Shown piece by piece: positions 1 to 64,000 of a DNA stretch of 64,000 bases. Origin of the DNA: Oncomelania hupensis (taxonomy: Eukaryota; Mollusca; Gastropoda; Littorinimorpha; Pomatiopsidae). Made by a program: the position numbers and the translations under genes. Each line of letters starts with the position of its first letter. The first letter of the stretch is position 1. Location: positions 66,143,983 to 66,207,982 of the forward strand of contig CM072521.1 of NCBI GenBank assembly GCA_036898135.1, written 5' to 3'. Below the pieces are notes generated by a model, which was not told where the DNA came from, made no database searches, and was given only the letters and a program-made list of their open reading frames with translations.

Positions 1-1072
1 GCGTTTAACCGAGTCTGGCATGCAGCTCTTTGGGCAACAGTGAAAGTGTACAACATCAGCCCTAAAATTATTGAAGTCATCAAAAGCCTGTATGACAAGG
101 CTACCAGTGCAGTCCTCCATAACAGCGCCATTGGGAACTGGTTCAGAACAACAATCAGTGTGCGTCAAGGATGCCTACTCTCTCCAAAACTCTTCAACAT
201 CTTCCTAGAGCGCATCATGTCTGATGCTCTTGCAGATCACGAAGGCACAGTCAGCATAGGAGGTAGAGCAATCTCCAATCTTCGTTTTGCGGATGACATC
301 GATGGATTGGATGGAGAGCAACAAGAACTTGAACAGCTGGTACAGAGGCTTGACACCACCTCCAGAGCTTATGGAATGGAAATAAGTGCAGAGAAGACCA
401 AAATGATGACCAACAACACCAATGGTATCAACACGGACATCAAAGTCCAAGGCCAATCCCTCAACACAGTGCATAGCTTCAAATATTTAGGAGCCATTGT
501 ATCAGACAATGGGTCCCGACAGGAAGTCCTCTCCAGGATCGCACAAACAACTGCTGCCCTGACAAGGTTGAAGCCCATTTGGAAAGACAGGACCATCAGT
601 CTACATTCCAAAGTAAGACTGCTGCGCTTCCTATATGCTTGCGAAGCATGGACCCTTACAACAGATCTACAACGAAGAATACAAAGCATGGAGATGAGGT
701 GCTACAGAAGACTTCTGGGCATTTCCTATACCCAACACATCACCAACAACGAAGTCTGACAGACCATCACACAAGCCATTGGACAACACGATGACCTGCT
801 CACAGTGGTGAAGAAACGGAAACTCCGATGGTATGGCCACGTCACCAGATCATCAGGCCTTGCAAAGACCATTCTGCAAGGCACAGTGCAAGGAGGTAGA
901 AGAAGAGGGAGACCAAAAAAGAGGTGGGAGGACAACATTCGAGAATGGACTGGTTTGACACTGAGCGAAGCCATCAGGGCTGCTGAGGACAGGGAAAGAT
1001 GGAGTATGCTGTTTAAACGATCATCTGTGGTGCCCCTACGACCTTAGGGTTATGGGACAGGATAGGATAGGA
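1..1072 (+). mobile_element. non-LTR retrotransposon (LINE) 3' part, degenerate
   Basis: Reverse transcriptase C-terminal half and 3' end of a LINE lying in an RPA1 intron and running off the left edge. Translation shows the RT catalytic signature FADDI (about codon 84 of the open part from base 40), VRQGCLLSP just before it, and the tail region GHVTRSSGLAKTILQGT. A TGA at 757-759 breaks the frame, and 18 bp (6 codons after VRLLR) are missing relative to the copy at 41887-42850. The 3' end is a short AGGAT-type repeat, as in RTE-like elements; the clade assignment is tentative. Not a host gene. Confidence 0.9.
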
Positions 1073-1112
1073 TCAAAGAAGTATTTTACTGCTAACATAG
1101 ACTGACTCTGCT

Positions 1113-1195
1113 ACAATATGACACCCGGTCCTGATTTGGCTCGGAAGAGTCCGCTGGACCTAAAGCAACAATAAATCAATCAATCAACAATATGA
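1113..1195 (+). repeat. dispersed repeat R, 3' end with AATC-type tail
   Basis: Contains GGCTCGGAAGAGTCCGCTGG followed by a (AATC)n-like tail. The same sequence recurs in inverse orientation at 16880-17285 and 22826-22865, and related copies lie at 7850-8275 and 21575-21692. It is a short interspersed family, perhaps a SINE or the 3' end of a LINE. Confidence 0.7.
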
Positions 1196-1625
1196 CACTG
1201 ACACCTGTAACCTAATCAAAAGCTAGGCGAAGAGTGGCACTAACTTGTCAAATTATAATTCCAAAACCATAAAGAACTTACTTACAAATCTGCCCTACTT
1301 ATTATACAAAATCCTATAATACTGAAAAACACAAAACCTTATAATATTGTACTTGGTTATTTGGTTCCACTAGAATCAAAGTTAAAATTAAAGTGAACAC
1401 AAAACGCTTATAACATATGCAGATAACAGATTATAGTTACAATATGTGATAAGGAAACTGTAGGCAAAAATACTAATCAAGACTAATCAAAATAATATAA
1501 TTGATGATGAAGATCGAGTGGTCATTGCATATAGGAGATTTACTTAACTGGCTAATAAAATAAAATGTACGAATATAGAATGATTACATTAAACATACAA
1601 AATTCACTGTACACAAACATGCCAT
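1196..1625. other. AT-rich RPA1 intron sequence, nothing recognised
   Basis: AT-rich unique-looking intron between the dispersed repeat and the 51 bp minisatellite. No coding exon or known element was seen. Confidence 0.5.
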
Positions 1626-3309
1626 GATGAGCTGTACATGGGTGTGGGAGAGTGGACAAGTGTATTCACGATAGAGGATGAGCTGTACATGGGTGTGGGA
1701 GAGTGGACAAGTGTATTCAGGATAGAGGATGAGCTGTACATGGGTGTGGGAGAGTGGACAAGTGTATTCAGGATAGAGGATGAGCTGTACATGGGTGTGG
1801 GAGAGTGGACAAGTGTATTCAGGATAGAGGATGAGCTGTACCAGGGTGTGGGAGAGTGGACAAGTGTATTCAGGATAGAGGATGAGCTGTACATGGGTGT
1901 GGGAGAGTGGACAAGTGTATTCAGGATAGAGGATGAGCTGTACATGGGTGTGGGAGAGTGGACAAGTGTATCCAGGATAGAGGATGAGCTGTACCAGGGT
2001 GTGGGAGAGTGGACAAGTGTATTCAGGATAGAGGATGAGCTGTACCAGGGTGTGGGAGAGTGGACAAGTGTATTCATGATAGAGGATGAGCTGTACATGG
2101 GTGTGGGAGAGTGGACAAGTGTATTCATGATAGAGGATGAGCTGTACCAGGGTGTGGGAGAGTGGACAAGTGTATTCAGGATAGAGGATGAGCTGTACCA
2201 GGGTGTGGGAGAGTGGACAAGTGTATTCAGGATAGAGGATGAGCTGTACCAGGGTGTGGGAGAGTGGACAAGTGTATTCAGGATAGAGGATGAGCTGTAC
2301 CAGGGTGTGGGAGAGTGGACAAGTGTATTCAGGATAGAGGATGAGCTGTACCAGGGTGTGGGAGAGTGGACAAGTGTATTCAGGATAGAGGATGAGCTGT
2401 ACCAGGGTGTGGGAGAGTGGACAAGTGTATTCAGGATAGAGGATGAGCTGTACCAGGGTGTGGGAGAGTGGACAAGTGTATTCAGGATAGAGGATGAGCT
2501 GTACCAGGGTGTGGGAGAGTGGACAAGTGTATTCAGGATAGAGATGAGCTGTACATGGGTGTGGGAGAGTGGACAAGTGTATTCAGGATAGAGGATGAGC
2601 TGTACATGGGTGTGGGAGAGTGGACAAGTGTATCCAGGATAGAGGATGAGCTGTACCAGGGTGTGGGAGAGTGGACAAGTGTATTCAGGATAGAGGATGA
2701 GCTGTACCAGGGTGTGGGAGAGTGGACAAGTGTATTCATGATAGAGGATGAGCTGTACATGGGTGTGGGAGAGTGGACAAGTGTATTCATGATAGAGGAT
2801 GAGCTGTACCAGGGTGTGGGAGAGTGGACAAGTGTATTCAGGATAGAGGATGAGCTGTACCAGGGTGTGGGAGAGTGGACAAGTGTATTCAGGATAGAGG
2901 ATGAGCTGTACCAGGGTGTGGGAGAGTGGACAAGTGTATTCAGGATAGAGGATGAGCTGTACCAGGGTGTGGGAGAGTGGACAAGTGTATTCAGGATAGA
3001 GGATGAGCTGTACCAGGGTGTGGGAGAGTGGACAAGTGTATTCAGGATAGAGGATGAGCTGTACCAGGGTGTGGGAGAGTGGACAAGTGTATTCAGGATA
3101 GAGGATGAGCTGTACCAGGGTGTGGGAGAGTGGACAAGTGTATTCAGGATAGAGGATGAGCTGTACCAGGGTGTGGGAGAGTGGACAAGTGTATTCAGGA
3201 TGGAGGATGAGCTGTACATGGGTGTGGGAGAGTGGACTAGTGTATTCACGATAGAGGATGAGCTGTACATGGGTGTGGGAGAGTGGACAAGTGTATTCAG
3301 GATAGAGGA
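1626..3309. repeat. 51 bp minisatellite, about 33 units
   Basis: Near-perfect tandem array with unit core GAGCTGTACCAGGGTGTGGG. Variant positions are ACATGG/ACCAGG and ATTCAGG/ATTCATG/ATCCAGG. Because 51 is divisible by three and the unit lacks stops, long ORFs appear on both strands with a 17-residue period; these are not genes. A single-base deletion near 2541 shifts the frame. The order of variant units repeats after 13 units, showing a later segmental duplication. It lies in the RPA1 intron upstream of the penultimate exon. Confidence 0.95.
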
Positions 3310-3445
3310 GGTTCTAATGGCAACATTCTCAATGGATTGGGATGGGACTGCATGCAAATAGACATTCTGACATGGACCTACTTTTTTTTTCTATCCCACC
3401 CTCCACCCCTATTCCCCTCTCCATCCCATTCCCCCTCCACTTCTC

Positions 3446-4618
3446 CAGCTCCCTCCATCTGGGGTGAATTGGGCAGCACTGTGGGGACACAAGTGGGATG
3501 TGTGGCAGCTCCCTCCATCTGGGGTGAGTTGGGCAACACTGTTGGGACAAGTGGGATGTGTGGCAGCTCCCTCCATCTGGGGTGAGTTGGGCAACACTGT
3601 TGGGACAAGTGGGATGTGTGGCAGCTCCCTCCATCTGGGGTGAGTTGGGCAACACTGTTGGGACAAGTGGGATGTGTGGCAGCTCCCTCCATCTGGGGTG
3701 AGTTGGGCAACACTGTTGGGACAAGTGGGATGTGTGGCAGCTCCCTCCATCTGGGGTGAATTGGGCAACACTGTTGGGGACACAAGTGGGATGTGTGGCA
3801 GCTCCCTCCATCTGGGGTGAGTTGGGCAACACTGTTGGGACAAGTGGGATGTGTGGCAGCTCCCTCCATCTGGGGTGAGTTGGGCAACACTGTTGGGACA
3901 AGTGGGATGTGTGGCAGCTCCCTCCATCTGGGGTGAGTTGGGCAACACTGTTGGGACAAGTGGGATGTGTGGCAGCTCCCTCCATCTGGGGTGAGTTGGG
4001 CAACACTGTTGGGACAAGTGGGATGTGTGGCAGCTCCCTCCATCTGGGGTGAGTTGGGCAACACTGTTGGGACAAGTGGGATGTGTGGCAGCTCCCTCCA
4101 TCTGGGGTGAGTTGGGCAACACTGTTGGGACAAGTGGGATGTGTGGCAGCTCCCTCCATCTGGGGTGAGTTGGGCAACACTGTTGGGACAAGTGGGATGT
4201 GTGGCAGCTCCCTCCATCTGGGGTGAGTTGGGCAACACTGTTGGGACAAGTGGGATGTGTGGCAGCTCCCTCCATCTGGGGTGAGTTGGGCAACACTGTT
4301 GGGACAAGTGGGATGTGTGGCAGCTCCCTCCATCTGGGGTGAGTTGGGCAACACTGTTGGGACAAGTGGGATGTGTGGCAGCTCCCTCCATCTGGGGTGA
4401 GTTGGGCAACACTGTTGGGACAAGTGGGATGTGTGGCAGCTCCCTCCATCTGGGGTGAGTTGGGCAACACTGTTGGGACAAGTGGGATGTGTGGCAGCTC
4501 CCTCCATCTGGGGTGAGTTGGGCAACACTGTTGGGACAAGTGGGATGTGTGGCAGCTCCCTCCATCTGGGGTGAATTGGGCAACACTGTTGGGGACACAA
4601 GTGGGATGTGTGGCAGCC
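3446..4618. repeat. 58 bp minisatellite, about 20 units
   Basis: Tandem array with core CTCCCTCCATCTGGGGTGAG. Most units are 58 bp; a few are longer (for example near 3755 and 4570, with GGGGACACAAG). The ORFs of 376 to 436 codons across it arise because no frame of the unit has a stop; they are not genes. It ends about 100 bp before the RPA1 penultimate exon. Confidence 0.95.
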
Positions 4619-4717
4619 CCCTAACGGTGACATTGTGCTGTGTCTTTACAGTGCTGTTATTGGTTGTATCAATGGCTGTAATATACAAAGTAATGATGAT
4701 GATGTGTGTGTGTGCAG

Positions 4718-4804
4718 AATGAAGCCGCCTTTGATCAAGTGTTCCAGCAAGCCTTGTTCAAAGACTATGTCTTCCGTCTGCGTACCAAAGTGGAAACCTA
4801 CAAT
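4718..4804 (+). CDS. RPA1: RPA1 penultimate coding exon
   Basis: 87 bp, 29 codons, phase 0 on both sides. It starts NEAAFDQVF and ends VETYN. Acceptor TGTGCAG, donor GTATGT. Confidence 0.93.
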
Positions 4805-5182
4805 GTATGTCACCCAGTGATTGTTGCCTAACCTTCACCTCCATCCTCTTCTTCTTATATTCTTGTTCCAGTTATTTTTGGCCACTTTTCTCAGCTTTGA
4901 ACTTGTGAATGCACTGTATATGAGGGTAGGATGGTTTTCTCACAAGGCTGCCGGACATCACTTTCATTATTCTTTCACCTTCTTCCCCTCTTCTTCCCCC
5001 AGATGTAACACACACTCCAGCATATATAACATACTCATCACAACTTATTAAATCTATTTTAATTGTTTACTTATTTGCAGGAGGAGAGTCGCCTGAAGAC
5101 GGCTGTGGTGTCGGCAGCGCCTGTGGATTATGTTGAATACAGCAAACACTTGGTGGAGGAGTTGACCAAACTGGGACTGTAA
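4718..5182 (+). CDS. RPA1: Replication protein A 70 kDa subunit, C-terminus (last two exons)
   Basis: C-terminal 62 residues of the large subunit of the heterotrimeric single-stranded DNA binding protein RPA, which acts in nuclear DNA replication, repair and recombination. The two exons join in phase 0 to give a tail containing [16 protein letters not shown] and PVDYVEY. It is collinear with the end of vertebrate RPA1, where the last part of DNA-binding domain C and the trimerisation region lie (family knowledge; VKVETYNDES in human). The penultimate exon follows a TG-rich acceptor ending TGTGCAG, and its donor is GTATGT. The last exon follows TTATTTGCAG and ends in TAA. All upstream exons lie outside the window, beyond an intron of at least 4.7 kb packed with a LINE and two minisatellites. 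The transcript runs towards C1orf50, which is on the opposite strand. Confidence 0.95.
5081..5182 (+). CDS. RPA1: RPA1 last coding exon
   Basis: 102 bp including TAA. It begins EESRLK and ends [10 protein letters not shown]. Acceptor TTATTTGCAG. Confidence 0.95.
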   Translation, partial: EESRLKTAVVSAAPVDYVEYSKHLVEELTKLGL

Positions 5183-5667
5183 TTGATAAATACTGCTAAC
5201 ATCTTCATTTTGTCCTTATTGGCAGAACTTGTAAGCTGCAGATGTCAATTTGAGGACAAAGTTGCTAGTTCAGATTCCTTTTATCGTAAATTATATTTAT
5301 ATAAATTTGCCGAGTTGCGGTTTATTTTGCATCCAAGTTGTTTGGTGTAGGCAGTGAACTTCAGTCTAATGAAGAACCTTGTTGACTTGAAGGTGGCCGA
5401 CTTTTTAGGTGAAAGTGTCCTGGCCTTGTCTGAGATCAGATGCTGCACTGCCCAAAAAAAAGATGGGGAGGGAGGCTACTTTCAAATGTTATGGAAAAAG
5501 AAGAATATTGTGGAATGCTATGTATTTGGAAGAATAATACTTTGAGAACTTTGTTGTGGATAACTGAGAAGTCAGTGGGAGCATTGTATGAATGGTTGGC
5601 AATTACCAATATATATGTAAACAAAAGCATTGTAGTGTAGCATAGTTGGTTGCATCCAATATTAAAT

Positions 5668-5673
5668 AATAAA
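5668..5673 (+). terminator. candidate polyadenylation signal for RPA1
   Basis: AATAAA about 490 bp after the RPA1 stop. It sits at the start of a locally duplicated segment, so an alternative site such as the AATAAA near 6058 is possible. Confidence 0.35.
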
Positions 5674-5990
5674 GCGGTGACTAGTGTCAGGCAGTATAAT
5701 GACTTTTCTTTCGCCTCGCAAACGGTGAATTGACTGCTCATTTTGTGGAGATAAAATACTTTAGTATTAACTTATTGGTATGGAATGCTTGACAAAAGAT
5801 TAAGCGGTGACTAATGTCAGGCGGTATAATGACTTTTCTTTCACCTCGCAGACTGTGAATTGACTGCTCATTTTGTGTGGATAAAATACTTTAGTATTAA
5901 CTTGACAAAAGATTAAGCTGTGACTAGTGTCTGGCCATACAAATTTAGTTTTGTTGGTATGGAATGTTTGACAAAAGATCAAGCTGTGAT
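5674..5990. repeat. imperfect ~115-130 bp local duplication
   Basis: GCGGTGACTAGTGTCAGGC followed by CTTTTCTTTCGCCTCGCA recurs at 5674, 5804 and, degenerate, near 5918 and 5976. A further related block lies at 6735-6860. It is in the RPA1 3' untranslated or flanking region. Confidence 0.7.
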
Positions 5991-7849
5991 GATTGTCTGG
6001 CCATAAAACCAACCAGTGTACTTCCGCAAAAGTACAAGTTTTGCAAACAAATTTAAAATAAATAAATATAAAAATCCGCAAATCAAAAATGTCTGGGTGA
6101 AAAAAAAATGAGCGGAGAAATTTCATGGTGAGCAAACTGTACCGAAGCATCAGTGTACTGTCTTCTGCAACCGGAAGTAGTATGCATGCGCCACTTCTGA
6201 TTGGGCACACGTTTTGAACACGTCTAAAAATGTGGAGAACAGGCATTGTTCTGCGGGAATCTTCAACTGCAGAAATAGACAGCGGTGTAAAGAATAAGTG
6301 GGAGTGGCTTGAAAGGAAACGTGAAGAGATCACGTTTGGGACGTACTTTCAGAAACTGAAGTCACCATGAAAGGCCAAACCCAATGGCCTCCAAGTCCAA
6401 GCTAAAGTTAAGTTAATTTGGTGTCGGGTATTTTTTTATTTTTATTATCAACACACTTTTTTTTCGCTGTGGACATTCATCAGTGTTTCTGGCATTCTCT
6501 CTGGAGATGGTTAAGTAAAGATACCTAAAAAGATATTCATGGAATTTGAAAAGCTTTTTTTTTTTTTGAAAGGATAAACAAGATGGCAAGCATACAAATG
6601 AATGACATGGTCTGAAAGGGCCTATTTTTGGTTTACATTTGTGGAAAACGTTCAGCTTTAGGGGGCTTTGCCCCTGAATATCGCATTATCAGCCCCTGTA
6701 TACCCAAAGACTTTTTTTTTTGGCGGCACGTTGCCGGTAAAATGATGGCTTTTCTTTCGCCTCTCAAACAATGAATTGACTGCTCATTTTATGGAGACGA
6801 GATTATTTATTATTAAATAAATTGTTGTTATGAAACGTTTGACAAAAGAAGAAGTCTGTACAGAGATTTGTGATCTGTATCAAGTTGGGTCTATTGTTTT
6901 TCATGAAGAAACAAAAAGGTTTTAGCATGTTATAGTTTTCATTTCAAGCATGCCACTGTAAATATCAATGAAGTAAACTTAATTCTGGATTTCATGATTT
7001 CTTATTATTATTTTGTTATGGGAGTAACAGAAATCTCCATTTGTGTGTTGTTTTGTACGTATTGGTTTTGATATTGGATGGGGGAAAAATTACGCATGTA
7101 CATTGATGCTACTATGTGCTAATAATTCAGGAAGAAAATTTGTTGCTTTTGGGGTTTATAATTGTAAAAGTTATGTGATTTTTTTTTTTTGGGGGGGGGG
7201 TGGAGTGGGGGGTTACTGTTTGAAGTTTGAAGCATCTCGTATGGAAAAACATGAGTATTGTCATTACGAGAACAAGCACTAAGCGCTAAGAGTATAAGGT
7301 TGTGTTAAGGTGGGGGGGTTTTCATGTCTGGTCAGTGACAAGAAAGGCTTTATTTAATTTGGTTTGGTGCAGGAATATTTTATTGTGGGCTTTTTGTTTT
7401 GTTCCAGTCTCCAATCAGGGAAGTAAAATTATGTATGCATATGCATGGTTGCTTTACTTGTTTAATTATTATTTGACTCCCTCTTACATTTCATTTGTCA
7501 AGCGGTATCGTACATTATGGAATGGTTTGTGGCAACAACAAAAATGTATCACCGATGGTGGGAAAAAGAAAATATATATATACATATAGCTAAGTTTGTG
7601 CCTGTCTTATCTTTTTAAAGGATTGTTTGTTGTTGTTTTTTTTGTTTGTTTTTTTAAAAACTTTTGTGAAGTTTATTTTTTTGTTAGCATGTTGCTGAAA
7701 TCACAACTTGACTTTGTCCACCTTTTAATATCGGCACCCTACCAACTTTCAGGAAGTTTAGTGCTTTAAATTGCCACTGCCTTTGTTCTTTCTCATTCCT
7801 ACTCTGTTCTATCAATCTACTATACTTCTTCGCTAGACTAGTCACTTAC
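5991..7849. other. RPA1 3' flank, no gene recognised
   Basis: AT-rich sequence with homopolymer runs (a T run then a G run at about 7177-7205) and one diverged copy of the preceding duplication at 6735-6860. No conserved coding signal was seen. Confidence 0.5.
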
Positions 7850-8275
7850 CTTTTTTCTTGAAAACTTCTGGGACAAAACTCATTTGTGTGTGAGGTCTGT
7901 TGGATCAGCTTGGGAATATTGGACACTTTCTGCCAAATGGTAACTAGGGCTTCCTATGATATTATTTAGCAATGTAGGCATTTTATATGTATGTGTTTTG
8001 TTGATTTTTTATAATGTTTGTATTCAATTTTGGTTTTGTAAAAGGGGGGTTCGATAAATTAATAGTAATGCCTCGGCATCCCTTGTGTGGGATGCCTTTA
8101 TTGTAAAGTGACCGGCTGGTGGAGTGCCTTCATTGTTACCACTGGGATTGTTTCAGCAGATCTTTTATGCGGATCAGGGGCGAGTCCTCTTTCAGCAAAG
8201 TGTGGTCTTGATTTTGTGGTCCTGATTCGGCTCTTTGCAGTCCACTGGACCCTGTAAGCAATGAATAACTAATAG
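7850..8275 (+). repeat. dispersed repeat R, ~420 bp diverged copy
   Basis: The reverse complement of 16880-17285 matches along most of its length, with landmarks GATCAGCTTGGGAAT, GGGATGCC, TGACCGGC and CAGATCTTTTATGCGGAT. It suggests a full-length member of the repeat family whose tail is at the right. Confidence 0.75.
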
Positions 8276-8306
8276 CAGCAGCAAGTCACCATGGCGTGTC
8301 AAGCAT

Positions 8307-8312
8307 TTTATT
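8307..8312 (-). terminator. candidate polyadenylation signal for C1orf50
   Basis: AATAAA on the minus strand about 1 kb past the C1orf50 stop, directly before dispersed repeat R. A plausible 3' end but unproven. Confidence 0.35.
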
Positions 8313-9313
8313 GTATGGAGTACGCTGTCAAATTAGATGTGCACTGCCTGCATAGCGAAAAATGTTAACACTCGACAGCTTTTTCCCTTTTCCAACAATC
8401 AACACAATAACCAACAAAACAAATGATAAGATAGAAGTATTGTAAAGTTGTTTTTTTTTAATCTGGAAAATACTGGATGTTCCAGTTCATATAAAGATCT
8501 ATACTTCAAAAACTGGTCGTCGCCGTTTCTCTCCCCATGAAAACCGTAGACATTTTACCACTTCATTTTATGTTACACATTGGGACAGATAAAGCCGTGC
8601 AATACAAATCAACAATAGTATGTACAATACAGGAACAGTACTTGACAAATATGCCAACAACAATCACAAATGTCACAAAATCATGCAATCTTTTTTTCAA
8701 ATTTCACCAAATCTAATTTAAGGCTTTATCATTTTGCATGCACCTCAGTCAGTTCTTGCAAGCTTCTGCAAATGATAGTGCCAAGCTAATTAATTAGTAT
8801 AGTGTTCAGAACTTTCAGGTTTCATGATGTTTGAAACCAATGTAAACTAAACTAAACTTTTCCATGTTAACCCCACCCTCATCCCCAACATACAAATAAT
8901 TACTCCTGTCCTTACATTTCACAAATTTCTGGGGGGAAAAAATCCAGAACTGATTGAATGCTGACCAATACTATATTACAGCCTCACTATTTTGGTGACT
9001 TGCAAGGAATTCTCAGTTGCCACAACTGGTTATAACACACTTTTCTTTATAATTCATTTTTACAATGTAACGGCTGGTAGACACCACATATTGGACAAAG
9101 GAGCAACTTGTCTTTTTGACAAGGGACATTCCTCTCCACATTCTTCAATGTACAGCGGATCACTACAATGGACCATATCGACATAAAGCCAGTGGATTTT
9201 TGTATTGTTTTTTCTTCCACTACCTGAGGATCATTCTGCATATCTGATTTTGGATAATCTTGGGATGAAATCCTATTTTGACTAAAAAGTAAAATATAAG
9301 CCAAGTACCTACA
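8313..9313 (-). other. probable C1orf50 3' untranslated region
   Basis: Continuous sequence between the C1orf50 stop and the candidate poly(A) signal, with no other coding signal on either strand. Confidence 0.45.
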
Positions 9314-12875
<3,562 letters not shown>

Positions 12876-13267
12876 TTTACGAAAGACCTCGTTTACGAAT
12901 GCACATCGGACTATATAGACTTTTTTTTTTTTTAACGTTACATAAGGGGCTGGCTTGTACTTTAGAAATAACTGTATAGAGTTTTTATTCGTTTGAGCGT
13001 TATTACAATTTTAAAAGCATACGAATTCTTTTTAACGTGTTATTCAAAGAGATTGAATAGTTTGAACTAAAGCAAAATTTTACCATAAGAACAAGGTAAT
13101 AAGCAAAATTCGCATTAATGTTTACTCCGATCGGGAAAGATAATCCAAGTCAAACTTCCGGCTTGCTAAAAGCAACGTGATTCTAGAGAACAACATTTAG
13201 AAAGATGTTACAGAGCTGAAATACATTTGTTGTCTAATCTTGAGGGCTTTTCCAATAGAGAAATAAA
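12876..13267. promoter_or_regulatory. putative bidirectional promoter C1orf50/RWDD4
   Basis: 392 bp between two divergent start codons, with no repeats except a short T run. Head-to-head spacing this small suggests a shared promoter and 5' untranslated regions. No TATA box was assigned. Confidence 0.5.
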
Positions 13268-20979
<7,712 letters not shown>

Positions 20980-21574
20980 GTGATTCACGTTTCACTTTGG
21001 CGTTTGGTTAGAAAATTGTGCGTTGCGTTGTTGGGTCCTTACGCTACGTGATAATGCGTGAATGTGAAGACAAATGGGTTGAGGGCTCAATGCCCTGTAT
21101 TTCACTAACACAGGAAAAACAAAGAAAAAAAGGTGATGCTTGTTTTGCCTGTGTCCATGAATTAAATTATTGTTTTTTTACGGGTGTAATGAGTGTATTT
21201 TGTACAGCAAAGTTGTGAATGTGATTTGAGCTCCACTGGTTCATGTACATTTGGTCATTGTGTGCATGCAATTATTATTATTTTTAAAAACAATGAAATG
21301 TGAATTGTCAGAGGGATGCATGTGTGGGTGGTTTGAGGTATGTCCTAACTTGCTGCATTTATTTAAGAGTAAGATGTCAGTAGCCGGATGGAAGTCCTGC
21401 TGTTGGTAATGTATTTCCATGTCACATTAGGATTTGGAATGCTGGAATCTAATTTGATGCATTATGCTGCTTGGGCAAGTTGATGTGCAAGATGAGAGTA
21501 TATTACTTGTGCCCTGATATTTGCCATTAGATTTACTGGCTGCACATTAGCATGAATGTTTGCAGTTAGTCATT

Positions 21575-21692
21575 CATTGCTTACAGGGTCCAGCGAGCTG
21601 CAAAGAGCCGAATCAGGAACACAAAATCCAGACCACAATTTCGCCGAAAGAGGACTCGCCCCTGATTTGCATAAAAGATCTGCCGAATGTTT
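21575..21692 (-). repeat. dispersed repeat R fragment
   Basis: Inverse match to 8160-8275: GAGCTGCAAAGAGCCGAATC, then GGACTCGCCCCTGAT and CATAAAAGATCTGCCGAA. Confidence 0.75.
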
Positions 21693-21782
21693 GCAGTACA
21701 AAAGAGATTCCAAGCATTCAAACTACCCTGTATACTTACTTGAACATTCACTAAATCGTGGCTCGTGGAGCAGGCAAAGGCT

Positions 21783-21933
21783 GTAGGCATATGATGTATT
21801 GCTGTACATGCTTGGCATACGATGTATTGCTGTACATGCTTGGCATACGATGTATTGCTGTACATGCTTGGCATACGATGTATTGCTGTACATGCTGGGC
21901 ATACGATGTATTGCTGTACATGCTGGGCATACA
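21783..21933. repeat. 28 bp minisatellite, 5 units
   Basis: Core TGTATTGCTGTACATGCTTG then GCATACGA, in the RWDD4 3' region. Confidence 0.9.
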
Positions 21934-21960
21934 AATGCTGTGATGTGTAAAACTGATGGC

Positions 21961-21981
21961 AATAAAGTATGGAATAAAAGA
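21961..21981 (+). terminator. candidate polyadenylation signals for RWDD4
   Basis: AATAAA at 21961-21966 and 21976-21981, followed within 50 bp by a TTGTGTATTTGTGC GT-rich stretch. Confidence 0.5.
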
Positions 21982-22377
21982 TTGAGAAGTGTCATAGCTG
22001 TTAAATTGTGTATTTGTGCAACTAAATACATCGTTGCTTTGTTTTGTGCATGGAATTGCACTTGACAATGACTGTGCGTTTACCCCCACACTTGAGCTTG
22101 CCATTCTCCTGCTAAATAATGCATTTGATCTCTTGAGGTATACCAACAGAAATGTGGGTTTAACACACTCGTCGGGTGCTTGATATTATTTTGTTGTTTT
22201 TGTGAGTACATTGGCGCTGGGCGATTGTTACAGGAACACCACAGATCAGCAAGCAGCAACAACAAGCCAATGAGAGTCAAAACTATGTAGTCAAAACCAA
22301 AGTCAATACAGGAAAGAATAAGGCTGAATCACAACAGTAAAGACTGCAGACACACACAGTGACATCAATGGCAGCTT

Positions 22378-22383
22378 TTTATT
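22378..22383 (-). terminator. candidate polyadenylation signal for GGNBP2
   Basis: AATAAA on the minus strand followed by TGTGTGTGTCTG about 20-30 nt downstream, a good signal/GT-rich pair. It would give a 3' untranslated region of about 3.6 kb and leave about 380 bp between convergent genes. Confidence 0.5.
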
Positions 22384-25300
22384 ATTGGTTAAAACGATAC
22401 AACTGCCATGGCAGCAGATTGTGCATAATAATAATCATAATCAGTCCTCCGGTAAAACGGTCATTAATTCAATGTTGCCAACAAAAGGACTGCACCTTGT
22501 GTTGCCATCGTGCAGCTCCTTTCTTTTCCAATTTACACACTTTAAAAAAAGCCAGATAGAACAGAACGTTCACAAATCAACAAAATCTGGCCACTCGTAG
22601 TAGGCATTCGCAAAAAAATAAAAATATAAAATCTGCCAAAAGAAAACGATTCAAACGAAGAAACGAAACATTGTGGATTATGACACAAAAACTACCAAGA
22701 TCAAAATGCTATACAATTCTTTCTTCACTGTCCATGATGAGCTTGTCATATTGCTTATTATAACCTTGTCTAAATACTATGAACAACTAAGACATCAGCC
22801 TCTCGGACCTACACTCTGCAGTTTGGATTGATTGATTGATTGATTGTTGCTTTAGGTCCAGCGGATGCAGTTTGGATACAGACCTTAGAAAAGAGAAATA
22901 ACTGAGAGTAAACCTCAACTCTTTGAAATAAAATGAGTGCAAACCCCGAATTTTGTTTCAAATTCAACATCCATACACCGCTGACCATGTTACTCCCTCC
23001 AGGAGTGAACCCAACAAAGCAACATAACTTTGACCATTAATTCTCTGTTAGGAAGTCTATCGCAGGGTGCCAGATATTTTCTATACAAGAGCTATTATAA
23101 AATATGAACAATTTGCTTCGTTACAAAAACTGATTACTCCAAATGAATCGATAAACAGATAAATATTCATACAGAAATCAAGAAATGAATTAAAAACAAA
23201 ACAAAAATCAGGAAAAATACACATTAATTCGGGCTGTATTGTCTGCTGTTTGACCATGACCAAATCCTGTACGACAAAAGAAGATGAAACTGTGGCATAC
23301 TTCTGTCTGTACATTTATATGTATTTGAGAAAAAAAGTATTAGTAACAGTATTCATCTATTTATTATTAATCGTTCAACAGTATTCATCCATGTATTATT
23401 TTTCTTGAAGCTTTAAAAATTAAAAAAAATTAAAAAGAACGAAGCATGAATATCGTTATACTCTGTGCAGAAACTCCAACTCAACTTTGCCAACTTTTAA
23501 ATTTTTATTTTAAAAAAGATTTTTATTTATCGTTGTTTTCATTTGTCTATTTATGACATGTTTGCGATATATTTGTTCTGTTTATTATTTTTGAGAGTGT
23601 GTGTATGTATGAATATATGTGTATGCTAATCAATTAAATGATTTAACTACAGATTTATTGAAATGTACATCATTGTACATTGCGTGACAATGGATGAATG
23701 TTGCGTTTTGAGCAGACTTTATGTTTGGTATTGCGCTTTATAAAATAAAATATTATTACTACTTGATGTGTGAAAAATATGACACGTCACTCGTCAGAAA
23801 CAAACTCGAAAATTACACAGATTGTTATGTTCAAATGCGATAAGCATATTTTGCATAAAACAGTATTTTAGTCAATGTTATCAAACTGAGATTTTAAAAA
23901 ATATGTTAAGAGGCATTGCACAGAGATACTGGCCATAATTATGTTGCATCAATTATAGAAGTAAAAATCCAACACAAATGCCAAACTCCTTCCCCATTTT
24001 TATCAATAAGATGCACATTTTTACTTCCCTTCTTGGTACAAAGGGTCAATGTACAAGCGGACATCATCTGACTATTTTACTTAATTAATTTAATTAATTT
24101 CTGGTTTATAGGGTCCAATGAACCTATTTTATCAATTTAGCAAAAATATGTAGCCTTGATGTCATACTGTTGAAACCGATAAACTATGCTTTTAATTTAT
24201 TTATGATCTTTAATAAGTGTTTGTGTGTGTTTTGCTGGACTACATTTTGTTTCCCTCCAACTGTTATTGCTTTGTGCACCTTATTTTATATCATTCTTCT
24301 TCCTTTAAGCAGGCCAACTGTGGCTTTGTTATAGCCTATGCTTATAGGGGGGGGGGGGGGGGAGCGAGGGGCGCGCGGGGTGGTGGTGGGGCAACGAGTC
24401 AATGTTTGCGAGTTAATGCCTTTTCTTGTACATTTATTGTCATTTTGTTTTAGTACCGTCAGCAAAGAATGTCTTAATTTCTCTCTTTGAGATAATAAAG
24501 TATTCTTGAATTTTCAATCTCTTACAGTTACCATTGTGGATCGAAGTGCATCATAAAATTAAAATTGGCGCATTGTAATCTGAAGTTGATACTACTGCGT
24601 AAAGAATTGTTATGCACTTTCTATTACAAGTCAAAAGAGAAGTTAGAGATTGACCATTTTTATTGTTTCATGTTCACGGTCGTTTTGCTTTTAAATCACA
24701 AAACATTTTCTGCTATGTAAATAACTGCATCAGAAGCTTCCAAGTGTATAATTTAATATTAAATATATCGTAATAATAATAATAAAATGCTGTATTCTCC
24801 GATTTCCCCTTTTCCAGGGGGCCTAAGTACAATCTTGTTAACTGTACGTCACAAAGTTATCTGTGACAGTGAAAGACACTGTAACAATACAATAGACCGA
24901 ACAGAAAGACAACAACAGCAAATCAAAAGGAGGCAGTCTGAATATCGCATAACGAGCCATAGAAATTATTATTTTTTAAATAATAAAAAATAAGGCCGAA
25001 TAAATACAGAAAATCATACAAATAAAAGATGAAACAGAACTGATTCTGTCAAATTCATCCATTTAAAAAAATCAAAATAATAATCCTGTTAAATTTGTTG
25101 AAAGCTGGACCAAGCCAAACTCTGCAGTGACGTCAGCAACAGGGAGCTAGCTCATGAATTGTTTCAAAGTGCCTAACAGAGACTTAGCCATTTGTAACAT
25201 AGAGGCGCCAACGTAATCATTCCTAAATAATAGTGTCATCTACAAGATATTCCGGGCATTTAAATACAAAATATTCCCCCCTTTCTGTGGAAAGCAACAA

Positions 25301-25959
25301 TGGACAAGTGGCTGCTTTGAAATGTGAACAAAACGAAACACGCAAGATTTGCTGACACTGACTGAAATTATTTCCCTTTGAAAGGCGACGTTAAGTGCAA
25401 TGGAATAGACCATGGCTTGCTGAGGTGAAGAACAGTCCACAACTTGGCTGAGCTTGCCAATGGAATGTTATCTGCACAGCTGGGTGCTGCAAGCTGCGTC
25501 TGGTCCTCAATACTGTCTTTACTTTGAGGTGGATTCCGCGACATCAACTGTGCGTGTGTGCAAAACGTTTCTGCCAGTGAGACTGTTCCATGATGGGAGA
25601 CCCTGTCTACATGAGGCTGTTCAGCATGTAAGACTGTTTAGTTAGTCAAGGCAGTTTGTGCACGGTGAGTCTAACAGTAAAATGCGAATTATTGCTGCTA
25701 GAGATTAAAATGACCCGCGTAGAAAAGGTGTGCTGCTCAATTTAACAAAAGCTTGGAAGTCCATAAAATACATTGGAAAATGACGATCATGTAGAGAAAT
25801 AACCTCCCTTTGAAAGGCGAGCCGTGACAGGCAGGTCAATAAAAAGGAAAGTAATAAAGAAGCCAGTGGAGAAACTAAGACACTTAGCAGTCAGCACGGT
25901 CAAATCTTGCGTGTTGATCGCAGTTTATCCATCCACACCCCCAACTTTTCACACCACCT
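22384..25959 (-). other. probable GGNBP2 3' untranslated region
   Basis: Sequence between the GGNBP2 stop and the candidate poly(A) signal. It contains a short repeat R end (22826-22865, TTGA tail) and a G run (24349-24363) but no other gene. Confidence 0.4.
22826..22865 (-). repeat. dispersed repeat R, tail fragment
   Basis: (ATTG)n followed by TTGCTTTAGGTCCAGCGGA, identical to the left end of 16880-17285. Confidence 0.75.
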
Positions 25960-26199
25960 TCACATATGCCTATAGCGAGGAAGACGATGGGGTGGGGTAG
26001 GAGAAAGAGAGGGGGAGTGCGCAGGAGAGCCGCCGACTTGCTGGCGTTGCAGGTTCTCAAAGCGACGTTTGAGGTTTTCGCGGAGCTCTAGGCGCTGTTG
26101 CTGCAGCAGACTTCGGTTTTGCTGGAACTGCAAGATGTCTTCCTGTGATATGCCGCACTCCCCATCATCGTCCTCTTCATTCTCGCATGACAAAGCATT
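25960..26199 (-). CDS. GGNBP2: GGNBP2 coding exon 12
   Basis: 240 bp including TGA. Acidic NEEDDDGECGISQEDILQFQ, then a coiled-coil-like LRENLKRRFENLQRQQ and a proline-rich tail. Acceptor GTGTGTTGCAG. Confidence 0.95.
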   Translation of the reverse strand, partial: NALSCENEEDDDGECGISQEDILQFQQNRSLLQQQRLELRENLKRRFENLQRQQVGGSPAHSPSLSPTPPHRLPRYRHM

Positions 26200-29100
26200 C
26201 TGCAACACACACATCACATCTACTTCACATATCCGTCAGGGATACATGGAGAAATAAACATCATAAAAACACTCCATTCTACCTGTATGGGACTGGGTCA
26301 CAATTTTTTCAAACTGGGAAAAACTTAGAAAATTTCAACACAATGCATATCTTAAAATATTTAGGATCCATTGTATCAGATAATGGGTCCCGACAGGAAG
26401 TCCTCTCCAGGATCACACAAACAACTGCTGCCCTGACAAGGTTGAAGCCCATTTGGAAAGACAGGACCATCAGTCAACATTCCAAGGTAAGACTGCTGCG
26501 CTCCCTTGCAGACCTGCCTACCTACAATTCTTTAAATCAGTAGCAAAAGGTCCAGTTTTCAGTAGCATGCACAACCGTCGATGTAGGACGCCACGACAAG
26601 TTAATTGTGTACTTAAAATATATATTTTAACATTGAAAACGTTTTGAGAAAGCACAAAATCAGTCTCTACCTGCCTCAGCACACATGATAAGAAATACAA
26701 TACTTGGTGTCGGGGTTTACTGTTTACTTTCGCAGAGAGTCAGCATAACAGCTCTTGAGTTTAACAAGGTCGTCTTTGGTCAGATGCCTGTTTAAAATGC
26801 CATCTGGCTGACTCTTCACCACCATCAGAGCCTCCATAGTGTCCTCTCCCAAGCTTGCTCTTTGGTCAGTTCTGTTCTTCCTCACACACGAGAAAACTCT
26901 TTCGCAGTGAGCACTTCAGTGTGGAATTGTGAGGATGGACACCACGTTTTAACAAAGGGAAATAGAAACGGAGCCATCTGATTGGTCACGCCCTGGTTGC
27001 ATCGTGTACGATGGACTTTAGAAATAGCAGAAGTTCTACTTTCTACGCACACAATTGGCTGGAGACAAACCCCAAACTAAAAAATAAAAATTAACCCTTT
27101 ACTGGGAACACGTTTGTCTATTTTTTAGCTCTAAACAGGCAAGAAGTCTTCTAATTGTAGCTATTTCGGAGTATGTTAGTAAAAACACCACATCTTAAAT
27201 ATTAGTGCATAGATTTAAATGAAATAAAATGCAAAATGAACAGAAATAAAACTCTTTTGATTATATACCTTTTTATTCTTCTCTTGTCATGTATTGTTAC
27301 AAAAATTGAAAAAAAATGTTTTAAAAAGTCCAAACAAGCCTCCTCCTCTTCTTCACTTCCCTGCCAATCTGAAAGATCTGATGCATGCATGCTACTGACA
27401 CTAATGTCGGTACCGATCTCTTCCTCCGACTCTAAGTCCATTTCTCTCACTTCAATGTCTAATAAATGGAAGCCTGTAAACTCTCCTTCATCAGTCCAAG
27501 AATCCAAACCATCCATTCTAGACACTTGCACACAAAAAAATGAAAAAAATCTGAAAAAACAAACGCATCAAAGAGAAAACTTGTGGAAATGCAGTCGATT
27601 GTTTTCACAACAGAATAAACCGGAAGTCAATTGCCGGAAGTCTCGCAATCTTTCAAACAACGCGAGAATATAACAGTGGTTGATACGGACGCTTTTGGGC
27701 GTTTTGCCTGTATAGACCTTCGGCCGCTATGCCCGGTAAAGGGTTAAAAAAAAAAGTCAGATTTTTGTTTCCCGTAGCAATTTTATGTTTGCCGTAGCAT
27801 TGTAGCAGAGCTTTATTTTTCGTAGCTGCTACGGCAAAATCGTAGCAGTAGGCAGGTCTGCCCTTGTCATCTCCCTATATGCTTGTGAAACATGGACCCT
27901 CACAGCAGATCTATAACGAAGAATACAAAGCATGGAGATGAGGTGCTACAGAAGACTTCTGGGCATTTCCTAGTATACCCAGCACATTCACCAAACAATG
28001 AAATCCGACAGACCATCACAAAAGCCATTGGACAACACAATGACATGCTCACAGGGGTGAACAAACAAAACTCAGATATTATGGCCATGTCACCAGAGCA
28101 TCATGCCTTGCAAAGACCATCCTGCCAGGCACAGTGCAAGAAGGCAGAAGAAGAGGGAAATAGAAAAAGAGGTGGGAGGATAACATTCAAGAATGGACTG
28201 GCTTGACACAGTGAAGCCATGAGGGTTGCTGAGGACAGAAAAAGATGGAGTACGCTGCTTAAACGATCATCGGTGGTGCCCCAACGACCTTTGAGTTACT
28301 GCATAGGATAGAATAGGATTTTAACTTTTTCTAAACCTTTGACAATGTAATAGGAATAAATACTCTCTATGGGCAATTTAGTTTTACTCCATTTAATTGA
28401 TATTTACAACAAATGAATAATTACTATACGTAACAGCAACACAACACAACCTCTATTCCAACATACACATCATGAGAACATTGGGACCTAATAACTGCAA
28501 TAATAATACATTCAATACACTAGGCATCAATGTGACTACTATTCAAATTGAAATCTGAACCCCCAAAGTATTGCACTTATGCCTTTCCAAAGTTGTACAG
28601 GTGAAAATGACGGTGACAAAATCTATCAGCAGAGGCTGTCTTACCGCAAACATTTCTTCCAGTGAGCCTAGAGATTTTGGAGTTGGACAGGCGTGCTGAT
28701 GATCATTTGCATAAGATTGAGGATGTCTGGAATTTATCTGAAACCCACCAACACATAGTATGTATAATAATAATAATAAAATAGCTTCCATGTCGCCTAA
28801 TATTTAAAACCTGAAGCTCAAACTCCTCTCACAAGTTAATTCATAGGCTTAGTATCAAAATAGAAACAAGTACACAAACAAATAAAACATTATTTATTAA
28901 TTTATTTATTGTTGTTATAAGTAACTAACAAAGTGAAATGCAATTAAGAAAGGTAAACAGGAATAATTAGGTACCTGATTTAGCGGAGCAAACTTTCTCT
29001 CTGGAGACCCTCCTACCGACTGACAATCTGAACATGTCAAGTCCCCTGCTTCCCCTGAAAATCAGTGACAACAACATAATCTGACATCAGTTCCATCATA

Positions 29101-32100
29101 AACACCATCCATCAATATTATTTTCATCATGATTGCTTCGCGAACTTCCAGAAAGTTAAGCTTCATAACAGACAGTGTACCGTTTTAAAAGGCCTGGGCT
29201 ATCACGGATGTCTGTTTATTTTTTGTGACAATGAGTTTAGTACTCTGGAAGTTCGGAGAAGCCATTTTGAACATGCTCATCCATTCAGAATTACTCAATT
29301 AGAATGCGCATGAGCACTAACTTGGATTAACTTCTACAGAGGTGGGGTATCACTCCTCAGCAAACTGGGACTGAAGGGTGGGGGGGGTGGGTGGGGGGGA
29401 ATGTGGTGTCTGTGTTCCGACTGACATGCAAAATCAGCGACATTCATTTTTATTTTTGAAGGGAAATTTGCTGACCGGAACAGACGAATAGAATCCATAC
29501 TTTCGGAACGCTTTAATTGATTAATTTCCCATAATAAGAACGGCTGTACCATAACTGTAGGTACGTCTGTTATATAAACAATCCACTTTGCCTACTACAG
29601 TGGAACCTCCGGTATCCGGCTCTCTGGTATACGACTCCCTCCGTTATGTGACCTGAAAACTTCTGACGGATTCACTTCCAATAATAAATGACCTCTGGTA
29701 TGCGACAACCTCGTTTATGCGACCAGCGACCGTGTCTTAAGCCCTTTATACGACCGTCTTAGGGCAATTTAAAAGAGATATCAGTTCATTTGCTGTCTGT
29801 ACCTTTCGTTTTTTCTCTCATGTTAGTGTACGCCTTCTGTTGTCTGCTATTTCCGGTTCGCAAATAAGGGACATTACTCGCCTACACTGGCTGTCAAAAT
29901 GGCGTCGCGCAAGAGGAACGTTTTGAGTTTGGCAGAGAGAATGAAAGTGATTGAAGGAAGTGAAAATGGGCAGAGTTGTTTGTCTATTGCAAGAAGTTTA
30001 GACGTTGGGAAGACCAAATTCAGCTCATCATAAAGGATAAGGAATCTGTGAAACTACGATTGGAGAGTGGAGAAAGTGGCGAAAAGGGAAACATCGAAAC
30101 TGAGAGCTTCTGCACAGACAGACTTGGATTAACGCGTCTGGCAGTGGTTCGACTGTTTTCTATTTTTGAAGTTGTGAATAAAAGACAAAGCTAAAAATGA
30201 AACATGTTTTACAGTTTCCTTTGTCAGAGAATACATGCTGGTGAGTGTGAAAATTATTACTACATACCCCTCCGAGCCTGACCCCCCTCCCCCCACCCCA
30301 CGTTTCCGGTATAAGACCACCCCTATTATAAGACCGTTTTTTCTCAGATTTTGGACGGTCGTATACCGGAGGTTCCACTGTATACACTCTCTGACTGTGG
30401 TGCTATAAATAGGCAGATAACCAAAACAACTGACCAATCCTTGTTTCAAATCAAACCCGTACTTTTGAAAGAGGTTATTTTTTGGGCTTGATGATTTTTT
30501 TTCTCCCATGTAGAGCAAACACTCATTGTGAATTTGAAAAGGATATGTGACACCGACAGGTGTAATGTCGGGGTCCTTTGACCCAGTACAGTCAACTACT
30601 ACTGTCCACAACGAAGATGTACAGCACTAATAATGATAACAATGGGCGAGGTAGCTGTGTTGTGGTTTGGACACAGGCTAGCAATGTTTCAGGTAATGCA
30701 CCCTCGGGAAGTGTTAGCACTTGGATGGGTGAGGTAGCTGTGTTGTGGTTTGGACACAGGCTAGCAATGTTTCAGGTAATGCACCCTCGGGAAGTGTTAG
30801 CACTTGGATGGGTGAGGTAGCTCTGTTGTGGTTTGGACACAGGCTAGCAATGTTTCAGGTAATGCACCCTCGGGAAGTGTTAGTACTTGGATGGGTGAGG
30901 TAGCTCTGTTGTGGTATGGACACAGGCTAGCAATGTTTCAGGTAATGCACCCTCGGGAAGTGTTAGCACTTGGATGGGTGAGGTAGCTGTGTTGTGGTTT
31001 GGACACAGGCTAGCAATGTTTCAGGTAATGCACCCTCGGGAAGTGTTAGTACTTGGATGGGTGAGGTAGCTGTGTTGTGGTTTGGACACAGGCTAGCAAT
31101 GTTTCAGGTAATGCACCCTCGGGAAGGGTTAGCACTTGGATGGGTGAGGTAGCTGTGTTGTGGTTTGGACACAAGCTATCAATGTTTCAGGTAATGCACC
31201 CTCCGCTCAAAAGGGGATACATGATGGACAGACAGATTGTAACCACAGCTAAGAGAAAGTGTAGAGACGGTAACATAACTAAGAGAGTGTTTAGAGACAG
31301 TGTCAAAGCTAAGAGAAAGTGTAGAGACAATACCACAGTTAAGAGAAAGTGAAGAGACAGTACCAAAGCTAAGAGAAAGTGTGTAGACGGCACCACGGCT
31401 AAGAAAAAGTGTAGAGCGTACCGTCATGCATACACAATCCATCAGAGCAGATGTCTGATCCATCGTTGGAGCTTGGAGAGCTGCAGTGGTCACAGCCATC
31501 CACCTCGCTGCCATAGCCACAGTCGCTGTTACGACATACACGACTCCCTTCTGACCCCCGGAACCCTTCTGACCCCTGAGGACACTGGCAGCCAGGGCTG
31601 GTTTCCTCTTCCTGGCAATGGTGGAGAGCGTCAGCAGGGTTGGAGTGATGGTGGTGGTGGTGATGGTGGTGGGGGTTGAGGAGGGAATGGTTACAGCCGG
31701 CTGCGGGGCTGTCGTTGTTGTTGTTGAGGGAGTGTGAGGGTGGAGAGGGGTTGACGTTGCTGTGGCTACAATGGGTGCTGTGGTTGTCGCACTGAGCAAG
31801 CTTGGACGTCTCAAGGGGCTTGGTGCCCACGATGGAGGTGGACGAACACTGCAACACAAAACACCGCCTTGTACACAGTCAGCCGACTAACAAAAATAGG
31901 TAGAACTAAAAATCACTTGGCCGAGCAAAGCGCCGACTCTTAAGGAAATTATAATAACATCTTTGTAACTAATTCTTTTGATGGAAATGGGAACAAAACA
32001 CTGTCCATTAGTATTAACTAATGTTGACTCCTGAAACTTCCAAATCTTACTACAATGTCAAAAAACATATCAGGTACGTCAAAAAATGTAGGACTGGGTT

Positions 32101-35100
32101 GAAACAACAGCAGGGTGAATTAACCAAATACTGTATATGGCCTTGCAATGACTACAAAGGTCCGTGCAGTGTCATTCATCCCCAAGGACTGGAAACGTTT
32201 CCAATTACCTCGCAATGGTTGGACATCTCCAGCTGGTTGTCAACCTCAGCCAGGTTCTCTCTCTCGCTCTTGGCCTGGGCCTTCCTGCGTTTCTTCTTCA
32301 GTCGCTTCATCTCCTTGCGCTGCTCCTTCATCCTTTCCTCCTCCTCTATCTCCTCACACATCCGCTCCAAGTTGCTCACGCCCTGCTTTGACTCCACCGC
32401 CATCTGTCACAACAGGTGCACAGATGATGTCTAACTTCATGCAGGGTGGAGAACAACTGAATCAAGAAATCTCTGAAATCCGGCCGGGGCCCAGGGGCCA
32501 AGCCCCGGTATTCGCCCCCGGGAAGAAAATGAATTTATGCAATTTTGAAAGTAATTTAGGGCCTCTCATGAAAGCAAAAAGCACAAAGTAAACATGAATA
32601 GAAACAACAACAACCCCAAAAAAGTGTTTTATGCACATGTCTTTCAAAAAAGTTAAGAATCTTGATTTGTAGGCCTAACAAAGTTTGAGGTCCACCACTG
32701 TTGCACACAAACTCCACATTTCCAATTTTACTGGGCACACGTTTGTCTATTTTTTAGCTGTAAACAGGCAAGAATTTTTATAATTTTAGAGATATTTAGG
32801 GGGTACGTTAGTAAAAACACTACATCTTAGGTATTAGTGACTAGTGTATAGATTTAAATGAAATAAAATGCTAAATGAACAGAAATACATTCTCTTTTGA
32901 TTATCTACCTTTTTATACTTTTCTTGTCATGTCTTGTTTTTTATTACTCCATGTGTACACAAAAAAAAAGTTTTAAAAAGTCCAAACAAGCCCCCTCCTC
33001 TTCTTCACTTTCATGCCAGTCTGAAAGATCGTATGCATGCACACTACTGACACTAATTGTCTAATGTCAGTACCGATCTCTTCCTCCGACTCCAAGTCCA
33101 TTTCTCTCACTTTAATGTCTGATAAATGGAAACCTGTAAACTCCCCTTCATCAGTCAAAGAATCCAAACCATCCATTTTAAACACACACACAAGAAAATT
33201 GGAAGAAAAAAAATTTGAAAAAAACGAACGCATCACAGAGAAAACTTGTGGAAATGCAGTCGAATGTTTTCACAACAGAATAAACCGTAAGTCAATTGCC
33301 GGAAGTCTCGCAATCTTTCAAACAACGCGAGAATATAACCACATGGTTGATACGGACGCTTTTGGACGTTTTGCCTGTTTAGACCTTCGGCCGCTTTTGG
33401 CCGCTATGCCCAGTAAAGGGTAGCCCTCAGCTTCTCACACTCGGAACTCAATATTTTTTTCGCGGAAATGCAAATGCCTTCCGCGGAAATCCGTGGATTC
33501 GCGGAAAATTCTCCACCCTGTTCATGGTCGGCACAGAGTACAAACGGCAATAAAATAAACCATACTACAGGTAATAACAGGCCCTGCTTTGACTCTACTG
33601 CCATCTGCCACAAGAGGTACACAGAGGATTTCTTACTTCATGGTCGGCACAGGAGGGACAGAGTACCAACGGCAATAAACTAAACTGAACTGCAGGTAAT
33701 AACAGCAGCCAACAGATAATGGCCTCATTTTGAGGACCGAAAGCAGTTACAATAACCTGGGCAATAATAGTAATAGTTTCTTAGTGCAACCAGCAGCATG
33801 TTACAACCAACAGGAGATTTCCAATTGATTGAGCTACCTTTATACATTTCACCTGAAGCATCAAACAAGTGTTCTCTTCTCTTCCCCCCCCCCCCCACCC
33901 CACCCCCTACCAAACAACAGAGCATGATGATAAAATAGCGTTACAAAAAAGTTGTAACCAAAACAGGACAAATGACAAAAACTGTTCATGCTTGCTTCAA
34001 AGTTTTTCTTGAGCGTCTCCACCCCGAGGGAGAAGAGCAGCTTGAAGGTCTGCTCCTCCTGCTTGAGGCGTTGGCCGATCTTGTGCAGACGGTCGTAGAT
34101 GTGGATGCCCAGACACGTCAGTACCTCTTCCTGAGCTATGTCCAGTGTCTTGGCATGCCGGTCACGACGATTCCTGAAAACACACACACACAATCCTGAA
34201 ATTGACTCACATCATTTTTCATAAATTCAGCCTACCATTCGTTACATAAATTTAACCTTTAATCTTCAGGGCTACTCCCAGCACTGGCCAAAGGCGAGTA
34301 AACATTGCGATGGGTGACATAAAGCTTAAAGCTCACTGGTCGGAAAGGCAACTTTGTTCTCTCTTATCCCTTCTCTCCATTATTTATAACAATACTTTTG
34401 TCCACCTTCACACAATTCAAGCCCTGCCTCTCTCATCTTGGGCATCTTCAGTTTCATTTTGTGCAAAGATTGTGAATGGACTAATGAACATTCAAGCAGA
34501 CTACTGGCTTTCGCTGAATCTCTGGTCTGGCGGGCAAGTCACTGAAAAGCAACCTCAATGTTATCCTATTGGGTGACAATTAACATCCCAAACTCCAAGT
34601 TAAAAAGCACTCGAACCATGACCTAGTTAACCCATTAACATGCGGAGCGACCTAGAGCGACCGAAATTTTGCTATGTGCACGCTCGCAGAACGACCGTCA
34701 GCGGCCGGTAATGACGTGGTCTGCTCAAAGGCTGCTATGTGGAAATCTATTTACAGCAAACGTGCGAGACTCCCGCGCACGTTATCATGATTTCCTGCGA
34801 TTTCTGGCAGAGTTTTCACTGCATTTTTAGAGTGTTTAGAATGCACACAGTGAATTTTCTATATTTGATTAAAGTTTGAAATTTGAGAGGCTGAGAATTA
34901 TGGCGTCAGATTCTTGCAGAATCTGATGAAGAAAATGACCCTTTTGAAGGATTTTAGGAGGCTGATTTGGTACAGGTTAATGATGGAGAGGAAATTGGTT
35001 TGGACTTTCACTTTGACGATCTGTTTCCTTCGAATTTGAATAACAGCAACGATGAACAATCGGTGCTATATTATTTGTGGCAGTGATCGTATTGCTGCAT

Positions 35101-38100
35101 GTTGAGCAGTATGCAATGTTGACATTCAGATTTGTTTTCCAGTTGCAACACACTGCAAAAATGTATGTGTAACATTTCATTTTGAAGAAAAATATGTGGT
35201 TGATTTATTAATAATGATGAGTGGAACATAATTTTGGGTGATGCATTTTTAATTAATTTTTGTATGTGCATGGCGTAGCATTTTGACGGAGTTACTTGCC
35301 TTGACCTAGGAAATAGAAGCACATAAGGCTTAGGCTCCTGTGGGGGTTAGAGGGTTAAGCATGAAAGATTACACTCACATCCCCGTGAGCTCCGGCTCGG
35401 CCATGCTGATGAGCATCTTAATGTATTCGCTGCAGTCCTTGTCGCCGAGTACCACAGCCTTGATGTGTCGTACACCGTCAACATTATTGAAGGCCTGCAG
35501 CTTGTCAAACAGTCGCTTGCAGTAGCCCTTCTCTTCCGCAGGGTGTTCCCCAATCAAAATGTTGTAGGCCAGCATCACCTTGGCGCGGCACTCCACGCAA
35601 AACCTGAGGAGAAAACAACATCACGGTTAGCTACAGAGTGTGTGAAGCCGTCCTTCTGCCTCCCAAGTCATCATTTGTACAATAGTGTTATTGGATAAAG
35701 TCCATGACAATAGTGTCATTGGATAAAGTCCACTTTGGCGCGGCACTCCACGCAAAACCTGAGGAGAAAACAACATCATGGTTAGCTACAGAGTGTGTGA
35801 AGCCGTCCTTCTGCCTCCCAAGTCATCATTTGTACAATAGTGTTATTGGATAAAGTCCATGACAATAGTGTTATTGGATAAAGTCCACTTTGGCGCGGCA
35901 CTCCACGCAAAACCTGAGGAGAAAACAACATCACGGTTAGCTACAGAGTGTGTGAAGCCGTCCTTCTGCCTCCAAGTCATCATTTGTACAATAGTGTTAT
36001 TGGATAAAGTCCATGACAATAGTGTTATTGGATAAAGTCCACTTTGGCGCGGCACTCCACGCAAAACCTGAGGAGAAAACAACATCACGGTTAGCTACAG
36101 AGTGTGTGAAGCCGTCCTTCTGCCTCCAAGTCATCATTTGTACAATAGTGTTATTGGATAAAGTCCACTTTGGCGCGGCACTCCACGCAAAACCTGAGGA
36201 GAAAACCACATCACGGTTAGCTACAGAGTGTGTGAAGCCGTCCTTCGGCCTCCAAGTCATCATTTGTACAATAGTGTTATTGGATAAAGTCCACTTTGGC
36301 GCGGCACTCCACGCAAAACCTGAGGAGAAAACCACATCACGGTTAGCTACAGAGTGTGTGAAGCCGTCCTTCTGCCTCCAAGTCATCATTTGTACAATAG
36401 TGTTATTGGATAAAGTCCACTTTGGCGCGGCACTCCACGCAAAACCTGAGGAGAAAACCACATCACGGTTAGCTACAGAGTGTGTGAAGCCGTCCTTCTG
36501 CCTCCAAGTCATCATTTGTACAATAGTGTTATTGGATAAAGTCCACTTTGGCGCGGCACTCCACGCAAAACCTGAGGAGAAAACCACATCACGGTTAGCT
36601 ACAGAGTGTGTGAAGCCGTCCTTCTGCCTCCAAGTCATCATTTGTACAATAGTGTTATTGGATAAAGTCCACTTTGGCGCGGCACTCCACGCAAAACCTG
36701 AGGAGAAAACCACATCACGGTTAGCTACAGAGTGTGTGAAGCCGTCCTTCTGCCTCCAAGTCATCATTTGTACAATAGTGTTATTGGATAAAGTCCACTT
36801 TGGCGCGGCACTCCACGCAAAACCTGAGGAGAAAACCACATCATGGTTAAGCTACAGAGTGTGTGACGCCGTCCTTCTGCCTCCAAGTCATCATTTGTAC
36901 ACTAGTGTTATTGGATAAAGTCCATGACAATAGTGTTATTGGATAAAGTCCACTTTGGCGCGGCACTCCACGCAAAACCTGAGGAGAAAACAACATCATG
37001 GTTAAGCTACAGAGTGTGTGACGCCGTCCTTCTGCCTCCAAGTCATCATGTGTACAATAGTGTTATTGGATAAAGTCCACTTTGGCGCGGCACTCCACGC
37101 AAAACCTGAGGAGAAAACAACATCATGGTTAAGCTACAGAGTGTGTGACGCCGTCCTTCTGCCTCCAAGTCATCATTTGTACAATAGTGTTATTGGATAA
37201 AGTCCACTTTGGCGCGGCACTCCACGCAAAACCTGAGGAGAAAACAACATCATGGTTAAGCTACAGAGTGTGTGACGCCATCCTTCTGCCTCCAAGTCAT
37301 CATTTGTACACTAGTGTTATTGGATAAAGTCCATGACAATAGTGTTATTGGATAAAGTCCACTTTGGCGCGGCACTCCACGCAAAACCTGAGGAGAAAAC
37401 AACATCATGGTTAAGCTACAGAGTGTGTGACGCCGTCCTTCTGCCTCCAAGTCATCATGTGTACACTAGTGTTATTGGATAAAGTCCACTTTGGCGCGGC
37501 ACTCCACGCAAAACCTGAGGAGAAAACAACATCATGGTTAGCTACAGAGTGTGTGAAGCCGTCCTTCTGCCTCCAAGTCATCATTTGTACAATAGTGTTA
37601 TTGGATAAAGTCCACTTTGGCGCGGCACTCCACGCAAAACCTGAGGAGAAAACAACATCATGGTTAGCTACAGAGTGTGTGAAGCCGTCCTTCTGCCTCC
37701 AAGTCATCATTTGTACAATAGTGTTATTGGATAAAGTCCACTTTGGCGCGGCACTCCACGCAAAACCTGAGGAGAAAACAACATCATGGTTAGCTACAGA
37801 GTGTGTGAAGCCGTCCTTCTGCCTCCAAGTCATCATTTGTACAATAGTGTTATTGGATAAAGTCCACTTTGGCGCGGCACTCCACGCAAAACCTGAGGAG
37901 AAAACAACATCATGGTTAGCTACAGAGTGTGTGAAGCCGTCCTTCTGCCTCCCAAGTCATCATTTGTACAATAGTGTTATTGGATAAAGTCCACTTTGGC
38001 GCGGCACTCCATGCAAAATCTGAGGAGAAAACAACATCACGGTTAAGCTACAGAGTGTGTGAAGCCGTCCTTCTGCCTCCAAGTCATCATTTGTACAATA

Positions 38101-41100
38101 GTGTTATTGGATAAAGTCCACTTTGGCGCGGCACTCCACGCAAAACCTGAGGAGAAAACAACATCATGGTTAGCTACAGAGTGTGTGAAGCCGTCCTTCT
38201 GCCTCCAAGTCATCATGTGTACAATAGTGTTATTGGATAAAGTCCACTTTGGCGCAGCACTCCACGCAAAACCTGAGGAGAAAACAACATCATGGTTAGC
38301 TACAGAGTGTGTGAAGCCGTCCTTCTGCCTCCAAGTCATCATGTGTACAATAGTGTTATTGGTTAAGTCCACTTTGGCGCGGCACTCCACGCAAAACCTG
38401 AGGAGAAAACAACATCATGGTTAAGCTACAGAGTGTGTGACGCCGTCCTTCTGCCTCCAAGTCATCATTTGTACACTAGTGTTATTGGATAAAGTCCATG
38501 ACAATAGTGTTATAGGATAAAGTCCACTTTGGCGCGGCACTCCACGCAAAACCTGAGGAGAAAACAACATCATGGTTAAGCTACAGAGTGTGTGACGCCG
38601 TCCTTCTGCCTCCCAAGTCATCATTTGTACAATAGTGTTATTGGATAAAGTCCATGACAATAGTGTTATTGGATAAAGTCCATGACAATAGTGTTATTGG
38701 ATAAAGTCCATGACAATAGTGTTATTGGATAAAGTCCATGACAATAGTGTTATTGGATAAAGTCCATGACAATAGTGTTATTGGATAAAGTCCATGACAA
38801 TAGTGTTATTTGATAAAGTCCATGACAATAGTGTTATTGGATAAAGTCCATGACAATAGTGTTATTGGATAAAGTCCATGACAATAGTGTTATTGGATAA
38901 AGTCCATGACAATAGTGTTATTGGATAAAGTCCATGACAATAGTGTTATTGGATAAAGTCCATGACAATAGTGTTATTGGATAAAGTCCATGACAATAGT
39001 GTTATTGGATAAAGTCCATGACAATAGTGTTATTGGATAAAGTCCATGACAGTAGTGTTATTGGATAAAGTCCATGACAGTAGTGTTATTGGATAAAGTC
39101 CATGACAGTAGTGTTATTGGATAAAGTCCATGACATTAGTGTTATTGGATAAAGTCCATGACAATAGTGTTATTGGATAAAGTCCATGACAGTAGTGTTA
39201 TTGGATAAAGTCCATGACAGTAGTGTTATTGGATAAAGTCCATGACAGTAGTGTTATTGGATAAAGTCCATGACAGTAGTGTTATTGGATAAAGTCCATG
39301 ACAGTAGTGTTATTGGATAAAGTCCATGACAGTAGTGTTATTGGATAAAGTCCATGACAATAGTGTTATTGGATAAAGTCCATGACAATAGTGTTATTGG
39401 ATAAAGTCCATGACAGTAGTGTTATTGGATAAAGTCCATGACAGTAGTGTTATTGGATAAAGTCCATGACAGTAGTGTTATTGGATAAAGTCCATGACAG
39501 TAGTGTTATTGGATAAAGTCCATGACAGTAGTGTTATTGGATAAAGTCCATGACAGTAGTGTTATTGGATAAAGTCCATGACAGTAGTGTTATTGGATAA
39601 AGTCCATGTAAAAGATAACAACAACACATTTCAAATTTCATCCTCTTCTTCCTGTGCTATATATCGTCAGTCATCTTTTTATTGGTGGGTGCAGGAATCG
39701 AGGATAAAAAAGGGGTCTCTTTTCTTTCCTCTTTCTTTCATTTTTTTCTATTTCTTCTTTTTCCCCTATCTCCTTTTTCCACATTTACTTATTCAAGAAA
39801 CTTTGATAGGTCACTGCATAGTTGCGGTTGTTGTATACATTTTTATTTATCAGATTAACATAAGTTGTACTGCTTTGATGTTGGCTAAACATATCAAAGC
39901 AAGAAAAAAAGCAATTTGATACCGAGTTATAACCGTTCTTTTAAATATATATTGATATATGACGACACATAAAAACTGACCAGTGATTTCAGCACAATAA
40001 AGCTGAGTAAGGCATGCACATTTTAACCTTTATGTACTTCATTTATTTTAAGGTATTTACTTTTGTGATTGTTTCTTTCAAGCGACTGTTAAAGCACGTT
40101 GCGGGAACCTCTCAAACGTATAAAGTACGTGAGATATTTATTAAAATGTACTGCCAACAGAAACTTCTCGTTACCTGTGCTTAGTGAGGTAGGATGACAG
40201 CGTCTCCTCAAACTTGGGACAGCTGATGTTCAGAACAGCAGCACGGCAATCTGCACTCATCTGAGCCCAGATGTCAGACCAAAGACTGCAAGGAAATAAA
40301 CCATGCAATCAAGGAAAAAAATTTTAATATTTAAAATAAACACCGATTGTTGTTCTGAACCAGTTCCCGATGACGCTTTTATGGAGGACTGCACTGGTAG
40401 CCTTGTCATACAGGCTTTTGATGACTTCTATAATTTTAGGGCTGATGTTGTACACTTTCATGGTTGCCCATAGAGCTGCATGCCAGACTCGGTCAAATGC
40501 CTTCTTGAAGTCTATGAACACATGATATAGATGTTGTTGGTGCTGTACGTATTTCTCACAGATTATTCTGAGGTTGAAAATCTGTTCAGTGGTACTTCGC
40601 CCTGCCATGAATCCTGCTTGTTCTTCAGCTATGATTTGTTCAGCTTGTGGTTTCAACCTGTTGAGTATTATTTTCAGGAGGACCTTGATGGGATGGCTGA
40701 TGAGGCTGATGGTGCGGTAATTTTCACACTCCTGAAGGTTACCTTTTTTGGGAAGAGTGATGACAAGCGACTGGGTCCATGGTTTAGGCCATTCCCCACT
40801 CTGCCATATCTTGTTACAGATAATGGTGAGAGCATCAGTCATCGCTTCTCCTCCTGCTTGTAGCAGTTCCGCTGGTATGTTGTCCACTCCCGCTGACTTC
40901 CCTTTCTTCAGCGATTGCACTGCTGCCTCAACTTCTTCCCGGAGAATTGGGAGGATTTCTTCTTCTTCTCTGCTCTCGGGACATGCTAGAACTGATGGGT
41001 CTCCATTTGGTGTATGGTTGTAAAGGTCAGAGCAGTACTCTGTCCATCTGTCCAAGACTTCTTGTTCTTCTGTAAGGCATATGCCAGACTTGCTTTGGAT

Positions 41101-44100
41101 AGTGGAGACTTTGGGCTGTTTAACACTTGTCAGCCGCTTCACAGTCTGGTAGGCCTTCTTGCTGTTGTTCTTGTTCAGATTGTTCTCTATTTCCTGGCAT
41201 TGATCTTCTATCCAGTTCTCCTTTACTGTGCGCATGCCTTTTCGGATGTCATTGTTGATTTTTCGGTAGACATCAGCTCCCTGTGAGGTGTTCTTTTTCT
41301 TTTTTAACTCTCTTCGTTTATCACACAGATCCAAAAGTTCAGGTGTGATCCACGGCTTCTTCTTTGGTCGGTGCTTGCCAAGGATCTCAGTGGCAGCATC
41401 TGTTACAGCTGAGTTGAAGGTATTGGTCATGGTGTTGACATCTACTTCGCCTGCCCCCAAAATAAGCAGTGGTGCAAATTTCCCCCCAATTGTGGCCTGA
41501 AATATTTTTGCCACCTCCGGGTCTTGCAGTTTGTCCAGGTCGAACTTCAGCCTGGTGCACTTTGCTGTATTTACTCTCTTCAAATGGACCCGGAAAGACA
41601 TCATCACGAGATCGTGGTCACTTCCAATGTCTGCTCCTGGAAAAGTGCGTGTCCTGCCAATGTTGATGCTTGATCTGAAGCGTTTCTTGACCATGACGTA
41701 GTCGATATGGTTGTGATGTTCCCCGCCGGGACTGAGCCATGTCCATCGTCTGGGTTTTTGTGGAGACCAAGCGTGTTTGCCAGTACCAGATTGTTGTATC
41801 TGGCAAACTCCAATAGCCTCAGACCCCTGTCATTTGTCTCGTTGTTGCAGTGGGGTCCACATATGTCTCCCCAGTTGTGAACAGTTGGGAACTGGTTCAG
41901 AACAACAATCGGTGTGCGTCAAGGATGCCTACTCTCTCCAACACTCTTCAACATCTTCCTAGAGTGCATCATGTCAGATGCTCTTGCAGATCACGAAGGC
42001 ACAGTCAGCATAGGGGGCAGAGCAATCTCCAATCTTCGTTTTGCGGATGATATTGATGGATTGGCTGGAGAGGAACAAGAACTTGAACAGCTTGTACAGA
42101 GGCTTGACATCACCTCCAGAGCTTATGGAATGGAAATAAGTGCAGAGAAGACCAAAATGATGACCAACAACACCAATGGCATCAACACGGACATCAAAGT
42201 ACAAGGCCAATCCCTCAACACAGTGCACAGCTTCAAATATTTAGGAGCCATTGTGTCAGACAATGGGTCTCGACAGGACGTCCTCTCCAGGATCGCACAA
42301 ACAACTGCTGCCCTGACAAGGTTGAAGCCCATTTGGAAAGACAGAACCATCAGTCTACATTCCAAAGTAAGACTGCTGCGCTCTCTGGTCATCTCCATCT
42401 TCCTATATGCTTGCGAAGCATGGACCCTCACAGCAGATCTCCAACGAAGAATACAAAGCATGGAGATGAGGTGCTACAGAAGACTTCTGTGCATTTCCTA
42501 TACCCAACACATCACCAACGACGAAGTCCGACAGACCATCACACAAGCCATTGGACAACACGATGACCTGCTCACAGTGGTGAAGAAACGGAAACTCCGA
42601 TGGTATGGCCACGTCACCAGATCATCAGGCCTTGCAAAGACCATTCTGCAAGGCACAGTGCAAGGAGGTAGAAGAAGGGTAAGACCGAAAAAGAGGTGGG
42701 AGGACAACATTCGAGAATGGACTGGTTTGACACTGAGCGAAGCCATGAGGGCTGCTGAGGACAGAGAAAGATGGAGTATGCTGGTTAAACGATCATCTGT
42801 GGTGCCCCTACGACCTTCGGGTTATGGGACAGGATAGGATAGGATATAGGAAAATAAACAAGCTGTAAGCAACAATAGAATATATTGTACATATACTTGA
42901 CCTGGAACAGAAATATTAGGAACGCCAAACAAAAGGTAGCGACCTCACATTATGTTGATAATCTAACTGCAAAGTAGAGGCATTAACATAAATGTGACAG
43001 TTTCATCAGCTAACAAAACCGAGAAATCTGGAAGCGGAGGAAGACATGAGGAAGGATGAAGAAAAAGTAGGAGGAGGAGAGAGAAGAAGAAGAAGAAGAA
43101 GAAAATTACCTTGGAGACTTGACCTTGTGCGTGTCGAGTGAATGAAGATTGCATCGCTTCTTGCTTTTGCCTTTTCCCACTGTCTCTATGACAGCGCTTT
43201 GCCGCGGCCTGCAACACGTTTCAATGTTGACATTTGAAATCGCCTTTTTATATTATTATCTTCCACCATCATAGTCAAAACATTCATGATTTAACCCTTT
43301 TTCAAGCAGACCACCCTCACATTGCCTAATGAGAAAAAGGCAGCTCAAGAGAAACAACTCCGCATAGTTCATCACACCCCTACATACACCAACATTTTTT
43401 TAAAATCTAAAACAAATACTGAACTGAAATCAATTTTATTAAATTCAAGATGAATTTTTCTTTCAAGGGATGCTCTTCCATATAAATCCATTAAAAAAAT
43501 CCAAACATTACAAAAACACAAACACAGTGGCAGACACAGTATTATTGACTAGAAATCAATGTGTCCACAGCTTATCCTATCCTATAACTCGAAAGTCATT
43601 GGGGCACCACAGATGATCGTTTAACCAGTGTACTCCATCTTTCTCAGTCCTCAGCAACCCCCATGGCTTCGTTCAGTGTCAAGCCAGTACATTTTCGAAT
43701 GTTGTCCTCCCACATCTTTTTCTCTCCCCTCTTCTTCCACCTCCTTGCACTGTGCTCTGAAGGATGGTCTTTGCAAAGCTTGAGGCTCTGTTGACGTGGC
43801 CATACTATCAGAGTTTCTGTTTCTTCACCACCGTGAGCATGTCATTGTGTTGTCCAATAGCTTGTGTGATGGTCTATCGGATTTCATCGTTGGTGATGTG
43901 CTGGGTATAGAAAATGCCCAGAAGTCTTCTGTAACACCTCATTTTCATGCTTTGTATTCTTCGTTGTCTGCTGTGAGGGTCCATGTTTCGCAAGCGAATA
44001 GGAAGATGTAGATGAAAATGGAGCGCAGAAACCATACCTTGGAGTGTAGACTGATGGTCCTGTCTTTCCAAATGGGCTAAAACTTTGTCAAGGCAGCAGT

Positions 44101-47100
44101 TGTTTGTGCGGTCAGGGAAAGGACTTCCTATTATAGGGACTCATTGTCTGATACAACAGCTCCTAAATATTTGAAGCTATGCAACGTTTTGAGGGTTTGG
44201 TCTTGGACTTGGATGTCCGTTTGGATGCCCTTGGTGTTGTTGGTCATCATTTTGGTCTTCTCTGCACTTATTTCTATTCCAAGGGCTCTGGAGGTGGTGT
44301 CAAGCCTCTGTACCAGCTGTTCAAGTTCTTGTTCCTCTCCAACCAATCCATCAAAGTCATCCACAAAACTGAGGTTGGAGATTGCTCTCCCCTCTATGTT
44401 GATGATGCCTTCGTGATCTGCAAGGGCATCAGACATGATGCGCTGCAAGAAGATGAAGAGTGTTAGAGAGAGTAGACACCCTTGACCCATGCCGATTCTG
44501 AACCAGTTCCCAATGGCACTGTTGTGAAGGACTGCATCACATCACAATCACTCTCTAAAGCTTCGAAATCAATATCTAAGTCACTTTCCTTGCTTGGATA
44601 AATTTGCACAAGATTGCCTTCATCAAATCCCACAAAAGCACATAATGGCTGCTTCCATAATCTCCTCTAATCTATTTATAGATGAAGCAGTGTAAAAGGC
44701 CTAACGGAGCATGTGTTTGGGGCATTTTGCCGGCGGACATCGGGCAACATGCTCAGACTTGACAGAAAAAGGGTTAATATACACAACTAGGCGATTCAAG
44801 TAGGTACAGGCAGGTCAAAATTAAATTTCAGGGGAAGTTAATTAAAATGATAAAATTATGAAAGAGGGCAAAAATACAAACACAAAAAACAAAACAGTTT
44901 CTTTCTATCTCTACTAGAACCAGAGATACAGACCTTTAAATACGGTACATATTCAGCCGTTTTTGGCCGTTTTTGTCAAATTTCACGACAAGCTGATTTT
45001 GAGAAGCTGTAAGAAGCCACTATTGCCATAAAACATGTTCAAATTAATACAATTTGTTGCATTGTTTATGTACATTAACCCTATTTTTTTTGAGGCTATC
45101 AAACCCATAAGCCTGACCACTGGTATGACCTAAAAGTTGCAGTTTCTGCAAATTTCAGCCGCGGCCGTAAGAGCAATTATATGTGTAAGCTTCAAATAGC
45201 TGTAGAATGTAACATTATTGTTCGATTTTCAAACTTCAAAGTGTTCTGTGTGTGTTTTTTATAGACTTTTAAAATGAAATGCAGCATGACAACATTCCTA
45301 TATATATTAGGAAATAAATTTGCCCTCCTCCCCCCCCCTTACCCCCACACACACAATATTATTTGCAAATGACACCTTTCCAACCTTGACTGGTTTATTC
45401 AGCAAGTTTTACTTTAGGCAACAAAGTACAGGAGCTTCTTTGCATTAGTTTCTAGCACTAGATCCGTAGGGTAGGCGCCTTACAAATGCTAATTATTATT
45501 ATTATTATTATTATTGCCATATTGGCAGTTTTGAAGATCATATTATTCATATGGGCCTTTTTCTTGGCTGTGTACATTTATAATAACACGACTAACATTT
45601 CTAAATGCATTATTTTGGGGTAAGAAGAGTAAAATGTAAACTTCACTTTTGCTGATTTGCATTCAGTGTAATAACATTTTCACAGTCTGTAATAGGGGTT
45701 TCCCACAGCGCTGTACTGCAGATGACCTCCCTTGGTGATTTGTTTATGAAACTTTTGCAACAGATATCTTATTAAAAGTTGAACATCCAGCGCTACAATT
45801 AAATCAGCAGTTGCCTGAACTACTTATTGACAAATTTGAAATGTTATGGTCCTTGTATTTATTGATTAAAACACATAGTGAACTTTTTCATCGGGCACGT
45901 CAATGCCTTGTTTCCATTTTCTCAACAGGTCAAAGGCAAGAGTGCCTCAGCGCCTTGATTGTGAAAAATACTAAATTTTAAGAGCAATTATTGCTATCAC
46001 AGTTTATATATATCCTTCTAACAACATTTACAGCAAAAATACATCGAAGTATGTTTGATTTTCTACCAAAAATCGAGTCTAATCTGACTCCAAAGGTCCC
46101 AGGTCGACTCGATCATGTTAGCTGCCATTTTGACACAGACTTAGAAGAACAACCAATGGCTGTGCTCGTTTCATTCAAAAGCTACGAGGCCCTGCTGAGG
46201 TTACAAGGATATCGTGTAGACCATTAGAAAGAGCGAAAATCAACGTTTTCAAAAAGTATATGCTTTGTATGCTTATTTGTGCGCTTTTTGGTAGAAAACG
46301 ACTCCTAAAATTTGTTTTTTGTGATTTAGACTCTTTTTTTTTTTAAATTACAGGCAAAATTAGTATCAGTTTGAAGGGAATTATCTGCACTCTCTTTCTG
46401 TGCTATTTTTAGCTGTGTACATTGAATGGGGAGACGTAGCCAGCGCAAGGAACACACCGTGTGTTTTTTGTATCACTCGGCAAGCCATGCTCACAGCAAG
46501 AAATAACCATCCAGAGCCTTTTTTTAAAAAATTGTCAAAAATCACTCATTCAACATACAGCAAACATAAATACACCATTGGAAAGGGTAAAACTTCAACT
46601 TCTTTTGCAGTACAAATAATGTGGTAGTGCATGCACAAATTGTGTCATAACATTCGTGGGAATGCAACTGAAAAACAGCTGCTGAAGCGTTAGTCTTACA
46701 GTTCAAGACATAGCCTGCCGATACCTAATTCAAGCTAACGTTCACATCACAAAAGGAAAATACAATTCTAGCAGCCCACTAAATACAAACAGATATAATT
46801 ACAAAACAGTATACAAACACACACACACAAACTTTTTATATTCTCACAATACTGCGCTGCTCAGATTTGCAAAAACAGACTTATAAAACCTAGGCCTACA
46901 GCGGCGAGCAACAAACGATGCCCTAAATACGCATGGCACAAGACTTTGAAACCTACACCAAGCACACACACAATGTCATCCCCACTGTGCCACAAATAAC
47001 AAAACTGAAGCTGACAAAGAAAGAAAAGCAAGCAAAATAAGGTCTTACCCATGAACGTAGAAGAGACAGAAGAGAGTGCGCGTGTCGTGAACATCTGCTA

Positions 47101-49755
47101 AGACAGACAGCTCGGAGTGCGAGGTCACCACCAGCGGCTCGATGGTCCGGTAGCGGTGATTGACCAGCTCATTAAACAAGTTCTCCACACTGCACAGCAA
47201 TCTAAGAAGGGTATAGTCTGGCTCTACTTTTGCTATAAAACTGATAAAGTAATAACTAATGTTTTATTTGAATGTGTGAGTGTATACTAGTGATCTCTAT
47301 AGATCGTTACTCTTTGAGTACCTTGAAGAAAAGTACAAGTATAGTGTAGCATATTATTAGGCCCCCCCACCGGCAAAGGATGCCCTGTTTACGATATATG
47401 ACAAACTTGAGTTCATTGCTAAAAAAGAAAAAATATAAAATAAATGCCTACAATCGACTCTATTTTTTCCCTATGTGACGTCAGGGATCAGTTTACATAA
47501 TCAATATAGCGCGCCTGGCGATTGATGCATAATAATTAAAATTGACCATTTACAATTCTTGCAGGGGCCGAATGGCGCTTCGATTTTTGGTACAGTGCGC
47601 CACCACATTAACAGTGCACTGTCTTGGAGGCGACAACGTGCTTTTGTAAGGCAAGTTCAGCGATTGCTATGGGGCCCGGATGTTGATCTTTCAGACAATA
47701 AGAAGTGTTGGTAGATTCTTTCCAAATCAGAATTTGCTTTCGTCTGCGCGTATGTTGTGTCCGTGCAAGGAGGATTTTGTGTTTTTCTTTGGCCGCCTTT
47801 GAAAATGCCCCTCCCCCACCCCCCCACCCCCCAAATATCTAAACTTTCGAGGTAGGGACCGGTCTTGACTTGTCGTTTGCTGCTGTTTAAACACAGTCCT
47901 ACACGCCGCTAATCATACGGCAAGTGATGGAAAACACTAAGCACATGCAAAGTTAAATTAAACACTAGCATACAAAAACCAACATTAAAACTGCAATAAC
48001 AGCTAAGTGTCATTACAGTGTTTGCGGATAGCACACACAGACCTGCGTCTACAGCCCACGCACGTGACAGACTGGGAGAGATGATTGAAGACGTCTTTGC
48101 TGGTGGCCATCAGCGCTGCGGCCAGTTCATCGTGGGACAGAGCTTTGCAGCGCTCGTAAAACTGATCCCACTCCAACTTTTTCTGCTTCACAGTGTCAAC
48201 GCAGTCACCACACTGCTCAAACTGCATGACCATCTGGACAACACAGACAATGACTTTTTATGCTCATGTTCCCCAGTTCATCGACTGTAGGTATTTAAAA
48301 ACTAATACTTAATCAAGTTAATGTCACCCTCTTTTGACCTTGCCCCTTCAATACACTCATTTAACATTCACAGTGAGTGTTGCACCACTGAAAAAAATAG
48401 GCTTACAGTTAGTGAGTTACAATTAAAAAACCACTCTTCCAGCACTAAAAATAGCAGCTACAAAAGCCAGTAAGAGAAAGAACCTGTTTTTTAAAAAAAT
48501 TGCTTTAAAGGTTTTTACATTTTACTGTTAATAGATCCCCAAAAACGCATTTTTCAAGCCTCGGGGTTTACTCACAAATAGGGTCAAAGGTCACACGGAT
48601 ATGGTATACATCGTCTATCGATGTACCGTTAAAAACAGGGGAAATCACTCCTTGTTAGAACCAATATGGACAATTCAAACTTTGGCAGTTGGTTTGAGAA
48701 CAAAATCCATGTTTTCGCCACAAGCATACAAACCCTTTGAATTGGGACCTTTTAAAAGATTTATTCCCAGCAATGAAAACAAATTACAGCCCATCCAGTG
48801 ATCCACAATTGCCAACACCCAGTCTGCAATTCCCAATATTCACCCTTAGATCATTCAGATCCATGTTTTTGTAAACTAATATTAACTGCCACTAACTAAC
48901 TAAAAGTAACACATCTACTGATCTAGTAAGACTGCTAGACTTTTTTAAATTTTATTTGATCGTTGACTAGATTAAAAAATGTCAGTCATGACTCAAGTTG
49001 GCAGTTACAATCTAGACAAACTATGAGGTAAACAAAACTGTCCATAATATGGGAATACCTACTCTATTTATACATTAGTCATTATCTATTGCAAGATCAA
49101 GGCAAGCAACACATGACTGTATTCAAGAACATTAACTCCTTTAACTTGAAAATGAAGAATTTGGTAGACTGCAGGAATCAGTGTAATGACAGGGTTACGT
49201 GGTCATTTCAGTAATGACTGGATATGTCTGGATATAACTCAAACTCAAAAAGAAATAGAGAAAAATTTAAAAAGTAACAAATTAGTTTTGTTCTGTTCAG
49301 TTACTGGGTATCCAGTTACTGTACTGTGAAAAGCAAGTTACTCTTTTGAAGTTAGTGTGTACAACGTTCCAGATACTTAATAATATGCATTGCTAGTGAA
49401 TAAATACTGTTGTCTTGCCTTCACAGTCTCCATTTTCTTAAATTTCACCATAAGTACAAGCACATGTTGTGACAGGTGGGCGGGAGACACTGCTTTTTTA
49501 TTGATGGGGGAAAGGTCTCACATTTGACGTGTCACGGTCCTTTTAGTCAAGACTGACTTTCGCGAAGTCAAAGTCGCATAGGTACATTAACAAAGAATTC
49601 AATGCCTTCACACACTGATATGACAGAGAAAGTCAAATGAAAATGAAACTGAAAATAAACTAAAAGAAAGTTACCTTTATTCCGCTCTCTTCCACTGGCA
49701 TTTGACGTCGGTCAAAGATTGTTTCACCGTCACACAAACCAACAAGTTGCGCCAT
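25960..49755 (-). CDS. GGNBP2: Gametogenetin-binding protein 2 homologue
   Basis: Complete coding sequence of twelve exons over about 24 kb, giving 686 aa (human 697). Landmarks in family order: CVGCRRSVENLF; TLFCLFYVHG; KSKKRCNLHSLDTH; a cysteine-rich stretch from FCVECRAK to AYNILIGE and EKGYC; AEPELTG; RRDRHAKTLDIAQEEVLTCL; a highly charged coiled coil EEIEEEERMKEQRKEMKRLK; a serine-rich region with nine consecutive histidines and NSDCGYGSE; and an acidic C-terminus CGISQEDILQFQQN. The family is known as a gametogenetin partner needed for germ-cell and placental development in mammals. A role in this organism is inference. All introns are GT-AG except intron 7, which starts GC. Introns hold LINEs, piggyBac-like, Tigger-like and hAT-like remnants, and a tandem array built from the exon 6 acceptor. 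Confidence 0.95.
26336..26508 (+). mobile_element. LINE fragment, left half of an interrupted copy
   Basis: Same LINE family (TATTTAGGATCCATTGTATC, GGGTCCCGACAGGAAGTCC). It breaks at GCTCCCTTG where the element at 26509-27860 is inserted, and continues at 27867. Confidence 0.9.
26724..26909 (-). pseudogene. hAT transposase C-terminal remnant
   Basis: Reads HCERVFSCVRKNRTDQRASL and ends DSLRK-stop, resembling the hAT C-terminal dimerisation region (CERVFS, then a basic stretch and LGEDTMEAL). Upstream transposase sequence is absent, so it is a remnant and not functional. Confidence 0.75.
27095..27743. mobile_element. piggyBac-like deletion derivative flanked by TTAA
   Basis: TTAA then CCCTTTACTGGG at the left; GCCCGGTAAAGGG then TTAA at the right. 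The minus strand (about 27202-27516) encodes MDGLDSWTDEGEFTGF followed by an acidic stretch, like piggyBac transposase N-termini. A diverged copy is at 32727-33420. Confidence 0.8.
27867..28320 (+). mobile_element. LINE fragment, right half of an interrupted copy
   Basis: Continues the LINE of 26336-26508: TCATCTCCCTATATGCTTG, ATGGAGATGAGGTGCTACAG, and the terminal AGGATAGAATAGGAT tail. Several stops and frameshifts. Confidence 0.9.
28645..28737 (-). CDS. GGNBP2: GGNBP2 coding exon 11
   Basis: 93 bp, phase 0 to 0. Ends PKSLGSLEEMFA, matching the family's SLVELL-like segment. Acceptor GGGTTTCAG, donor GTAAGA. Confidence 0.88.
28975..29054 (-). CDS. GGNBP2: GGNBP2 coding exon 10
   Basis: 80 bp, entered in phase 1. 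Encodes EAGDLTCSDCQSVGGSPERK. Acceptor CTGATTTTCAG, donor GTACCT. Poorly conserved, called by splice sites and frame. Confidence 0.8.
29598..30380 (+). mobile_element. Tigger/pogo-like element
   Basis: Ends CAGTGGAACCTCCGGTAT ... ATACCGGAGGTTCCACTG, flanked by TA on both sides. The plus strand from 29899 encodes MASRKRNVLSLAERMKVIEG, a CENP-B/pogo-type DNA-binding N-terminus. It then shifts frame at about 30010 and continues as QIQLIIKDKESVKLRLESGE. The catalytic part is missing. Confidence 0.88.
29899..30194 (+). pseudogene. Tigger-like transposase N-terminus, frameshifted
   Basis: Helix-turn-helix region with SLAERMKVIEGSENGQSCLS and SIARSLDVGKT, then a one-base frame change. Non-functional remnant. 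Confidence 0.75.
30643..31204. repeat. 83 bp minisatellite, 7 units
   Basis: Core GGTTTGGACACAGGCTAGCA and TTTCAGGTAATGCACCCTC. Each unit contains CAG|GTAATG, a donor-like word on the plus strand, though the host gene is on the minus strand. GGNBP2 intron 9. Confidence 0.95.
31237..31421. repeat. 30 bp tandem array abutting the GGNBP2 exon 9 donor (6 units)
   Basis: Core GCTAAGAGAAAGTGTAGAGA. On the minus strand the true intron start GGTACGCTCTACACTTT is the first unit. Later units read GGTGCCGTC, GGTACTGTC and GGTATTGTC. Confidence 0.85.
31422..31848 (-). CDS. GGNBP2: GGNBP2 coding exon 9
   Basis: 427 bp, entered in phase 0, leaving phase 1. Low-complexity Ser/Asn/His region with nine consecutive histidines, then NSDCGYGSEVDG and GSDICSDGLCMHD, which match the family. 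Acceptor TTTGTGTTGCAG, donor GTACGC. Confidence 0.93.
32209..32403 (-). CDS. GGNBP2: GGNBP2 coding exon 8
   Basis: 195 bp, phase 0 to 0. MAVESKQGVSNLERMCEEIE then lysine-rich KRLKKKRRKAQAK; coiled coil. Its initial ATG is internal, not a start. Acceptor TTGTGACAG, donor GTAATT. Confidence 0.95.
32727..33420. mobile_element. piggyBac-like deletion derivative, second copy
   Basis: Diverged copy of 27095-27743: TTTTACTGGGCACACG at the left, GCCCAGTAAAGGG at the right. The left TTAA/CCC end is eroded. The minus strand about 32973-33176 encodes MDGLDSLTDEGEFTGFHLSD. Confidence 0.78.
33421..33995. other. GGNBP2 intron 7, part beside exon 7
   Basis: A diverged second copy of the exon 8 start region (CCCTGCTTTGACTCTACTGC at about 33583) lies here, so this part of the intron may be a local duplication of exon 8's left edge. 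No other element seen. Confidence 0.45.
33582..33625 (-). repeat. diverged copy of the GGNBP2 exon 8 acceptor region
   Basis: The minus strand reads TGTGGCAGATGGCAGTAGAG then TCAAAGCAGGG, closely matching the true exon 8 start (TGTGACAGATGGCGGTGGAG). It lies upstream of exon 8 in transcription order. Confidence 0.8.
33996..34173 (-). CDS. GGNBP2: GGNBP2 coding exon 7
   Basis: 178 bp, entered in phase 2, leaving phase 0. NRRDRHAKTLDIAQEEVLTC to KKNFE. The donor is GCAAGC, a GC-AG intron. Joining here gives FEMAVES, aligned with the family's FEMTVE, while no GT nearby does so. Confidence 0.9.
34631..35354 (+). mobile_element. piggyBac-like element flanked by TTAA
   Basis: TTAA|CCCATTAACATGCGG at the left; GTTAGAGGG|TTAA at the right. 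Between about 34900 and 35085 a broken plus-strand frame reads acidic SDEENDPFEGF and VNDGEEIGLDFHFDDLFPSN, like a piggyBac transposase N-terminus. Confidence 0.7.
35379..35603 (-). CDS. GGNBP2: GGNBP2 coding exon 6
   Basis: 225 bp, entered in phase 2, leaving phase 2. FCVECRAKVMLAYNILIGE, EEKGYCKRLFDKL and SMAEPELTGM. Acceptor TTTTCTCCTCAG, donor GTGAGT. Its first 27 bases and acceptor recur about 22 times upstream in the intron. Confidence 0.96.
35577..38650 (-). repeat. ~126 bp tandem array of the GGNBP2 exon 6 acceptor (about 22 extra copies)
   Basis: Each unit has, on the minus strand, a pyrimidine tract ending TTTTCTCCTCAG, then GTTTTGCGTGGAGTGCCGCG encoding FCVECRAKV, then unique filler with ATAACACTATTG. 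Units are about 126-127 bp; some carry an extra 28 bp. One unit has CAAAATCTG for CAAAACCTG. Confidence 0.97.
38625..39608. repeat. 28 bp minisatellite, about 34 units
   Basis: Core GTCCATGACAATAGTGTTAT then TGGATAAA. The 28 bp word also sits inside units of the adjacent 126 bp array. A variant block with GACAGTAG dominates the right part. Confidence 0.97.
40175..40285 (-). CDS. GGNBP2: GGNBP2 coding exon 5
   Basis: 111 bp, entered and left in phase 2. SLWSDIWAQMSADCRAAVLN to YLTKHR. Acceptor TTCCTTGCAG, donor GTAACG. Confidence 0.95.
40342..42850. mobile_element. LINE with 5' inversion (twin priming) and 9 bp target duplication
   Basis: The left 1.5 kb (about 40342-41886) is on the minus strand: the C-terminal end of an AP-endonuclease domain (GSDHDLVMM), linker, and N-terminal RT (AFDRVWH, FIDFKKAFD). 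The right 0.96 kb (41887-42850) is on the plus strand: the rest of RT (VRQGCLLSP, FADDI) to the AGGAT tail. Both parts share about 28 bp around GGGAACTGGTTCAGAACAAC. AAAATAAAC flanks the whole at 40333-40341 and 42851-42859. Confidence 0.93.
42851..42859. repeat. target-site duplication AAAATAAAC
   Basis: Perfect 9 bp copy of 40333-40341, bounding the inverted LINE. Confidence 0.9.
43081..43106. repeat. (GAA)n microsatellite next to the GGNBP2 exon 4 donor
   Basis: On the transcript strand a TTC tract begins a few bases inside intron 4, after GTAATTTTC. Confidence 0.85.
43110..43208 (-). CDS. GGNBP2: GGNBP2 coding exon 4
   Basis: 99 bp, entered and left in phase 2. KGKSKKRCNLHSLDTHKVKS. Acceptor GTGTTGCAG, donor GTAATT. 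Confidence 0.93.
43572..44537 (-). mobile_element. LINE, 5'-truncated degenerate copy
   Basis: Minus-strand copy of the same family from GCAGTCCTTCACAACAG to the ATAGGATAGGATAAG tail. RT motif FADDI appears as FVDDF, and frames are broken. Older than the copy at 41887-42850. Confidence 0.9.
44541..44773 (-). mobile_element. partial piggyBac-like element
   Basis: The right end is AAAAGGG|TTAA. The minus strand carries an acidic frame YPSKESDLDIDFEALESDCD. The other end is lost beside the LINE at 43572-44537. Confidence 0.6.
44801..46727 (-). mobile_element. TIR element X, copy A (1927 bp)
   Basis: Inverted ends TAGGTACAGGCAGG and CCTGCCGATACCTA, flanked by ATTCAAG at 44794-44800 and 46728-46734. 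It is near-identical in inverse orientation to 51170-53091. No long ORF, so non-autonomous. It has an internal ATT microsatellite at 45492-45516. In GGNBP2 intron 3. Confidence 0.92.
47049..47189 (-). CDS. GGNBP2: GGNBP2 coding exon 3
   Basis: 141 bp, entered and left in phase 2. VENLFNELVNHRYRTIEPLV to TLFCLFYVHG. Acceptor GCTGTGCAG, donor GTAAGA. Confidence 0.95.
47190..48042. other. GGNBP2 intron 2
   Basis: C-rich tracts at about 47361 and 47813-47832. No recognised element. Confidence 0.5.
48043..48233 (-). CDS. GGNBP2: GGNBP2 coding exon 2
   Basis: 191 bp, entered in phase 0, leaving phase 2. MVMQFEQCGDCVDTVKQKK to VTCVGCRR. Acceptor TTGTCCAG, donor GTCTGT. Confidence 0.95.
48234..49674. 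other. GGNBP2 intron 1
   Basis: Unique-looking AT-rich intron. No element recognised. Confidence 0.5.
49675..49755 (-). CDS. GGNBP2: GGNBP2 coding exon 1
   Basis: 81 bp, MAQLVGLCDGETIFDRRQMP to GIK, matching the family N-terminus (MARLVAVC...FERRQ). Strong start context AACAATGG. Donor GTAACT. Confidence 0.93.
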
Positions 49756-50415
49756 TGTTGCAATTTAGTGTTATGATGCACGAACATTAATTTCCTACAA
49801 AAACGCTGGAAGTCACCGCAAACCAAGAACTTTCACAAACACAAATAAACTTCAATCTGACATTGGGACACTTCACAGCCAGTAACAGAAGTCGACCATC
49901 TTTACAACCGAATTACGTCCGACTGCCACACATAGGAATCTGTCTTTCGCTAATAAATATAATCCCCTACTTAATTTATTATTTGTATCGTACACAGATA
50001 TGCTACATTATCAACCAAAACAAAGAAATACAAGTTTAAAGTTTTAATGAGAACTTTGAATTTGCTTTCTGTAAAGAATTGTCATAATTAACTTAAAAAT
50101 TGTGTCTTCTGGATCTCTTTCAAAGATTAAAAAATCTAAATAATTTTTTTATTTCTGCATCATATTATTGTGTTTTAGGCTGAATAAAAAGACATATGGT
50201 GTAATATATTTTTAAAATACTCAATTTAGAAAAAAAAATTGTAAGTTTCACCGCACTAAGGTAACGCGCATGAATATTCAATCAATTTCCGCCTTCATAA
50301 CTTCCGGGTACTTGTTTATTTTGACCTAGCTCTTAGCATGTGCTTCCGGTATGGTCCACATGGGTTTGGAGCGTTATTCTTTCTGTGTTGTTTGCCATAG
50401 AAATTTCATTTGACT
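49756..50415. promoter_or_regulatory. putative bidirectional promoter GGNBP2/DDX55
   Basis: 660 bp between divergent start codons, free of transposons. It contains two CTTCCGG words (50302 and 50344), which resemble ETS-type sites; functional meaning is inference. Confidence 0.5.
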
Positions 50416-50523
50416 ATGGACAAATCGAACAGAGATTTTAGGTGGGAGGCCTTGACATCAATGAGCGCATCTACATTCCAGTCACTGACGGAACTAAAAT
50501 TTACCCACATGACTCCGGTTCAG
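50416..50523 (+). CDS. DDX55: DDX55 coding exon 1
   Basis: 108 bp, phase 0. Ends in the Q motif [10 protein letters not shown]. Donor GTAAGA. Confidence 0.94.
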
Positions 50524-53500
50524 GTAAGAGTACAAATTAGAAGAAGAAAAAAAACATTCCTTATGAAGTTATGTCATGTGAGCGTCGATTGAATAGTATA
50601 CTATTTATGACTGCGGAGGGAGAGCACTCAACTAAATCAAGTAAACATTTTTAGATAAAACTCTTCTTTATGTTTTTTAAATCTAAAAATTAAATCAGCA
50701 TGATTTATCAAATGAATCAACATATTGAAAAAAATTCAGCAAATGAATGCTCCGCCAAGAACTTAGAAGAAGAAATTGTATCCTCATATTCTAGGAGATG
50801 GGCATCTTTCGCCTCTCTTCCCACTTCACTTTTACCGTTTTTACCTTTACCATCAGATTGTTTTAAACACCAAATAAAGGTTGATTTGATGTACATTGAC
50901 TTGTGCAGTTCAACACAATCCCGGTGTTCTTGAAGAACAAGGATGTTGTGGTTGAGGCAGTCACTGGCAGTGGCAAGACTCTGGCGTTTGTCATCCCAAT
51001 CATCGAGATTCTGCTACGGCTAGAAACGCAGCTCAAACCCACACAGGTGACTCCCTGCTTTCAGTTTCGCTGTTGGTAATTTATTACTACAGCTTCAAAG
51101 AAACGTCATGAGCTCACCACTTGCCTCAAAGACTAAAGGCTTATAATTTATATAACATGTATGCAACGCTAGTTACAGGCAGGCTATGTCTTGAACTGTA
51201 AGACTAAAGCTTCAGCAGCTGTTTTTCAGTTGCATTCCCACGAATGTTATGAAACAAATTGTGCATGCACTACCACATTATTTGTACCGCAAAAAAGTTG
51301 AAGTTTTATCCTTTCCAATTATATATTTTTGTTTGTTGTATGTTGAGTGAGTGATTTTTGACAATTTTTTTTTAAAAGGCTCTGGGGGGTTATTTCTTGC
51401 TGTGAGAGTGTGAGCGTGGCTTGCCGAGTGATACAAAAAACACACTGTGTGTTCTCTGTTCTGGCTACGTCTCCCCATTCAATGAACACAGCTAAAAATA
51501 GCACAAAAGGAGAGTGCATATAATTCCCTTTAAACTGATACTAATTTTGCCTGTAATTGAAAAGAAATAAGAGTCTAAATCACAAAAAACTAAATTTTAG
51601 GAGTCATTTTCGACCAGAAAGCGCACAAATAACCATGCAAAGCAATTACTTTTTGAAAACGTTGATTTTCTCACTTTCTAATGGTCTACGCGGTATCTTT
51701 GTGACGTCAGCAGGGCCTCGTAGCTTTTGTATGAAACGAGCACAGCCATTGGTTGTTCTTCTCAGTCTGTGTCAAAATGGCAGCGAACATGAATGAATCG
51801 GCCTTGGACTTTTGGAGTCGGATTAGACGCGATTTTGGTAGAAAATCAAACATACTTCAATGTATTTTTTCTGTAAATGTTGTTAGAAGGTTATATATGA
51901 ACTGTGACAGCAATAATTGCGCTAAAAATTTTGTATTTTTTACAATCAATGCGCTGAGGCACTCTTGCCTTTGATCTGTTGAGAAAATGGAAACGTGGTA
52001 TTGACGTGCCCGATGTAAAAGTTCACTACGTGTTTTAATCAATAAATCCAAGGACCATAAAATATCACACGTGTCAATAAGTAGTTCAGACAACTGCTGA
52101 TTTCATTGTATTGCTGGATGTTAAACTTTTAATAAGATATCCATTGCAAAAGTTTCATAAACAAATCTGCAAGGGAGGTAATCCGCCTGATAAACAATAC
52201 AGTGGTGTGGGAAACTGCTATTACAGACTGTGAAAATGTTATTACACTGAATGCAAATCAGCAAAAGTGAAGTTTACATCCTTGTTTACTCTTCTTACCC
52301 CAAAATAATGCATTTAGAAATGTCAGTGGTGTTGTTATAAATGTACACAGCCAAGATAAAGGCCCATATGAATAATATGATCTTCAAAACTGCTAATAAT
52401 AATAATAATAATAATTAGCATTTGTAAGGCGCCTGCCCTATGGATTTAGGCGCTAGAAACTAATGCAAAGAAGCTCCTGTGCTTTGTTGCCTAAAGTAAA
52501 ACTTGCTGAATATACCAGTCAAGGTTGGAAACGTGTCATTTGCAAATTGTGTGTGTGTGAGGTGGAGAGAGGAAGGAAAATGTTATTTCCTAATATATAT
52601 AGGAATGTCATCATGCTGCATTTCATTTTAAAAGCATCTAAAAACACACACAGAACACTTCAAATTTTAAAAATCAAACAATTATGTTACGTTCTACAGC
52701 TATTTGAAGTTTACACACATAATTGCTCTTACGGCCGCAGCTGAAATTTACAGAAACTGCAACTTTTAGGTCATGCCAGTGGTCAGGCTTATGGGTTTGA
52801 TGGCCTCAAAAAAAATAGGGTTAATGTACATAAACAATGCAACAAATTGTATTAATTTGAACATGTTTTATGGAAATTGTGGCTTCTTACAGCTTCTCAA
52901 AATCAGCTTGTCATGAAATTTGACAAAAACTGCCAAAAACGGCTGAATATGTACCGTATTTAAAGGTCTGTATCTCTGGTTCTAGTAGAGATAGAAAGAA
53001 ATTGTTTTGTGTTTGTATTTTTGCCCTCTTTCATAATTTTATCATTTTAATTCACTTCCCCTAACATTTAATTTTGACCTGCCTGTACCTAACAACGCTC
53101 TGCTATTTTTGCACTTCTTCTTTCAAGTTTTTGGTTAAATTTCCAAGTACATCATAATTTTACCCCAAAATTGTTTATTTTCTTTCTTATCTATAAATTT
53201 AATATTTACTTCACATTCTTTCAATCTTTGTTTATAACTTAATTATCAAATGTTAATATTATTATTATTTCCGTTGTTGTAATTGTGATGTGGATGCTGT
53301 AGTTATGCTTTTCAGGTAGGCGCCATCATATTGACCCCGACACGGGAGTTAGCAGTTCAGATTCATAGTGTAGTTATGCACTTTCTCAAGGCCTGTCCAC
53401 AGCTGTCCACCATTCTCTTGATCGGGGGAACCGACGCACATCAAGACATCGCAACGTTCAACAAGCAGGGGTATAAATAAATTATCCCTTTTCTTGTGTG

Positions 53501-56500
53501 TGTGTATGTGTTTTAACCAGACAAAAATTCACTGAACACAACCCCAGGAGGTAAAAAATAGACAAGTTGATTGTGGGCCTTCAACTGAAAGGGGGAGAAG
53601 TCACCAGTTCCCTTATCCACCCAGCACCATGATGTACAAAATCCAATTGTTCTTGTGTCCGGTGCCTTATGATGGATTTCAGTTCTGCATTTAATACGCT
53701 TCAACCCCACTTACTAATCAAGCGTCTTCTTGACCTTGACGTTAGTCCAGGACTCGTTCTCTGGATTCGTTCCTTTCTCCGCGATAGGCCACAGAGGGTC
53801 AGTATTGACGGTATCTTGTCCAACGAGATTATTGTAAACACTGGGGCGCCGCAGGGCTGTGTCCTCTCGTCGGTTTTGTTTTCTCTCTATACCAATGAAC
53901 TGACGTGCGACACCAGCATTTTTTACTTTGATAAAGTTTGCGGATGATATGGCTCTAATAGGCAGGCTAAAAGATTAACAATCTCTCTCGCAATACTTCG
54001 ATTTTACTTGTACGCTTCTTACCTGGTTCAGTGACAGTTATTTAAAGCTAAACGTAACTAAAACTAAAGAAATTTGCTTTGAAGAACACCCCGTGCAAGA
54101 GATCCTGCCCTGCTTCGCCCCCTGAAAATTGCATCTGAAAATGTAGAGCAGGTTGAAACTTTTAAGTATTAGGGACGGTTTTAGACAAGAACTTGAAGTT
54201 CAGTGATCATGTTGGTTTTATTTTAATTTGCAAAAAGGCCAATCAAAGGATGTATCTAGTAAGAAAGTTGAAAAATTTTGGGGTCAATGTACATATCTTA
54301 GAAATAGTTTACAGATCTCTAGTAGAAAGTATTCTATGCTTTAACATTGTTACCTGGTTCGGAAATCTTGGCGTTAGTGACAGGAACAGACTCAACCGCA
54401 TTGTAAACCTAGCTAGCAGAGTGATAGGAAAGACACAAAAGCCAATAACAGAAATATATAAAGATTTTGTAAAAAGTAAAGCTAGAAAGATCATGTCTGA
54501 TATTAAACAGTCATCCCATGTGTAGATCATTTGAACTGTTGCCCTCAGGTCGGAGGTTTAGAACCCCGGCCTGGAAAAGAAACTTGTATGGCCACTCTTA
54601 TGTACCAAGTGCAATCCGCATCTTAAATTTAAGCAAACTGTAATACCCCCAGTTACCTACAATGGCTACATTTTTCTTCTGTGTACTGTGATGATGTAAT
54701 GTAATATGATGTGAGTTGTGCAATGAAGTCAGCTATTTGTCATGCGTATGATTGTCTTAATTAATGTTTTATAATATAACAAAAACTGTTAATTTTTTTT
54801 TTTTTAGTTTTTTATCCTTCTGTCTTAGTCTTTGTGTTACTAAAGACAAATTTCCATGTTATTGTATTTTAACTATGGACAATAAAGATTCGTATTCGTA
54901 TAGTTCACTTACCATCTATCATCTCAAAACCTGCTCAGTGTTGATGTTGATCACTTGTAGGGTCTTTAAAAAAAATTTGTTCATTTAAAAATACAAAAAT
55001 AAAATTAAATGTTGCATATTTTTAATGCTATAGAAACATGCTTGGTGCGATCAGAAAAAAATAATGACAGAAAAATAAGAAGAGATGGAAATGGATTGCA
55101 TGGTAATAGATTTTATTGTATTGCATTGTATTGTTTTGTAAACTTGTATTGCTTTGGGTGGGGTTTTATTACAAGTGTATATATTATTAATCACAGAGAA
55201 AGATGGAGTGCGCTGGTTAAATGATCATCTGTGGTGTCCGAGTTACGGGATATGATAGGATAGGAAATTATCAATCATGAATAAAGACAGAGAGAAAGAG
55301 CAGTTGAAAGTAGGTTCAAGGCTGGAAATAGAAGAACTGACATTTTCCGTTGTTTGCAAATATTGTGTGTTGCTATATGTATAAGTGGATAAGTTGGCCA
55401 TTAAAATATGTTTTTAGCAATAATTAGGATATTACAGTGGATCTCACCTATAGTTTTGAAGGGAATTTTAACAGTAGTCACAACCTTCTCTATAATGATG
55501 ATAGCGAGACCTGAATGGGAGCACCTGGGGTGATCGGGAAAAGCTATGTCAAAACAGCAAAACACGCTTTATCAATTGTAACATAGAGAAAGATGACAAG
55601 ATGGGTCAGGCTTTATCAATTGTAACATAGAGAAAGATTACAAGATGGGTCAGGCTTTATCAATTGTAACATAGAGAAAGATTACAAGATGGGTCAGGCT
55701 TTATCAATTGTAACATAGAGAAAGATGACAAGATGGGTCAGGCTTTATCAATTGTAACATAGAGAAAGATTACAAGATGGGTCAGGCTTTATCAATTGTA
55801 ACATAGAGAAAGATTACAAGATGGGTCAGGCTTTATCAAATGTAACATAGAGAAAGATGACAAGATGGGTCAGGCTTTATCAATTGTAACATAGAGAAAG
55901 ATGACAAGATGGGTCAGGCTTTATCAATTGTAACATAGAGAAAGATGACAAGATGGGTCAGGCTTTATCAATTGTAACATAGAGAAAGATGACAAGATGG
56001 GTCAGGCTTTATCAATTGTAACATAGAGAAAGATGACAAGATGGGTCAGGCTTTATCAATTGTAACATAGAGAAAGATGACAAGATGGGTCAGGCTTTAT
56101 CAATTGTAACATAGAGAAAGATTACAAGATGGGTCAGGCTTTATCAATTGTAACATAGAGAAAGATTACAAGATGGGTCAGGCTTTATCAATTGTAACAT
56201 AGAGAAAGATTACAAGATGGGTCAGGCTTTATCAATTGTACCATAGAGAAAGATGACAAGATGGGTGGAATGGGTGCTGTCTCGGAGTGTGAAATGTCAT
56301 CCAGTCACAATATTATGGTACTAGCGTGCAATTGCAGTATTACAATAGACAACAGGGACATTTCTATCAACACCACTTTCAAGGTTGGTGAACTAAGACT
56401 CGATGGTCGCGTTCTTCCGCTGCGTTTCTATTTGCACTCACTGACTCGGCAAACTCCGGAAACATGAACTTTGGTTGGTGTTTGCACTGGCTGGGTGCGG

Positions 56501-59500
56501 TAGTAAAACAAAGGGTTTGTTGTTTAGACTATGGTTCTGGTATACACTTGACACCAGCGAAGTTGTTTCCCATGCGTTGGAACCCCTTTAATATAGGACT
56601 TTTGTAACCAAAACTATTGAGATAAAGTGTGAAAGGAGAACCACTGGTGTTTAAATGGCATCCATAGATTTTAGCTTTAACAAGGTTTAGGACAGAGCAG
56701 CTGTTGTGTCAAGATGAACATTACTAAGGTTTAGGACAGAGCAGCTGTTGTGTCAAGATGAACATTACTAAGGTTTAGGACAGAGCAGCTGTTGTGTCAA
56801 GATGAACATTACTAAGGTTTAGGACAGAGCAGCTGTTGTGTCAAGATGAACATTACTAAGGTTTAGGACAGAGCAGCTGTTGTGTCAAGATGAACATTAC
56901 TAAGGTTTAGGACAGAGCAGCTGTTGTGTCAAGATGAACATTACTAAGGTTTAGGACAGAGCCACTGTAGTGTACAGATGAACATCAATAAGGTATAGGA
57001 CAGAGCCACTGTAGTGTACAGATGAACATTACTAAGGTATAGGACACAGCCACTGTAGTGTACAGATGAACATTACTAAGGTTTAGGACACAGTCACTGT
57101 AGTGTACAGATGAACATTTATAAGGTATAGGACACAGCCACTGTAGTGTACAATGAATATTACTAAGGTATAGGACACAGTCACTGTAGTGTACAGATGA
57201 ATATTACTAAGGTTTAGGACACAGTCACTGTAGTGTACAGATGAACATTAATAAGGTATAGGACACAGCCACTGTAGTGTACAGATGAATATTACTAAGG
57301 TATAGGACACAGCCACTGTAGTGTACAGAATGAACATCAATAAGGTTTAGGACACAGCCACTGTAGTGTATAGATGAACATTACTAAGGTATAGGACACA
57401 GCCACTATAGTGTACAGATATAGTAACCCTGCAGCACTGCACCACTGTTGTTTTATTCCATTTAAAGTGCAAGAGGCGTGCGCCTATTTACACTAAACGC
57501 TAAAAGCAGGATATGACAACACAATTATCACTATAAAATAACAATACAACCACATACAACTGCATTCAACTCATCTTTCACGCCATGTACACAATGTCAG
57601 CTTTATATTGTACATTTAAATATATGTACATGCAGTTACTAATTAATAAAATTTATCAAATTTACCCCCACAAAACAACACCTATTGATCATAATTTCCA
57701 GGCAGGCACTAAGAGAAAGAGAGAGAGACAGACAGAAAGAGGGAGAGAAGAAAAAGATAGAAGGGGAGGGGTAGTAGTAATGTTTGAAAGATTGAGTACA
57801 AGTGATAAATAGGGGATGTAGAGAAAGCAAAGGAATAACAGGAAGATTAGAAATGAAAGGTAAAGTCAAGGAGCTAGGAGGAGTAGAAAAAGGAGTCGGA
57901 GGAGAGAGTACGTGTGCCTGTGCTCCGGTTGAATTGTTTTGTCATTTAAAGACAAACAGACAAGCCAAATGACCCAACATAAATTCATAGGCAACTAAAA
58001 CATCGCTACTCAAAGCCTTAACCATACCTAACTGATAAGCGCTGTAGCTTTCAGATATAAATGTAGATTTTAAAATAGCATACTTATTCATAAAACCACA
58101 CAACTGAAAAATACATAGACATTATAAGTGTTTGACTGTACACATAACGTTTGTAGTTTAGTGAATGCACCCCACCGTTGGACACCGTAACTTTCACAGT
58201 GCTGCTGTCTTCCTAGTGTGTAATATCATCTTGAAAACAAAAGTTACTTAAAAGTTGAAGACTCATTCAAAGCTCACCATATGACCGTGTCATTTGATTG
58301 AGGTAAGAACAACTCCTGTGATGGCTAAGATGTCACGTGAATCACGGAGTGTATTGTTTCCAGGGGTAATATCGTCATAGCAACGCCTGGTCGTCTGGGA
58401 GACCTGTTCCAACGAAAAGAAGCCGGCTTTGACTTGGCACGCAGCGTCAAGACCTTGGTGAGTGACCTGCATGGGTATTGTTTTATTTAATACCTCCATG
58501 TTTATTACAAGTTTTGACTGTAGTATTTTCCTGTTTGGGGAAAAGTAAGATAATAAACCCAGACAATCCAACCTAATCAACAGACCGTAACCAAGGTCAA
58601 GCTTTATTCACGTTTCTAAAGCACTGTTTGACAAAAACTGTCATAACCGTAAAACCAAGAATTGTGGGTAAAATGTTTGCAGGAGGTACTGGTGCTGGAT
58701 GAATATGATCGTCTGCTACAGATGGGCTTCGAAGAGACGTATGTCGGTATTTCTTAAAATCATGTGTTTCGTAGAATTGTTTTGTTCTAATGACGATTAG
58801 CACAATGTTAGAGTATTTATTCATGTGGATCTCAAATCAAGAAATCTTTATTCACACAAGAACAGTGAAAATTTGGGTTGCGGCTTATAATGTACAAATA
58901 ACCACATGCACACATCAACATTCACCAACACACACATGCACACATCAACATTCACCAATACACATGTGCACACATCAACATTCACCAACACACACATGCA
59001 CACATCAACATTCACCAACACACACATGCACACATCAACATTCACCAACACACACATGCACACACCAACACTCACACACCAACACACACATGCACACACC
59101 AACACTCACCTGCACACAGTGGGCAGCCTCAAACAAAGAATACCCATGTACACACCAGAGGAGTGACAGCTACATGCCATGTACAACATGTACATCTTTA
59201 CATTGATAAAAACAGCACTTTATATTTGCATATTGAAATTACAATTTCAAAAAATGGTGACAACTATGAGCAAAGAAATAAATTTGTATAAATAGAAAAG
59301 GATTATCTTACATCAGTACATTCACATTCTTCCACACATATATCTTTGAAATACCAGCCTGACTTCTGACATAAATCTTGTTATTGGGACATCTTACTGC
59401 TAGCACTTTTCCCTTTCATTCCATTTTGGGATTGGTGTGAATGTTTTCAAAACTTTATTTTCAAAAATTTGAACAATGACAAGTACAACTGAGAATGTGG

Positions 59501-62500
59501 CTGAGTGTGAGATTAATCAGCAGTATTTGAATAACAAAATATAATGAAATTATTAGGTCCAGTTCTTGATTGTATTGCATCTGTTTTCAAGAGGACGTGT
59601 ATTTTTATAGTTGTGATAATGATGATGTTGTACACTTGTATAGATGTGATCCACTGCAGGCAATCATAGCATGCTCAGTGCACACTCTGAGGAAAGGAAT
59701 AATGACGAAACAAATTGACACTAGGTAGTGCTGAACATATGGCCTAACAATGTGTTTTTGCTATGCTATATTGAGAGGTATTGTATTGCATTTTGCAATA
59801 TTACATTGTATTATGTTTTAATTTTAGGATCACAAGTATTTTGGGGATGTTGCCCAAGCTTCGGCGTACAGGGTTGTTTTCAGCCACACGTACAGAAGAC
59901 GACAAGTTGATTCGCGTTGGACTGCGTAATGCTGTTCGGGTCTCTGTGACGGAGAAGAAAAACTGTGAGGGGGATGAGCTGAAAACTCCGTCATCACTTA
60001 TTAACCACTACATGGTGAGCCATCATCACTTATTAACCATTACATGGTGAGCCATCATCACTTATTAACCACTACATGGTGAGCCATCATCACTTATTAA
60101 CCACTACATGGTGAGCCATCATCCCTTATTAACCACTACATGGTGAGCCATCATCCCTTATTAACCACTACATGGTGAGCCATCATCCCTTATTAACCAA
60201 CCACATGGTGAGCCATCATCACTTATTAACCACTACATGGTGAGCCATCATCACTTATTAACCACTACATGGTGAGCCATCATCACTTATTAACCACTAC
60301 ATGGTGAGCCATCATCACTTATTAACCACTACATGGTGAGCCATCATCACTTATTAACCACTACATGGTGAGCCATCATCACTTATTAACCACTACATGG
60401 TGAGCCATCATCACTTATTAACCACTACATGGTGAGCCACATTTGAGTGATGTTACCTCTGCCTTGTGACAGCGGAAGTGTGTTGTCAACCAGAGACTGG
60501 GTACTGGATAGGGAGGGATGTCGGAAATACGAAATTTGTAAAAAGAGGTTGGGAGTAATTTTTAAAGCGTATTTCCAATTTTATTTTTGATGTTCGTTGC
60601 AAGGAAAATATATTCTTGTGTATCAGGACAAAGACACACATTGATTCGTATTCATCAATAGAGTGGAATGAAATATGTCATTAAATCTTTATTGGGAATA
60701 CACGAGTTATACTTACAGTTCCCTTTCTTTATGAATATAGTAATGATAATAATAAATAAATAATAATAACTTTATATAAGATCTAAACAAGAGTTCATAG
60801 TAATAATAATAATACAAGCTTCTATCACGCGTTGTCTTCAGTCACACTCAGAAAACCTGGAGTACACAAAGAGAACCCATGGTGACTGTTACAATTGAAA
60901 CGCTGACTTTGATTGCAAGTGGTTATTGTGTGGAGGCAGAAGTCTTTGCGATATTAGTGCTTATTTATCTTTGATCTATGCCGTTGCTGGACACACCGAC
61001 TCAACTAAAGCTTTTTAGTTTTGAGGTTAGGTCAGCCAGGCTAGCTATAAATAGCTTCGCCGATGCTTCCTTTCCTTTCACTGGAAGGGAGGGTGCAGGC
61101 AAGCTATAAATAGCCCGCAGCAAGCAAAATGTGGAGGCACTAAATAGTGCTGCTCACATAGGCATTGAGCTGGTGTGTGGAGGGGTCTTATGTCATGTTT
61201 ATTTGTTTTTGTCAGTCAAAAGATTGTGGTTATTTGATCAAAACTTTGAGATGATTTAAAGAGTTCTATGACGTAAGATAGTGTGTAACTGATGAGGAGT
61301 TAAGTTTGATTGACTGATTCTGTCATTCTGAAACGTTCCGCGTTTTTCTAATTTGTTGATAGACTATATAAGTAGTGCACTGTCTGCTTGAGAGAAAGTT
61401 GCTTTTGGAAAGAGATTGGGTATGCAGTTGTTGGTGCTGTTTGCTGAATACAGTTGGAAAACCTCATATCAGCGACTCCTGCCTTGTTGCTGTGTGAACG
61501 GGTTGCTTAGATAACGGATTGAAGCTACACAAGATTCAAGCATCGGGGCTGAATCGATCATTGGCATGTAACAGTGAACTGAATAATTCTTGCACCTAAG
61601 TCACATAAGTTCATCGGGTCGGGTGTTCAAACCCATGACATTTAGTATAGGAAAGCAGCATCCTACCCACTTGACTACCAGGCCGCCACCCATTAATGTG
61701 TTGATTATTGTGTGATCTGTGTTTTCTTCAGATGGTGGAGGGCAACGAAAAGTTCAGTCAGCTGGTCCACTTTGTGTGGCAACATCAGCATGACAAAACA
61801 CTTCTCTTCTTCAACACATGCGCTTGTGTGGACTACTTCTCCATGTGTTTGCAACAGTAGGTACTTTTTTTTTTTTTTTTTTTTAAATGCTGAGCTTTTA
61901 CTTTCTACTAGTACTATTTGCATTCCTGTGCTCCCGAGCTCTGTAACTCTTTACCACAAACTTTGAAAGATGTGGATGGCCTCGATGTTTTCAAGAGGAT
62001 CTGTACTGAAGACACTTCTCTTTCATAGTTGATTTTTTTCCCCTCTACTGCTATGCACCAAATCCCCTACTTTTTTCTGTACCCAATTCACCCTCCTCCC
62101 CTCCCTCCCCCATCCAAATTGATATAATCATCATTGAATATTCAAATCTAGCAAGGCAGATTCTTGTATTAGTGTGTTGTGCCTTGCCTGAGTTGCTTGG
62201 CAGTAATTAGGTCTCCAGCAGCATGATTGCTAGTGCTGGGTTCATTTCTTGTGTGATGATGATGTTGTTGACTGCTACTAGTGCTGGGGTGCAGAACTCC
62301 ACCTCACAGTGCGCTCAATAGTCTCAGCCATCCGTAAACCAAACAAAAATATGCAGAAAATAATTGTTAAATAAAATGGCTTTATGTTCAGTTGTCCAAA
62401 TACACAATGCGAAATCTCGTTTATGTAGATGTTTTATGGGTGCGTGCATTTACATAAACACCAACCCTCATGCCTGTAATCTTAGTGATGACATGCGGTA

Positions 62501-63273
62501 CTTGTTTATCTTCTTGGGTTGAGCTGCCACAATCAATACGTTGATTCATTTGCTGCTGTAGGTTGTTACTAGGGGCCCATTGATCACAACCGTCTTGGTA
62601 TTCAACTATTTTTAGCTCATGATGTCAACTCTTAAAGGAATCAAACTAGTTGGTAAGTAGTCTCAAGGTGAAGCAACCACGATTTGGGCACACATAAGAT
62701 GTACACAAGGAGGGAGACAGTCCTTTGAAAGGAGAGGAGGAGTCAATCCTGGTAAAGTTCAATCCTAAAATAGAAATGAGAGGTCAGGAAGTGCGGAGGG
62801 ACATAACTGCAGCTTAGTTGACCAATAGTGAGCCACATTTGGAAGGGAGATAATCCTGACAGTTGGACTTGATTTTGGATTTTGAGACTTTATTGTCCCT
62901 TTTTATCGGGAAATTCTGGACCGCCTCCCCTGGCGAAGGCGTGGTCTCAGCCTGTGGCGACCCCATCCCAAACCCAACCTACCTAATATTAGTTGTGTTT
63001 TTTGAAATATTGCAGGGAGATCAAACCGGAGTACCTGGAGAAAACCCCCGAGAGGTTGACCGTTTCGAAAGTAGTCTCCCCTTAAACCACCTTGAATGTT
63101 AAGAGCTCCCAAGTCCAGCATTGAGGCCATTATTTGCTATCCAGGAGGTGATTGCTTTGCTTTGTTGTACTGTGCAGAATACTGAAAAAGCTGCAGGTGC
63201 TGTCCATTCACAGCAAGCTAAAGAAGAAAGACCAACGCAACAAGATCTGTGACAAGTTCCGCTCACTCAAGAG
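50416..63273 (+). CDS. DDX55: ATP-dependent RNA helicase DDX55 homologue, N-terminal half
   Basis: Eight coding exons giving 319 residues (human total 600), continuing past the right edge. DEAD-box helicase of nucleolar large-subunit ribosome biogenesis (family knowledge; yeast Spb4 group). Exons: 50416-50523, 50909-51046, 53316-53470, 58364-58457, 58683-58738, 59828-60014, 61732-61856 and 63178-63273. Motifs: Q motif FTHMTPVQ, motif I AVTGSGKT, Ia PTRELA, Ib TPGR, III SAT, and the family-specific NTCACV in domain 2. Motif II reads DEYD, not DEAD. Motifs V and VI and the Lys-rich C-terminus must lie downstream. Start ATG with A at -3. Introns contain element X, a Rex1/CR1-like LINE and several minisatellites. 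Confidence 0.95.
50909..51046 (+). CDS. DDX55: DDX55 coding exon 2
   Basis: 138 bp, phase 0 to 0. Walker [21 protein letters not shown]. Acceptor TTGTGCAG, donor GTGACT. Confidence 0.96.
51170..53091 (+). mobile_element. TIR element X, copy B (1922 bp)
   Basis: Ends TAGTTACAGGCAGG and CCTGCCTGTACCTA. CAACGC is present on both flanks (51164-51169 and 53093-53098), a 7-8 bp target duplication with the neighbouring base. Inverse of 44801-46727. In DDX55 intron 2. Confidence 0.92.
53316..53470 (+). CDS. DDX55: DDX55 coding exon 3
   Basis: 155 bp, leaving phase 2. [15 protein letters not shown] (motif Ia) and [13 protein letters not shown] (GG motif). Acceptor TGCTTTTCAG, donor GTATAA. Confidence 0.95.
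53660..54905 (+). mobile_element. Rex1/CR1-like LINE 3' portion, degenerate
   Basis: RT text [35 protein letters not shown], then after frameshifts ADDMALIG and a C-terminal [17 protein letters not shown]. It ends AATAAAGATTCGTATTCGTA, a short ATTCGT tail. A different family from the LINE at 1-1072. DDX55 intron 3. Confidence 0.82.
55190..55266 (+). mobile_element. LINE 3'-end scrap
   Basis: CAGAGAAAGATGGAGTGCG, AATGATCATCTGTGGTG, then the ATAGGATAGG tail of the first LINE family. Confidence 0.85.
55566..56263. repeat. 44 bp minisatellite, about 16 units
   Basis: Core GGCTTTATCAATTGTAACAT and AGAGAAAGATGACAAGATGG. Units alternate GATGACAAG / GATTACAAG. DDX55 intron 3. Confidence 0.96.
56682..57420. 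repeat. second 44 bp minisatellite, about 17 units in two subfamilies
   Basis: The left 6 units have AAGGTTTAGGACAGAGCAGC; the right units have AAGGTATAGGACACAGCCAC and TGTACAGATGAAC. The sharp subfamily boundary is near 56960. Confidence 0.95.
57421..58363. other. DDX55 intron 3, right end
   Basis: Contains an AG-rich purine tract at about 57709-57900. No element recognised. Confidence 0.5.
58364..58457 (+). CDS. DDX55: DDX55 coding exon 4
   Basis: 94 bp, [20 protein letters not shown] (motif Ib). Acceptor TTGTTTCCAG, donor GTGAGT. Confidence 0.95.
58683..58738 (+). CDS. DDX55: DDX55 coding exon 5 (motif II DEYD)
   Basis: 56 bp, [18 protein letters not shown]. The Ala of DEAD is Tyr (codon TAT). 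Acceptor TGTTTGCAG, donor GTATGT. Confidence 0.93.
58906..59110. repeat. 30 bp minisatellite, about 6 units
   Basis: Core CACATCAACATTCACCAACA then CACACATGCA. DDX55 intron 5. Confidence 0.93.
59828..60014 (+). CDS. DDX55: DDX55 coding exon 6
   Basis: 187 bp, entered in phase 2, leaving phase 0. [20 protein letters not shown] (motif III SAT). Donor GTGAGC; its last ~20 bases and donor are copied 13 times downstream. Confidence 0.95.
59993..60438 (+). repeat. 32 bp tandem array of the DDX55 exon 6 donor (1 true + 13 copies)
   Basis: Each unit reads TCACTTATTAACCACTACAT followed by G|GTGAGCCATCA. The first unit is the true exon end. One unit is 33 bp (ACCAACCAC). Confidence 0.97.
60439..61499. 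other. DDX55 intron 6, central part
   Basis: Contains CTATAAATAGC words at 61042 and 61102 and a SINE-core-like GAAAACCTGGAGTACACAAA at 60851. No full element delimited. Confidence 0.45.
61500..61690 (-). repeat. tRNA-derived SINE
   Basis: The minus strand has A-box-like TGGTAGTCAAGTGGG and B-box-like GGGTTTGAACACCC about 40 bp apart, followed by GAACTTATGTGACTTAG, shared with 16585-16855. Confidence 0.65.
61732..61856 (+). CDS. DDX55: DDX55 coding exon 7
   Basis: 125 bp, [19 protein letters not shown] and [12 protein letters not shown]. Acceptor GTTTTCTTCAG, donor GTAGGT. Confidence 0.95.
61857..62888. other. DDX55 intron 7, left part
   Basis: T run at 61865-61884. Nothing else recognised. 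Confidence 0.45.
62889..63120 (+). repeat. SINE-like repeat with GGAGTACCTGGAGAAAACCC core
   Basis: Starts with TCCCTTTTTATCGGGAAA and GGCGAAGGCG and includes the core at 63030-63049. A partial second copy of the left part lies at 63537-63590. Confidence 0.6.
63178..63273 (+). CDS. DDX55: DDX55 coding exon 8
   Basis: 96 bp, entered and left in phase 2. [20 protein letters not shown]. Acceptor TACTGTGCAG, donor GTAACC. Confidence 0.94.
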
Positions 63274-63536
63274 GTAACCCTTGTGGCACTAGCATGGAAC
63301 TGGCAGTAAAAGGATGTCAGCCTTTTTGCCATGGAAAAGCCTTAAAAAGCAGGAGTTGAAATTTGGGAGGGGAAGGGGGATGGAAAGGGTGAGGATTACA
63401 ATGAACGTGAAAGGTGGTCACAAACAAGGATATTTTATTAATATTTCAATAGTTCGTCAATTAAAATACAGACATCGCTATAGCTCAGCTGTGATCAAAT
63501 TGTTTTCGGCAGTTTCATCTTTGATTTTTGCTGCAG

Positions 63537-63590
63537 TTTATTATCCCTTTTTATCGGGAAACTCTGGGCCGCCTCCCTCGGGGAAGGCGT
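63537..63590 (+). repeat. SINE-like repeat, left fragment
   Basis: TCCCTTTTTATCGGGAAACT and GGGGAAGGCG, matching 62889-62941. Confidence 0.65.
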
Positions 63591-63794
63591 ATTTGCCACT
63601 GTATATTGCAGGATCACATTTGACCTGTAGTGTAACGCAGTATTTGATCGAGTACTAAACACTTTGTGCTTCAAGATGAAAATCACAGTGTTAAACTAAC
63701 ACATTGGTCTCAAAAGAGCTGTGTACAGTACCATTGAATTTCTGTGCGTCAAATATATATATGCACATTTATGTGTAGTATGTACAGTGCATTG

Positions 63795-64000
63795 CTGTTA
63801 ATAATAATAATAATAACGGATTTTTATATAGCGGATACTCCAGCCTATGACCAGACTCACCACGCTTTACATAGTCATTACATATAAGTACATGCACTCG
63901 ATAAAACATCGCTTTCGCTACAATACACCAAAAGACAGAACAGTAAGGGTACAAATTATTTACACTTATGTACACAAATTACAATTTACAACTATGTACA
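63795..64000 (-). repeat. dispersed repeat S with (TAA)n at left, cut by the window edge
   Basis: Inverse copy of 16265-16557: CGGATTTTTATATAGCGGAT and CTCACCACGCTTTACATAGT. Confidence 0.85.

What the first reader, a model, noticed from the sequence alone, without database searches (positions are those of the whole stretch)
35577..38650. Array of about 22 decoy 3' splice sites upstream of GGNBP2 exon 6
Every ~126 bp unit copies the pyrimidine tract, the AG and the first 27 bases of exon 6 (FCVECRAKV). In transcription order the decoys come before the true acceptor at 35603. From the exon 5 phase each decoy reads FCVECRAKVDFIQ and then TAA, so use of any decoy without a further splice truncates the protein. 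Nearly identical acceptors give no local reason to prefer the last one, so splicing here must use exon context, distance or coupling to transcription, or tolerate large losses to nonsense-mediated decay. Array length could then tune GGNBP2 level.
Basis: partly seen in the sequence, partly recalled or inferred. Interest (0 to 1): 0.87.

Follow-up and report, generated by a model that had tools for sequence, protein, structure and literature searches.

The report
Snail gene minisatellite copies splice acceptor
In a snail-like genome a repeat has copied one gene's splice-acceptor site 22 times in front of the real one; the same kind of repeat is already known from lancelets, where it is reported to leave splicing intact, so this is most likely harmless repeat growth, but it is a large natural test of how cells pick the right splice site.

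Summary
On the minus strand, intron 5 of a real GGNBP2 gene carries exactly 22 tandem copies of the exon 6 acceptor before the true acceptor at 35603. Nine aligned orthologues have no insert at this junction. The array was found at one place in the genome, is built from a neighbouring 28-bp minisatellite, and shows block-wise homogenisation. Variation falls evenly over exon copy, filler and splice signals. There is a cue for the last acceptor: no GT in the array scores like a donor, while the true exon ends in a good donor after 225 nt. A cryptic donor at +25 of exon 6 weakens this argument. The window is rich in such repeats (16.3% against 2.3% of a 200-kb sample), so about two of 20 exon borders would lie in an array by chance. 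Such arrays are known as 'mirages' in amphioxus genes and are reported not to disturb splicing. I call this a new member of that kind, with more copies than the globin example and in a caenogastropod-like genome. No RNA was available; the splicing outcome is inferred.

The parts
35379..35603 (-). GGNBP2 exon 6 (225 nt) with the true acceptor at 35603 and donor GAT|GTGAGT
35604..38628 (-). 126/155-bp array: 22 decoy acceptors (38552...35758), each with GCTAAC or GCTTAAC, a pyrimidine tract ending in AG, and a copy of the first ~27 bases of exon 6
38629..39608 (-). 28-bp minisatellite, 35 copies, 99% matches; 26 bases of it are built into the 126-bp unit, and six units carry a further 28-mer
40175..40285 (-). 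GGNBP2 exon 5, donor CAG|GTAACG, start of the 4,571-nt intron 5
31422..31848 (-). GGNBP2 exon 9; its donor (first intron base 31421) lies next to a second, 30-bp array
31242..31416 (-). 30-bp array (about 6 degenerate units) starting 6 nt inside intron 9, a donor-side neighbour
25962..49755 (-). GGNBP2 gene as modelled, at least 11 coding exons (ATG at 49755)

Best explanation
The array is a boundary-spanning minisatellite of the kind called a 'mirage' in amphioxus. Shown by the sequence: each unit joins exon 6 base ~27 to a piece of the upstream 28-bp minisatellite (the two parents share only TG at the joint), and 22 copies are homogenised in local blocks. Inferred: it arose by tandem duplication and grew neutrally. 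Inferred: the last acceptor is used mainly because exon 6 is recognised as a whole (exon definition). The true acceptor has the coding exon and a strong donor 225 nt away; to that donor the decoys are 380 to 3,174 nt away, and no decoy has a donor-like site inside the array. Stray use of decoys would make truncated reading frames that nonsense-mediated decay should remove.
For: Structure and copy number; one place in the assembly. Variable sites per alignment columns: 3/26 exon copy, 3/26 28-mer, 5/49 filler, 3/27 branch-tract-AG, chi-square p 0.998. Neighbouring units differ by 3.45 on average against 6.24 in shuffled order, 0 of 10,000 shuffles as low. The 155-bp form stands at both array ends (u1, u20-u22; also u10 and u13 inside), comparable to the end units left out of homogenisation in the amphioxus globin case. 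Donor scores: best in the array -2.73, ten modelled donors 1.72-3.86. PMC9225289 (abstract and section 9 read): pairs closest across the exon are favoured under exon definition. PMC3087553 (abstract, section 16, passages) and PMC3902484 (one passage): mirages leave splicing regular. Base rate: arrays cover 16.3% of the window, 9.7% without the two at this gene, 2.3% of 200 kb sampled elsewhere; expected 2.1 of 20 exon borders in arrays (3.3 with those two counted), observed 1 inside and 1 within 6 nt.
Against: No RNA was seen. The cryptic donor AAG|GTGATG at +25 of exon 6 (score 2.98) lies 180 and 335 nt from the two nearest decoys, so a normal-sized decoy exon could be defined there. In PMC9225289 exon definition is said to reduce the upstream 3' site preference, not to reverse it. 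Decoys are transcribed 155 to 2,949 nt before the true site, which favours them kinetically. The donor matrix is recalled and human-like, not made from this species. Evenness rests on 14 variable sites in a homogenising array. At least 10 of 22 decoys have a branch site, and 16 of 22 a tract, predicted as open as the true one. The base-rate estimate assumes 11 exons and random placement.
Confidence: 0.65

Rival explanations
1. Dosage tuner: decoys are used often, their transcripts are destroyed by nonsense-mediated decay, and array length sets GGNBP2 level.
For: 22 of 22 decoys truncate in the exon 5 frame; a cryptic donor at exon 6 +25 could define decoy exons of 180 or 335 nt; an intronic repeat whose length correlates with exon skipping and lower expression is known in human ABCA7 (abstract only, PMC5954066); transcription order favours decoys.
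Against: No donor-like GT in the array itself; no constraint seen on any segment; mirages in amphioxus reported not to disturb splicing.
Confidence: 0.13
2. Recursive or dual-specific splicing: a unit begins with GT and ends with AG, so a wrong choice of decoy is corrected by further splicing until the true exon is reached.
For: AG|GT in 21 of 22 decoys and at the true site, with a branch-like site in each copy; dual-specific AGGT sites in tandem repeats are documented and tend to be weak (PMC10809524: abstract, section 4 part 1 of 2, section 7); a duplication across an intron-exon border made a new intron in a potato gene (abstract, PMC4974935).
Against: CAG|GTTTTG scores -3.74, reached by 32% of all GTs on this strand and below the ten modelled donors; the copy at 38019 lacks GT.
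Confidence: 0.08
3. Assembly error: a short real array inflated, or a mis-joined repeat.
For: Tandem arrays are a known source of assembly errors (title and start of abstract of PMC6868369 in the listing); no reads available here.
Against: Units differ by block-structured variants and two lengths; the contig is 69.3 Mb and a 4-kb array is within reach of accurate long reads (inference; the read type is not known); the flanking 20 kb is similarly array-rich.
Confidence: 0.06
4. Local RNA structure hides the decoys: the +25 G to A change in the decoys helps close the decoy AG|GT into a helix and leaves the true one open.
For: AG|GT openness 0.387 at the true site against mean 0.194 in decoys, 1 of 22 decoys as high, and the same 1 of 22 with a second window setting; isolated 50-base folds agree.
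Against: Differences are modest and predicted only; branch site and tract show no advantage of the true site; the two 50-base folds have nearly equal energy, -12.2 and -12.3.
Confidence: 0.06

Closest known systems
Amphioxus 'mirages' (globin BflGb6/BflGb9, Adh3, TnC, PGBD5)
   Same: Minisatellite-like tandem copies spanning an exon-intron border; BflGb6 copies the 3' end of an intron plus the 5' part of the next exon in 150-160 bp units, AG/GT signals in many but not all copies, homogenised inside and not at the ends.
   Different: Here 22 copies (BflGb6: 6 and 3 in two haplotypes); the genome is caenogastropod-like, not a lancelet; the unit contains a neighbouring 28-bp minisatellite; no RNA or second haplotype tested.
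Tandem arrays of dual-specific AGGT splice sites (human UBC)
   Same: Tandem repeat with AGGT at each unit border, so a unit is GT...AG.
   Different: UBC units are coding and in frame; here the units carry stops in the exon 5 frame, and the GT side scores as a poor donor.
Intron gain by tandem duplication across an intron-exon border (potato RdRp)
   Same: Duplication crossing the border of an intron and the next exon, with branch site, tract and AG inherited (abstract).
   Different: There the copied exon piece supplied a working donor; here the comparable AAG|GTGATG at +25 of exon 6 (2.98) reads AAAGTGGAC (-2.73) in 22 of 22 decoys.
ABCA7 intronic VNTR
   Same: Intronic repeat whose length is related to splicing and expression (abstract).
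   Different: The abstract describes no copied acceptor; its function rests on population data that are missing here.

Membership tests
mirage (amphioxus-type boundary minisatellite) | tandem repeat whose units span an exon-intron border of a gene | tested here: met
mirage (amphioxus-type boundary minisatellite) | splice signals (AG/GT) copied in many units | tested here: met
   AG 22 of 22, AG|GT 21 of 22
mirage (amphioxus-type boundary minisatellite) | concerted evolution inside, end units distinct | tested here: met
   the 155-bp form is at both ends but also at two inner units
mirage (amphioxus-type boundary minisatellite) | regular splicing undisturbed | not testable with these tools
   no RNA held
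mirage (amphioxus-type boundary minisatellite) | length instability between haplotypes or cells | not testable with these tools
   one place in one assembly
mirage (amphioxus-type boundary minisatellite) | occurs in a lancelet (host of the cases found in print here) | tested here: not met
   best named orthologues Babylonia, Batillaria, Pomacea (59, 54, 53% identity) are Caenogastropoda; Branchiostoma listed at 43%. I treat host as description, not as definition
recursive / dual-specific splice site | AG directly followed by a competent donor | tested here: not met
   GT present in 21 of 22, but CAG|GTTTTG scores -3.74; recalled matrix
recursive / dual-specific splice site | observed use as both acceptor and donor | not testable with these tools
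   no RNA held

The most novel reading that the evidence does not exclude
The AG|GT copies act as a ladder of zero-length recursive sites: the spliceosome may enter at nearly any decoy and step down to the true exon, so a disruptive repeat is self-correcting and the time to remove intron 5 scales with unit number.
Probability: 0.07. Interest if true: 0.75.

Novelty: new member of a known kind. Interest (0 to 1): 0.4.

Why it matters
It is a natural experiment with 22 near-identical acceptors in transcription order before one true site, so one RNA data set would measure how strongly exon definition beats first-come-first-served splicing. It also suggests that border-spanning minisatellites, which the papers found here describe only in lancelets, occur in other repeat-rich genomes and could confuse gene annotation.

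Tried and rejected
Looked for constraint or decay of the copied splice signals: none seen, low power. Considered a coding role for the long open frames across the array: they arise because many units are 126 bp (42 codons), are out of the exon 6 frame and stop at units of other length. Rfam: 0 matches at gathering score in the window. Pfam: 0 families for the 522-residue protein at E <= 0.01; gene identity rests on the orthologue search (752 proteins with E <= 0.001 among the 8,000 candidates scored, 120 listed). Naming the species through cytochrome oxidase did not complete. Literature seen but not read beyond a listing: among others PMC2812944, PMC3862624, PMC6868369; opened but not used: PMC8605326 (outline and short abstract), PMC8724738 (one passage).

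Full report
What is there. The window's minus strand carries GGNBP2 (gametogenetin-binding protein 2). I modelled coding exons at 49755-49675, 48233-48043, 47189-47049, 43208-43110, 40285-40175, 35603-35379, 34173-33996, 32403-32209, 31848-31422, 29054-28975 and 26199-25962. Exons 2-9 join to a 522-residue open frame. A further exon between the last two is possible, because orthologues have residues there that I did not locate. The protein search scored 8,000 candidates and found 752 with E <= 0.001 (120 listed); the best hit is unnamed (68% identity over 79%), the best named are Babylonia, Batillaria and Pomacea at 59, 54 and 53%, and Branchiostoma lanceolatum is listed at 43%. The first three are Caenogastropoda. 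In an alignment with nine of these orthologues none has an insert between KHR (exon 5 end) and FC (exon 6 start). So 35603 is the acceptor that yields the protein.

The array. Intron 5 is 4,571 nt. It holds a 28-bp minisatellite (38629-39608, 35 copies) and then 22 decoy acceptors from 38552 to 35758, followed by the true one. The 126-bp unit consists of the copied exon start, 26 bases of the 28-mer, about 48 bases of filler, and the branch-like site, tract and AG; six of 22 units carry a further 28-mer. Of 23 copies 15 have GCTAAC and 8 GCTTAAC; calling these branch sites is recalled consensus. At the joint, exon sequence up to CCAA[A/G]G meets the 28-mer at TGGAC; both parents share only TG there (sequence reading). 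A DNA search of the 1.45-Gb assembly found this unit only here, 26 matches; the tool warns that it skips very common words.

History. Nearby units resemble each other more than shuffled ones (3.45 against 6.24 differences over -77..+24, 0 of 10,000 shuffles as low), the mark of unequal exchange or slippage in blocks. The longer form stands at both array ends and at two inner units. Fourteen sites vary among the 22 units (leaving out the extra 28-mer and its two internal variants): 3 of 26 columns in the exon copy, 3 of 26 in the 28-mer, 5 of 49 in the filler, 3 of 27 in the splice signals. Neither constraint nor decay of the signals is visible; power is low.

Is there a reason to choose the last acceptor? 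On the donor side, yes, with a reservation. With a recalled human-like matrix, the ten modelled donors score 1.72-3.86 (one is a GC donor, 2.89); no GT of the array exceeds -2.73; the exon 6 donor scores 3.85. From the true acceptor it lies 225 nt away, from decoys 380 to 3,174 nt. PMC9225289 (abstract and section 9 read) reports that sites closest across the exon are preferred when introns are long, though for 3' sites the upstream preference is described as reduced. The reservation: exon 6 itself has a donor-like AAG|GTGATG at +25 (2.98), 180 and 335 nt from the two nearest decoys, so those decoys are not without a possible partner. In the decoys the same place reads AAAGTGGAC (-2.73), so the decoys lack a donor of their own; this may be why the array is tolerated (inference). 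Predicted openness of AG|GT is higher at the true site than in 21 of 22 decoys, but branch site and tract show no advantage.

Chance. Arrays of period >= 20 and length >= 150 cover 16.3% of the window (12 arrays) and 2.3% of 20 stretches of 10 kb elsewhere (11 arrays). The two flanking 10-kb stretches are also rich (four arrays after merging, 3,026 of 20,000 bases, added by hand). The window lies 3.1 Mb from the end of a 69.3-Mb contig. Without the two arrays at the gene about 2.1 of 20 exon borders would fall in arrays at random, with them 3.3; observed are one inside and one close by (exon 9 donor, first intron base 31421, array end 31416). This assumes 11 exons and random placement.

Known or new. 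[quoted passage not shown] PMC3902484 (one passage) adds PGBD5 and says that Adh and TnC mirages do not generate aberrant mRNAs. The naming paper (Nucleic Acids Research 2002) is not held. Five of the ten literature searches aimed at such arrays. They listed the lancelet papers and nothing that I recognised as a mollusc case from titles and abstract starts; two searches showed 20 of 158 and 15 of 201 papers, so this does not prove that none is in print. A related single duplication across an intron-exon border that made a new intron is described for a potato gene (abstract of PMC4974935).

Verdict. A real and striking but understandable structure: a mirage-type array with 22 copied acceptors in a caenogastropod-like GGNBP2 gene, most likely neutral, with exon definition as the main guard. 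Tuning and recursive use remain open until RNA is examined.

Noticed in passing
window 31242-31424, minus strand: A second array (30-bp, about 6 degenerate units with TTTCTCTTAG) begins 6 nt inside intron 9, next to the exon 9 donor; a degenerate first unit may include the donor.
   Followed up: partly
window 33996, minus strand: Intron 7 appears to be a GC-AG intron (GAA|GCAAGC ... CAG), supported by reading frame and homology.
   Followed up: partly
window around 35578, minus strand: Cryptic donor AAG|GTGATG at +25 of exon 6 (score 2.98), replaced by AAAGTGGAC in 22 of 22 decoys.
   Followed up: partly
window 1626-4622: Two large minisatellites (51 bp x 33 and 58 bp x 20) with long open frames, on both strands for the 51-bp array.
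   Followed up: no
window 40324-41829 (-) and 41881-42837 (+): Reverse-transcriptase-like retroelement pieces in intron 4, one ending close to the exon 5 acceptor (label by eye, not searched).
   Followed up: no
window as a whole and L029, L030: Minisatellite cover about seven times that of the sampled genome stretches.
   Followed up: partly
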